NCBI RefSeq assembly: GCF_019649055.1
Contig: NW_026570310.1
Location: 62,001 to 126,000 of the forward strand
Length of the DNA: 64,000 bases
DNA from: Paramacrobiotus metropolitanus
Taxonomy: Eukaryota > Tardigrada > Eutardigrada > Parachela > Macrobiotidae
Direction: 5' to 3'
A model generated the notes under the pieces. The model had not been told where the DNA came from, searched no databases, and worked only from the letters and a program-made list of their open reading frames with translations. Made by a program: the position numbers and the translations under genes. Positions 1 to 64,000 of the stretch are shown here, one piece after another. How positions within the stretch are numbered: position 1 is the first letter of the stretch; every line of letters begins with the position of its first letter.

Positions 1-435
1 CGGAATACTCTCATGCAGATATTTTATGACGAATGAAAGCTGCATCAGAGGGATGCAATTGATTCAGTTTTCATAACAAATAATATGATCACTTAATACT
101 AATGCATTTTTCCACTTGATGCCCACTAAGGTTAAATCCATAGCACGTTGAAAGGCTGCTAGGACATCCTTTATTCCAAAAGGGGATACTTTGTACTGAT
201 ATTGGAAATTCTCGCCTACCGTGGTGGCTTTTTGAAGGTTACAACATTGTCAAGAAAATTAGCGAGCAATCCGCGCAGTCTCTCAAAACGAGTCACCGAG
301 GAAGCCCTTACCACGGTTAACTAAAGATCCAGACAAGGGACCCCCAGGGCATATTCATCCATCCCTGTTGCTAGTAGGGAGCGAACTGGCTGGTATGTGT
401 CAGTTTCCCCAAGCAACCACGAACGCGAAGAATAT

Positions 436-795
436 CAGGGGTTCAAGCTTCAAAATCTAGAAAGACGAAGCCGTAATTTCATGCTGTAGGTGTCTTATAT
501 GCGTCCATAAAATAACTTGTACCCAAGAGACAATTGCCGTCTAAGAAATCTATCTGCAGCGTGTCGCGTGCATGCTTCCATAAAATAAGATAATGTGCAT
601 TCAATGTAATCGTTCGCATCATTGGGTTTTGAAAAAAGACATCTTGCAAAGCAAATATAACAGACCGAAATAAATGATGAGTCCCTCGCATGGAGATAGA
701 TACAACCACTCGATTTAAATTTTTAATTTTATCATCAGGAATGATTAATAAAGGTTCGCATTTATTAGTATATGAATCATCTGAGATGTTTTCTG
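436..795 (-). pseudogene. Maverick packaging ATPase relic (C-terminal half)
   Basis: On the minus strand the frame from about 795 to 436 aligns with the better preserved packaging ATPase at 50553-51079 in this same window. Shared blocks are a Walker B-like LLIIPDD, then HH with a downstream SVIF, a Q-x3-F segment, MRTITLNAHY against MRDISLNSQY, and a following RD-x2-QI. The last part (YGFVFLDF, then TPD) looks like the C-terminal tail of this family. In-frame stops interrupt it near 479 and near 450. The Walker A half is not visible. It lies just downstream, on the same strand, of a PolB relic, so both are probably remnants of one old Maverick that continues past the left edge. Recognition rests mainly on the match to the second copy inside the window. 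Confidence 0.7.
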
Positions 796-1104
796 CGATG
801 TTTTGAATAAATGTTATTCCTTTAGACGCTTTTTACATTTCTTAAGAATAGTAGAATCAAAGGAATAAATAAAAAATGTTTTTAGGAAACGGTGTAATTT
901 TTTTAATCGTAGCAATCGAGCGATCCAAAATGTTTTACCTCCATGGCTTTGACTACTGCAGACCAGATTAAATTTATGTACAAAAAGTGGATTAAACCGC
1001 AAAAGCTGAAGAATTTCAATTAACTACAAAAAATTTTAGCATTCACAGTCTACTTATGTCTGTAACCAGAAGGTAGTGTGGAATAGTCATTGACGATAAC
1101 TTGT

Positions 1105-1850
1105 TTATCGAAAGTCATTTGAACTGTTTCTTCTGAGGTCTTGATTCAAGCCGCCAGTTTCCTTTAACTCGAAAAATTTTGAATATATAATAAATATGCT
1201 GTGTACATCAGTAGGATCTAGGACCATCGTTCGCAATGTTGCCAAATTAAAAAGAAACTGATTTCCGTGATTGATTGTAAATCCTTTCGCCTTGTATGAT
1301 GAATCACCAGATAGAGTCTGATTGGCGTAAATTTTTGAACTACGGCAAAAAAAAGTGGTTCTATCATCTCCGATTTCAGATTTAGATTGCCCAGAACAAT
1401 CGCCTACATGTAAGCTATTCCAACCTGTACCTTCTAAAGCTATGACGCAGTCCGTGTCTACAAGTAAACGGGCAATACTAGCAAATGCCATAGCGTTATA
1501 TAACTCTAACTTTGCGTAGCTTGTTACAAAGATGCAGTCACAACGTTAGATTGCAGATCGTCTCCGTAAGTATCGCAGGAAAACGTGCATTTCACTTGGA
1601 GCACATCTTCATTTACAACATCAACGTAAGAAACGTTATATTTTCCAGAATAAAATAATTCATCAAAACGTCGTAAATTTTTCGCGTATTCAAATTTCGA
1701 TCGGATTTCTTTAATTTCTGATCCTGCCCATAATGCATTTCACATTAATTTTGATAAAAAACGTCTTATTGGATTACTACCCATTTTTTTGTGGGTCAAC
1801 AAGCGCACCATCCGTTTCCGTAACGCGTCGCCAATAGTCATCTTTTTCTT
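1105..1850 (-). pseudogene. Maverick-type DNA polymerase B palm relic
   Basis: The minus strand shows two family B polymerase landmarks in order. Motif B (NPIRRFLSKLM, a stop, then NALW) is at about 1775-1735 and motif C (LVDTDCVIA) at about 1460-1435. Between them are YNVSYVDVVNEDVLQVKC and a SNVVTASL block; after motif C comes KAKGFTINHGNQ. This order and spacing match the palm of protein-primed PolB of Mavericks. The active-site triplet reads DTD followed by Cys where Ser is usual. Stops and frame changes at about 1740 and 1530-1500 show that it is dead. The N-terminal exonuclease part is not recognisable upstream. Confidence 0.65.
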
Positions 1851-1859
1851 TCTCATTTC

Positions 1860-4800
1860 ACAGTCTCTTTCACTTCTTCAGTATTCAAATGTTTTAAACC
1901 GTTAACACGGGATTCTAGGTCTCGTAAGTCAGATGGAAATTGGGGGAATAGGATGAGCCGCAGTAGTTGAGGGTGATGAAATCACCAATCGGAGCAGGTT
2001 CATGATCCATTGCAGCGCTGAGTACGGAGATAACTGCTGGCTAGCGGCAAAGGTTCGTAGCACACCTGGGACAGAAACTGTAGGTAGCGGTCAACTCGAA
2101 AGCGATCTCAACTAAGCGAACGGATTCAGTCGTGTGGTATTGTGCGTCTTAAACTCCATGATTGGTTGATTAGTGGAGCGATCGCTGTATGCACGAATCC
2201 AGATCACTGCGGCCATCTGGACCCACTCTCTTTCTCTTAAAGCCTTCAAGCATTAATAGCCTGCCGTACCACCTTGTATACGTAATCTTGGGCGTTAAAC
2301 GGATATAGCATGCCGTGCGACAGTTCTGTCTTGCGTAGTCATTACTGAAAAAGCAGCTCCTTGCTGCCACGTCGTATTTTAAATTTGTGCGGTGCATGAC
2401 GAAGGCTATAATGAGGAATAATTTTTATTGAAAAATCCTTACGAAATTAGGAAGCTGGTACCTATTTGCATGACATCAAGCAAATCAAACGTAAAATAAT
2501 GAGGAGCAGCCATAGTTAAGCAAAAAACACGTTCAAACGTTTCTTAAGTGGGCGACGACAAACAAAGCACGCAGAGACGAATAGCATTCGCGACAAGTAG
2601 TAAAACGCTGACAAGACAGGAAAACAACTAATCGGTGGCGATTCTTGCACACCCTACATCCAACCATTTTTTTAGGGTAGCTACCTCTTCCGGTAGGCAG
2701 GCTGATTGCGCGTTCGTTAATCGGACCGCTACTGCGCATCCAGACAGCTGCCATTCATTGTCTGCGGTTTCTAATTGCTCCTGCTAGAAAATCCTGCTGG
2801 TGTTGCTGCTTAAGACTGTTCTCACCAGAGACCATGTGACGCCGTTTGCCGCCGCACTAGTGGCATATAGTCCGCCAATCATCCACTGCGTGAGAGTGCG
2901 TGCACCTGGAGAAAACGGAAACACACGGTAAGTCAAATGACAAACCGATTGTTTCTCTCTTTCCTCATCCACCAGCAGCCGTGGCTTTGCCGCTGCTCTT
3001 CCGCATCAGTACATTATGAAGAAAGCGCTGGCCGTAAGTGCCCAGGATAAAGGAATAATCGGGTAGGCGATGAGTGTGTACAGTCAAAGGGCTGCACAGT
3101 TTTCGCTCTGAACTCTTTTCGCTCCAACATATTTTGTCAATGGTTCTGCTCAAAAATCAGACTGTAAATTAGACTTGGCCGATACGTGCGCGCGATGGAA
3201 GAGCACCATTGGTTTCATTGGTTTTCAGTCTGTGCGCCGTTAATGACGGCCACTGTCCCATTCTGATAACGCGAGATGAGCGTAGCCAACAGTGTTTGGC
3301 ACTGCAAAAATTGCATTTGCTCTGCGGTTAGAACTGGGCAAAAAAACAAAAGGTCCTTATTTTTCATTAACGCCAAGTTGGTGTTAGGGAATACTTCGCA
3401 AGTCTTGTGGAATCTAAATTACTCCAAACTGTGGAGGCTTACTTTATGTCCGAGGGGTAAAAAGAGATTTATACTCATCATTGTTACTAATGTTATGAAT
3501 CGCTGACCAGTTGAATCGCTAATAGGTATATGCCTTACGTCATTGCTGCATACCATGCGCGAAGCATTCCGTGCAGCAGAAGTTCGACCTGGGCAATGCT
3601 TTTAAGCGGGCAAGAGATTCGAATGGAGTTTTCTACGTTTTCTCGAAGAAATGTTGCGATGTCATTCATGCGAATGCACGGGAGGCATCGAAATCAGGCC
3701 GCCACCAGTGCCATTCATACTCTGCAAATATATCTGCCATCTTTCAATGTAGCATTTGCATAGAACATTTGTTTTAATTCGCCAACATCGAATATCGCTT
3801 TATTTTTTTTAGAGTAAAAGAACCATTAAAGTTCGGGACGGTTTCCACTTAGCCATGTACATAAATAAGCACATAATAATTTGTTATAACATCAATAACT
3901 GATTAGTGTATGTTAACCAGTCAGGCAAGAAAGGCTAATATACAAGTTACAGTAAATCCCGACCAAACTGTTGACATCTGGAGCTAAAAGGTCGGCCACC
4001 GGATTCCCAGAGTGGTCTTGCAACAGCAAACGAAAGGTTTCAACGGTTTCTTCGAAAGCGGTACTGCTCCGCACATGGTGGCATGCGGGACAATGCTCCA
4101 CGTCGCATACAAACATCGCAATCTTTAACACATATAAATCAGCTTTATTTGTTTTTAAATTATATTTCGCAGAGTTTTCTAAAGGCAAAAACAGTATTTC
4201 TAAAACAAAATTATTTGGCCTGAAACCATTTACCACGAATAACTACGACGGATGGCAAAATTATGGAATGCTGTAGAATAAAATCGCAGGTTGAAAAGGT
4301 CACTAGCACGACAACACGTTTAAACCTGAAAAACGCGCTGTAAGATTGATTACTGAAAAACTATCCGGCAAAAATTCGCCTCACACAAATGTGATTCCTG
4401 ACTGAAAACGAGGTTTTTTTACCCACTGAGCAGGATATACAATACTTTTCCGAGAAAAGTTTGGGACACAAGGACGAAAAGCTCTATTTGCGAACTGAGG
4501 TCAATCCCGAATATCCTTAGATCAGAGAGGATTCTCCCTACCTTCTGATCCGAGACGGCCTGTTACCTTACGTTACTGATATGGATCGCTGTGAAACCTT
4601 AAGATTTTCTGTACACTTTTCCCACCACAACAGAACACATCGACCCGGCTCATTACTAAAGATTGCATCAACATGAACACACACTTTCAAGCTAAAAAAG
4701 CGACTGTTACGGACCGTGCCTATCCAAATGTACGTCTGCCGGGATCGAAATTTGAGCCGTTACGGCAATGGTCTTTCTTACACTCTATGAATTTCTCCAA

Positions 4801-5080
4801 AGGGAAAAACCGCTTTTATGATTATAGTGCTTGTGACTTGCCCGTGCCTGCTTTACTTAGATCACCTAGAACTTCTTAAATTGATCCTAAGAAAAAATCA
4901 GGAGCTTTTTATGACAACCTGTGCGCAATTACGCATGCGGTTCAACAAAACACATCAGTGAGCGCGGAACAATCGTGGTATGGTCAGGCACGTTGCAACA
5001 AAACGCATAAGGCGCATGCAGCAGTCGTAGTATCTGTGACAACGTTTGTGCAGTCACACGTCCGGCGCATAGTATAACAT
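1860..5080. other. No confidently supported gene; scattered short frames
   Basis: Only short open frames are present, with no repeats long enough to define an element. A minus-strand frame at 3913-4236 contains CPAC, then HH and a downstream TFRLLLQDHSGNPVADLL stretch that resembles a zinc-containing OB-fold, but this is a weak impression. It has an upstream in-frame stop and a plausible splice acceptor (TTCTACAG on the minus strand near 4273), so it could be one exon of an uncharacterised gene. Confidence 0.3.
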
Positions 5081-5089
5081 GCACTGTCA

Positions 5090-5330
5090 TGTAGCGGAAA
5101 AAAGCAAATATACAGCGTGAACATGTACTTATACTGCGGGAACAAGCACCTATGGAGCGAGAACACGTACTTTCAGAGCCGGAATATTCATTTTCGCACT
5201 TGCTGTGTGCCGCAGTGTGCACCAGTGCTGCCGGGATACGTATTTAAACAGCCGGGACAGGTCCTGAGTGCCGTGATATGCGTTTATACAGCGGAAACCG
5301 ATAATAATACGGTGAATATGCACTCTGTGT
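5090..5330. repeat. Degenerate tandem repeat, period about 21 bases
   Basis: Successive 21-base blocks share a core like GCGGGAACANGCACTTATA, for example those starting at about 5113, 5134, 5155 and 5176. Weaker copies follow to about 5330 (GCCGGGATACGTATTTAAA, GCGGAAACCGATAATAATA). The period is a multiple of three, so on the minus strand the array reads as a seven-residue repeat (CSRSIGA, CSRSIST, CSRCIFA). A decayed minisatellite is the simplest reading; a protein repeat is possible but has no supporting gene context. Confidence 0.6.
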
Positions 5331-5339
5331 TAAGACAAC

Positions 5340-7990
5340 GGTCCAGGAAATGTATTGCTTAAATAAGAACAACAGCTACGCAGATCCGATGTCTTGTTAT
5401 TCGAACCTCATACAGACATTCGGACCTATTTGCCCGCCATAGGAATGATCTTTTTGAGAATTTCATCGTTCTGTTAAAAACGGAACGTTTTGATAACCGG
5501 TTTCCATTTCCACTGATTTTTGTATACACCTTAGCATATCACAATTTCTGTTAAAGTGATGTTACCACATCATCGATGGTAGGTGCCTCACCCGCTGCGT
5601 CACCCACAAGCCAGTGCGGCACACCAGCCAGTGCGGCAGTTGGTTGCAGTGAGATGTAGGCAGTTCTGGCAGTTCCGTATGTCGTCTTTCGAATTAATGG
5701 CCACTAGCTGGCGTATCATCATCACGTGCATAACATCCTCACTTTATAGATAAAGGCCGACCATTGCAGAAATGCGTTTAGTTTATCACCGCTTAGATGA
5801 CGAAATTGAAGCGCCGAAATCTTCATACTGCCGCTAATTTATCGAATTAAGTCAGGTTCAAAAGCTGAGTACAGAATGGGAGAGTCCATGGGCTGGCTTT
5901 ACAATCGCTTTGGGAGCTGATTCTCAAATCCAGTGTTAGTCTTCGGTTAAAGAACGTAGCTGGTATAATTGAAAAGAGGATGTCCTGCTGATACCTCCAA
6001 ACTGTCAATCTGCAAAAACGCGAGAACTTTATAATACATGTAATACGTTATCATACGATCTGGGTTTAATCAGTTCGCCAGCACACTCATTCACCCAGGC
6101 CGAAAATGCTTGCCTGATGTAACTTACGATAATGTGTGAACTGTGAAGGTATTATCACCGCTCATGCATTGATATGGTGGTTCGTCACACGCACAGTATC
6201 GCGAAAAGTGGACGTGTTGCGTTGAATCTTCATTTTTAACCATGTCAGACGGCCCTCTCCATGCTCTTAATGGGAAACGAAAAGTTATTGTGAAAGTTCC
6301 GTGGAAGCGATATTATAGAACACAACTCTTGCAAGCTGCCCTACAATGCTATTCAACGACAGTATGCTGAGCTCGATCCGGGGCGAGTGCCGCCTTAAAG
6401 CTACGCGCTCTAATTTGGGTGATATGCTGCTGGTGTGAAGACCAAATGCTTTTTCTCCTTATTTCGAAACACAGATTTCTTGTAACGATTATCATAGGTC
6501 ATCACGAGCAATTGCCACCAAAAACAACGATTCATTTATGTTTCCAACCGGTTCTATGGATAGTTCCAGGTTAGGAGTTAAAGTCTGGTCATACTGTAAA
6601 AAATCACAAATCGACTTTATGGCCCGCATCTAAATGTCAGCGCGTCACTTCTCCAGACGTTTTCGAGCCTGCAATAAAAATATCCAATAAAAGCTGCAAT
6701 AAAAGAACCTTGGGTGTACGTAACCGTGACGAACCACAGTTTATCAACATTTTCCAATGGACATCAACGAAATCCTCAAGATTTCCTTCTTCGGCGGAAA
6801 AGTCAGTGACGGAAGGTAGATTTGAATAGACTCTCTTAACTTTTAAGCAAAGTCGTCTGCCAATGGATAACTGGATGGCGCTTCCTGCCCACCTTGAACT
6901 TTGTAATGTGACTACAGTCTACAAAGATGATATCCGAAGCACATCTTCGAGCGCGCTTGCTTTTGCCCGGAACTATTCTGGGCGGTACGGACTGTGGAAT
7001 TATAACTTCAATTAGTGGTAAATTGTAATCCACTTGAAGATGGGTACGAGTGCTCCATTGGCTGGTGTGCGATATCAGGAAGCGCTGCCATGAGCCCATA
7101 ATGACCGTCTAATTTCAGGCCGTAAATATGATGCCGAGTTACAAAATAAGTTCTGCGAAACCTGATGAGAGAAACGTTTATTACTGATGCTTTTTCTATC
7201 CAGTTCTATAAAACCAGAATAATGCTGATTGCATTGCATAGGCAGGAACGTTATTGACACTCCGTTTCTCCAGGGAACGATGATTTCACAGCCTTTCAAC
7301 TTATAATACCAAAATATTCACCCAACGATCCCTGTTTAGTTGTTCCAGTAGGAAGCTCGTATTAAGCGCGTTCTTCCGACCGGAAACTGAATGCTTCTCA
7401 CTTCCCAGCTACTTTTCCTCACGCAAAAACCCGCGTGTTTTCCGCAAAAGAAAGGAAAGTCTTCACTTCCCGCTCATCACACACTTTAGAATTATTTTGG
7501 TATAAACATCTATAAATTAACTTTTTTAATCAAAAACAACATTATGTTTGAATATTGTTTGACCGGTGGAAATGGAATCCTACACCGTCGGGAAAACAGA
7601 ATGGTTTACTGTATATGATTTCGCGGAGTAAGTGCACTGGCTCGCTTAGCGCAAATGCCGCCAACAACAGGCCATACCGAGATGAAAAAATGAGCCCAAC
7701 GACCGTTCCAACCTTGCGCTCGGTGCCCAACACAACTCGCCGCAACGAAATGGCATTCCGGAAGAGTTGTCATACTGGAAAGGCAGCCGGTTTTGTTGCG
7801 ACTCAAATAACGGGATAAAGGAGGGGCGCCGCGATGTTTTTCCATGGCACGCCTTTTATAAAAAATAAACTTTGCTTACAATGGACGCCAAAATTGTCTT
7901 ACACTTATGTAATCACAAAACTCGCGCAATCAAGCACCATTCTGTAATTAAGAACAGCCAAATACCTGACTGGGCAACGGCCTGCTGACA
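5340..7990. other. Intergenic stretch without recognisable genes
   Basis: No frame here has convincing domain signatures. Two opposite-strand frames at 7542-7845 overlap each other fully, and neither is recognisable. Confidence 0.3.
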
Positions 7991-7999
7991 TTTAAACTT

Positions 8000-8270
8000 G
8001 CACCTGGCGTATTTCCCAACGAAAACCATCGACCAATATCTCAAACAAATGAGGAAAAAATTTCAAGAATTTTGATACCAAACAAGGTGTTCTTTATCCG
8101 GGCATCTAAAGTTTCTCGTAGACATAGCATAGGATTTGCATCCGCGGTTTGGTTTCAGTTTTCACACAGAAATCGTGTGCAATTTCTACGACAAACTAAA
8201 ATGGCTCGATTTTCTTATAGATCTCATTGAAGGATGACCCGTTTGGTATTGAAATTCCTGAAATTTTTTT
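8000..8270 (+). repeat. Dispersed repeat copy related to the hairpin element at 43.5-44.2 kb
   Basis: Blocks match the left arm and centre of the 43.5 kb element in the same order: AAGAATTTTGATACC against CAAGATTTTTGATACG, then AGTTTCTCGTAGAC with TAGCATAGGA, then an AAACTWAAWTGGCTC block ending in TCATAGATC-like sequence. Similarity is moderate, and the long inverted arm seen at 43.5 kb is not complete here. It shows that the repeat is a family rather than a single-copy palindrome. Confidence 0.55.
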
Positions 8271-8819
8271 TGTCTTTCGTTTAAGATATCGCTTTATGGT
8301 TTTCGTTGGAAAATGCGCCAGGAACAAGTATTCGTATTCTTGCGCGCTTTCTGTTTGTTGGTCATTTGGTCCTGGCCATTTATTTTTATTGGTCATTCGG
8401 TCCCGAACCGAATGCAAAACAATTTTGGCTTCCATTGTACATTGAACATGCGTAACTGCACCCCCGTAACTGCACAACGTTCAGCTGCCTTATTGTTAGT
8501 TATTCTTCGAACACGAACGGCTGTTTACGAATGGATAATCTTCTTGGCGCACGTGGAGGATGCCATGATACCACGCTAAAGGACGAGCTTATCCTTCCTC
8601 TTTAAATGAGGGCTTTTTTTAAACTGTTTTGCGGCACCGTCTGTGAGAGGAGTGTGCATCTAATAAGCGCACTTTCCTAAATTACTTTTAAGTGATAGTC
8701 GGCATAGCTATGCGGGCAACAACTGATCCTTATAGATCAAATACACTAATTTGCACGTCACGTAATAATTATCGCCTTAGGAGCCTGCATTAAAACTAAA
8801 ATCTTATGGTTAGATCCAT

Positions 8820-8893
8820 TAACTGAACATCATGACACGATGTCTCTTCCAGACTATGTGTCCTGGGGAAAATAAATTCATTCATTCATTCCT
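8820..8893 (+). repeat. Possible non-LTR retrotransposon 3' tail with (ATTC)n end
   Basis: AATAAA at 8871 runs directly into ATTC units repeated about four times to 8892. A polyadenylation signal fused to a short tandem tail is common at the 3' ends of Jockey/I/CR1-like non-LTR elements. No reverse transcriptase frame is visible upstream, so this would be a short 5'-truncated copy. A chance microsatellite next to AATAAA remains possible. Confidence 0.35.
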
Positions 8894-9618
8894 TGAAGAG
8901 TTGTCCGGTTAACCCTTCTGTCAACTTGGTCGCTTTGCCCGGATCAGTGAACTGTTTCCAAAAGTTCTGCAAAATGTTATTCATGCATGACGTCATGTAA
9001 TAGTCGTAAACTGCCACATTAAACTGAAGTAGAGAAGGCAACGGCTGGAATAATGGCTGGCTAAAACGAGGATTCGGCTCTCCTGTTTCGGCTCCGCACC
9101 CCATGCCGGCTCCAACGGCCCGGCTTTCTCCCGCAGCCGGCTCCGGGAGCTCCGGCTCGCACTGCCGCGCTTAACTAATCGGCATCGTTTCACACAAGGG
9201 GATTGCTGCTGCCACCGTTTGCCTATCCTAGAAAAAGACATTGTGGATTTCAGGCAAATATTTCAGCGGTGGAAAAATAATTTATACGTGTTCGAGAAGT
9301 GCATGCCGATAAGCGTATAACGGTGTTACGTTACGCCGCAAAAGCCTAGCAGTTCGGAACTGGCGTCAGCGCAGCGTAACAATTTACCCGCAAATTTCTA
9401 GCTCATCATGCGGAACGTCTGTTAAGAAGCGATGCCCGATGTGATCTTTGATTTAGCCTCTGACAACAATGCCGTTTGATTGCCAGAATCTTTATTACCA
9501 GTAGTAACGGTTACACAACCACCTCGTTGCCAGAAGCACCAAATTGTAATGGATTCCGGTCGTGCCAACCTTTTTTTCCAACAGTCCCATATTCGCGGTA
9601 AATGCTGGTCGCCAGGCC

Positions 9619-9649
9619 AGCAACAACAGCCAGACAGGCTGTTGTTGCT
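9619..9649. repeat. Perfect hairpin, 13-base arms, 5-base loop
   Basis: AGCAACAACAGCC at 9619-9631 pairs perfectly with GGCTGTTGTTGCT at 9637-9649 around the loop AGACA. It sits within overlapping frames on both strands (9422-9728) that have no recognisable product. Confidence 0.7.
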
Positions 9650-9729
9650 ATATGAAAACCTACTAAACAACGGCAGCAGCGATAAACTCCTCATAGGGTA
9701 TGTCCGAGACGTTGTTGCTACTGGTTAGC

Positions 9730-10640
9730 ATTCGTTTGCCTTAGGCGTAATTATTTCAATCGGAGTAACTGAAAGCGAGCATATACGCAGTGACCAGCAA
9801 TGCTGAATCATGTGTGCGATGCGGCATTGACCGGTTTATTACAAAATGCATTTAGCACATTGTAACAAAGATGTTATCTGCCGCAATTGGAAACCCATCA
9901 GCTTCTAGATAACCACCACTCTTCTTCCGGTATCGGTCTCAATGTATTCAGTTTATCATCAATTTGCTTATTGCGATTATGTCACCAGCGGTAGCGGTAA
10001 AGTATATATGTGCCCCAACTTTAGTACTGAGGTGGCACAGCTGATTTATGAGATCGAACTAAATTTTTATTTCATTCTGCAGTCAACTTCGAAGCGGTGC
10101 TGATATCCGAGGCTTATGCATCCAAGGTGGTGCTACGCAGGAATGCTGGTTAACGCTGCGCTGATGCGCCTTTAGTAGAACTGTACGTGCACTACATAAA
10201 CGTTAGTGCAGCTGTCGGTGCGATACAGCTAAAACTGCACTGAACATCTATTGTCGGTGTAAGGAACCGCAGCATGCGTAGCAGAAAGTTGCTTTGCAGT
10301 TGCCGCTGCAAGTGCAGCAGCGGTTTGCATTTCGGTGATACATGTATTGTTTCCCGGCAGTAGCCAGCGCTACAACTACAGTAGCAGCTGGTTTTTCCGC
10401 TGATATACAGATATATAGTGTTTCAGGGCAGTAGCCATACGCCGCTAGTCCTGGTGTAAATTGTACGAATAGCACTGTACGAATAGAGACAGTATAAAAA
10501 GTAAATGCGAAAGAGCGCATTTGAATAAGTGCTGTTTCTGCTCTGTTGAAAAGAAACCTTTGAAGTTTGTTGCATAACTTGAATTATGTGACATTATTCT
10601 GGATCGGTGTAGTGTTCATCCAGGGTAACTGTAGTCATTA
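9730..10640. other. Gene-free stretch with CAG/GCAGTAGC-rich imperfect repeats
   Basis: Between about 10190 and 10440 short motifs such as GCAGTAGCC and GCAGCGGT recur irregularly. No frame with recognisable content is present. Confidence 0.3.
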
Positions 10641-10642
10641 CA

Positions 10643-10921
10643 ATGGGTGACCGTTCGTTGTATGCTATGTTGGAGCTGGCTTTGCATGGACGTGGCCAGC
10701 GGCGCGGTCGATGGAATGCGCGGAATTATCGCCAGCGCCGTGGAGCTGATAACCACGGCAATATTGGCCCTAATGGAGCAAATGGAGCCCAGGACGGGGA
10801 TCGCCGTTGGTTCAGTTGTGTACAAGCCGGCCGAATGTTGCGAAATTGCCCTTCAAAGAATGGAGGGCAACAGGCAAATGCCTCAGGAGCTGCCTCAAAC
10901 CAGTTGGTTGCCCTGCATTGA
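10643..10921 (+). pseudogene. Retrotransposon gag C-terminal fragment with degenerate zinc knuckle
   Basis: A plus-strand frame of 92 codons has an Arg/Gly/Asn-rich stretch (GRGQRRGRWNARNYRQRRG) followed by W-x2-C-x4-R-x4-C (WFSCVQAGRMLRNCP). The spacing is that of the retroviral CCHC knuckle, with the first Cys replaced by Trp and the His replaced by Arg, so two of four zinc ligands are lost. No pol follows; frames to 11405 are unrecognisable. It is most likely an isolated gag remnant. Confidence 0.45.
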
Positions 10922-11099
10922 CCGGTACAAGGATCTCAGGGTTCGCAGCAACGAACGTCGTAGAAGTTGTCAAACTGTCGTTGAAGATGTTGAGTGCTGT
11001 GTGATTTGCAGACCAATCTACCGAAAAAATAGCGAATATTATAAGAAATTAAATGGTGAATTTTATGCACATGATACATCAGTATTTTTGATGAGCTAA

Positions 11100-11920
11100 T
11101 TCGATAATTTCAACAAAGACATGCGTATTTTCCGCCAGCAGTTAAAGCAACTGACAGAAATATTATTTTACCAACTACTTATTGAAAGAAGTCATAATTT
11201 CGCAATAATCCATAGTCTCCATTCTCACGCGCCAGAAGCACATAGTCCTCGAGTTCGTTATGCAGTAACCAAACCGTGGCATAAAACACCTAGGACTTTC
11301 AACATGGGTCCATACAAAGCTGCAAAGTGCCAACCACAAGCGTTCATCGGAAACCACAAAGACGTACGATCGGGATCATTTAATGGGTCTACTTCCACAA
11401 GCTAACTGCCGCTAACGGAGAACGGAATTGGTTAAAACAATTGCCGTTTAACGATCACAATCATAAGTGGTACTCTATCGGTATGAGTAGGTGAATTCTT
11501 TCATTTTTACAACAAAGAAAATGTTAAAAATCCAAATAAGATGTTGAGTTTGTAACTCTGTCATCTCGATTACTTATATTACTCCACATGAATTCTCTAT
11601 CCTCCTTTGTGTTAAGCAGAAATATTCAAAGAGCCATTTGGACTTTTTAGCGACATACCTTCTTACCGAACTGAACCTAAGCGCTAGATCGTCTCCGGAA
11701 ACCCATCTCGGGCTTGGAAAAGCTTTTCAAAAGCTGAGCGAAGTATCGCTTATCCATTCCAAATTGGCGTGCGTAGCATTAAACAGGTGTTGATTTGTTA
11801 CTGCTGGGTTGGGTGTTTTCTATGTCAGCTTTGTCAAGCCTCCTGCATATCAATCACCAGGAGGATCGTGAAAAGAACGAGTGCGTGGGTGTGTGAATGC
11901 AATACGTTTAACCTTGAGGA
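11100..11920. other. Sequence downstream of two gag relics, nothing recognised
   Basis: No protease, reverse transcriptase or LTR motif was seen in either strand, although this is where pol of the minus-strand gag element would be expected to continue. Confidence 0.3.
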
Positions 11921-11922
11921 CA

Positions 11923-13227
11923 TCATTCTCGATATGAATGCAAGAAATCCTTGCATTTCGGGCAAAATAACTTTCCATTCTTCAGTCTGTAGCTGTCGAA
12001 GTCGACATGTCGAGGATGGATTCTTCGGAAATCTTGGGAATAGTATCTTTGCTTTGGAGAGTGGTGCTCGTATCGATAGTCGTCGGCATCGCGGTAACGG
12101 TCAAAACCACGTTCCATTTTAATATTTTGCTGGTCAGGTGCATAGTGGCGTTGTGCACGTACTGACCGATGACTATTTTAGTCGTAGTCATCATCCCGTT
12201 GGTTAGACGTTATAATCTCAACCGGGTCTGGTGGTAAACGAGATTGTTCTTTATGCTCAAACTTGTCTAATCTAATGAGCATTAATCGTATTTTGTGAAC
12301 AGTGTTCAAACCGATCATAAATTTTCGGTGTTTTAATTTGTAGTCGAATGCACGGTGTATTTCTTCGACTTTTTGTGCTTCCGGCATGTCAGGATTAATT
12401 TCAGAAAATAATTTCTCCATTTCATTAAAGAAATCATTAATATCGGTACCGTCTGTGTACTTTTTGCAACGCAGCAGTTTTAATTTGGTTGCTTTATAAT
12501 CTTCCAGTTCATTTAATGTAGGTTCCGTTGGAACAGATAATATGCGTGCACTGTACTGTCTGTGCACATTTAATGTACAGGTGTTAATTTCATTTGTACT
12601 CGTATTATTATTATGGTCGCGGGGTGTGTGCGCAGATAATTTCGTTTTCTTTGAGGCAGTGATATCTGTGCTTTCTTCTATTGCGGGCTGCTTAAGCCAC
12701 TGCATAAAGTCCGCTGCGTGCTGGGCAGCGGATAGCTGCGCAGTGCCTGTGTTGTCGTCAATCTGCTAAGTGCATGATAGAGCAGCACGCCGGATCTGCA
12801 TAAGCACTGCGTTATCCAGAAAGTAGCTTTCCTCTTCCGTTAGCGAACGACTGAGATTTTGGTACTTCTCTCTATACAGCTCAGGTTCACAGGGAAGAGA
12901 CTCGGAGATGCTACGCTGCACTCGCCATTCAGTGGTCTGTGTACTGTCCGTGCCAGCGTCTGCGGCTGTCTGACTGACCACGGGACGAGAGTGCAAGGAA
13001 ATCTCTCGGTGTGTCTGCTTTGAGTCATCTGTTGTTGCTTGTAACAGATGCTGCTCTACACGTGAGAAAGGAATGTCGTTTGCCAATATGTGCGCAGATA
13101 ATTTTTTCACAAAATGCCGTTTCTTCTTCGGTCTGTTAATGTTAAGACTGAATTGTTCAGTAAGCCAGCGCAGCTCTGACTTCGATGAACAGTTCAGAAG
13201 GAATAGAATCTTCTTTGAAGATTCCAT
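11923..13227 (-). pseudogene. Gag-like frame with two in-frame stops
   Basis: One minus-strand reading frame runs 13227 to 11923 (about 434 codons), interrupted only by TAG at 12766-12768 and TAA at 12178-12180, without frame change. The N-terminal part (FLLNCSSKSELRWLTEQF) resembles a SAP-like or gag N-terminal helix. The middle (LEDYKATKLKLLRC, then a long charged helical stretch ending in RLDKFEHKEQ) looks like a capsid-type helical region. The C-terminus has a single CPKC pair in a basic, Tyr/Arg-rich context. This layout suits a Ty3-like or gag-derived protein. The identification comes from general character, not a diagnostic motif. Confidence 0.45.
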
Positions 13228-13740
13228 TGATCTGTTGGAGCGGAACGTTTAATGTTTTCTCATGGAGGAAAGATCTGTCTGTGCTCTTACAGTCTCATCG
13301 GATGCGGGAATCAGAATGGCATACAATAATTTTGCTACAGTATGTACTGTATATGTATTCTGTAGACAAAGGACAGGGTGTGGCAAAATTATCGGCAATG
13401 CCAAAATAATATGATTTTCAACACTTTTCAAGAGCCAAACAGTAATCAGTGTATTCGCAATTTTAATTTAGTAAATAATTTTGTTAATGTACTTTCAATA
13501 TTTTACGTTAATATTTTTGCACAAAAATCACTCAGAAAGTTACTTCAGTTATGCAAACAGCAGCGGCAAAAATGAGAATTATGCAATTAAAATTCCTAAT
13601 TTGATCAGGATTAGCAACTAAAATTGAAAAGTCGCAAAAGTGCTACCGATGATCACAAAACATTAGAAACTCACTGAAGGACAACTGGCAAAATGATGAC
13701 GGCGGTCGGCTTCCTGGTATCCTGTCGGGTTCGTTCGGAA

Positions 13741-13760
13741 ACCAGGAGCGCCATGTAACA
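13741..13760 (-). other. Candidate primer-binding site and LTR end for the minus-strand gag
   Basis: Read on the minus strand, TGTTACA (13760-13754) is followed directly by TGGCGCTCCTGGT (13753-13741). An LTR ending in CA followed by TGG is the normal layout at the 5' LTR/primer-binding-site junction, and this lies about 500 bases upstream of the gag-like start at 13227. No second LTR copy was found, so the call is tentative. Confidence 0.3.
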
Positions 13761-14280
13761 GCAGCCGGTTTGACTGCTGTTCTAGTGGGTTGGTTAATCC
13801 ACCTTACCACGATCTGTCGGCTGTTAGTGTGGGAAAGGCTGGCACGGTCGGCAGCGATGCTGACCGGAAGCCGACTACCGTTTACATGGTGACAATGATG
13901 GGAGACGCACGATCATCCCATGGCGATTACGCAACACAACACAAGGTCATCGCATGCGTTTATTAGCAAGTACACAAAGCAAGATTCGGCGAGCAACGCA
14001 AGCTGAGGAGCAAACGCATAAGCGTTGAGCAAGAAGCGCGGAAGGCGCGTTAGCAAGATTCGGAGCAAGCTGCAGCAAGACTAATTTCAAGATGTTTCTG
14101 ACCGTGTGATGCGGTCGGTAAAAGTAGGAAAACTAGGATTCTCATCTTCATAACACGACAACCAATAAACAGTAGAGAAAGGCAATTAACACTCCTACTG
14201 GCGGTACATCTGATTTCTATCGCTACATTATTATCCTCGTATTTAAGACATTTTATCATCCAGCTAGAGTTTTTCAGTTT

Positions 14281-14615
14281 GCCGACTCCGAGACTTTAGC
14301 AAACCACTGCGCGCTGATGTCAGGTATGTCAGGCATTATCGCGCCATGCATCATTGCCGCCAAAGTAATCGATCTGCCTGATGTCCTGCCGACGCCGAGT
14401 AACACGACAGCAGCAGAACGTCCGGCCGACCCACTTGGGCCACTTCGCCATTCGACAGCGGAAGAACTGAACTCAAAAAAAGTCTTCTGGTCACCGCCAA
14501 GAATCCAATCAAAAAGACGGGGAGGAGCATAAAAAAGAAGTGACACTGACCACCGCGAATAAAGTGACCATTATCGTGATGGTGGCATGTTTTGCCATTT
14601 TATTTGCAGTCAGGA
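14281..14615 (+). CDS. Exon of an uncharacterised single-pass membrane protein
   Basis: The frame opens before MSGMSG at 14317 and carries a Pro/Ser/Thr-rich segment, a charged segment (ESNQKDGEEHKKEVTL) and a strong hydrophobic helix (VTIIVMVACFAILFAV). It ends at a canonical donor AGGA|GTAAGT (GT at 14616-14617, phase 1). The first and second halves are in different frames, and the change falls at a run of seven A at 14475-14481, so a one-base run-length error is likely. A pyrimidine-rich TTTTTCAG just before 14280 could be the acceptor. Two alternative last exons follow. The family is unknown; type I membrane topology is inferred. Confidence 0.5.
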
Positions 14616-14721
14616 GTAAGTTTTACTGATAGCTCAATCGCTAACTCATGCATGCTTAATGTACCTTATCTAGTTTTGAAATGATCTTTATTATTATTAC
14701 AGTACTTGTATTTTTTCGTAG

Positions 14722-14831
14722 ATTGTATCTACAAGAAACGTCCACAGCGTGCAAAAGCGCCGTTTTCATCCAGATACTATACCTCTGGAAAATATAAAAC
14801 TAAGAAACTGGTAAATTGGAAACTACCGTAG
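14722..14831 (+). CDS. Alternative last exon, copy 1
   Basis: It follows an acceptor TTTTTTCGTAG (AG at 14720-14721). Joined to the phase-1 donor at 14615 it encodes a short basic tail beginning NCIYKKRPQRAKAPF and ending at TAG 14829-14831. Copy 2, about 275 bases downstream, has a near-identical acceptor context and shares the CGCCGTTT-CATCC-GATACT block. The tail would be cytoplasmic and has a Cys directly after the membrane segment. Confidence 0.45.
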
Positions 14832-14996
14832 GAAATTGGTAAATTTATGTTGTAACATGTTTGGTCTGCGCACTGGGCGTCTGTTGCACGTACGTTTTAT
14901 CGATAACTCCACCGGTAATTAATATTTAGCTGACTTTATCTATTAAAAAATCAATTTTTCTTGTTCTTATTATTACATAGCGAAATTTCTTCGTAG

Positions 14997-15103
14997 ATTG
15001 CGCATTCATCGTAAACAAGCGTTCACAACAAGAAGGGCGCCGTTTCATTCCGGTCCATCCGGATACTCGGATGTTCGAATTAATTCCTGTGTTTCCGTGT
15101 TAA
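14997..15103 (+). CDS. Alternative last exon, copy 2
   Basis: The acceptor TTCTTCGTAG precedes an exon that also fits the phase-1 donor at 14615. It encodes a tail beginning NCAFIVNKRSQQEGRRF and ends at TAA 15101-15103. Its homology with copy 1 covers the acceptor and about 65 bases of exon. Both copies keep an open frame through to a stop, which argues for mutually exclusive use rather than a dead duplicate. A short 18-base tandem repeat follows immediately. Confidence 0.45.
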
Positions 15104-15105
15104 TA

Positions 15106-15149
15106 CAGGATGGTATCAGTCTACAGGATGGTATCAGTCTACAGGATGG
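15106..15149 (+). repeat. 18-base tandem repeat, about 2.4 copies
   Basis: CAGGATGGTATCAGTCTA is perfectly repeated at 15106-15123 and 15124-15141, with a partial third unit to 15149. Confidence 0.85.
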
Positions 15150-15397
15150 AACCTTGATCCTGGTTCCGACAATTCGCAGGACAAAGAAGGCGATCGAGAG
15201 TGTGATCAGCTTATCGCGGGTCACAACCATCGTTTGGCCCTTCCAACCGACCCCGACCAAGTGATGAAGGCTGATGATCCTCTCCTATGAACCGAGTAAA
15301 AAGCCAACGGATTCATGTTGGTTTCATCCAATATTACCCATTGGGTGTTTCAGGCTGGTGCCAATATTTCGATGGCCATTAACTTCGGAACATTCTC

Positions 15398-16210
15398 ATG
15401 TTGCCAAACATGGTTCTATTTCCCAAATCACACAGGCAGTGCATCCATGACGTGGCAAATATACTGGAGGCTGCGAAACGGGGCAAGCGGAAGTCGCGCG
15501 GCAAGCTTGGTCACGGCATCGAAGCCTTCCATTCCACACGCCGTATGACTGCTTACGTGCACGGCGTTGCACTTGCGCATGGTCGGAAGTTGCCTGATAT
15601 TGGCGTCATGCCGACAAAATTCCCTGACTATATTGGCACCGCATGGTATGATGATGCGGACAACGTGCCAATCGGACCAACCGGAATCAACTTGCATAAA
15701 CGCATCCCCGTGATCGCCAGCGTTCCAGTTGGAAGACTACATTATGGATCTCCCGTTAAGGGCGTACGCGTCCGGCCAACGCAGTGCGTCTATGTGGCTT
15801 GGCTCTGTTCACAGCTATCCGATAAAGGAGAAACGGAGACGTCGGTCCGCTGGCTACTGTGTGATATTGGGGACGTAGACCTGGTTACGGCGCGAAAAAT
15901 CACAGCGCGGTTCGTCATGAGCTGGGAACCGGTAACCTGGATGTGTTTATCGTTGATGGTAAGTTTCAGTTAAATATTTGTATTTACGTATTTGACTATC
16001 TATGTTGCGTATTTGTAGTTGCACAACGGTGTGCGACAGCGGTTGATCGGGGCTTCAAGCGGGTTCTGGTACGTCACCCTTGTCTTTGATTAACACGAAA
16101 AACTTATGCCATACATAATTGATTGATATGTGTTTTCCATTTACTTAAGTGCAAGTATTCCCCAATGTAACCGCTCCCAAAATTACCGCGTTGATTTAAC
16201 TTGGAAATGA
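15398..16210 (+). CDS. Uncharacterised three-exon gene
   Basis: Exon 1 runs from ATG 15398 to 15958 and ends at ATG|GTAAGT. Exon 2 is 16019-16068 after the acceptor ATTTGTAG. Exon 3 is 16150-16210 after TTACTTAAG and ends in TGA. The introns are 60 and 81 bases, and phases agree (0, then 2). The product is about 224 residues: a basic N-terminal part (AAKRGKRKSRGK), then GTAWYDDADNVPIGPTG, and a C-terminal segment with two Cys. No family is recognised. The start is uncertain, because an overlapping frame from 15315 could contribute an upstream exon. Confidence 0.55.
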
Positions 16211-16223
16211 ACTGAGCTGCCAT

Positions 16224-16922
16224 CGCCCATTGAGTTTCTCCGGTCTCGAACTACTGGCAGCGGCCAGGCGGGTCGTCAAATGGGAAGCGCAACGACGTAT
16301 CACGGAATGGCTTGCCGCGAGATTTTGTGCTGCCGTCGAATGTCGCGTACTCCCAGTCTTTTACCCGCACGCTGCTGTCTGGTCGGGAACTCTGCGACAT
16401 CGTATCGGTTAATGTTAGCGATCGGAGTAGTACATATCCGCAGTCCAGTTAACGTCTGTATGCGACGTTTGCCGGAGAATTTCCAACTTGTCGTGTCGCA
16501 GCACTAGACGCAGAACAGGTTTCCGAGTTTGAGAAAGGCACGCGAACAGCGCAGCCAGTGCAGATCCGCCATCTGCTCACCGTGGCATGTTATCCCAAAA
16601 AGCTGCCGATTTTGAGGGATGCCGTGTTCGATCGTATTGAAGTCGGAGACGCGGTATCGGTACACGCGCTGGCTCCTGCGACGCACGCCACTCCACTGTT
16701 CCGTGTGCTCTTCACTCCAGACGGATGCGAGAAACGATGCCATTGTGTTCTAGTGGTGTGACTACGGAAAGCCACTGGTACCACGCCACCCGTGCCCTGG
16801 AGTTTATCCGGGATAGAAAATTATCTGACCAAAAGGCGTCAGATGAGAAGACTGTGGCGTGTACTCTTAAGATCGTATATATTTGCATGAAACGGTGCGG
16901 CTATCAGTTTTTCAATTTATAG
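16224..16922 (+). CDS. Probable protein-coding stretch with breaks, unknown product
   Basis: Coding-like sequence passes through three frames: LELLAAARRVVKWEAQRR (from 16230), then DFVLPSNVAYSQSFTRTLLS (from about 16322), then VAALDAEQVSEFEKGTRTAQ to VLVV at 16758. The first change falls next to a TTTT run at about 16322 and one TAA interrupts near 16450. It is compositionally like the neighbouring host genes and on the same strand. It may be a further gene or extra exons. No domain is recognised. Confidence 0.3.
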
Positions 16923-16987
16923 ATCTATTTTTTCTTTCCTTGATATGTTTACATTTTACAATCATGCACAATTGGTCTTATTCCCAG

Positions 16988-17903
16988 GCTGTAGTCATCA
17001 AAGAAGGCATGAGTGCCCTTTAGCCAGGCGGAAGTACTAGCGGAAGAGTTCCCATCGGTGGAAGCACTGATCAGTCGGTGGATGGTGTCAGCCAATCCGC
17101 AGTCAGTAGCGGCGACATAACTCCGGTTGGCAGTACTGGCACCACAGCTGCCGTAAGTGGAATCCTTTAAATAATACAGTGTGCTCGAAAATTACATTCG
17201 ACTTTAATAAATTACTATAGTATATTATTTAAACTGCATCTTGATAGAATAAGAAACCGCCGGCGAAATGAGCCAGCAATACACTTGTTGTCACAACAAA
17301 ACCCCGGGATGTCAGCAACGGTCAGCCCCAGATTGTTAGCGGTGGTCGTGTGTTGCCTCCAGCTCAATCTGTGAAGTCGCTAGTTCCAAAGACTCGTTCT
17401 GGTGGAAAGCGCAAGGAGCCAGATGACAATGACGAAGCTACCCAGGTGAAGTCGTCGGCAAATAATGGTCGTAAAGCCTTTGCTGGGAAACGTCAATCTG
17501 CAGCTCCCGAGGCGACGACACCGGAAAAATTTTTGGTGAAAGTTGCTTTAAGGGTTCCGTTAATCACTTCTGGAATGACTGTATAATATTGTTTCTTATT
17601 ATCAGTCTACCGCCACGTTGCGGACTATGTCGGACGTAGAGCATATGAGTGTCGTTCAAACGCGCTTGGAAACCAATACCCGAGATTATATCAAGATCCG
17701 GGTAATTTAGTTTCAAAATGAAAGTAATTATAACGATCTAGAGTGATTGTGAGTTCATGTTTACGTTAGATAGTATGAATTTATATATAAAATAATGTTA
17801 ATGTTATTCTTTTATTCACTTGAGCATTCTTGACTTACAGGTGAGTCAATATCAGCAATGTCTGCACCACGCCTTTGTCTGTATCCAGAATCTGGCCCGT
17901 TGA
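16988..17903 (+). CDS. Uncharacterised multi-exon gene, Ser/Thr/Gly-rich then basic
   Basis: Proposed exons are 16988-17152 (acceptor TTCCCAG, donor GCC|GTAAGT), one ending at 17535 (TTG|GTGAAAG), 17606-17701 (acceptor TTATCAG, 96 bases, phase 0) and 17841-17903 (acceptor CTTACAG, ending TGA). The middle exon encodes a basic, NLS-like SGGKRKEPDDNDEA segment. The last two give an amphipathic tail (MSDVEHMSVVQTRLETNTRD). The first exon has an in-frame TAG near 17021. The start of the exon ending at 17535 is unclear. A nuclear location is inferred from composition only. Confidence 0.45.
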
Positions 17904-17962
17904 CTGTTCCTGTTCCGCATTGAGCGGATTGTCACGGGTCGTACACGCGCGGAAGCAGCTCA

Positions 17963-18190
17963 GTGCTAAACGGCAGAAGTTCTGCAATACAGTGCGTTAA
18001 CAGCGGCGTCTCTCGACGTGGAAAATGTCGGATCGGCAGATGTGCTATGGAAGTGGATCTGTATGATGTGCATACAATCGACAGAAAATATGTCGAGATG
18101 AAGGCAGATGGCACAGTTTCATTTCCACAGCGAAACCGCGCTGGTTTAGTGCAAGAATTGCGCAATCGGTTACCCGGCTGTGACTTGTAG
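17963..18190 (+). CDS. Short frame, unknown product
   Basis: A 75-codon frame ends at TAG 18188-18190 and includes MEVDLYDVHTIDRKYVEMKADG and a C-terminal QRNRAGLVQELRNRL helix. It follows the preceding gene by 60 bases and may be a separate small gene or an extra exon. An opposite-strand frame over the same bases looks less protein-like. Confidence 0.3.
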   Translation: MLNGRSSAIQCVNSGVSRRGKCRIGRCAMEVDLYDVHTIDRKYVEMKADGTVSFPQRNRAGLVQELRNRLPGCDL

Positions 18191-18229
18191 GCTACCGTAA
18201 GTGTTAATAACTCGAGCGGCACAGGTTTC

Positions 18230-20490
18230 TTGTTTTAGTCTTCATATTTTATTGCGTTATGAATACATATAATTCGTCGCTTATTGCGTGTTGTGACTTA
18301 TCTGATGACTGAGCAGTAGATGTTTCGAGAGCTTGGCGTATTGCTGATGCGATAAGTTGTTATTCAGCAGTGGCATTATAGAGATTATACGCTGAACAGT
18401 TATTCGTATGGTTGTTGGATGAGAAATGGCATGTCATTCTGTTGGTCGCTATGTATACCATAATTCCGGAACAAAACTGTTTCGTTTGCATTGATTGGTA
18501 TATCAAATTAGAGGAGATATGACTGTACATGTATTGGCTGAACTCACTTGTTAAACGCAGACACATTGCTCTCAAAAGGTGATCCCACGATACACACTGG
18601 ATGACCCAACCGATCAAATCAACATCCATTTTATTTCTACATCAAATTAATAAGTTCTAACATTCATTGCGAAACCACGAATTATTTCACAAACTGACTA
18701 ATTACTTTACAAACTGACTACAACGCACTAAGCGTTCCGGCGTCGCCCACTGTAACACGGCCTAAGAATTCTACGGCAATTTTTGGCATAGCATTCCGCA
18801 GACCACCAAGCCAGGGTTCGTTAATCCGAAATCAAACCAATCCATGTCGAATTAATATTAAGCTACGAAAGCACGCGAAATGTATCTGGAAAACCTTGGA
18901 TGCAGACTAATAACATTATAACAATCTGGGAGTAGGACTGTGATAAACTGATAATGCATGAGTTGTGGCATTTTATTGATGCAAAAGAAGGGCTGTTTGC
19001 GGTCATATCCGCTATGCTGATATATGTTTGTCGATTAAACTGAGAAAAGCTGTTCATGCCTCACGCTAATATATAGCACTGTAAACATCCGGTGAACGGC
19101 AGCGTTCACATTTCAAAAAAGATCTGAATCATAATTTCCAGTATCAACAAAATCATTCTTAAATGCGGCAACATCATCATTCTTGAATCATTCTTAAATG
19201 CATTTGGGATGATCTCTCGGGAGTTATGGAAAACGTGAAATGCGACAGTAACTTTAACGTTATTTGATTTAATGGCAAGACCCGATAGATGGTTAGCCAG
19301 ATCAGATTCTCTCGCGTTATTCATGTTCTCGGCCAGTCCTTTGGACTGGTGATGATAGCTCTTCGAGCAGTTCTGCACCGTTTCTGTGAGACATAATACG
19401 TTTTCCATTAGCAAGCTAAAAAACCCCGCGCCTCTGTCAGTTCCGAAATACGTGGTGCACCGAATATACAAATGATATCTTCAACATAATATCTTGCAGC
19501 TTCCTCGGCATTCTCGCTGGGGACAACATGTGGAGCTTCTGCAGTTTTGGGCTAGCCGGAGGCATTGCAATGATATCTTCATTGAAGGTGCTGACGCTAT
19601 TAGCAGGGCGCATCAGAGCAGTCGCAGAATAATACGGTTGCTTGTTATTTCATCCTTTCCAAACTTGCTATCAGTGTCGAAGGTTCTGCTTTATGGAGTG
19701 TACCCCGTTTCTCCCAGTCGCCTTATTGGATGTTTTTGACTGGAGAAACATAATGTGACTTGCGACACATAACGGCGTCGTATGGGCTTAAAACTAAAGC
19801 CAATATTTTAAAATGCGCAAGAGTTTTGGAAGCGAAATCTTATCTTAGCAAATCTCACAAGGCGAGCGTCACATGCAGTCCCCGCTGGTGGTTTACCGTT
19901 TTGGGTATTACGTTGGCATTATAAGCGCAGTGGGATCACTTTTCTTGTTTTTAAGATCGAGATCTCTTTTCTATGGTCGTACACCGATCCCCTCATCACG
20001 TGAAAACATTCTCGGAAGAGGAGCGCTCTCAACACGGCATCGCTGCTCTGTACTATTAAACTTCTTTACACTATGCTCGCTATCCTTTAAAAGCTTGAAC
20101 AGGCCCGTAAGGTCCAGTAGTAGATCGTTTACGACAGGCATTTTAATCAACTGAGAAAAATATTAAGAAGCGTCTCACTTATATAACGCTTACTTTTATC
20201 TACGATTATTCACTTCAAACAGGCATGCTCTTATTGGCTGGAAAATACAACACTGCACGCCTTCTAAGTACACTGCAATGGTGGAAAAGGTGTTCACCCC
20301 GCCTCTTTCTTGTTCGTATCGTATTGGTCATAAGATAATTACAGACTCCGCCTTTTTGCATGCCCAAGCGATCTGATTCACTTAACGGGGAAACGGTAAC
20401 TGAGGGCATTGCTAATAATCGAATTTCGTGATGATGTCATTCTCTTTTTCGATTCTACTGGTTTTGTGGAAAACTTGGGTCAATGCTGCA
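18230..20490. other. No recognisable gene
   Basis: It holds only short frames and minor repeats: a 24-base imperfect duplication around 18680-18720 (ACAAACTGACTA twice) and repeated CATTCTTAAATG/CATTCTTGAATC at about 19150-19200. An ATTGG...CTCCGCCTTTTT module at 20322-20356 resembles the promoter modules of the Maverick. Confidence 0.3.
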
Positions 20491-20497
20491 AATACTG

Positions 20498-21030
20498 CTA
20501 ACAAAATACGACCAGCAACATCCAGGCTACGTAAGAACAATTTGGTGAGCTATTCGCAATGTGGGCGCTTGAACGCAGGGCCATAGGCATCCGAATCTCC
20601 TGCGGACGCCTTTCCTTGCAACGAGCTTCCACAGCTTCGTAGTGGATATATGGATTTTCGTATTCCCCATCTTCTTCATCCCCGCTCAAATATTCTTCAT
20701 CATCCACCGACCCATCAGTTTCTTCTTCGGAACTAGTGTTACTTTCGCTTTCCTCCAACACCTCACCATCTGAACCCAGTCCGGAATCCTGTCCATCGTC
20801 TTATTCTTCAGACTCATCCTCTTCGGAATCAGACCTAAGCGCAAGTTCTGGCAAAGGTACGACCCGAAAGCTTTTTGCCGAGTTGTTATTGATGCCAGTA
20901 CCGTGGTCGTCACCGGCATCCTGCCACATACCGCACTGCTACGCCACATTCCCATACACCAATTGGTATCGTCCAGCTGCTCGGGGGCGCATCCCTGTTT
21001 GCGCGCTGTCTGTCCTAGCCGACAGTACAA
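20498..21030 (-). pseudogene. Acidic protein, paralogue of the 24.3 kb gene, with in-frame stops
   Basis: On the minus strand one frame from about 21025 to 20498 reads a Gln/Arg-rich start, then SDSEEDESEE, a TAA, DDGQDSGLGSDGE and a long acidic Ser/Glu/Asp tract (SSEEETDGSVDDEEYLSGDE), then ENPYIHYEAVEARCKERRPQE. A TAG near 20933 and a TAA near 20802 interrupt it. The block Y-x2-P[YF]I-x-HEA-like, followed by a basic cluster, is shared with the plus-strand gene at 24220-24538, so these look like diverged duplicates in opposite orientation. Function is unknown; acidic tract plus basic tail suggests a nuclear chromatin-type protein. Confidence 0.4.
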
Positions 21031-21219
21031 GAAATAATTTACAAAAGAATGTGCACAAAATCATCCGTACGTTTTATTTGTATTTATTTTATTTTGTATT
21101 TGAAAAGGTGAGAAAAAGAAAAAGAAGAAACGCTAAAACGAGCCGCAAGTGAATGGGCGGACGCAAACCGTTGCCGATAACACAATAAATGAGCAAATTC
21201 ATAAATGACGACTCGGGAC

Positions 21220-21835
21220 GCAACCTCTTGCACTACCTTACATTCCGTGCACAACCTTTTTGCGCACTACCAATGACTCCGTACCACACCATGCGGCACT
21301 ACCTCTATCTGCGTGCAATACAATTTATTTTTTAAATGTTTTTAAAGCAAAATTATGTTTAAAACTGCCGTTTTTTCAATAACATCTGTTATTGCTGGCA
21401 TTTGCTGCATAATTCAAGCATCATCGGCAGTTGCAAAATCAGTGTTGGGACGGTGCCGCGTTTGAAGGAATTTTCCACCCAGTTTCGTAGCACTCTCCCT
21501 ATGTAATAAGTTGCCGTGGTTTCTTTGCCGTAAACAGCAATCTCAGCCGCGAACACCAACGCGTAAAAATTCAGATACGCCAACGCGCAATTCAGACCGT
21601 TTTTTATATTTTGAACAGCAACCTTTTCACCCTGATCTTTGCAAGATCTGCTCCGTAACACTTGTATGCTTCAATCTTATTTTGCTACGTGAGGAAACAG
21701 GAACTGAATTCTGCTTTTATGTAATAATATACTGTAATTTATACATAATATAGTAACTATATACAAAAAGTTTGGTAGTGCACCGAGTGAATAGTACTGT
21801 CAAAGGTTTCTATCGAAAGAAAGGTAGTGCCCGAA
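21220..21835 (-). other. Minus-strand frame flanked by inverted GCACTACC motifs
   Basis: The frame 21661-21389 (90 codons; contains ALAYLNFYALVFAAEIAVYG and ends in CSKCQQ) reads as plausible protein but matches nothing I know. GCACTACC occurs three times to its left (about 21229, 21265, 21296) and GGTAGTGC twice to its right (about 21774, 21823), an inverted arrangement that may mark the ends of a small mobile unit. Confidence 0.3.
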
Positions 21836-22339
21836 AACATCAGGTAGTATCTTTATTAATCACCTTGTTTTGCAGTATTTTAAGATTGAATTCGTAATAT
21901 CTAGACGTAACCCTTGACGGGTGCTTCCCAACGCGACGGCCAATTATTAATCCGTCCAACTTCCGGTACAACCAGCAACATGGCGGTGAACTAGTGAACT
22001 GAGAAATACGAGAAGCGATTACAGAGTTCAGTTAACGCACACCACGTAACTAAATCCGACCAATTGTTCGGCCGTAGTTGTCTAAGGTTCAGCACGTTAA
22101 TGTTTTCAGGGCAAGCGTACTCGTGGTAGGATGAACCGCATTGCGTTTCACCACAACAGGGCGCAGATCAGGTTTCCTTACGCTCGAGCAATATTTCTGT
22201 CCCGTTTTCATCCTGCAAGCTCCTGAGACGGGCTAAAATGCGGCGCAAAGCAACCTAGCCATCGAGCACATCAACGACCGCCTGCTGCTGTTCTGTATTG
22301 ATCGGGTTAATACCCGCAATAATTATCAGTATGCTGTCG

Positions 22340-22884
22340 TACGAGCTCCGTGATTAGCCGGCCATTAAGCTCTGGAAGGACGAGCTTTATCTCGCTGCAG
22401 GCATGGGCGAGCCGCTGTACATTGCGATGTACCGAGCTTTGGAACGAGCGAAGCCAAGTATGATTAGTTTTAACTGCTGGTTTTATTTGAGCAGGTTTCG
22501 ATAATACATACGAACTGTATATTTAATCAAGTATTTGTCTATCTGTTTACAGGGCGTCTGGCGGAGGTGTGGGCGAAACAGCAGGCTGAGCGGGCTGCAC
22601 ATGCAAAGAAGGAAGCAGATGATCGGGCTGCCCAGGATGAGGAGGAAGCCAACAAAAGCGCGGCCAAGGAGAAGAAGGAAGATGACGAGCGCGAAACGGA
22701 AGCGCGAAATGCGCGACGGGAATTATGCCATTGCCCGAAATTATACAAAAACTATGTAGATTCGACATCGCGGGCGACTGTCCATCCATCCCAATATTCG
22801 CCGTCTGCAATAGCACAATACAAATTGTGCTTAATAATCGTTCGTATTTCACATAACTATCAACTTTCCAACTTTTCGCCTTGA
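22340..22884 (+). CDS. Two-exon fragment of an uncharacterised charged protein
   Basis: The frame WKDELYLAAGMGEPLYIAMY ends at CCAA|GTATGA (GT near 22457). After an intron of about 95 bases ending CTGTTTACAG (22551) it continues in phase as a very charged Ala/Glu/Lys helix (AERAAHAKKEADDRAAQDEE and onward) to TGA at 22882-22884. The helix is typical of a coiled coil or extended single helix. Upstream coding-like sequence from about 22260 (EHINDRLLLFCIDRVNTRNN) is in another frame. No family is identified. Confidence 0.4.
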
Positions 22885-22949
22885 CAAACGCCTCGGCGAG
22901 CTTTCTTCTAAACCTTCTGATCACGCATTGCCTGCGTATGAGATCTTTG

Positions 22950-23060
22950 ATCCACCGATAAATATCTGATCAAATACGTTACACCAGCCGTCAAGGTAAT
23001 CCTCGATAACAACAAGAAAACCATCAAATGTTACTCAAAGCTTGGTCGGGGTCCTTGGAA
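22950..23060 (+). CDS. Probable short exon, unknown gene
   Basis: The frame reads KYLIKYVTPAVKVILDNNKK and ends at a good donor TTGGAA|GTAAGC (GT at 23061). A second open frame at 23068-23253 starts just after the donor and may be fortuitous. The alternating hydrophobic pattern looks like real protein, but no family is recognisable. Confidence 0.3.
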
Positions 23061-23259
23061 GTAAGCGATGAGTGGAGGAGCAGCCGGTGGAAACAGAGCA
23101 AGGATGATTCCAACTGAATTTGGTAACTGCGTTCTCAATTCATTAAAAGATCAAGGGAAATTGGGAGTTAACATAAGCGGCCGGCTGTTTAGCGGCAAAC
23201 AGTTAAAAGAAATCACTGATGTCACGCGGTGTGTACTTATTGCAGCGGATTGAGAATAA

Positions 23260-24210
23260 ACGAACTGAAGATCCAAATAAAACAGCGTAAATGCTAGAAC
23301 CAAGGTGGCACAAATACCAAGGCGATCCAATACCGCGTCTGCACTATAACAGAGAAAAAAGAAAAAGGATGCACGCAAAATAAGTAGGATAAAATTAAGA
23401 TAAGTATAAGTAAAAGATTATCCCAGTAAGGTTACCGGCCACGATCTGTAGCCTATGCTTACCAGGTGCGGATTTAAGGTCAACACCATATCGAACGGCA
23501 CCGGCTACGATCTGTCCACTAGACCTATACGTAAAACGTGCGGATTGACGGTCACCATAATATCGAGTGGACTGAGTGTCGGAAGCATTGTCTTTTCGTT
23601 GTTTCATAAATCAGATTTAAACGTAGTTGCACTGAAGGCATGGGCGCAGTGATCAGATCGGCTTTGTTGTTGACTGTGATAATATGGGGCATGCGAGTTA
23701 ACCAGTTTCGGATCAGAATAAAACTCGACTGTGGTGACAGCGGTGGCACCATAAGAACTCGATACCATAAGCGTTAGTGCCCAAGCTCCAGAAATTTTTG
23801 CAGGCGGCTGCGACCGATTTCCACAAGAGGGAATTGTGGATAATGTGAAATTATTAGGATAATAATGCGGGATTTCAGATATCGAGCAGCCATGTCCGTT
23901 CGAGTATTTCTAAGGGCCAAACCAGTAAATGGTATTTATTAAGCAAGATTGAATGATTGTGCAAGAATGAATTATGTTATACTGATCTAGACCGCGCGGT
24001 AGATTTACACCGATGCGCACACTGATCCTGGATTTGCGCTATAAAGCATATGATACGTCATGCACGGCGCTACCTTAGCATGGGTATATGGAACGCTTTC
24101 GCCGAAAACGATCGATCATCGACCAAACTTAAGTCACCGTTTTTATCCAGACCCGGAAACCCAACAGCTTTAGAAATGTTGGACAGCTTGGTCGCAATAA
24201 GGTTCAGTAT
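23260..24210. other. Intergenic, short opposing frames only
   Basis: Overlapping short frames on both strands (23395-23752, 24050-24210) with no recognisable product. A repeated GGCYACGATCTGTAGC/GGCTACGATCTGTCC element at about 23438 and 23503 is the only structure noticed. Confidence 0.3.
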
Positions 24211-24219
24211 ACGCGGCAG

Positions 24220-24617
24220 GGTATTTCCAGCAGGGATAAATAATATCGAGGATTTGAGATCCCGTCGGATGAACTGCCCACCGTTCAGCCCTGCCCACCT
24301 GCCCAAGATTCCAATTCGCTGCCAGAATCGGATGGCACCGCATCATCAGATGATTCCGTGACATCAGAGTCGTACAGCTCCGAGGACTCCGATTTTGAGC
24401 AGGACGACACCGGACAAAAGGGATACCACCCGTTCATTCGTCACGAAGCCAAGGAGAAGTGTCCACGGAAGAAGCGCCAGCGAGCGGACGACGAAGAATC
24501 CAGTCGGCAGCGCAACAAGCGGCGTCAGCTTGCTTAGTAGCCGTTATTTTTTGTTATGTGATGTCTACATGTTGTACAAGCATTGTGTGAGTTGATTGGA
24601 TGAGTAACATAAATAAA
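24220..24617 (+). CDS. C-terminal exon of an acidic, basic-tailed nuclear-type protein, with poly(A) signal
   Basis: A plus-strand frame lacking its own ATG reads FEIPSDELPTVQPCPPAQDS, then an acidic Ser-rich tract (TASSDDSVTSESYSSEDSDF), GYHPFIRHEAKEKC and a bipartite basic tail (PRKKRQR then RQRNKRRQLA). It stops at TAG 24536-24538, with AATAAA at 24612-24617. Upstream exons are not resolved. It is related to the minus-strand frame at 20498-21030. The basic tail suggests nuclear import; the function is unknown. Confidence 0.5.
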
Positions 24618-24689
24618 AACATGTAAATTAAATTATTAAAATTCTGTTAGCCGATCACACACTATAAAACTAACTACAATAGGTAGTTA

Positions 24690-24960
24690 TTCCTACTATA
24701 ACCGGCAGACACACCACCCGAACACCAGTAGGCCGTAGGCAGCCAGCGTTAGGCAGTAGGGCACCAGGCCGGCGCCAGACAGTAGGACAACGCTAGCCAG
24801 AGCAACCCAGTCAGTAGGCCACCGCTAGCCGGTAACAGCTAGATCAGCGCTACGGTCTCGGCTCAGTCTCAGACAGAGGGGCGGAGTCAGCCAATCAGAG
24901 AAGCAGTCAGATCAGCGCTAAAAAGTGCGCCAAAAGCAGCCACTTCAGCGGTGACACTAC
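24690..24960. repeat. Short-motif repeat cluster (CAGTAGG, CGCTAGCC, AGATCAGCGCTA)
   Basis: CAGTAGG and GCTAGCC recur about every 20-40 bases and AGATCAGCGCTA occurs twice (about 24840 and 24911). GGCGGAGTCAGCCAATCAGAG at 24889-24909 joins a GGCGGAG box to a CCAAT box and may be part of a promoter. Confidence 0.5.
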
Positions 24961-25269
24961 CACCTACGCGGCCGCAAACATATAGCATGGGATCTAGGAC
25001 ACAAACGCTAAAGCCCTAAAAAAGAGACATTACATTAACACACATTAAGTAACCGGCAGGCTACTTTGGACATCATATCTTTTAAACTGATTTAACATAG
25101 TATTTCCGTTTTGAGCCGGTCCAACAAGCACCCATCGTGGAAGTGCTTCCAAAGCCGGCACCAGTTGTGCTTCCTGTACCGGTACCGGCAATCGCCGTGG
25201 AAGGGTCATCTTCCGTTGCTCCGGCACGGCAGCCGCTTGATGAGTCGGGAGTGGCCATTAGCGTCACTA

Positions 25270-25530
25270 ATGTGCGTGCGCCGATCGACAGTGGCCCCTG
25301 TGAATCTGGTGATTTTATCCATTGAAATATTGTATATGTAGTATGCTTATAGATGCGCCCTGTTGCCCCTGCGAATTTGGTAATTTCATGCAGTCCAATA
25401 CTGTACACATAGTGTGCGTATATCTGTGTGCAGCTGCCCATGCGAATTTGCTAATTTTATGCAGTCTAATACTGTACACTTAGCGTGCAAATATATGCGT
25501 GCAGTTGCTCCTTCTAATAACACTTGATTT
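25270..25530. repeat. Tandem repeat, period about 75-85 bases, three to four diverged units
   Basis: Units share GCCCMTGYGAATYTGSTAATTTYATGCAGTC, an AATACTGTACACATAG block and a TGCGTATATNTGTG linker, starting near 25290, 25365 and 25440, with a decayed fourth copy. Just downstream CCTATTGTCTCTCCAAGC is duplicated (about 25626-25667). Confidence 0.6.
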
Positions 25531-25539
25531 TGTTTATCA

Positions 25540-28500
25540 GCACGTAGTGGAATTAGGGTGAAAAGTTTTTGTGGACGCGCCGTTATTTTGTTGTTTAGCG
25601 CGCCTATATTATCACTCCTATAATCCTATTGTCTCTCCAAGCCCACTCCTATTGTCTCTCCAAGCAATGCTTTGCTCATGTTATGATGAAAAGAAAAGAG
25701 AGCGATAGCAGGGTGAACTTCTGCGACAAAAAAAAAATGTGAAACCACAAAAATATCCGTAAAGTAACAATGTGTTGTGAGAAGCAAAAATTAGTTCTCC
25801 GGGCAGGTATGATCGTCGTCGAACCCCAGAACATTTCCATTGGCGTTGCTTTCCATAACATGCGTTGCATCGTGGTCACAAACCTGGTGGCGCATCGTTG
25901 TCTCGTAACGGTATGCGCAGAAGTCGAAGATGCCGAGGCACGAACAGTAGTATTCTTGCAATATCTCGTCCGAAAAAGCAAGTTGTCGCTTTCGCATGAG
26001 TGATCATTCGCGAAAAGCTTCAGGAGAAGCTCTTTCTCCTCAACCTTAAAATTCCAAAATAAAAATACTTTCTACAGATAAAAGATTGATAGAAGTCCGG
26101 TGAGAAGTCAATGGAAGCAATGTTTGTGCGTTTTTTTTCACACTGCCGAAACTCGGTGGAACAACGAAACAACACAACACCAACGTATCGGTATTTTCCA
26201 CTGTTCGGAAGGTTTCCCAATCGACAGGAATAAACGTCGTAGCGGTAATATCCGTCCGCTGTTGCGGAATGAAATCGCATTCCTCTGGAACTGCCGTAAG
26301 CATTCGGCATACTGTTTGCGCCCTGGCTTCCTCAGAAGTTTTATTTCCGTACAGCCAAAGCACTTTTCTTGCATCGTAAGACATAAAATATGGCATTCAT
26401 CCGGCTGGAGTGTAAAAGCCCCTTGACCTTTCAAGTCAATTCTGAGGATCAAAAATATATATCTACTGTGAAAAGCTTCGTTGCCATGCCGGGAAACGTT
26501 TGCATAACCAGATTGGTAAAAAAGGGAACACTTTCTTTGCTCTTTGTGTGGCTTGTTTGTGTTCGGTCCGGCAAAAATTTGCACGCATTCATGGACGTTC
26601 GCCGGCTGGTAAATTTCAAAGTGACTTGTCCCAACAAGACTAACCTTTGACTCTGGGTTAAATCTTCCATAACACAATTCGGCAGAAATTCGTCAACAAG
26701 AAACAAAGACTCATCAACGCCCAGGACGTTCGCTGTGACAACTCCAAATCAGCAAAATTTCAGTTAACAGCAAGCACAATTTGAATTTAACGTCTTCGTT
26801 AAGTCTCGCTGCGAGACCGCACGTGTGGTATTTCCGCGTGGCTGAACGTGCCGTAATTTTAGGCCACTGGATCTACGGATAAAAAAGTGAAAGAGTGGAG
26901 TTCCTCATTGTTGCTGGTATTCTTAACTGCGCATGAGAATGGAAAAACATTGTCCTAAAAGAATTCCCTAATTTTCCATGTAAACGGTTACTGCATTTTT
27001 GATAGTTTGTTTTCGCCGCACCTGAATGCCAAGTCACTTCCTTACGCAGCTTCTCGCCGTCGACATAATGTGTTAACATTCCTTTATTGCCGTTATATAG
27101 TTACATATCACGCTGAAAGCGTTTGATCTCCCTCATCCGTGTCTTTTGTTTCTTTGCGAGTCGCGCCATTCTATCACATAATAACATAATATAGCTGAAA
27201 TAGTATTTGCTTAATTATATACTAGTTGTACCTGTTCATGGTACTGGAAATAAAACTTAGAAGAAGCATACGGAGTCAGTTGTATAATGCAATAATGCAC
27301 TGTCTGGCAATACTGCAGTAAGGTATAGAATATGGCTAAGCATTTACAGCGATAATACGCAAAACGGGCCGAGCCATGCGCACGCGCTATACTGCTCGAG
27401 TGCTCGTACATGTGAGCGCAGGCGAAAGAGAAAGCTGTGCCATATTGCTGATAAGGGTAGAGAGGCGCGCAATGATGCGAAAGAAAAAAAACCACTTGCT
27501 CATTCGTATCAGAAGAATTACCTTGCAAGGGGCGATTTCCAGCTTGTGCGGTTAGGTCGACGCACGTTAACAGACAATTTCATCGTTAACTAAAGTCCTG
27601 AATGCACAATATAGGGCGATCAACACGCATAACGGCGCTATCGGAAGCTTGCGTGGGACTGTGAACGAACTGCACATGGCCCATGACAATGAATTTGCCA
27701 ACTTTTAGAAAGAGTGGACGGCCTACGCGCGGCTTTGCGCGTGATGGATATCCAATCTTTAAAACTAAGCTACATAACCATCTGCCATCATCAAAATGAT
27801 GTCTTTACGATTCCTCCGGTAGAATAATAGCGTCCCGTAATTACCCATTCAATCAATAACAAATTTCGCAAACTTAAAAAGCAAACTGATTAAGCAAATT
27901 CAGGCGTACAAGAAAAGCATTATTTCATGATTATCTGGAATATCCCGGCGTGAAAATGTTGTCCCACATTAATATCCTTCACCGGTTTCGGGAATTTCGA
28001 CTCAGCAATGTGGTGGTTGATCCGATCCTCCGGAGCGAGTTTACTCCAAATCGTCTGCATTTCCGTTTCCCATATCAGGTCCATTGTACCATATCAGGTC
28101 ATGTGTTCGATTACCTAATCTTGTTTTGGTTTTGGGTTCTTAATTTTTGCAGTTTTGTAAACAATTTTGTAAGAAGTAAACTAAAGCGGTCGTTTCCACA
28201 AATGAAAGAGAAAGTGTTCCAATTCTCAAAAGCCAGGTAATATCGAAAAAGGAAACCCAAACTGGAACAGCCACATATGGTGGGTGTCTTGCAAAACAGT
28301 GGGAATTGTTTTAGTTTCTGCAATCAGCATTCCCCATAGCCAAATTTCAGCCAGCACGAATTTGTTAACCATATGGCGCTCTAGAAGTAGTTATGTTAAT
28401 AATAAACGAAGCGGATGTTAAGGCCTATCACAATTTATTTGGTGCACTCATCCGTCTATGAGGCGGTGGAAGAAAATGATTTTTCCGTTTTATTGCCGGC

Positions 28501-28930
28501 CAAAATTTTAATAAATCCTCGATTACCGATTCATAGTGAATAGGCAGTCATACGTAAGGAATTACCGGTATGCCTTAAAGGCTACGCGGTGATTGGTCAC
28601 TGGCGACCTGAGAATACTGTAGCCAGGGACCGTATTTTTTCCAAACTTTGGGCGTCCCAAGTTTTAGTAGATTGTGGCAGATATCCTTTTGTCGATATTC
28701 TGATAACTCCGGCATTCCCCCGCCGGGCACCTTACAGAATGCTTACAGTGCCAACAAATGTTCACAGTGAAATTATTTAGGTCCATAATCCATTGGATGC
28801 TTACAGAATTGAGGGCGGTCCGGGACAGATTTGGAGCTGTACCAGAGAAACGCCGTGGATATCACTTTGTTTATAAAAACTTTTCAATCGCTTTCAGTGG
28901 TAAGACCCTGGCTAAACGTACAGACTGAAT
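25540..28930. other. Unassigned region with overlapping minus-strand frames at 25.8-26.7 kb
   Basis: Minus-strand frames at 26706-26020 overlap in all three phases (a 179-codon one at 26677-26138), and a frame at 25997-25791 has several Cys and His. None gives a recognisable domain, and the plus strand is equally open, so I cannot pick one. At 27570-27750 a plus-strand stretch (NAQYRAINTHNGAIGSLRG) interrupted by stops may be a dead exon. CCATATCAGGTC is duplicated at about 28069 and 28087. Confidence 0.25.
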
Positions 28931-28942
28931 GCTTTTGGATTT

Positions 28943-29526
28943 TCATGTGAGTGTTGGATCGACATTTGCAGCAAACAGAATTAATTTCCACATTCGCCTT
29001 ACGTAAATGACGGTATTTGGCCGTGTGTAGTGCTCGTTTGCAAACTGGGGAAAAAGCTTGAGGAAAAGTTTGCGCGCGCCTCGGTGTTCAATAGAAGCAT
29101 AACAGGCTTCCATTCGCGCGCGCGCCTGCTTGTCCTCCGCGGTCTCATCGCCTCCTGAATTAATTACTTCCACGGTAATGCCGAGGTGCCCAAGCAAATA
29201 ATCGATGATGTGATGCTGACAAAGAGTAAAACGAATCAACTGGGCGTAACATTTGGTGTAAGATGGGTTCCCGCAATTACCCCACCGTCTTTCGACAGAT
29301 CTAAAACAACCGCGAAGCGTATAAAAAGCATATGCCAGCAAGTACCGCCTCTTCCCATAAAGCACGGATCAACCTTCAGCCAGGGCTTCGTTTTCTCGAT
29401 GCCGAAATTCCCTTCGAATACTTCCGTCAGCGACTTCGCTTGCTTTGACGTGCCGGTGTCGATCGTATCACACAGCTGATAGAACTCGCGCTCCATGGAA
29501 GGCGGAAAGCAGAGAAAGTCCGACAT
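28943..29526 (-). CDS. Uncharacterised protein, one reading-frame break
   Basis: The first part (29526 to about 29340) starts MSDFLCFPPSMEREFYQLCD and continues with ERE, DTGTSKQAKSLTEVFEG. The second part, in another frame to 28943, reads LIRFTLCQHHIIDYLLGHLG and ends in a helical, basic C-terminus. Coding-like character passes smoothly from one frame to the other, so it is probably one gene of about 190 residues with an indel. No homologue comes to mind. Confidence 0.4.
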
Positions 29527-30074
29527 AACATTCAGACCGTCAATAAGTGGGGACCTTATGTAACCTCAAAAGTTCTGCATCTGAGCGCTAAAGTATCTGC
29601 GAATTCGGAGGGATTCGCGTTATGTGGAAACGAAAACCGGCAAGGTTGTTGTGTCTAACATAAAGACTGAGCCGTCCTACCTCAGGACTTCATATCCTTG
29701 ATCGTATCTGGCGTCTAGTTTGGGATAACCATCTTGAGTCGGCACGATCTTTAACTCTTCGGCTCACTTATCTAAAATCTAACTGATATAGTTATCTACA
29801 ATCTAATTTCAAAATTGGTATAGTAATACGAACGCCCGGATGGCGTAATGGTTTGAACAGTGGACAATACAGCAGAGCTTTGCGTGTAGTGGTTATTTCC
29901 AACTGGCAAATGAGGTCGGATCCGTGTTGGATAACTCGCTTATGGGCAAATTTTTTGCCATACTTTTAGAAAATTCTGAGTAGTTTATGGGCTAAACCCA
30001 TAAAACACTGGGCAAAGATGCCTTGCAATTTCGCAGTAAACAGGTGTACCAAAGTTTAATACCTAGAGTTTTAT

Positions 30075-30639
30075 TCACTTTTTTAGAGAATTATCAGAAT
30101 TCGTGATAATTAATAATGACACAAAGAGCAGTATCTGTTTAAAATTATGAGCGTCCGTATAGAACCAGTCAGTATGAATTTCGTAGTTGGCGCAGTGAGA
30201 GCGACCTTCATGATATTTTCTCTGTATACCCCGTATGTACAAGATGGCATCCACACAAAGGAAAACAGAATGATCTTGACCACCAACGACTAAAATGCCG
30301 ATGGAAAACCGTCCCGGTTTATTTATCCTCTTAATCACCTGGCTGATGTAATAATCAAGGATTTCGCAATTTGGTGAGCGATGAAAAGAAATGTTTTACG
30401 CACGGATATTCCATTCCATCAACGCAAACGCGGTGTTTTTTAATTATGTATAGCAGCGAGCTAGAAGTCCGAAGTAAGCCCATGAAATGGGCCTCACTGA
30501 TGTCAACAAAATCACAGATAGCTTGCGGACCACCCAATGCTTGCAGGGCGCCGCAAACCCGGCTCGATATTCGCGTAAAACAACAAATAGATTTGAATTC
30601 TGCAATTGCTTCTTCAAGGTCGCATGGATATCGTTCCAT
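30075..30639 (-). CDS. Uncharacterised frames, possibly one broken gene
   Basis: The frame 30639-30355 contains ALGGPQAICDFVDISEAHFM and VDGMEYPCVKHFF; the next, 30338-30075, reads FSIGILVVGGQDHSVFLCVD. They are adjacent, on one strand and both protein-like. A preceding frame at 30914-30666 may belong too. No family is recognised. Confidence 0.3.
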
Positions 30640-30919
30640 AAAATATAAACTGGGAGCTCAATGACCTATACTAATTTCGGCTGCGTATACAAACAATTTT
30701 CCAGTATATTAATCGTCCAAATTAGAGACTCCCATAGCCGACAAACGTGAGCTTGAATTCGAATCCCCTTTCGAGGACTTTTTACATGGTCAAGGTATCT
30801 GATTGGTGATCCTTTATTAAAAGTCGGCAAGATCTGAATTACCGCTAAGTTATGCCCAGTAAACGGACAGTCATCTACTACGTTCAAGTTGACATTTTGT
30901 AAGCTACTTAGCATGGCTG

Positions 30920-33590
30920 AGTGCTGTGGCTGGGGCGTTTTCTTGTTACTATTAAATCAATAAAATTACTATCTCACTCTCTTACGCACTTACTCACAAA
31001 TTTCGGCCATACAAATAATCTGCAAGGACAAACCAGCTGGGCACTTCCGCCCACAACTACCATTATCTGGTGTTTACGTTCGAAATGCGATTATCAAGTG
31101 ATCAAATGCGGTCGGACCCTTCATACCCCATGCTTGTGACGGATTCGCAATTTATTCGGCATGCAAATATCAGCCAGATTCCGTGATGGTGTGATCCTAG
31201 CAAACGACTCCTAGGAACTTTAAGTAAACTGCCAATGTTTGCCGAATACTTTTATGAAGAGGAGTGGCTCCACTGAACACCTGCGCTCCTCATAGGTTGT
31301 TTTGCTGTCTTTTGCTGGTGTTTCTTCCATATATTAAACCTTCAACCTGGCAGATTCTCAGTTGGTAGATGTAGTCGTCTGAGCTGTTTGCTTTTCCTTT
31401 TGCAGCGCAGTATTCTGCTGGGTGGCCTATGATGTGTTGTATGTGTGAGAGATAAAATGGTGTGGAGTGCGTTGGCGTACAGTTTTCGTTTCTGCTAGCC
31501 CAGGGGTGAGCAGCCACTCATCCCCTGTTAGACTTCGTTAGCATGAAATCACTTGTACAGTATAGGCAAACCTATCCTGTACAGGTGCCCTCACAATTTA
31601 CATACACTGGAGCACCAGTGCCATACCGATAAATCCGGAAATTTCCACACATTTAACGGCGTGGTGCTGACTCGGCAGTAATTTCGGTAACCAGTGCCAC
31701 CTTACCTAATGTGCTGGTGTAGTGCACTCGGAGAAATTTTTAATGGTGCAGTTTTGCGTACGTTGTACGAGCGCATTCACGACTCACATAATTATTATAC
31801 AGTTTCGTGCCATTTGGCATGCTCACTGTACAAAATCTCTCCCATGGCATGGAGTTAGACTGCCGGCATAGTAAATTCACTCATTACAGCGGTAATAGGT
31901 CAATGATATTACAAGGGCTCAGATAATACGGAACTCCCGAAGCCCGGTGCAAGAACTTAATAACACAGTACTTCTTAGACCCCGTACTATTGTCTCGACA
32001 AACCCCGGTGCGACCGTACTTCCGCTATTCGGTGGTGACATAGTACCGGAACTCCATAGTAACGGCTAAAGTAAGCTGGTGCTACGTTACCTTCGGTAAA
32101 TGGGCTGCAGCGGTGTAGAACCCCGTCACAAAGACTTGCGCTGTATTCCAGATATAATAGTTCTAGGACTAAATGCCTCTGGAAATGACAAATCGGTATC
32201 AAGGTATTCAAGGGTTCTACAATACTTCGGGTAACCGCTACCAGACTAGGTATTACAGAACCTTGATGTGATATACTTCAGCTATTTGTCACTACAGAAG
32301 TACAAGAAAATGAATTCGAGCAGTATAATTATAGGGCATGGTATCGCAATGCCCCGTTGCTCCGAATATCGGGTGAAAAAACTACTTACACCGTTTGCTG
32401 ACGGTCTACAATATTGCGGTAATTGACATGAACTATAGGCCGCCGAAATGCGCTAGGAGCTAACGCAAAATATTCCTTTGATGGGGATAAAATGGGGTTC
32501 TCCTTTCAGTACGCGAATTCTGAGCCGTTGTACGCCAGGGCATGAACTAGCCGCTCATCCCATTTTAGATGAAAAATTATAAGGAGTAGAACCTACCTTG
32601 CGGCATTCCCCAGCAAAATGGCAACTTATAAAAAACTTAATTGGATCACTCAATCTTAGCAGCTTCCTTCCAATTTCATCCATCACACGTGCAGAAATAT
32701 TAAAAACAGGAAAAGCGATTTACCCATCGCCACTGAAACAAAAACATACCACGGTATTTCCTGGGTAAGAGAAAATAGTGCAAAGATCACGAGTCCCAGA
32801 GTTTTCCGCCACTAATTCATATGCATATTGGTCCTGCCGAATTTCGCTTTATAGACACGGTCAACTGAACCGGTCAACGCGGATGCGAGATGCTTGCGCT
32901 CAGACAGAAAAATGGGTCTTCATGGACCAGACTGTATCCGCATTAAGTTATCGCAGTTTTCTTTTAATTCCTGCCAGCTTATACAAATGTCTCTCTCTGG
33001 TTATCCAGTTGCAGCGTCTCTTTGCATGCAACTTCTCTAAAAGGATAGGCTCGGTGATCATGAATTCTCTCTAGTTTTTTAGATGATCACGAATACTGTC
33101 ACAAGCTGTGCAACACTCTCACTCTGTCCAAGGGGAAGATTGGCTACTTCCAAGTCGGATGGAGCTGCCAGTGCCGCTCTACTAGGAGGGAAGAATGGCT
33201 ACTTCCTAGCCTAGGAAGCTTACGACCAGCAAAACTACTTGCTGCTGCTACACGAAACGAAAGACCCGCACTTTCCAGATCGAATTTAATAACAAAAGCA
33301 AAAGATCAGAAAATGCAACTAAACTCTATGACAGGGAATGCCCGGCTTTTATAGGCTGTGAATAACAGCGAGTGATTACGTACCAGCTCCGGCGGCTACG
33401 CCGGCCAGTAGGAAGACATGCAAAGGATAAATGTACTACATAATAACTCCCGTAATGAGATTGCACGACACGTCCCCTCGCTGCGGGGAGGCTGGACCCA
33501 CAGCCGTTAAACAAAAGGAGTCTGCTAGCATAGCAGTGTCATTAACAAAAGGTCAATTATACATAAGCGAATGAATAAGAACACAACAAA
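30920..33590. other. Gene-poor stretch
   Basis: It holds only short frames without domain character. Around 31900-32300 short motifs (CCGGTGC, GTACTT, GGAACTCC) recur irregularly without a clear period. Confidence 0.3.
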
Positions 33591-33597
33591 CTACTGG

Positions 33598-34202
33598 TTA
33601 CCCAGAACTGTACGATCCCGAAAAGTCCGGTGCAAACTCCGGTAGTGGTAAGGGGGAATCTTCGGCATCCATAGCTTCGTCAGCTCGTTCGTCTCCCGGT
33701 TGGAGGTCCAGGTCGGCCGCTAGCTTTTCCGCTTCCTCAGGCGTAAGTCCTTCCCACTTCGCCCAATACTTGATCTCCTTGCTGGAGTACTGCGGATCGC
33801 AGACAGGACAATCGGCGCATGCATCCATCATCCGGAAGTGATCCGGGTTGTACGCCGTCCAGGCATCCACCATCGTGCCCCAGGTGTCCCACTCATCCAC
33901 ATCGCTGTTGCCAAAGGGGATCTGCTCCAATTGCAGGCGATGAAGCATCGGCTCGACGAGTCCTGGGGCAGGCAACTTCAGCGCCAACTGTACCAGCGGA
34001 CTGTTGATGGCCTGGCGAGCGACGTGCATGGCGCGAGCACAAAAGCCGAGCCGGCTTTAATTCCGGATCCCGCCGCAACAACTGCGCGACGCAGCTCTTC
34101 GTCGGGGACGATTCCGATATCGGCCAGAAACACCTCATCAAATTCTGCGTGAATGCAGGGGATGATCTGGAATGGTCCAGTATTTCGGTAAGCCTGATTC
34201 AT
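33598..34202 (-). CDS. Uncharacterised protein of about 200 residues with a CxxC pair
   Basis: It starts MNQAYRNTGPFQIIPCIHAE at 34202 and changes frame at a run of four A (34041-34044), a likely run-length error. It then continues with MHVARQAINSPLVQLALK, a Trp-rich middle (DVDEWDTWGTMVDAWTAYNP), CADCPVC, a helical KWEGLTPEEAEKLAADL and an acidic Ser-rich C-terminus, stopping at 33598. The codon pattern and acidic tail look like a functional host protein. Family not recognised. Confidence 0.5.
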
Positions 34203-34209
34203 CTGAAAA

Positions 34210-34560
34210 CGACAGGCGACACAAGGTTACACTTGAGGATCCATCTTGATGGATACAGTGTAAACTGTGCGGGAAAACGGTGAAGTTCTCGCTTTGCACA
34301 CGTCACTTTAAAATTTTAAAGTTAGATGCGAATTCCAGAGATGAAAAATCAGACTGACAGTCTGGCCGTTGTCTTTGTTCAGGCTGTTCTCCGTTAAGCA
34401 GGCTGCTGCCTTGGCAGTCGTACAGTACCAGTGCAAGTGCTGCAGAATGCTAGTCAAGCAAGTTCACTTGTACTACCGTAAGTAGTATTACGTAACACGT
34501 ATAATCTGCATAATTGCAGCTGTATGTTGAAAGTTACGCCTGTACGTATACAGTACGACG
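34210..34560. other. No recognisable feature
   Basis: The stretch between the unknown gene and the integrase C-terminus. Neither an LTR boundary nor a polypurine tract could be assigned. Confidence 0.3.
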
Positions 34561-34580
34561 GTTTGATGAAGTCATTACTT

Positions 34581-36019
34581 TCACTGGTGCCAAACTCGCT
34601 TTATGCGAGGCTTTTGTACACTCAACGAAACGTTTTTTGTTCTGGCCTTACGGACAGGATTTCGCCGTAACTTTACCGGAGTTTTTTCCGGAATATTCTT
34701 CCAGCTGTAACTGTTGTCCGCTGTCGCATTAGGAGTCACGGAAGCAGTTACATTTGCATCGTCACCAGCGGATGCTGGACGCTGTATATACGGCTGTATC
34801 CGGTCAACATTATATTTGTCTACTAGGCTGCGCCTAGGACCGGGAAATAACCGCTTCAACTCATACACATTAGCATTTATTTTACGAGTAACGTCGTACG
34901 GATAAGCAAATTTTTCGGAAAGTTTGGTATTTTTACCAACTTACCGCGTAAGCTGCCGTACTCGTACAAGATCGCCCGGGCTATAAGTAGCCGCCTTTCG
35001 GTGGGCGTTTAGCCGGTTAGCATCTCTGTTTTGCTGCAGTTCAATGCGCGATCTTGCAATTTATATCCGGCGGATAGCCGTGTTAACAATTCTTGCACAT
35101 ATTCATAATAACTGTTGTATAACAGGCTTTCTCTCACTTTAAATAAAGTATCGACCGGAAAGTTCGGGTGTCTGCCAAAAATCAAATAAAGCGGAGAAAA
35201 TCCGTGGGTGGTTTGTGCTGCGGCGTTATGTGCAAACACAACAGAAGAGACATATAAATCCCAATCTTTCTGCGTCGGTACAGTAAACATTGCGATGCCC
35301 TCCGCAAGCGGGGCCATTTGACGCTCACATAGTGAGTTTCCTTGCGTATGGTACGAAGAAGTAGTCATAACCTGCTTAATGCCGCAGAGTTCGGTGATTC
35401 TCAGAATCAGTTCATTCCGAAAATGGGTCCCTCTGTCGTGCAACAGTTTAATGGGCCTCCCAAACGTGAAAAATACTTTCTCTACAAGAAAATCAGCTAC
35501 TAGGGCAGCGGTATCGTTCACCACAGGGGAAGCTACAACGAAGCGACTTAAATGGTCGATAAGCACTACTATGTACTTATTTCCAGGTTCGGTTACTGGG
35601 AACGGTCCTAGGATATCAGCTGCAACCGTATGAAACGGATGTGGTACCGGCATAAACAGCATTGAGCCAGCAGTTTTAGAGTGCGGAACCTTACGCGCTT
35701 GGCACTGGTCACAAAACTGGACATAGTGCTTTACGTAAGCATGCATGCCGGGCCACCAAAATCTAGTTACCACTAGATCCCACGTTTTCCGAAAACCCAT
35801 ATGGGCTGTCATCGGTAGGTCATGACAAGCTTTTAAAATATCTTCTCGCATCTGGCGAGGCACCACGAAACACAGGTGTTTTTCAGTGAGATATCTTCTG
35901 TATCGATACAGTACTCTGTTTTTCAAACAGTATTCAGCATTATACAACTTGTTATTCGGGGATGCCTCGTCTTTCATATCTCGTATAATACGAGTACTAT
36001 TCTCATCTTTCGATAACAA
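34581..36019 (-). pseudogene. Ty3/Gypsy integrase fragment
   Basis: From 36019 the frame carries the N-terminal HHCC zinc module (CHDLPMTAHMG then CDQC) and the rve catalytic domain, with Asp in TVAADILGP, Asp in LLHDRGTHF and Glu in GNSLCERQM; it stops at 35009. A further block at 34868-34581 in another frame (YELKRLFPGPRRSLVDKYN) is the C-terminal DNA-binding end. Reverse transcriptase and RNase H are absent upstream, where the sequence passes a 17-base palindrome into the coiled-coil frame. It is either a 5'-deleted Gypsy element or, less likely, a domesticated integrase. Confidence 0.75.
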
Positions 36020-36031
36020 CGTGGCGCGTCA

Positions 36032-36077
36032 GCGCCACGCCGCGATGACGCGCCACGCCATCATCGCGGCGTGGCGC
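36032..36077. repeat. Perfect 17-base inverted repeat, 12-base loop
   Basis: GCGCCACGCCGCGATGA at 36032-36048 pairs with TCATCGCGGCGTGGCGC at 36061-36077. A smaller palindrome, GTGGCGCGTCAGCGCCAC, overlaps it at 36021-36038. It lies precisely between the end of the integrase frame (36019) and the coiled-coil frame (36147). Confidence 0.85.
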
Positions 36078-36146
36078 GCGATCTTCAACTCCATTGTCTC
36101 GATTATTTCGGAAATGTCCGCCACAATGCTCGTGGAGGAGAGGGCG

Positions 36147-38237
36147 CTAATTCGGATTCTCATTATCCCTGTCCCTCGGGTTCGGTTGTCGAACAAACGA
36201 AGGCCGGTCATCTCGGCTCGTATGCTGCTGATTGTCTGACGGAGGTTGATACTCACCGTCTTTTTCGGTTTCGGTTTCATTTCCTTTTTCGGTTTTAAAA
36301 CCACCGGTGCCGCCACCCGTTCGCGGCGGCATCTCGAAGTGGAAGCTCCCGCCACCTTCACGTGCCTTACTATAGGCGGGCGGGGGCGTCTCGGTTGTGT
36401 CACGTTTCACACCGGACTGTAGGAGCAGTTCCTCCCGATGTTTGTTCGTTATCTCAAGACCTTTGTTTTCCTCTTCGAGTCGCTTGACTCATTCGATGAG
36501 CTCCGCTTTCTCCGTTTTCACTTCCTCCCTTTCCTGTTTGAGCTTTTGTGCATAATTCTGAAGTTTGATCAGTCGGTCATCCTTCTGCTTATTTACATCC
36601 TTCAGCTGTTCCACCTGTTGTTCAAATTCGGTGAATGCATCAGCTGCACATTTCAGCTGATTTTTTAGTTTAGTCGCCTCATCATCATTGGCCATTGCCG
36701 TTGTTGTCACGTTGAGTAGCTCTGTACTCAATCGTAGTTCTTCCTTTTTCGAACTCTTGTTTGCTTTTTTCAAGGCTGTGACCTTTGTGTCGAGAAGATG
36801 GGCTTCTTGTTACCTTCTTAAAGCTTGTGCAGCAACTTTCTTTATATCTTCTTTTAGCTTTTCATTTTCTTCGGTGAGCTTTTTATTCTCCTAATTTGTT
36901 TCTTCGATCACCGTTTTCAGCCGCTCGCATTCGGTGGCTGTGAGATCTGTCAACCCTTTTGCGACTTGGAAGGCCTCATCAGCTCGTTTCTGATGGGCTT
37001 GGGATTCGTTCTGGAAGGTTTCAATGCTTTCGTCCCCTAGTTTCAGGTCCTTCCTGAGCTTGTGTATTTCGGTTGTCCCGGTTGTCAATCGCTGTGTAAG
37101 ATCGGGCAGATTCTTTGTATATTCATCTCGTTTCGGTTCAGCTTCGGTGACCTTTTGCTTTAGCTCATCCCGCTGATCCTTCAATTTGGTTAAGTGCCGT
37201 GACCTTTCAGCTGTCTCTTCGGACATGCTCTCGTTTAGGTCATTTACGGCCATATATCCTTCCATTTCTCTATCGTCAGCGACTTTTAAATTGTCTTCTG
37301 CGATCTCCTTTTGGCGTTTATATCTGACTTTTCATTCTTCTGCTGCGCTTTCCAGAACGCTCTGTTGTTGTTCCAATTCAAATATACGAGTGTTCAATGA
37401 TCCCAACTTGTTCCTGTATTCGTGTTTCTTCTGAAGGGCTTGACCTTCCTTCTCTTCCAGTGACATTTCCGATTCTCTGAAACGTTTTTTGAGAATCGAT
37501 GTGGGACTGTTTGGAGATGGGGATCGTACATTGACGATCTTCCCTATCTGATTACGTTCAATCAGATGTTCGGGAATGTCTTTGAATGGAGTCAATCCCT
37601 GTGCTCGGTGAGCTTCTTTCATTGCCGTTTGGAATGATGTATGCATTGTTGTATCATCATCAGTGAAGTACGATTCTTCACTCCCGCGACTGACGTCCTG
37701 GCTTCGCATCATTTTATCAAAGGTCATCGGACTCTCGAAGAGATCGTCAACTGTGACCTCTTCATTGAGTGAAAGGTCATTCAAGTAGAACTCATTCAGT
37801 TCCGTTTCCATTTTCTCATTCGATTTAGCAGGACTCGCCTTCTTATCCTGCTCGGTTTTAGTGGGACTGACCTCCACATCCTTCTTTGATGTGGGTTCCG
37901 TTTCCTTCAGTTGATCAGTGGACCTTCCTTCTTTGGTGACCTCCTGTTGGTTCACCCCGCTACCTCCCGCCGCAGACGCGGGGGTGCTATTCTGATCATC
38001 ACTGGAACTTTGCTGAGCTGACACTACTTCGAGTGCCTTTTGATACGCTGCATCAGACCCGCGTGAATCCTTCTTCACGGGGACTTTAGGTGCTCGGGTA
38101 TTCCTTTCGTGTACGACTGGACGTGTGTATGGATATAAGTCCTCCTTATACGGATCAGATGCGCCTTGCTGCGATCCGCGGGAGCCACAGGTCCCCTGAC
38201 TATTGTTAGATGTCGGTTCGACTGGTTCTTTGCCCAT
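36147..38237 (-). pseudogene. Long coiled-coil protein frame with four in-frame stops
   Basis: A single frame runs from ATG 38237 to 36147, about 697 codons, with no frame change. It is cut by TGA at 37332-37334, TAG at 36891-36893, TAA near 36815 and TGA near 36489. The N-terminal 230 residues are Ser/Lys/Glu-rich and disordered. Then follow an acidic motif (LNEFYLNDLSLNEE), a long heptad-rich coiled coil (LNTRIFELEQQQSVLESAAE, KDQRDELKQKVTEAEPKRD and on) and a Gly/Arg/Asp-rich tail (RTGGGTGGFKTEKG). It could be the gag of the adjacent Gypsy integrase or an unrelated host gene. All four stops could come from Arg or Gln codons by one C-to-T change. Confidence 0.45.
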
Positions 38238-38389
38238 TGTGATCGGACAACTTAGACGCACCTGTCGACTTTGCTCACACACACGTTATTATATGACTGA
38301 TCAGATCTAAATTGCAAGGTAAACCTTTCCCCTGCAATTTCAAAATTTCCGGTTTTGCACAGAAGTGGGTGGTGTGCAAAACCAGCCGG

Positions 38390-38900
38390 CCAAAGCAAGT
38401 GTGCGAGTGCCGTGTGCAAAGTTGCAACGCTTTCATCTTGGTATGACGTCATATTAAGAATGCCGTGTGCAGAATTGCAACGGTTCGATTCTTCCGTGAT
38501 GATTCCCGTGGGGGTTTTTAAAAGTTTTTGTGGGCGGTGCTTTTTCAGAGGGGTTGGGTACCCTAATGATTCAGGGATCATGGGCCGCTCCTTGAGGCGT
38601 TGGGCCCCAAAGGATTGGGCCCCCGAAAAGGTTGGTCCCCCGAAAGGTTGCGCCCCTAAAGGGGTTGGCCCCCGAAGGGGTTGGGCCCCCGAAGGGGTTG
38701 GGCCCCAGGGGGGTTGGGCCCCCGAAAGGGGTTGAGTCCTAGGCGGTTCTTATCGTAACTACCTGCCGTATGCAATCTTGTAGAACTAAATTCGAGCGTG
38801 ATGTCATTAGCTAGCGTTTCATGTGCCAAGTTAAACAGTTTGATAAACGTGTGACGTCATATTAGAGCGCCACGTGTGCAAAAGTTGCAACGGTTTCCTT
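38390..38900. promoter_or_regulatory. CRE-like palindromes in repeated segments upstream of the coiled-coil gene
   Basis: TGACGTCATATTA occurs near 38443 and again near 38855. Each lies by a copy of a GTGTGCAAAGTTGCAACGSTTTC segment (about 38413, 38465 and 38875). TGACGTCA is the canonical CRE/ATF site. The cluster lies 150-650 bases upstream of the start at 38237. A promoter role is inference; a decayed LTR is an alternative. Confidence 0.4.
38600..38745. repeat. GC-rich minisatellite, period about 18-20 bases
   Basis: About seven to eight imperfect units of GGGGTTGGGCCCCCGAA. The unit contains the palindrome GGGCCC, so both strands are G-run rich, and an open plus-strand frame across it (GWAPEGVGPQGGWAPE) is a by-product of the repeat. 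It separates the two CRE-containing segments. Confidence 0.8.
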
Positions 38901-39065
38901 CAACATAGATTTCTATGGGCCGCAGCCCCTCCTATAGTATTATGATTGACAGGTGGTTCGATTTATCGTTAACTATAGATTTCTATTGGCTACGGTCCCA
39001 CCTATAGTAAAGTGGATACGAATTTGCGTAAAGCATAGACACCTATGACAGCAGTCCCATTCACG
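38895..39065. repeat. Three diverged copies of a 36-base segment
   Basis: CATAGATTTCTATGGGCCGCAG with CCTCCTATAGTA at about 38903 is echoed near 38973 and, more weakly, near 39030. The copies end about 45 bases before the Maverick insertion point. Confidence 0.45.
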
Positions 39066-39105
39066 TAACTGCCAGCCAAGCCCATCCACAGCGGGCGGTT
39101 AACAC

Positions 39106-39111
39106 GGCGAC
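39106..39111. repeat. Left 6-base target-site duplication of the Maverick (GGCGAC)
   Basis: GGCGAC directly precedes the element's first bases, AGAAGAAAAG. The same six bases follow its last bases at 54111-54116. Six base pairs is the usual duplication length for Mavericks/Polintons. Confidence 0.85.
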
Positions 39112-39165
39112 AGAAGAAAAGAAGCGTTGAAATGGTCACCGGACAAACATTAACATCTTGTTTAT
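39112..39165 (+). repeat. Left terminal inverted repeat
   Basis: It starts AGAAGAAAAGAAGCG; the first 38 bases differ from the complement of the right end only at two adjacent positions (GG against AA). After a gap of about 20 bases relative to the right copy, AACATCTTGTTTA is also shared. Short for a Maverick, whose repeats are often hundreds of bases. Confidence 0.85.
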
Positions 39166-39540
39166 GAATAACAGACATATTATTATTTACAAACACTCTA
39201 AACATCAATAATTCGGCGTAGCTACAATAAACAATAACATCTGGAACACAACAATAATTACGGCTATAATTACAACAACGTTAAACCCATTACAACAACA
39301 AACTTATGTTTTTATTTAGTTAGCTATATGGTTATAATAATAATCCTAACAGTAAATTACGTTATTAACTTAAATTCTTAAACAATAATAATAACTATCG
39401 CAATAGTATTCTGTATTTAACTATGATTAATGTTACCATAAAGTAGTTTAGTTTAAGTAAATTATAATGATGTTAGTGCAGTGGTGTTGTTCACACTAAG
39501 TATCCAGACGTCGGCTGTTGGATTTCGAGTGAAGTTGTGC

Positions 39541-39878
39541 ATGGCGCGCCGGGAGACATTCCTTGAGATGGACTGCCTATTCATATGCCGACCTAATTCA
39601 GCATGACGCTGTCCGGTGACCTACTTTTTCATGGAATGTCTCCCGACGCACCATACACATAGTTATAACAATCAGTTAATGCTGGACGCCCGTTTTGTTA
39701 CCTTACTCCGCCTTATCACACCTGTGATACACTGCGAGAGATGAAAAGGCGGTGCTGGCCACCGTATTTTCTACCCAATAGTGTCTATGTGCTGAGATGG
39801 GCACTCATTGGCTGTAAAATCGGAATGTTTACACTCCCCTTTTGTCTCTCCACAGTATATCACAGGTGCGATAAGGCG
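39541..39878. repeat. Two neighbouring imperfect inverted repeats near the left terminus
   Basis: Pair 1: ATGGCGCGCCGGGAGACATT at 39541-39562 against the complement of 39633-39654 (20 of 22 match). Pair 2: CGCCTTATCACACCTGTGAT at 39709-39749 against the complement of 39838-39878 (roughly 85 percent). The second pair carries CTCCGCC and AAAAGGCGG boxes, and ATTGGCTGTAAAATCGG lies between its arms. It could be a MITE, an origin-type structure or paired promoters. Confidence 0.65.
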
Positions 39879-40274
39879 TGGCGATGATCAGATCGGTAAA
39901 CTGACGCCCTAAGAACTGCTTGCACGAGAACCACTTTGTGCAACGATAATGACTACTGTATATAAATTTTCTACACAGTAGCTTTGTCTGTTTAATTTAT
40001 GTATGTACTCGTATAGTTATACTGTGTACGTACTGTGTATGCATTTTGTATGTACAGTAATCTGTTTATTGCTGTAGTTCACCGTATGTTTACAATTTTT
40101 TGTGTAATGAGCAGGCTATCATACCCATTCTATCATACTCATACTGGCTATCATTCTAATAATTATTATAAAAGTTAAGCCCTGGGGCCTCACGAGATTG
40201 TTTGGCGGGGTCCAAATGGACGTACACCTCTTAGCAATGTACTCATACTGTATTTTGTGGGACGTCGGTTTTAC

Positions 40275-40836
40275 ATGGCTAGTGGACAGACTAATAAAGC
40301 GTATTCGATCCTGGTACGTTACATTGTGAGGGAGAACACGGTTGCTGTACCACCCTGGAAACTGATAACTGATGCTGGAAAAGCTAAGGATACGGCACCC
40401 AAGGGGTTTTTTTCTTGATCTTATTGAACTGGATTTTCGGACAACTACGTCGTTATTCTACACTATACGGTAAAAATAGGTACCTACTACTGACTATTTC
40501 GATGCGGTTTGTGTTGTATGGTAGCCAACTGTATTTCGACTTAAGTTCTCATTGATAGACTGTGCACAACTTCTCATTGATACACTCACTTAAGTTCTCA
40601 TAGATTCTCATTGATGACTGTGCAGATACAGTATTGCCCGAATTTTAATGTCAGTGACTGAAAATATTACTGCTTACTGTAAAGTCGGCAGGATTTTTTT
40701 GCTGTCAAAGGCAGTTTATTGTGACAGGCTTGGTAACGCGTTCAGTTATTATGATGTGGTCCTGATGGACTACGAGACTGTCAGGTGTGGGAGACACCTG
40801 AAAATTATTTTATTCCAAAACAGAAGTACGGGATAA
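40275..40836 (+). CDS. Uncharacterised two-exon gene inside the Maverick
   Basis: Exon 1 starts at ATG 40275 (MASGQTNKAYSILVRYIVRE) and passes a T7 run near 40410 where the frame changes; it continues DLIELDFRTTTSLFYTIR to a donor CG|GTAAAA near 40470. Exon 2 follows an acceptor GACTGTGCAG near 40625, runs in an open frame (MSVTENITAYCKVGRIFLL) and stops at TAA 40834-40836. The composition is protein-like and the strand is opposite to the capsid block. No domain is recognised. Confidence 0.35.
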
Positions 40837-40982
40837 CATTCACATTCCACTGAATATAGATTCCACTCAACTAGCTAAAGCAAGTTTAGTTTTTTAATAT
40901 TGTTAACATTTCAAAAATTCATGAGGAAAACAAGTTTTTATTAGCACATCAGCACACAGTACGACATCTCGAGCAAAATCTA

Positions 40983-41645
40983 TTAGCGGCGGTTATGGCG
41001 ATCGCACCATCCCAGGAGCACACCCCACAAGAGCGTTGTAAACTGCGAAGAAGAAAGTATTATTATGATTTCATATACGTAATATCAACAAATAGGTCTA
41101 TACAGATATGAGCGTTATAAATATTTTAGATAGCTTTTGCGTTGTCGCATACCAGCATGACTTGCAGTACCTGTAGATAATAATAATTGCCGGATTTAAT
41201 AAGGGTGTATGATAATATTTGTAATATTTAATAAGGGAGTATGATAATATTAAATATTATAATTACAAATTTTATAATATTATATTTATGATATTTAATG
41301 ATAATTTTTAATAAGGGTGTAATGATAATATTTATGCGACCGTAATAAGCAAGTAGCATATGTATTTACAAAACCTACCTCCGGATCGTCACGAATGGCT
41401 TGATCAATGTGACCCGGCTTGATGTCGGTGGCACGTGCAACTTCTGCCACGTTTCCAGCAAGGAACAGGAGTTCGGCAACCAAATACTCTAGAACGCCGG
41501 CCATGAATACAGATGCGGATTCTTCAGTTTGGCTACCCTGAATCATAGCCTGGTGAATACGGCCAACCGGCAGTATTGCACCGGCTCGCCTGGAGCGGGA
41601 GAGGGCTCTACCTCTAGTTTTTTTCGCTACGCGACCGTGCGGCAT
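40983..41645 (-). CDS. Short, divergent histone H2A variant with one intron
   Basis: Exon 1 is 41645-41379 (89 codons, donor GAG|GTAGGT) and exon 2 is 41042-40983 (acceptor TTCTTCGCAG, TAA); the intron is 336 bases. The 108-residue product has a basic tail, then SRSRRAGAILPVGRIHQAM (the H2A signature RAG-x2-FPVGR), GVLEYLVAELLFLAGNVAE (alpha-2), and DIKPGHIDQAIRDDPEF with LLWGV. The acidic patch is reduced: the glutamates in VLEYL and VAE remain, the third becomes Phe, and the DEE triad becomes DPE. The docking domain and C-terminal tail are mostly missing, as in short H2A variants. It lies inside the Maverick termini, oriented like the capsid genes. It may be a captured host gene. Confidence 0.85.
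41195..41335. repeat. AT-rich tandem repeat inside the H2A intron
   Basis: TAATAAGGGTGTATGATAATATTT and close variants occur at about 41200, 41230 and 41307, separated by A/T-only sequence. The array makes up nearly half of the intron. Confidence 0.7.
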
Positions 41646-42219
41646 TCTGTTACAATTTGAAAATTATAAAATGATTAATGCGGTTGTTAGGGGACAGTGA
41701 GATTTAAATAGTGGTTTGTACGGATCTTTATTCCGGATATGCACAATCTGATCTGCGTGCTAATTAAAACGTAGAATATGAGTAAAGGTAAAATAAAACA
41801 GTATTGCATCATAGTTCCTTCAAATGTTTCTCAAAAGTGTACTCTTTTGTTTGCAAACCAACCATCTGCTTCCGGAATAGTGACACACACGCGGTAAAAA
41901 TAGGTCAGTGCTTTTATTCTCCAATACCTTATCTGTTGCTGTTCTTTTGTGACCTTATTGTGCAATTTTTGCGCGAGGTCGGCCTTGCGCAGCCTGAAGA
42001 GTGTACAGCTCGTAAATCTATACCGCAAAAATAAAAAATGTACAAAATAAGTATTTAGTATTGTGTACTACATACTAGAAAAGTGCACTCGCTTTTTGCG
42101 CGCACTGCAGGATCGAAGCGGAGCAGGACTATATCCTAAATGATGACACCCCGTTTTACAGTGGGCACTCTTTTTCGATTATTTAATGCTCTCATTCCAG
42201 CTGGTATAATTTTAGTACA

Positions 42220-42489
42220 ATGACAATAGTGAAATCTCGGCCTCAGGCGCCGGTAAGCATTTACATAAAATTTCGCAATTACGTAAGTGTTTCGAATACA
42301 TGTTTCGACACTGTACACAAAAATCATAATTTCTTCAACTCTAGTGGAAAAATTTATGCCGGTTCATACAGTGCTGTGGAAGGTCACCGCCACAATATGC
42401 ATATAATATGCAAAGCAGTCAATGGCACAGTAAATCTGCTGAATGCGGTAGGAGGGGTTGGATTTAGTAACGCTGGTGACGTTTTATAG
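42220..42489 (+). CDS. Uncharacterised 89-codon frame inside the Maverick
   Basis: ATG 42220 opens a frame (MTIVKSRPQAPVSIYIKFRN; later GKIYAGSYSAVEGHRHNMHI and NLLNAVGGVGFSNAGDVL) ending at TAG 42487-42489. An opposite-strand frame overlaps its first half. The Gly/Val/Asn-rich end could be beta-structured. A further frame at 42699-42911 has a central hydrophobic segment (FSSIISLLSFCYVV). Neither resembles a known Maverick protein. Confidence 0.3.
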   Translation: MTIVKSRPQAPVSIYIKFRNYVSVSNTCFDTVHKNHNFFNSSGKIYAGSYSAVEGHRHNMHIICKAVNGTVNLLNAVGGVGFSNAGDVL

Positions 42490-42919
42490 AAAACTAAAAA
42501 CTGAACTGAAAAGCAGCGTTCCCGTATAGGTCTATCATGTCAAAAATCTGGTGATACCGACTTGGCCGGAGGGCTACCATTTACACGAAATTGCCCTTAG
42601 TAATGCTAACGGAGTGCTATTCCGATTAGGCAGTTTTCTAGAAGGTACTTGTTAATAACCGGGATATTAATTTGTTTTGATTTTTTTATCGCACAGGGTT
42701 GTTTGGTTCGCTAATGGGGCACTGCAAAAATGTCTGTGGGGACATATTTGCCGGAAATTGCACAATTTGGGGTTTTTCTAGTATTATTTCGTTACTTAGT
42801 TTTTGTTATGTTGTACAATGTCAGAAGTCCGGAGTGGGTGTCAAGAAAAGAGTTTCAGGGAACAGTATTATGGTACTGGACTGTGTCTGCAACACCAAAC
42901 TAGAATATTGAATCAAAAA

Positions 42920-43510
42920 TGTTTAACGGAAACCGGTAAATTGATACTGTCGCTATCGGCTAACGATTCCAGTACTGGTGATGAAGCCCATCGCTTGTGA
43001 CAGGTAATAATGCCCCCACGAACGTTCGGTAGCGCTATGTTGCCATTGTTACCAAAAAGCAAACGCAGTAATCTTTTGATCATATCGGGGAGATTACCAC
43101 CGGCCAATATATACGGTTACCGTGCATAGGTGGGCATCCGGGTGCAAATATCACCGTGCATGTTAGCATTTCCTGACGGTGACCGACGTACAGACACTAC
43201 GAGTTATATGTGGCGTGAGTATATACGGCAACCGTGCTGTGCATTTGGTGACAGGTACCATCGTGCATACGTGCATTTGCTGGTGGTTACCCACGCATAT
43301 ACACACCACATTTTGCATTATTCTTGAACATAGGCTTTCGTTACGCTTCGGTCGACAAGGTAAGCCTCGCGCTCCGCGCTCGACTTGTGTGTACTGGAAA
43401 TGTTAGGTTTGAGTTCATGGAGTGTAACTAGTTACGACAGCCGTGTTAATACATATCGATGTATTGCCAACTGAAATTTGTTAAATGTTCGTATATAAAA
43501 CCTTAACGAA
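42920..43510. other. No clear gene; imperfect ATATACGG...ACCGTGC repeats
   Basis: The phrase ATATACGGYWACCGTGC occurs near 43110 and 43221, each followed by a GTGCATRYTAGCATTT/GTGCATACGTGCATTT-like block. No convincing coding frame. Confidence 0.4.
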
Positions 43511-43517
43511 TTACGGG

Positions 43518-44217
43518 TACAAGGAGGGGGTAAATACACGGGAAAGATAGAAAAAACGGCAATAATAAGGGATAACCCTTCACGTGTTGTGCAACACGGC
43601 CAGCCACCAAGGGAAGGCAGTTCTAGTGACACTGTGCAGATCAGTCGTTGAGACTCCAGTCTCGAGCTGTTTCTCCGTAGACTTCTATGTTAAACACAAC
43701 CACCTTCGTCTTGCATATTTCAGAACTAATCCGCACAATCGATAGCTCAAAAGAACAAGAAAAAATTTACAAGATTTTTGATACGAAATAATTCGCCACT
43801 AATTAAAACTGAAGCAAGACTGAACCATTTGAGTTTCTCGTAGACTAAGCATAGGAGTTGGATGATTTGTTTCGCGGAGCTCCATTGCTTTGTCTATGGG
43901 AAACTTAATTGGCTCTAACTTGTCTTGTTTCTCATAGATCACGGCTTGCGTGGTATCGAAAATCTTGTTAATTATTTCTTGCTCTTTAAGATGTAGATTA
44001 CACGGTTTGATTCTGAATTCTCGAAGACGTAGGTGTTTGAGTATAACGTAGGAGTCTACGGAGAAGGCAGCTCGGGTCTCAAAGCATGAATTTTGTGTAG
44101 TGTCGCTGGACTGCTTTCCCTTGGCGGCTGGCCATGGTGCACAACACCTGAATGGTTATCCCTTATTATTGCCGTTTTCCTGTCTATCCGTGTATTTACC
44201 CCTCCTTCTATTACACT
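43518..44217. repeat. 700-base hairpin (foldback/MITE-like) element nested in the Maverick
   Basis: The left arm, from AAGGAGGGGGTAAATACACGG at 43520, pairs with the complement of 44215 downward. Long near-identical blocks include ACGGCAATAATAAGGGATAACC (43557-43578), TGTTGTGCA with CCAGCC and CCAAGGGAA, CTCCGTAGACTYCTAYGTT, and AAGAAATAATTWACAAGATTTT-type sequence. The arms extend about 260-280 bases each, around a centre of about 150 bases. Similarity stops abruptly at AAGGAGGGG outside both arms, which suggests the ends of the unit. A related copy of the inner part is at 8000-8270. No transposase is present. Confidence 0.75.
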
Positions 44218-44302
44218 TTGGTCGCTTCAGGATATTGACATTGCATGAATGAAGAATTAAAGATATACTTTTTCGCATCTGCGCTCACTCGAGGAATACG
44301 TT

Positions 44303-44308
44303 TTTATT
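44303..44308 (-). terminator. Candidate poly(A) signal for the minus-strand capsid block
   Basis: TTTATT on the plus strand is AATAAA on the minus strand, about 280 bases beyond the last gene of the block (44585). Position and orientation fit; there is no further support. Confidence 0.35.
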
Positions 44309-44584
44309 AGAAAAATCCTACTTTCAAACCTTGTAAAATTAAAATATTATTTACTTACATGGATACGGTACGCTACATGGATACAACTCGATAAGCGAAT
44401 TGTACCGGTATTTGAAAGTATTTGAAGTACCCCAGACTAGCAGCTAAACATTTCTCTCAGTTAAAATATTGCGACCGTTTAGCACATTGAAGTCCGTACA
44501 CATAATGTGCAGCCGAAAAGGCGGAGCATGTTGCTGCATTTTACAACCAATCACTTTCCATTTCCAACTGCACTACTACCGGCG

Positions 44585-44917
44585 TTAAAATACTGCGGCA
44601 AGCACCGCCTTTTCTCCCAGACTTGTGTTCAAGTCTAAGTTGTCAGGAATCATGTGGACAGCTTTGTTTAGAGGCGGCGGCGGCGGGGGTGTTTGGGCAC
44701 TCACCGGCAGGGCCGGTGAGTGACCAAACACCGATCCATTACTGAATTCGGCATCACTCATCATCAAGTTCAAGACATGTTTAGTGATCTCATTGGATTG
44801 AGTCAGGTTAGTTTTTCGGGAAACATGATTGCATATCTCAAGAACATTGAATATTAGTAGTACGGAGATCATAAGACCCCAGAAGATAAGTGTTGCTATT
44901 TTTTGGGGTCTATCCAT
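44585..44917 (-). CDS. Small membrane protein of the Maverick capsid block
   Basis: 110 codons from ATG 44917. An N-terminal transmembrane helix (ATLIFWGLMISVLLIFNVL) is followed by a polar region with a Pro run and a short C-terminal helix (LGEKAVLAAVF). It overlaps the end of the protease gene by eight bases, so it belongs to the same transcription block. Role unknown; a membrane-associated virion or entry factor is possible only by position. Confidence 0.6.
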   Translation of the reverse strand: MDRPQKIATLIFWGLMISVLLIFNVLEICNHVSRKTNLTQSNEITKHVLNLMMSDAEFSNGSVFGHSPALPVSAQTPPPPPPLNKAVHMIPDNLDLNTSLGEKAVLAAVF

Positions 44918-45410
44918 TTTTTATTAGTTGCCTTATAAAATTATCGTCTCGTAGCGCAGTGTGCAGGTTAAAGTACTTGTTTATAAATTTTCGAATAAAT
45001 TTGTCATTCACGCCTTTATGCTTGGTTAAGGCGGACATAACATCTTCATAGGAATACCCTCGACAACGTAGAAGTACGTAAAACATACAGTACTGACCAC
45101 AGACTGTAGAATCTATGCTTTGTCGCATCGTATTTGACATGGTAATGTAGTCTTGACCTATCCAGTCTTTGATGTGTAGAGAATACTCTGCTGGGTTTCG
45201 TCCAAACGAGTCAAAGGCTTCCACTGTACCGGGTTTAGTGCAGTAAAATGCGACCCAGTGCTCTCCCGAGGCAGTGCTAGGTTGCGTATTCACGATGTAG
45301 GCACCCGGAAATTCTTTGTCAGGAATTTTATCACAAGGAAAGACTCCAACAAAAATATCACGAACTATTGGATCCCTTCTAAGGGCATTGTCGATTTCTA
45401 TACTGTTCAT
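44910..45410 (-). CDS. Adenain-type cysteine protease (C5 family)
   Basis: 166 codons, uninterrupted. The catalytic His lies in SGEHWVAFY, the acidic residue in VEAFDSFGR, and Gln-Cys in TVCGQYCMFYVL, the arrangement seen in adenoviral proteases and in the maturation proteases of Mavericks. The usual role is cleavage of capsid and core precursors during particle maturation. Its ATG shares four bases with the stop of the major capsid gene (ATGA, 45410-45407). It is one of the best preserved genes of the element. Confidence 0.9.
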   Translation of the reverse strand: MNSIEIDNALRRDPIVRDIFVGVFPCDKIPDKEFPGAYIVNTQPSTASGEHWVAFYCTKPGTVEAFDSFGRNPAEYSLHIKDWIGQDYITMSNTMRQSIDSTVCGQYCMFYVLLRCRGYSYEDVMSALTKHKGVNDKFIRKFINKYFNLHTALRDDNFIRQLIKNG

Positions 45411-46751
45411 GGAGCAAAATCAAACAAAACCTGTCTGTTGTTATTTATTTCGATAACGTTGTCAAAGACTAACATTGCAACACACACCACTCCTTCCTTT
45501 AAAGCTTTGGCAAATTTAAAATTAATGTTAAGATTGCCTTGCCTAATTAGAGAAAGAGCCCCGCGGCCAGTATGTCCGCGAGTGAAGTCAAAGCCGTAAA
45601 TACAAAAGCCACCAGCATTATAATCCGAACGATCAAAGGGTAGCTCGCCCGGACCTTCTCCTAAACGCTCCAGTGTGTCTAAAAGTCCTTCGTAGGCCTC
45701 GGCTGTGGCCCCGTTTTCATAATCTAAATTGTATCCTCGAGTGGGAAACAGCTGGCCGTCGATCTCGGCATGGACATAAGACAGGTTAAAATGATCGAAA
45801 TTAAAGGGAGTTGACTTGTATTCCCCAGCAAAAGAACGACTGGGTGATAGGGCTAGGAACATTACCTTTGGGAGCTGTCCAATCACGATATTCGCCCACA
45901 CGTGTTGTTGCTGACCAGATATCAGAGTACACTGCCGCATCGCAACGCGTTCAACGTGATATTTTGCATTATTGCCAACCAGTTGCTTTGTCATTGCGGC
46001 AAGATAATCCGGAGCTGGTTCGTATTTGCGTATACGCAATCGGGGATTCCGAATCGCTACAACTTTAGGTGCTGCCAGGTCGCTATCGGCAATAAACGCT
46101 AGATTCTTTCGGTTACGAATCAGTTTGATGCTTAACTCTACGCCTGGTATAAGTGGGCGATCCTGCTGAAACAAGTCGCAGTGCAACTTGCCTGACAACT
46201 GGAGTGGCTTCAATGTTTGTATCCACTTTCGCCTTTTTCAGCACCTTCACTATGGAAAGATGATTTTCCGTCTACTTTCTCTGTGAAAATCGGATCTTTG
46301 GACATTTCAGTGTCCATAGCGAACCCACCAGACTTAGTTGGGTTAGCTGCGCTTGTTTTGTATAACCCAAAAGGCTCTCCAAATAAGCGCGAATGTGATA
46401 CATCGAGCTACTGTCCGATATACTGCGACCGCCTAGAGTAACACTAACTTGCTCGAAAAGACTGTGTACAATGTTGTTAATAGGGGCCAAACAGTCGCTA
46501 TCCGTTGGTATGGTTCCAGCTGCATTAGTAACGTGAAGATCGCACGTAAATCGAATATCGGCTAAGCTAACCAATTCCGACTGACATGGAGCTACAGTAA
46601 ATGAAAAATCATTGGATTCGTCGGTCGTGGCTTGTGAGGGCCCCAAATAATAATCTCTGGTATTCCATCGTTCCGTTAGTGTTGAAGGTAAGTAGAATAA
46701 GTGACTCTCTAACAACATTGATGGCTCTGAGCCGTTTTCTATAAGCGCCAT
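45407..46751 (-). CDS. Major capsid protein (double jelly roll), two reading-frame breaks
   Basis: The N-terminal jelly roll is read from 46751 (FTVAPCQSELVSLADIRF, SVTLGGRSISD). The C-terminal one is read to 45407 (GKLHCDLFQQDRPLIPGVE, GFCIYGFDFT, EGVVCVAMLVFDNVIEI). Homologues are often annotated F54H12.2-like in invertebrate genomes. About 448 codons fit the shorter invertebrate version. Two frame changes lie at a T4 run (46356-46359) and a T5 run (46234-46238), with no internal stop in the implied frame. Role: hexon-like trimers of the capsid shell. It lies between PX and the protease. Confidence 0.85.
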
Positions 46752-46796
46752 TGCTACAGTTTGTCTTTTATCGCGTCAATTGCTCGTTGCTTCTTA

Positions 46797-47122
46797 CTAA
46801 TGCTGACTATTTTTTCTTTCGTCCCTTAATGCCTGAGCCGCTTTGTTGACGTATTTTTCACTGACGTGCTCGACAGCTTTATCGATGGCTGATTCTACCG
46901 CTTTCGAGGCAAATGTCTTCATGTGTGGTTGGGCGGTAGCAATCATGTTGTTGATGTGAGGTGCAGCCTTACTAAACAACCCCGCGCAAATCCTATGATG
47001 CGACCCCAAAAGCTGCCACCCGTCATTGGTGCACCGCGGTAAACGGGCATTCCGTAACCGTGCTGACGATTGAATATTTGAATGTAGCGAGATTCATCGA
47101 ATTTAAGTTCTTGGAGTACCAT
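46797..47122 (-). CDS. PX/core-type basic amphipathic protein, one break
   Basis: It starts at ATG 47122, overlapping the penton C-terminus by 20 bases. The N-terminal part has GYGMPVYRGAPMTGGSFWG, which resembles the Gly-rich cleavage-site region of Maverick PX and adenoviral core proteins. After a frame change at a C4 run (46980-46983) an amphipathic helical region follows (KAAPHINNMIATAQPHMK, SAIDKAVEHVSEKYVNKAAQ) and it stops at 46797. The likely role is DNA condensation or membrane interaction inside the particle; processing by the adjacent protease is inferred. Confidence 0.65.
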
Positions 47123-47865
47123 TTTTAGTGTTTTTCAGTCGGAAGTGTAGTTTGATTATTGCAGTACCTGGATGGAAAAACACTTCATTACCTAAATCAT
47201 CGCATACTTTAATTTCAACTGTTTGGAACGTATGACGGGCTATAGGTACGTAGTGAGGGCTTTCAAAACGGATGCACGTATCTTCAAACGAGCTCGCTTG
47301 CGTTGATATCGTGCGCAACAAAGGAACCATAGCATCCCACCACTAGACCGTATTCAATGATGTCACAGTAGACGTGTACAATGCGATTATGTTTCCCCGG
47401 GTGGAGGACATAAGTAGGGCTATCACTGCCCGTATAACTGTAGTCTTGCAGCAAACCTAAAGCACGGGTATACTCTGCACCGTGGAACGTCAGGGTGGTG
47501 TCTGGTCTGATACTTAGTTCAGAGGAGTTACCACTGACTACGATATGACCATATAAAACTGGTTCATCATCCGTCGCGCCATCACGCAAAAGCACATTAA
47601 CAGCGTGTATTAACCGGTTTTCGTCCGGATATGCTTTTCACTTAAAAACGAGTCTCCCGAGTGGGATAATTAGTTCGCGCAATACCAACCACTAAGCCGC
47701 TATTAAATTTTAACTGCATAGGAGGAAGTATTAATTCTGATAACGCAACTTCCCAGGTACCGTCCAGATCCACTGCCCTGGCTAATAAAGTTGTGAAATG
47801 TCCGGGACAGTTTTTGGATACAAATCACGAGACGCCGAAGATGGCAGTGTCAAGTAAAAACTCAT
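47103..47865 (-). CDS. Minor capsid protein (penton, single jelly roll), breaks
   Basis: ATG at 47865 overlaps the integrase stop (ATGA). Its start MSFYLTLPSSASRDLYP is characteristic of Maverick pentons. The middle shows AVDLDGTWEVALSELILPP. The C-terminus (SPHYVPIARHTFQTVEIKV then FFHPGTAIIKLHFRLK) is the conserved penton end. Frame changes fall at a T5 run (47811-47815) and a CCC run (47335-47337). A TAA within 47638-47644 splits the middle in one frame. Role: pentamers at capsid vertices. Confidence 0.8.
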
Positions 47866-48918
47866 TTTAATTCGTTTGCGTTTTCCCAAGAGTCATACGC
47901 GGGGCCGTAGCCATACCAACGTACCAGATATTGTTTTTTACCCTTGTGTGTGCGCTCCCTTAATATCCTAGAAATGCGATGGTATGGCCTCTCAGTCATT
48001 ACAAATTTTGACAGTTCGGAAGCATAGAAGTGTCCGTCGATTGCTTCACCAGCTAGGTCTTCGATAGCATACAAAAAATGGCTTTTATGTTTTAAAACTC
48101 TGACTACTTTAAAAATTTCTTCCGTGTAATTTGTTTCGTAACCTTTTTCGAACGTGTTTTTCTTTTGGCAATTCGCACATGGTCGCCAGCTGTAAATGCG
48201 GGCCCCTTTGATTTCTTTTGTTCGCTGAGCATACGTTCAAGGATAGAGTTGCTCTCGTTTACTCCAACGTTTTCTGGAGCATAACCGGTTGAAGAATGCA
48301 CAGTGCTATTATACCCTTGCATTATCTGTGGCAAAACGTCTATGTATCGATATGTGTTTTTTCAGTCATGTATACGTACATACGGTTTTTAATGGTACGG
48401 TTGAGTCGTTCTACCATTGCGCATTTTACATCATCATTTCGAGTAGTAAAAAAGGTTACATTACATTCTTTAAAAAATGCACGCATTTCTCTTCCAACAA
48501 ATTCTTTACCGTTATCACTTTGACAGCGCAGTGGCGGACTGCATTGTTTGTAAATTGTGCTGAGCGCTGCAGCAATTTCTGGCGGCTTTTTTGACTTCAC
48601 TGGCTCCGCCCAACCATATCTGGAGAAACAATCAACACACGTCAGCACGTAATTAAAACCATCGTTTTCTTTACGAAACTTTTGCATATCCATCAAGTCA
48701 ATTTGGTGTTGGTCTCCTACATTTACTGATATAATTTTTCTTCGTTTAAACTTTGAGCGGTATGCTTTATGTTGTGTATACGCGTCCTTAGACTGTAAGT
48801 ATTGTTCAACTTGCTGACGTGTATAATTATGTTTTTGAGCTTCTTTAAACAGACGCTCAACTCCTCCAAGGCTACCGGGGTTCCCGGCATCCAGGTAAAT
48901 TTCATCTAGTGTTACCAT
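47862..48918 (-). CDS. Maverick retroviral-like integrase with C-terminal chromodomain, breaks
   Basis: ATG 48918 lies one base after the stop of the preceding gene. The zinc-binding and core parts run to 48340, with catalytic Asp in HQIDLMDM, Asp in CQSDNGKEF and Glu in MVERLNRTIK. The C-terminal chromodomain (ISRILRERTHKGKKQYLVRW, then YGPAYDSWENANE) is at 48000-47865. Frame changes fall near T runs at 48357-48362 and 48144-48148. It inserts the element into DNA and makes the 6-base duplication; the chromodomain probably guides it to marked histones. Confidence 0.9.
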
Positions 48919-48919
48919 T

Positions 48920-50449
48920 TTAAGCAAAGTTTAACCACCCTCCAGTTTGTGTTGTACGCTGTTTTTTACGTGGTGGCCCGTAGAACTTTGTTGGGGCTCT
49001 AGCGATTCTCCGCCTATATGTGTTGGTTTCTTGTTCTTCATCCTTTTTGCTACTTAACTGAACATTATTTTTTGTTTTCGCAGGCTGTGGGTTGTATGTT
49101 ATAGCTTTTCTATGCGCTGCTTCAATTGGCATGGGTGCCGACGGGCCCGTTAGCCCCGGAACAGTTAAGGCATTTTCAACAGACAGTTGCGTAGACGTCG
49201 GCAACAGAGCAGTTTTATCGCGAGTCTTACGACGCACCGCGGTTTTAATTGGAGCCAACGCCTTACCTAAAACCTGTAAGCTGGTGGAAGGTCCCTCGAT
49301 GGCTAGTCGCGTACCAGCATACGGTAACGCTGAATTTTTACGTGTACTTCGTCGCAGTGAGACTTTATTTGGTTGATAATTAAGTGCCTTTGCATTTATA
49401 TTTGACGGCAGTGCTGGATTTTCATGGGGTTCGTAATCCAGAACTCCGTCAGGAGAAAACATCAACAATTGGTGGTTCTTGCGGTGCATCTTGTATGCTT
49501 GGTGGTGTCGGTGCAAACTCTATAGTTGGCGCCTGGTTCTTCTTCGGCATGGTGTTACGGGAAGTTTTGGAACACCACGCTTTTAGTTATTGGTGGGACT
49601 TTTGGGGATTTGTATACGTGTTTGACTAAAGTTTTCGAAGGGGTTGGAACATAGTGGACAACAGGTTCGCTCGGCACGGTTGTAGGAACATAGTGCACGA
49701 TTGGGTCCGCGGGCACTTGTACGTAATGCACCAACGGCTCGGACTGTACGTACTCAATTTGGGGTGACGAATTTGCTTGAATTTGCTGGTCATTTGTTGC
49801 TGTACTAACCTGGATACCACGGCTCTCAAGCAAAGGTCCGGTTTGAAAAAATGCATCTTGCATTAGCGGCTTTGCCTCAACGTATTTTGACACGGTTGCT
49901 GGCTTATGCAAAAGTTCCGATGGCAAGGTATTGCTTTCTATGGTATAGTTTGGTGTCTCGCTAACCGGCAGGCGCGTAACCGGACGTTGGTTCTCCAAGG
50001 CGGCTCGCACCATTAGCTGCTGATTCATGTTATCGCTAATTTCTTGGGCCCTTTTCCAAGTAGATGTTGGACCTGACCTATTTTTGCCACTTACGAATTC
50101 TGATTCCGGTACTAACACGTAAGTCTTCATTTTGTTAGGAACGATGTTAAAAGAGTTCCCAAAACTGGTAGAAGAACTCCTAAAAATCCACCTTTTTGCT
50201 GTAAAAGCTTTTTTCTTTTTTTCACGCGTTAAATTCCGATCAGCTAGTCGCTTTATTTTTCCAACATGAGCACGTGCTTTCGCTAAATGTGTTTTACTTA
50301 ACCCCTTTGGTTGCTTAATAAGGTTCAAGCAGGCTTCTTCAATTGCAGCGACCTGTTTAGTAGTAGAAAATTGAAAAAAACGCTCTCTGCTGTCTGGGTG
50401 TCATCAAACGTAGAGCGTCGATTAGCTTGAGAATTTCTTCTGGCTTCAT
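48920..50449 (-). CDS. Large basic Maverick protein (conserved N-terminal helix module, disordered middle, basic tail)
   Basis: It starts MKPEEILKLIDALRLMTPRQ at 50449. The N-terminal module (KGLSKTHLAKARAHVGKIKR, LADRNLTREKKKKAF) resembles the conserved small helical, Lys-rich protein found in most Mavericks and adintoviruses. Then come a long Pro/Val/Tyr-rich region with repeats of VHYVP (EPLVHYVQVP, DPIVHYVPT, EPVVHYVPT), Ser/Thr/Arg segments and a C-terminus PPRKKQRTTQTGGWLNF. Changes of frame lie at an A7 run (50374-50380), near 49550 and at an A4 run (49456-49459). The function is unknown; nucleic-acid binding is likely. Confidence 0.6.
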
Positions 50450-50552
50450 TTTTCTACATAGATTCTTCGGTAGCCAAAAATATTCGATTGTAAGCGGGCC
50501 TTGTCGGGGGTTTCCGGACGTAAGTTAATTAATAAGTATCCAAACGGTTCCT

Positions 50553-51079
50553 TTATAGCCTTTTATAAGCTTCTGGCAAGTGTGGCATGCCCAGCTGATG
50601 CGCTAGCGTTTTTATTTGCTGTGTGTCGCGAACAGATTTAAATACGACCATATATTGTGAGTTGAGAGAAATATCACGCATGTTCTTTCCTTGCTTGAAA
50701 AGGTTTTGTGAGATGAAAACAACAGAAACGTTTTTGTGGTGAACATCACGGGTAAATAACGCGGATGCCTTAGTAGCAGATGCTATTTCCTCCATTAAAT
50801 CATCCAAAATTAGCAGCGTTGTATCACCTTTTCTGAAAAAGCTTTCGTCATTAATAATGGAATCAATGCCTTGTACAAGTTCAATAGATTCGTCAAAAGT
50901 TGAAAAGGTTTCTTGCCACGTACCGTACGCGTAAACAATACGAGTAGGGACGGGAGTGAAACTTTGTGAAACGTTTTTCAAGAGTTGCAACGTAAACGTT
51001 GATTTCCCAGACATTGTTGGTCCTGAAATGTAAATTGTGCAAGGAGTTTTAAAACGAAAATCAAAAGTGATTTTTCCAT
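50553..51079 (-). CDS. Packaging ATPase (FtsK/HerA, A32-like)
   Basis: ATG at 51079 is separated from the main frame by a T5 run (51071-51075). Walker A is GPTMSGKST and Walker B TLLILDDLMEE. Further conserved blocks are TRDVHHKNVSVVFISQNLF and MRDISLNSQYMVVF with RD-x2-QI. About 175 codons, compact but complete in motif order. It would pump the element's DNA into capsids. The relic at 436-795 is a second, older copy of the same family. Confidence 0.9.
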
Positions 51080-51203
51080 TTCTAAAACCTCAGATAATTC
51101 GACCTTAAGCCGCTAGTTCAGCACACCTGTAAAATCCGCAAAAATTCCGAAAATTTTCCGTTGAAAAGTCTAAAATTTTACGATTACTGGGAGTTTTGGT
51201 TAA

Positions 51204-51730
51204 TTAACTGCAGGAGGTTTTTATCGCTTCTGCAACTGCCTGCACTTGTACAACGGATGTACATCCTAAAAGAACGCAGTTACCCGTATGAAACACGTTA
51301 ACTGTGGCTCCTAAATACTTAAATTTAATCTGAACTGCTGGAAATAGTTCAGGCTCAAAAAATGCCTTACTTACTTCCGGTATTGTTCTGCTTTTATTGT
51401 ATAAATTGGCAAGATTGACTTTTGTACTATGACGGTAAGTGCTTACGATATTTGCTATACTACGTACCTTAATCTCCAAAGTAAAATCATGCAGAAGTAA
51501 CATCAGCTTATAAAGAGCAGCAGTTGCTCCGCTTCATCAACTGACTTACCGCCGTTTATGATGGCCTTGCCGTTCACAAACAGTTGACAGAATGTGTTAC
51601 CATTCAAGCGAAGGTTAACTGCGTTAAAGTTTTTCATCTTAGTAGCATCGTTCCCGAAAACACGGGTTATCGCGTCCAAGTCGATCCTTCTGTCAAACCT
51701 GACGGACAAAATAACGTTGTGTATCTCCAT
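51204..51730 (-). CDS. TATA-binding-protein-like (TBP-like) two-lobe protein
   Basis: Lobe 1 (ATG 51730 to TGA 51503) reads MEIHNVILSVRF, RRIDLDAI, AVNLRLNGNTF, QLFVNGKAIINGGKSVDEAE; this matches the TBP repeat pattern, including the LxF-x2-GK-x4-TGAKS-like turn. Lobe 2 (51503-51204) reads FTLEIKVRSIANI, FFEPELFPAVQIKF, VNVFHTGNCVLLGCT, matching the TBP second repeat with its YEPELFPGL hallmark. The lobes are in overlapping frames joined by TGATG (51505-51501), either translational coupling or a one-base error. Two lobes of 75 and 99 residues give a full TBP core with no N-terminal extension. It probably acts at element promoters; TATA boxes are present nearby. Confidence 0.75.
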
Positions 51731-51844
51731 GGCTGAACACACTAATCGCGACAGAATGAGCACGAATTCTTTATATACGTTTCTTACTCAGTCTGTCGCA
51801 AATAGAGGCATTAGCCTTTTTTTATGCTATTTAATTTTCTTTTG

Positions 51845-52411
51845 CTACCTAAAAGTATCCCAGACAAAGCTGTAGATTGTCATTGGTAAAAAAGACCAAA
51901 AACATAGTAAATCGAAATAGTGCATTATGTTACACAAGTCAAATGCTGTTAGCCTACGTATCCATGGACACTCCTCAGGACCCCAGAAGCTGTCCTGTAC
52001 AATGCGAGCTACATCCAAAAATCCTCGGTATGGAATCTGTAAAGAGCGCCCGGGTTGTGAAAAGCGGATCATCCGCCCATATTTAGGATGGATACTGAGA
52101 AGTACATCCATACAAGCAGGTCCGGCAAGAGTGACCTTTTCCGCAGATTTGCTTGTGATTGCCTTGTCCATCGCTGCTTGGATAGTTCCCGCTTTCAACT
52201 TATTCAGGACGTCCGAAATTTCACTACATCCCAGACGCACTCCTTTCCGGAACGCCTCTTCATGATCTTTGTAACCGTCTGTTTCCTGATCAAAAGCTAG
52301 AACAAGACTGACCTTTTTCGTGTTCCAAAACATACTTACCACATTGTTGACCTTATAGATGATGTATCCGTTCAGCTCTCCCAAAATCTCCAAAGTGCGT
52401 GCAAAATCCAT
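51845..52411 (-). CDS. Uncharacterised Maverick protein, possibly two PC4-like repeats
   Basis: It starts MDFARTLEILGELNGYIIYK at ATG 52411. Two segments show the pattern of beta strands followed by a basic Gly/Ser turn and an amphipathic helix: VVSMFWNTKKVSLVLAF then RKGVRLGCSEISDVLNKL, and MDVLLSIHPKYGRMIRF then GRSLQIPYRGFLDVARIV. This resembles the PC4/ssDNA-binding fold ending in KGI-x-L-x(4)-W/F-x2-L. The C-terminus after FWGPEECPW is hydrophobic and may reflect a frame error. As first gene of the block and neighbour of TBP-like it could act in transcription or DNA binding; this rests on pattern only. Confidence 0.4.
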   Translation of the reverse strand: MDFARTLEILGELNGYIIYKVNNVVSMFWNTKKVSLVLAFDQETDGYKDHEEAFRKGVRLGCSEISDVLNKLKAGTIQAAMDKAITSKSAEKVTLAGPACMDVLLSIHPKYGRMIRFSQPGRSLQIPYRGFLDVARIVQDSFWGPEECPWIRRLTAFDLCNIMHYFDLLCFWSFLPMTIYSFVWDTFR

Positions 52412-52439
52412 TTTTGATTGCAAAAGCGACTAACAAGTA

Positions 52440-52827
52440 GCAAACAATTTTTCTTACGGAACTGAAAAGCAACTGACAATTCAAGGTTTACCCGCTAGCC
52501 TTTTATATCCTCACGACTACAGCGACTGCAAAGTGTTGGATTTTGATTCGCATAAAATCCCTCCAAAACTCCGCCTTTTTATGGAAAGCAATGGTTTCCA
52601 TTGGTCAAACTTTTCCCAACACAAGACTGTAGCGATTGGCTGAAAAATCGATAATTTTGCTCCGCCTTTTTTCCCCTGCAAGCCTTGTTAGAAGGTGTAA
52701 AAGGCGGAGACTTGGAAGCTTCGTCCTTATTGGTATTATATATAAACTACGATGGTCAAGCAAAATTTAGATTTCGGTTTTAGAAACAGGCTTTTATTGA
52801 TTCAGTTTTTTGTCATTAAACAGCAAA
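52440..52827. promoter_or_regulatory. Bidirectional promoter between the IAP and the minus-strand block
   Basis: It holds three GGCGGAG/CTCCGCC boxes (about 52568, 52662, 52698), each with ATTGG or CCAAT 15-35 bases away (CCATTGG near 52595, GATTGGCTG near 52632, TTATTGG near 52726). TATATATAAA near 52738 sits about 90 bases before the IAP ATG at 52828. The same paired boxes occur at 44517-44555 and 39708-39826 in the element. Transcription in both directions is inferred from the divergent genes. Confidence 0.5.
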
Positions 52828-53759
52828 ATGGACATGCGTAATGTGATCCATCGTCTGGCTACGTTTAAACACACCAATTGGGACAATAGTTTACTTCCAC
52901 CGACGTACTTGGCCTTAGCCGGAATGTTTTATCGTGGAACCGGGGATGAAGTTCAGTGCGCATATTGTGACGGTATTATGTCCGGATGGGGTAAAATCCG
53001 AAGCCCAAGGCGGCATCATCAATTACTGTTTCCAAACTGTCCAATGTCAAAGAGAACACCTGAACCCATTACTGCGGAAGGAGAAGACGTCGTGGAGGTG
53101 TGGGCGTCAGCGCCAGTTGCTATTCCGGGGACCTATAGCTACGCTGTGCGCTTTCCAGACATGATGGATTACAAGGCTCGTTTTCTACATTTGCCGAGTG
53201 GCCTGAATCAAAAGCTCAGCATCCCAGGGTCATGGCCCAAGCCGGTTGGTTTTATAACGGGAACGGTGATTGCGTCCAGTGCTTTCACTGCGGACGAGAG
53301 CTTGAAAGATGGGTTCCCACCGATGGAGCATGGGAAGAGCACGCCAGAGCGTCGCCCATATGTCCATTTGTCATAGCACAAAAAGGAGAACAGTATGTCT
53401 ACGACGTTCAGACCAAGCAAGCAAAGGAATCAGCGCAGATCTGTGACAAGGTATCTCAAGCGTATGCGGCTAGGAAAAGAGAAAATAACCCCCTGGAGAA
53501 AGTGCAATGTAAGGTCTGCTTAGACAATGAAGTCCAAGTTGTATTCCGTCCATGTAATCATCTGGCCTGCTGCAATAACTGTTCAGATAGATTGATACAG
53601 TGTCCTGTTTGCAGAACTGTGGTGATTCAAAAAATCCGAGTTTTTTGTGTTAGTGTAAAGTTTCACCTATTATTCGTGAAAAACAAAAAACCAAAAATCA
53701 CAAATCGTCAAAAATACCGATTGCAGTATTGCAGTGCTACGGCTACTTTTGGAAAATGA
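52828..53759 (+). CDS. Inhibitor of apoptosis protein (two BIR domains and a RING), one break
   Basis: ATG 52828 is in good context (CAAAATGG). BIR1 has C-x2-C (CAYC) and HHQLLFPNC. BIR2 has CFHCG, W and EEHARASPICPF. The C-terminal RING is C3HC4 (CKVCLD, PCNHLACCNNC, CPVC). The frame changes at a TTTT run (53181-53184), between BIR1 and BIR2. The C-terminus reads about 35 residues past the usual IAP end. IAPs of this layout block caspases and act as E3 ligases; baculoviruses carry similar genes to keep infected cells alive. It is the only gene on the plus strand at this end and lies 350 bases from the right terminus. Confidence 0.9.
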
Positions 53760-53799
53760 TAAACAACTGTTTCACTTGTTACTTTAAAGCTTAACAAAA

Positions 53800-53950
53800 A
53801 AAACAAAAAAAAGTGATAAACTCAAAAAAATGATGCATGTTATGTTGGCAAAAACAAAAAAGGGGAGAAAAAGGGAGGGGAAAATTTAATCAAAGAAAGG
53901 GGTGAAATGGGTGGGGAAAATTTAAACAAACAAATGGGGTACACCGGGTT
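53800..53950. repeat. Purine-rich tract with a GGGGAAAATTTAA repeat
   Basis: GGGGAAAATTTAAWCAAA occurs at about 53877 and 53916, each followed by AAAGGGGT or AAATGGGGT, in an A/G-rich stretch between the IAP and the right terminus. Confidence 0.6.
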
Positions 53951-54037
53951 GGACGATGTATCGTAAATCAATAACATAAGGTGGTGTTGTGACGCCGAAT
54001 TGTTTGTGTTAAATGCACGTCGTATGCAGTATGTTTG

Positions 54038-54110
54038 TAAACAAGATGTTTATTGTTTGTTTGGCCATCAGTTGTTTGTTTGGTGACCATTTCAACGCTT
54101 CTTTTCTTCT
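54038..54110 (-). repeat. Right terminal inverted repeat
   Basis: The complement of the left terminus, ending ...CTTTTCTTCT. Relative to the left copy it contains about 20 extra bases built of CAAACAAACA-type repeats before AACATCTTGTTTA. Confidence 0.85.
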
Positions 54111-54116
54111 GGCGAC
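54111..54116. repeat. Right 6-base target-site duplication (GGCGAC)
   Basis: Identical to 39106-39111 and directly abutting the CT terminus. Confidence 0.85.
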
Positions 54117-54119
54117 ACC

Positions 54120-55360
54120 AGCCCTATGTTAATTTCCCATAGGAAAGAGCCCTTTGTGCTGCTGACGGCACACCAAGGCACCCTCACTTCAGCTCAACGA
54201 TGGAAAAATGCGGTTTCTCTTGTTGACAAACGATTAAATGTAACGAGCCTGTTGGGCTGAGTGGGCCGCTTTAATGTCGGAAGATAAAACGTTATGCACA
54301 TTGGCTGGATCGTGGAAAACCAACGCTCTGGAACATTCACATGCGCGAGACGGAAAGAGCGATGTTTGTTTTTTAAATTTCCCCACCAGGTTAAAGGGTG
54401 TCCAGAACCAGAAGATAATAGACGCTGTGGGAGCAGATATCATGGCAGAAAAAATTCCGCGAAGCCAGTAAACAAATTCCAGGATGAATTTAAATTCATA
54501 TTCCAGACTGGTCGCCCGTCCAAAAAACTGCCGGACTGGCCGAATTCGAAATCATAATCCTGTAAAGAAAAGAGACACTCGGCGGTCCGCGTCTTACTTC
54601 AATTTAAACGAACCGGAACTGAGAAAGTTCTGTTTGAATGCGGAAATTATGGATTCTTCCAGCCATTTTATTTGTAGTTTACTTGGGCGTCCACCGTTTT
54701 TTGATCGTCCGCGAATTTAATCAGGATTCTTCGCACTACATATTCGATGAGGCAATGCATCACGGAAAATGGGAAGGAATCCCACGGCCCTAACGCCGTC
54801 ATTTCTTGCTTAACCAAAATTTTGTTCTGCAGAAAAACACGCCGTTTTTTACTGCGATAATTGTGGCGGCAAGAATAAAAACCGTTTTAAGATGGGGTAT
54901 TTTTCTGCAACGTTATTATTTTATTATTAGCTAAAAAAGCTAAGATTGGATTCATACACGAGGTAAACTTCAGGTTGTCATCGAGGTTGATTTCGTTCTT
55001 CGCATACTGGCGGAGTAAAATGGGCTATGACGGCGATTTCGTGCTCTGATAATTTGAAAATAGCTTTAAAAATAAAGTACTGAAACAGTAGCGAGAGCGG
55101 AAGGAAAAGAACTGAGTCAATAAAATGAACAGAGGGATAACAAATTTTGGCTGCCCAATATGTACTGTCGATAGAGGTGGAAAAACGCAACCAGAGGTCC
55201 GCATTAGAATACTCGACTTGGAAGAGGGCGAAAAACAAAATTCGAGAGCGCATCTGGCACTGAAAACTCAAATGGGCTGTCATCGTACAGCTGATCCTGA
55301 GTCGAAACAGCAATGCAGAGTTGGATTTAATTAGTAGCTTAATAATTGAAGCAATAGGCT
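54120..55360. other. Right flank of the Maverick, no recognisable gene
   Basis: Short plus-strand frames at 54274-54720 and 55125-55334 overlap in several phases. One contains GCPICTVDRGG, but no domain can be assigned. Confidence 0.3.
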
Positions 55361-55367
55361 GACTACG

Positions 55368-55709
55368 TTGTCCTCACTATCTTTTAATACGGGCGTATTT
55401 TTACTTATATATCCAGACGTTGTTAATGCATTGTTGGTTATCATTAACTCCCCACAAAGCTACCGGTCGGGTGCAAGGTCATCGGCCCGAACTGTTCTAG
55501 CGAATATTCAGTCTTTCGACAATATTCTTTTTGCTATGGTGAGTCATTTTCGTATCGCAAATTTTGCTACGCTCAAATTACTCATGATGTCGATGGTACT
55601 ACAGCAACCAATAATGCTGATAAACGCGGCTAACAAAGACCTTCAAAGCAAAAATATTTCCGACTTTGCTACTGCAACACGCAGAATCGGATCAATGCAA
55701 GATCCCTAG
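55368..55709 (+). pseudogene. Possible hAT/ZMYM-type transposase fragment
   Basis: A 113-codon frame with SARTVLANIQSFDNILFAM followed by LLMMSMVLQQPIM and INAANKDLQSKNISDF. The WSSRA-like start, the long helical stretch and the LQ-x-K-x-DI element recall the region of ZMYM1/TTF-type hAT-derived transposases that precedes the dimerisation domain. No catalytic residues or ends are visible. Moderately weak. Confidence 0.3.
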
Positions 55710-55861
55710 AGTCTTGGTCACCAAATTTTACTTATTCCGCTCAAGGTTGCGTGATGAAATTACAATACAGCATGTTAGGAACTTATACTGAATATCTGAG
55801 CCTCTCAAAGGGATCAACTGGGCGGAACTAGTGAATTATCCTTCGTGGAGTTGAAGTATTT

Positions 55862-56061
55862 TAGTAACTGCGCAAAAGAAATTAGAAACGGGTTACTTTA
55901 CGGATATTTGTGGAAATATGATCTATGATATGTACGAATTCAAACCAGACGTTGCCTTGATTAAGGGTTATGCGTGTCGGATCGTGAAAAAGGGCATTAG
56001 AGTGGTATCATTCTGGACAGGAAGTACAGAAACACCTATTATGAAAGCCCGTACGTAATGA
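55862..56061 (+). other. Short open frame with weak eIF4E-like character
   Basis: The frame reads VTAQKKLETGYFTDICGNMI and then IVKKGIRVVSFWTGSTETP to a TAA. TDICG, and a later KKGIRVVSFW, recall the C-terminal half of eIF4E (DICG followed by KGDKI-x-IWT), but the spacing between the two is longer than normal. It could be a dead fragment or chance. Confidence 0.15.
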
Positions 56062-56424
56062 CCGAAGGAGAGTGTTGGAAGTTAGTAAACACTCATAATG
56101 TCCGGACAATAATATGATGCAGGAAGACGCCGTCCGGAAGTACGATACGGAACCCACTGTCAGCTCTAGTTACTTACGCACCATGGTGGCATAAGTTAAA
56201 CATTGCCTCGTAGAATCAATGACCTTTGAACAACTAGCAGGATAAGAGACAGTTTACGGGGTGACTGGGAAGTTGGCGGAGCACAGGAATCAAAGCTTTG
56301 TGGTCAAACAGGGTATAACCTTAGATGGTCGATACCAGTAATCAGGATTTTTTAACCGGGTAGCGCCTGCTGAACAAGGGAAACATCTTCAAGCGTGTAC
56401 TGCCGCAAGTCCGATCCTGTACCG

Positions 56425-56757
56425 GCCATGAGCTCTTTAGCCATTTTTGTTTGCAGCGATTTATCGGAAGCAGTAAGGTGACCTTTTGTGTGGTATATTC
56501 CTGGTTCGAATTCAACACGCGCGAAACTTTTTCATCAATCGCTCCACAGTCATCTGATCACGGTGAATAAAAGGTGTATGTATAGGGTACGCCAGATGAC
56601 GGTTATGTAGTTTAATGCGACACCTTTCATGATCAGGAATATCAGTTAAGACTTTGTTCAGAATTTCATCCAAAACGGCAGCAATTGTATCAGGGATTTC
56701 GGAAAACGGAATATGACTTGGTTGATGTACCTTACACTCTAATCTTTTACAAGTCAT
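56425..56757 (-). pseudogene. N-terminal relic of a Maverick-type PolB protein
   Basis: From 56757 the minus strand reads PFSEIPDTIAAVLDEILN, RCRIKLHNRHLAYPIHTPF and DQMTVERLMKKF. After a frame change near 56520 it continues RVLNSNQEYTTQKVTLLLP. The order of an acidic helix, a LxxPIxxPF block, a LTVER-like helix and a V-L-x-SN-x-E segment is that of the region preceding the exonuclease domain in Maverick PolB. Nothing follows it. It lies 2.3 kb outside the delimited element and so belongs to another, decayed copy. Confidence 0.5.
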
Positions 56758-56849
56758 CTTGAAATGGCGATTATAATAATCGTTTATTGGTTTCAGAACA
56801 AAAAAAAATCCTTATATGAAAAGGGTCTTCGTCAATATTATCATTTGCG

Positions 56850-56995
56850 TCGTTAGCAGCAGCAGCATCATCTTCATCATCAACATGGTTAACAGCATCA
56901 GCATTATTATTACCATAACCATGCATTATTACCATTAATGCATGGTTACCATGCATGCTCGGCATTATTACCATTAACACCACACATGCCATTTT
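56850..56995. repeat. Low-complexity CATCAT / ATTATTACCATTAA / CATGCAT tract
   Basis: Trinucleotide-like CATCATCTTCATCATCAAC grades into repeated ATTATTACCAT and ATGCATGGTTACCATGCATG. The latter is internally palindromic. Confidence 0.7.
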
Positions 56996-57017
56996 GACAG
57001 ACAAAGAAAAATCAGTC

Positions 57018-57530
57018 CTACAGTAGCAAATCTTTAATTGTGTTGAAATGATTATAGCGCTTTCTCATAAAATCCAGTTCGTCTGATTTTTTGTCGGCGA
57101 TATTATTTTTGAGGGCGGTGTCACCGGATTTTATACGCAACACCAACGATGAATCATTGCTGGTAGTGGCGGAACGCTTTTCTTGACCAAAAGTTGTTTG
57201 CATATTTGTGTGGCTATCAATATCGTACCAGAAAAGTGTTCCTGCATGCGCATTGGCTGCAGAGGTGGAAACAGCTTTGTGTAGGCCTTTCGCAAAGAGG
57301 TTTGAATTGGTCCATTCAAATATCCAGAGCGATGACGAGCTCATTGCATCGAACATTTTTGTGGCGGGGAATCACAAACTCGGCCGTCGCAAATTTTGAC
57401 GAACAAAAAAACGCAGTGAAAGGACTTGTAGACCCTTTGCGGTACGGAATGCTGTATGCGTCTCGGTACAACTGGTAGTTATTGCGCGATGTCTTTTTGT
57501 CGCTTCTACTGCTAAAGTTTTGGGTGATCC
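57018..57530. other. Overlapping opposite-strand frames, not assigned
   Basis: A minus-strand frame at 57356-57018 and plus-strand frames at 57194-57478 overlap. The minus-strand C-terminus (IADKKSDELDFMRKRYNHFN) looks somewhat protein-like. No family. Confidence 0.2.
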
Positions 57531-57576
57531 ATTCCACCGAAGCCGTTGGGGATAATTTAGTTTGCTTAGCTCAGCT

Positions 57577-57641
57577 AACGAAAACCAGCATCTTGTTCCG
57601 GCAGCTAAGTTAGCTGCCGGAACAAGATGCTGGTTTTCGTT
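57577..57641. repeat. Perfect 65-base palindrome, 32-base arms, one-base centre
   Basis: The arm starts AACGAAAACCAGCATCTTGT at 57577; its exact complement ends at 57641, with a single G (57609) between. Pairing stops on the next base at each side. Confidence 0.95.
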
Positions 57642-57762
57642 GTTGTCGTCTTTATTGTTGTTGTTGTTAGCCACCACACCAGTAGCAGTAGGCAGAGTAC
57701 CTATAAATATTTCAGCAAGTTGTTATAAAATAAAAGTTTTTAATCAAGACGCAATTCTACCA

Positions 57763-58137
57763 TTAATTGTTTCGGAGAGAGGAGGAGGAGCGGGAGTGGC
57801 CGTCGAGGACGATAGGAACGACATAAACAGTTTGAAGTGGGTGTTGAAGTGATGTGTTGGGTGCCACAGCTGTCGGTATAGCGGGCGGTGTAGTTAAAAT
57901 TTTTTCGACTGACGAAATGGGCAGTTGCTGATCACCATAGCACAACTCCGGGAGGATGTTGTAGGGCGACAGGATGATGTAAATATGACGCTCATTGTAG
58001 CATTCATATCGCGCAACGTATCCGGTTACTGGATTAATAGCTGTAAAATTATGGAGAATATTAATAAGAAATTTATCATTGCCGCTTCCACTAGAACGTA
58101 GCAACAAATGTGAGTCTACACGTGCATTACGTTTCAA
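57763..58137 (-). CDS. Uncharacterised 124-codon frame
   Basis: It starts MKRNARVDSHLLLRSSGSGN and continues DKFLINILHNFTAINPVTGY, with several Tyr-rich strands (YVARYECYNERHIYIILSPY), ending in a Pro/Thr-rich and Ser-rich tail. It reads as a beta-rich domain with a low-complexity tail. No family recognised, and no gene context that would indicate its role. Confidence 0.35.
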   Translation of the reverse strand: MKRNARVDSHLLLRSSGSGNDKFLINILHNFTAINPVTGYVARYECYNERHIYIILSPYNILPELCYGDQQLPISSVEKILTTPPAIPTAVAPNTSLQHPLQTVYVVPIVLDGHSRSSSSLRNN

Positions 58138-58139
58138 AT

Positions 58140-59200
58140 CCTCTTAGTAAGCATTGAATCAGTAGCATTAAATCATCTCCAAAGTTTTAGGTAATGTGTC
58201 GCTTTGATCTATGAATAAAAAACAACGGTGGCTGTTCCAAACGGGCAGTTATCTAGCTTGATATATTGGCCCATCGATTCTGATACAGAACGGAAGTTTC
58301 CTTTGCTCCTCCTAATATGGAGCTCTCCTGTGTTCCCAGGCGGAACGATCGCCTTATCGCTTTTTATTTGCCGATGGGGATTGGCATGATGACCTTGTAA
58401 ACTTGAACACTAATACATGAAACTGTCTCATAAGCTGGTGAAGAAGAACGGGTCATTGAGGATTTAGTGCCTTTAATGTATCTCAAGTTTTAAGCAATTT
58501 CCAGGTCGAAGCAACCCGCTCTCAAACTGCAGAGTTTATCTTATTTGTGTTTAAGGACATATAAAACGGGGTTCCGGCCAAATCCCAATTTTTTTGTTCC
58601 AAAAGTTCCGGATTTTACTCGCTTTGCATCACAGGAATGTCCTACCGACGTCGCCGCTTTGCCGCTTCTCGTTGTCCCATAAATTTTCGAAAATTCAAAA
58701 TGTCATACGTCAACAAAGTGACGGTTGCATCGGATTACGGATCAGCAGTTTTTGTAAGATCAGTGCTTGCCATTCCGATTAAAAGCAAAACGACTGCCAC
58801 GCACCGATCTGCAGATTGACGCAGATTAGGCGGCAGAAGGAGCCAGCACAGCAGTGATTCTTTACACCAGCATCAACAAGGCCCACAACTTCAACATTCA
58901 CGCAAGTCTGTACGGGACCTTAACGTTACTCGGTTTATTATAATGCTATACGACACATATGCATATGTAAGAACGAGTCTCCTTGAGACAAGCAGCCAAA
59001 CTTGACACATTCTTTATTGGTTGTTCATCGGTGGTTGATATTCAAACGCAAGACGAAATTAGCTGGTGAAAAATGAAAGATGTTCTCAGTCCGACGTGTA
59101 AGTAGATTTTCGCTGTCCATTTAAGGGTGGCACATACGCCGGACGGCATTTGAGTAACTACTCTGCCGGTTACTGCGGTCTGCATATGATATTCTTCCGT
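58140..59200. other. No recognisable gene
   Basis: It contains only short frames of 60-62 codons at about 58600-58820. Confidence 0.3.
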
Positions 59201-59201
59201 A

Positions 59202-59654
59202 TTACTTCGGTATTACTGCGCTCCGGTGGTGGGGACGCCGGTGAATCGGAGGGTCTGTCGGGCACCAAAGGTGAACATTAGTGATATTTGTGCACCCTAA
59301 TTTGATGTCCTGATGTGAGTAACAATTGTAACAAAAAACGGCTTCGAACGCTGTTCGCCAGATGGGCTTTTTCAATAGCTCCACTTCATTCCTTCTTGTC
59401 AAAGGGTGTACCCCGTTAATTTCAGGGAAAGGATTGCGCTGGCATCCACTTGGATATGTCAGGTTATAGCGGTTGCTGGTCTGAGGGACTAACTTCGGTA
59501 GATCGTCACTAGTCGGAGACCGGCCTGCTGCACTTATATGTGCTAGAAAATTAGTAGTCCGCTGACTCCGCTCTACAGAGGATGTCCGCTCCGCAGACCG
59601 CTCTACAGAGGATGTCCGCATGGTGCGGTACCGGGGGTGTTGTGCTACCGCCAT
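59202..59654 (-). CDS. Uncharacterised 150-codon frame with a Cys-rich C-terminal part
   Basis: The N-terminus carries a duplicated RTSSVERS (from a repeated CTCTACAGAGGATGTCCG, about 59571 and 59604). The middle is polar. The C-terminal part has FEAVFCYNCYSHQDIKLGC and NVHLWCP, a spacing of Cys that loosely recalls the start of Ly6-type three-finger domains, but too few Cys are present to support that. Function unknown. Confidence 0.35.
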   Translation of the reverse strand: MAVAQHPRYRTMRTSSVERSAERTSSVERSQRTTNFLAHISAAGRSPTSDDLPKLVPQTSNRYNLTYPSGCQRNPFPEINGVHPLTRRNEVELLKKPIWRTAFEAVFCYNCYSHQDIKLGCTNITNVHLWCPTDPPIHRRPHHRSAVIPK

Positions 59655-60036
59655 GACAGCAATTATATCGGAAAGCTGCGGAACGACATTGAAACCTCCG
59701 GTGTTGTATGCCCAAGTGCGTACCTGCCAGAATTTGCTGAAGAAATTATAAATTGGGCTGATTTCCGGTCCAGAATCATCGAATCCGATAAAATGTTAAA
59801 AACAGAGTGATTTTATTGAAAGAGTGGCGGAAATGCCTAGTGAAGTACTGTAAACGGCGGATTTTAAAACTAATATTTGTAACGCCGCGCGTACTCTGTG
59901 CACGTGTACTTGTATACATACAGTATGTAACATGAGCAATCATGTTATTAGATAATGCCAACACAGCACATTCTTGTTATGTAATCTATAGAAGGAAGTA
60001 TGCCTCCCGGTTACTTGGTCATGTAACTCATTATGT

Positions 60037-61848
60037 TCTACACCAAGTCGAAAAAGATGGAAAGAAAACGGTCATCACCTATGCCAGCAAAGCTTTATCG
60101 AAATCGGAACGAAATTACAGCGCCACTGAGCAGGAGTTACTAGCAGTTGTGTGGGCACTCGACAAGTTTCGCCCATATTTAGGGGATCCAAACAGAACTT
60201 TCGAAGTTGTAACGTACCACTATGCTCTGCGAGGACTTATAAACGCCAAAAATCTTACAGGACGTCACGCACGTTGGATCATGAGATTACGACAATACAA
60301 CTTTAATATCGGATACAGAGCTGGAATAGAAAATGTTGTCGCAGATTGCCTATCAAGATATCCTTTCGACTGCTCAAGCACACCTAAAAATCAGAAATTC
60401 GCCAACCCGTTATTCCATATAACAACTTCCAACCTTAAACAGGAGCAACAGGCAGATAACTTCTGCAAACGAATTTTCGATATCCTTAAAGGACCAACAC
60501 ATACCGAAGCCTACAAGTACCGGCGTACGAGATTCACACTAATATCTGACGTACTCTATCGCATCGCGTACCGGAACGACAAAATGGTTACCTTACTGGT
60601 TATTCCAAAATCGATGCAAAAGGAAGTCCTATATAATGCTCATGACGTAAACGGACACTTTTGAACCGAGAAAATGTATCATCAACTTCATGATAAATAT
60701 TACTGGCCGGGAATGACCGACTCAATATCCCACTACATCAAGCAATGCGTACCCTGCAACGTTAAGAAGCCTCCACCAGGTAAGCCATCCGGCTTTATGC
60801 AACCTTTTCCCGTAGAAGGACCTTGGCACACCATAGGAATAGACTATCAAGGCCCGTATACAACATCCTCAAGAAGGAACCAGTATGTAATAGTTGCAAT
60901 CGACCACCTGTCCAAGTGGATTGAACCAAAAGCGAAAGAAATGCAACAGCAGAAAACGCCGCTAAATTCATAATGGAGCAAGTCATCCTACGTTATAAAC
61001 TACCGAAATACATCGTATCCGATCGAGGAAGACATTTCTGCAATGACCTCTTGTCGCAGTTAACTAAATTTCCCAACTGCAAACAGCGGTTTACTACTTC
61101 ATATCATCCCCAAAGCAATGGAATGACGGAATGCGCAAAAAAAACGATTGCGGAGTGTCTCTCCAGATACTGCGACGACCACAACAAATGGGACAACTAC
61201 CTACCTTTCGTTACACATTGTATCAACACCACCGTCAATGCGACCACTAAGTACTCTCCCTACGAACTTCTACACGGACGGAAAGCAGCATCTGCCCTCG
61301 ACACAGCTTTTAGCCAACCAACAAACATCCACGATCTTGACCGCTACCTGAGAGAGACTACAGAATACATGAAAGATGCACATGAACTAGCCAAACTACG
61401 CTGTATTGATGGAAACGAAAGGAATCAAGTTCCATATAACGAGAGGAGAGTAGCTGCGCAATACCAACCAAATTACTATGTGTATCGCTGGAACGTACCA
61501 CGCATTGTAAACAAGGACGGTAAAACCATCGCAGCCGATACGCGCCTGACCACCAAGCTACTGAAACACTGGCATGGACCATATCGTATTATCCGACAAA
61601 TAAACAACGTCAGTTATGAAATTGAGAATGTAAATGGACAACGGAAAAAGGACGTCGTACACGTTTGTCAACTTAAACCCTAGCACGACCAATCAGATGA
61701 AAAGGACAACATCCAGCTTGCCAAGACAACACCGAAAGAATACACAACTGAAAAGACCAACATCACAGACGGAACACCGAATGACCAAGACAAAGAAAAA
61801 CCAAGATACAATCTACGAGAAAGAAAAATTCGACCAAGCTACAAATAA
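60037..61848 (+). pseudogene. Gypsy RNase H and integrase
   Basis: The RNase H part begins mid-domain (VITYASKALSKSERNYSATE, ELLAVVWALDKF, ADCLSRYP). The integrase has the HHCC module (HDVNGHF, CVPCNV), catalytic Asp in GIDYQGP, Asp in VSDRGRHF and Glu in NGMTECAKK (Arg of the usual ER replaced by Cys). A GPY/F-type end follows (HWHGPYRIIRQINN) and an RYNLRERKIRPSYK tail. TGA at 60662-60664 and TAG at 61681-61683 interrupt in frame, and a one-base shift lies near 60950. The reading frame opens in LTR sequence, so the ATG at 59942 is an accident of the deletion. Confidence 0.85.
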
Positions 61849-61877
61849 TCTTTGATTATTTCTTTTAAGAAGGGGAG

Positions 61878-62189
61878 TGTAACATGAGCAACCATGTTAT
61901 TAGATAATGCCAACACAGCACATTCTTGTTATGTAATCTATAGAAGGAAGTATGCCTCCCGGTTACTTGGTCATGTAACTCATTATGTAACGTCCTAGCG
62001 GAAAGTTAGCTTCAGGCTACTCCGCCATAGAGTCCATGTTCTATTACTTCCGTCTTGGCCCGTATAAGAACAACGCGGCCTTACTGTTTAACGACAGTTC
62101 TCTGACCACCTTTGAGAACTCACTTGTGATCTATAGAGTGTTAGCTGAGACTTAGAAATAAAGAGTTAGTAAGAAGAACCTACGCTACA
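61878..62189 (+). repeat. 3' LTR of the Gypsy derivative, 312 bases
   Basis: It starts TGTAAC and ends GCTACA, giving inverted TGTA/TACA ends, and has AATAAA at 62157-62162. It directly follows the polypurine tract and is followed by the AGTA duplication. Confidence 0.85.
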
Positions 62190-62361
62190 AGTACATATGC
62201 GCCTGCATAATATACCGGAAGTGGATCGATCGGTTATCGCATCGATTACGTCTTCAAGGGCGCTATCTCACATATCCGCATATCCGCATGTATATTCCCT
62301 TATCTAATTAGGCCTAAGTGCCGATGTGGGAACTGTGTCATTAACCGTCACTTAGCGTGCA

Positions 62362-62790
62362 TGTTGTATATGTACTCTGTACATGAGTTACTACCGTCTT
62401 AATGGAAACTGGGTGTGGTTGTGCAAGTGTTGGCATTTTATGACTTTCCATTTTATCCAGTGTGTAGAATCGTGGATTTTCTCTTATAAGTCTAATGCTT
62501 TCCTCAGTGATGAAGTCAGTAGCGTTTTTCTCAAGTTTTGCTTTGGATGTGAGTTTAACATAATCGAATCTTTCTTGTTGTTGTCTTGTTAGTAAAGCTT
62601 ACAAAAACCCCGTTGGCGCCGCCGCCGTATCTAAGTGTACACGGTACACTGTAGATAGGATACTTAGACACAGTAATTATCGATCCATCTTTATTCTCCC
62701 ATTTCCCTGCGCGGATAAACGTTATCGCGCAGTCAGCAATTACACACACAGTATCCACCACGTGTTAAGACTAACACTGGTGCCGAACAC
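62362..62790 (+). repeat. Candidate 5' LTR and primer-binding site of a second Gypsy element
   Basis: TGGTGCCGAACACC at 62778-62791 has the TGG start and GCCGAAC core of a tRNA primer site. It follows AACA at 62773-62776. A matching TGTT at 62362 would define an LTR of about 415 bases with TGTT/AACA ends. The gag frame begins 200 bases downstream. The left boundary is a guess, since the 3' LTR lies outside the window. Confidence 0.35.
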
Positions 62791-62999
62791 CTGTCTGCGG
62801 AGGCGTAGGATCATTGTCGTTTGGAATACGGTCATTAACTCTGCAGTTGGACATTGACACTTATCGATTTGTGGTGGATATTATCAGGTTCAGAATAATC
62901 AGTGGTGGATTATTCGTGTATTGCTTTGGGAATTACTTGTGTTAACTACGGCGACTGGATTATTGATTTGTTGGAGTGCACACGGTAACTCGCAACATA

Positions 63000-64000
63000 A
63001 TGTCTAATCCTGGGGATGATCCTAATAAATCGACCGGCAGCCAAGTGCTGCCGCACTCCAACACCGCTATTCCCACCAAGGCGGATGCAACCGGCAAATC
63101 CATCGTGCTGGATTTACGTGCCCAGGCTGAGGAATTCACCTTCATTCAAGCAACCGGAGACACCAAGCCACCCCTGTTCCGTGGACGCGCGGGAGAGGAC
63201 ATGGAGGGGTGGGTGCGGCGCTTCCACACCGTGGTCACGGCGTTAGAGTGGAAGGAAAATAAAGTGTTACGCCAGATTCCGGTTTACTTAGACGGATTTG
63301 CTGCAACCTGGTATAACAAGGTCAGTGACGGCGGTTAAAAGTTGTCTTACGCCACTTCCGATGAGTTATTGAAAGCTATTATCAGCCGCTTCCAAACTGA
63401 AGACTATCGTAATCAGCTTAAGGTCAAGCTGCGTTTACGCAAAATGAAGCGGGATGAACCGTTGGAAGACTATTTTAATGATGCCATGACCATGCGTGAC
63501 AAGATTAATGCAGACATGGATGACGACGATGTCATCGAGAAGTTGAAGGCAGGATTATTGCCAGAGTATCTTAGCAGACTGGCAATGACGCGAGCTGCCA
63601 CGCCCAAGGAGATCCTCTCGGACCTGCAGAAGGTGTCGGATTCCCTGCGCTTGGAGTCGAAGAATCGAGCGACGGAGCGGGCGACAGTAGAGAGGAAGGG
63701 CGGCAACCGGCCGTGGAGTAACAATTATGGAAAATTTCAGTACGGCGGCAATGGGAAGCCGTTTATGCGAAAGGTCAACAATGCCGGTACAGCGGCCGGC
63801 GACGGGTGACCTAAGCACACTGACTGGCCGGTTAAGCGTTGCCATAATTGCAACGGAACGGATCACATTCAACGGGATTACCCGAAGAACAAGGTCACAC
63901 AGCAGCCACGGAATACGACCCGAGCAGGCGCGCAGCAGGCGCGCAGTCTGTTGACCTTGGACGACGGAGGCCGTGCACCGGCCGCTCCCAGTCTGCAGCT
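63000..64000 (+). pseudogene. Ty3/Gypsy gag, truncated by the window end
   Basis: The best ATG is 63000 (MSNPGDDPNKSTG). The capsid-like part (FRGRAGEDMEGWVRRFHTVV, VYLDGFAATWYNKVSDG, RMKRDEPLEDYFNDAM, LKAGLLPEYLSRLAM) is the Retrotrans_gag fold. TAA at 63336-63338 and TGA at 63807-63809 interrupt without frame change. The zinc knuckle then follows in the same frame as CHNCNGTDHIQRDY, where Tyr stands in place of the last Cys (TGC to TAC). Pol would continue to the right of the window. Confidence 0.8.

Follow-up and report, generated by a model that had tools for sequence, protein, structure and literature searches.

To our knowledge there is no established answer to the question of how Mavericks transcribe their own genes. 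Two adjoining open reading frames (ORFs) on a tardigrade contig bring that question to a single locus: does a small mobile element carry a transcription initiation factor of its own and, if so, where would that factor act? The window, by which we mean the whole stretch of DNA analysed, comprises 64,000 nt of Paramacrobiotus metropolitanus (positions 62,001–126,000 of NW_026570310.1, contig C90 in GCF_019649055.1), and coordinates given without a contig label are positions within it. TBP, the TATA-binding protein, is the factor with which animals initiate transcription of their genes, and Mavericks are virus-like transposons. An earlier note had read the frames as the two lobes of a TBP encoded by a Maverick/Polinton. 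Both ORFs are present at 51204–51730 on the reverse strand, and the motifs quoted for them are found in the translations. The lobes were searched separately against the Pfam TBP family (PF00352, curated cut-off 22.9 bits), and each scored above the cut-off: lobe 1 (51503–51730, reverse strand, 75 aa) with 37.9 bits (E 1.6e-9) and lobe 2 (51204–51503, reverse strand, 99 aa) with 45.7 bits (E 5.9e-12). Solved TBPs are matched by each lobe as well, the best being 1mp9_A (E 7.4e-8 for lobe 1 and 1.6e-5 for lobe 2). The profile comparison that the note had proposed thus confirms the TBP identity of both lobes.

The frames of the two lobes overlap by one base in TGATG (51501–51505), which the note had taken as possible translational coupling. 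Comparison of the 10 closest copies (L035–L044, window copy included) does not bear this out, as the split is common to only 6 of them, while 3 have a single frame and 1 is otherwise broken; in the single-frame relatives the Met at the TGATG place is internal. Coupling as a conserved feature was therefore rejected, given the relatives with one uninterrupted frame and an assembly that, in the accessible text of PMC8277472, is described as Nanopore-based and polished with short reads. The split does not belong to the conserved TBP gene. It possibly arose once and spread by insertion, an option raised by the different target duplications of the window copy and the copy on contig C158, or it is possibly a systematic Nanopore base-calling error in the repeat. 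We read the two ORFs as one TBP gene that belongs to a Maverick family and is split in the window copy, which is decayed and need not yield a working protein.

Uninterrupted relatives give a fuller picture of the protein, as core-only two-lobe TBPs of ~170–200 aa. Four of them score 81.8, 84.9, 84.2 and 96.7 bits against PF00352, with two matched stretches each, and a profile of 32 proteins (two cellular-type TBPs included) matches full-length solved TBPs with E down to 7e-52. In the AlphaFold model of an environmental relative, P0023 (pLDDT 94, pTM 0.84), the order of strands and helices is identical in the two halves except for one short strand. From the sequences and this predicted order we infer that the element proteins would form a TBP saddle.

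The context of the gene is a Maverick-type element at 39112–54110 (14,999 bp), which starts with AGAAGAAAAG and ends with CTTTTCTTCT. Its termini are as clear as had been claimed: 38-bp terminal repeats, identical at 36 of 38 positions, lie between two 6-bp copies of the target duplication GGCGAC (39106–39111 and 54111–54116). Copies on contigs C31 and C158 share these end points within the element and are flanked by duplications of their own, CCTGCA and ATCCCC, so the window, C31 and C158 copies are three separate insertions. The element encodes an integrase (48340–48918, reverse strand; rve 48.5 bits, cut-off 32.6). The candidate packaging-type ATPase, a broken ORF (50553–51014, reverse strand), gives 16.9 bits with Pox_A32 and its longer relative 20.5 bits, both below the cut-off of 22.8, and the adenovirus-type protease is likewise a weak match (44910–45410, reverse strand; Peptidase_C5 17.4 bits, below the cut-off of 21.3); for both candidates the expected family ranks top. 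The probable capsid gene, also broken (45407–46751, reverse strand), is named from its place and relatives only, since neither its pieces nor a longer relative gave a Pfam match. A further conserved ORF (51845–52411, reverse strand), with relatives in the same place, lies upstream of the palindrome described below; it has no convincing Pfam match, and no convincing PHROGs or Pfam family was found for the ORFs beside TBP.

No PolB was found within 39112–54110. A sister copy on C56, which shares 99.5% identity with the window across 2,144 bp around the protease, carries PolB beside the protease (PF03175, 116.1 bits), whereas in the window, C158 and C31 this place is taken by different sequence that includes a histone H2A-like ORF (in the window 41295–41645, reverse strand; Histone 28.4 bits, cut-off 26.4). 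The histone H2A-like ORF is also present in the copies on C31, C158, C41 and C10. As PolB is absent here and present in C56, we regard the window copy as a Maverick-family derivative without PolB, which other elements presumably helped to move. Elsewhere in the window, outside the element, scraps at 1118–1787 and 19974–20141 (both reverse strand) match PolB ORFs of other Mavericks, and ORFs that by eye resemble pieces of gypsy-type retrotransposons flank the element on both sides (59942–61683 and 63000–63809, forward strand; 35009–35977, reverse strand). Within the element, BIR and RING (IAP-like) ORFs lie on the forward strand at 52828–53759 (BIR 52.0 and 61.9 bits, RING 47.8 bits).

The association of TBP with such elements extends across the 169.8-Mb P. 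metropolitanus assembly (533 contigs). Searches of the genome gave at least 150 matches to PF00352, all above the cut-off, with 150 of 493 candidates scored, 114 matches to lobe 2, and 150 listed matches to the ATPase out of 384 candidates. With matches joined at 700 bp, there are at least 197 TBP places, one of which is the host's own TBP. A TBP match lies ≤2.5 kb away in 86 of the 150 listed ATPase places (69 on the same strand and 17 on the opposite one), against a chance value of 0.87 for 2.5 kb; it lies within 15 kb in 42 further places, 128 of 150 in total, and for the other 22 no TBP match is listed at ≤15 kb. Among the matches listed, 57 of the 197 TBP places, host TBP included, are without ATPase or PolB nearby, and direct reading of the locus found an ATPase ≤1.5 kb away in 12 of those 57. 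TBP belongs to the regular gene set of these P. metropolitanus Maverick-type elements, and the Maverick-type context proposed for the window gene agrees with the profile searches, the element ends and this genome-wide linkage.

A TBP domain is cellular, and one reading of its presence here is that the element recently captured the gene from its tardigrade host and carries it as a passenger. To place the element proteins, 77 chosen TBP proteins were compared in a tree with no outside root, in which the cellular rows were judged from names and sequence. The host TBP falls in a cellular group of 13 rows (support 100/99), and the element TBPs form two other clades: clade A, the window type, with 38 rows (support 100/98), and clade B, a second element type, with 26 rows (support 97/94). 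Both clades mix tardigrade elements with environmental proteins and stand apart from the cellular TBPs. Protein searches gave 25, 164 (120 listed) and 119 proteins, with cellular TBPs among the weaker matches; among the matches listed at ≥40% identity, P. metropolitanus is the sole named organism, and eight clade-B contigs at that level are 16–28 kb long. Scans of IMG/VR contigs with alignments of the clade-A TBP, the clade-B TBP, the ATPase and PolB confirmed no relative, which is weak evidence of absence because each scan used two short peptide patterns. A passenger gene is also at odds with the low dN/dS among ORFs of ≥160 aa, the median of which is 0.198, 0.184, 0.142 and 0.145 in four dS bins (127 ORF pairs); in 15 pairs with each ORF used once, it is <0.5 in 14 and 0.71 in one. 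On these comparisons, small mobile elements would have maintained TBP under selection, in two distinct clades. A recent origin from the host gene is highly improbable and was rejected on the tree position; an older capture may have taken place. Near clade-B TBPs we also observed a BIR match (L003–L006).

Selection on the gene leaves its function to be considered, and here the residues are informative. Going by TBP structures, we take four Phe positions to be DNA-intercalating, the Asn residues to be central and the lobe-2 stirrup to be the TFIIB contact. In the clade-A element TBPs, the four intercalating positions are Phe in 21/21, 20/21, 21/21 and 21/21 proteins, Asn occupies both centre positions in 21/21, and the stirrup residues E, P, E and L are found in 21/21, 21/21, 21/21 and 20/21, so that the stirrup E-P-E-L-F is retained nearly without exception. 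Clade B differs in having Tyr in place of one Phe in 20/20 proteins and the first stirrup Glu in 8/20 only. These changes would suit an architectural protein that starts no transcription and bends the DNA of the element so as to assist its replication, integration or packaging, as would the position of TBP beside the ATPase in over half of the listed ATPase places (86/150) and beside PolB in others. Bending alone, however, needs no TFIIB contact, and the near-invariance of that stirrup in clade A makes an architectural role unlikely. Compared with cellular TBPs and TBP-related factors, the element proteins share the two lobes, the contact Phe and Asn residues and, in clade A, the lobe-2 stirrup; they differ in being encoded by mobile elements, in forming separate clades and, in the relatives that were read, in being without a long N-terminal region.

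If the protein acts in transcription, a candidate site lies directly in front of its gene. An imperfect palindrome with TATATAAA in its middle occupies 51738–51809 (reverse strand) upstream of the TBP ORF, where it scores 86.3 bits with covariance model R1, and the model finds it at this one place only in the window; TATATAAA begins 47 nt before the TBP ATG. In the loci examined, TATATAAA/TTTATATA sites (n = 60) fall into 30 (28 different places) that score at least 16 of 23 arm matches and 30 that score 13 or fewer. An alignment of 16 copies (15 distinct) was made from copies selected for having TATATAAA, the constancy of which is therefore by construction. Across these copies 88% of the 27 palindrome pairs are kept, and 11 pairs have changed on both sides. 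Covariation is 0.302; shuffles give 0.165 (none of 500 reached the observed value), and sliding the arms, a control that preserves the relatedness of the copies where shuffles do not, gives no more than 0.084. Of five measures, one (further pair types) was unremarkable, as 78 of 500 shuffles reached its value. The palindrome has an identity of 0.75–0.82 across six lineages, compared with 0.29–0.46 for most intergenic DNA farther upstream and 0.46–0.80 for the coding part. It was also considered as a known RNA, which was rejected, as the two Rfam matches were both far below their gathering scores.

The palindrome is found by the covariance model in 23 of the 23 window-type loci given, most of which are the model's own sources or close to them. 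Covarying arms raise the question of whether it is a promoter at all, or a structural or binding site (a cruciform, a dimer site or a block boundary) in which TATA is a mere AT-rich middle. Such a site would leave compensatory changes in the arms, and it would agree with locus L071, the one of the 23 in which the palindrome is kept with a clearly altered TATA. It would also agree with a further, TATA-less palindrome that the covariance model finds at the far end of the capsid–protease block in two copies (L049:3831–3897 and L050:4143–4209), where that block and PolB converge; from these two copies, the palindrome may mark both ends of the block or bind a factor with another or additional role. 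On the other hand, TATATAAA is retained in 21 of the 23 loci found by the palindrome, and in the window it lies 47 nt ahead of the start codon. A pattern of the left arm plus TATA has 57 matches in the genome (control 1), and 52 of them lie ≤1.5 kb upstream of a same-strand TBP match, with five that do not. We consider the non-promoter reading possible, though not probable. In the 12 clade-B TBP loci given, the covariance model found no palindrome within ~1.5 kb on either side (12/12), and a promoter model based on the palindrome does not cover clade B. Directly upstream of the clade-B TBP, and overlapping its start, there is a conserved ORF (L014:1736–2194, L007:1679–2182, L028:1679–2182 and L003:1740–2177, all reverse strand), for which no Pfam or PHROGs family was found in those tested. 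Upstream of window-type TBPs, ORFs that by eye resemble ADP-ribosylglycohydrolases were seen in L056 (1–1168), L057 (530–1210) and L070 (1–561), all on the reverse strand.

We propose, with a probability of roughly 60%, that the element TBP is the element's own initiation factor at the palindromic TATA box and recruits host RNA polymerase II via TFIIB. In this model, TBP would bind the palindromic TATA box that precedes its own gene, and its lobe-2 stirrup would contact host TFIIB. Host RNA polymerase II would then be brought to the same-strand block that holds TBP, the ATPase, small ORFs, the integrase, the capsid genes and the protease. Since the TBP gene is first in this block, the loop could be self-reinforcing, or a dimeric factor bound to the arms of the palindrome could keep it in check. 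The earlier note had suggested that the element may recruit the polymerase to its own promoters, and this gains support from the conserved palindrome around the TATA box directly upstream of TBP. Points against the proposal are the split gene in the window, the alteration of one Phe and the first stirrup Glu in clade B, and the 22 of 150 listed ATPase places without a listed TBP. The kept stirrup and DNA-contact residues would also be needed by a competitor, i.e. a TBP that occupies host promoters or ties up TFIIB or other partners, and so lowers host transcription without being linked to element promoters in particular. A conserved TATA palindrome, and the place of the TBP gene at the head of the element's block, would be left unexplained by competition alone, which we regard as improbable. 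With a putative initiation factor encoded behind its own TATA palindrome, elements of the window family may turn on their own genes. The combination would provide a specific and testable answer on Maverick transcription, in that it names the binder, the place of the start and the borrowed host factor, and the covarying promoter copies would be a natural set of putative binding-site variants.

In the accessible text of PMC8097293, the core of vertebrate Mavericks consists of eight genes, i.e. int, ppolb, atp, pro, two capsid genes, pz and pw, with pm between atp and pz. The tardigrade elements resemble these vertebrate Mavericks/Polintons in the 6-bp duplication, the terminal repeats, an integrase, a similar size, PolB (here in sister copies) and, as weakly matching candidates, the ATPase and the protease. 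They differ in their TBP, as TATA and TBP are absent from that text of PMC8097293, where PZ and PM, whose function is unknown, lie near the ATPase in the position that TBP has here. A bolder reading, offered tentatively and with less confidence than the proposal above, is that an old lineage of animal Mavericks carries TBP as a near-core gene, which together with the palindromic TATA promoter serves it as an initiation switch. This would be a minimal, element-encoded way of re-directing host RNA polymerase II, and PZ or PM of other Mavericks may be counterparts that have gone unrecognised.

Virus-encoded TBPs are known from other groups, and the available parts of the respective papers report TBP in 59% of mirusvirus genomes (PMC10132985), sporadically among the mirusvirus-like elements found in an alga (PMC10675990), as wsv303 in nimaviruses (PMC10871703) and in a megavirus (PMC11464507). 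Compared by description, the mirusvirus TBP is likewise virus-encoded and differs in belonging to large genomes with another capsid type (PMC10132985), and the nimavirus and megavirus TBPs differ in belonging to large genomes (PMC10871703, PMC11464507). The note knew of no TBP report from Mavericks or adintoviruses, and our title and text searches of largely open-access literature likewise found none from a Maverick, Polinton or adintovirus. With a Maverick TBP, the range of virus-encoded TBPs would extend beyond viruses with large genomes. Finally, the P. metropolitanus protein P0076 (NCBI LOC129590691 isoform X2) comes from a gene model in which apparent splicing connects a part of TBP lobe 1 with the ATPase. 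By eye, its TBP and ATPase stretches are the same as those of the window family, and if the model rests on RNA reads, the region would be transcribed.
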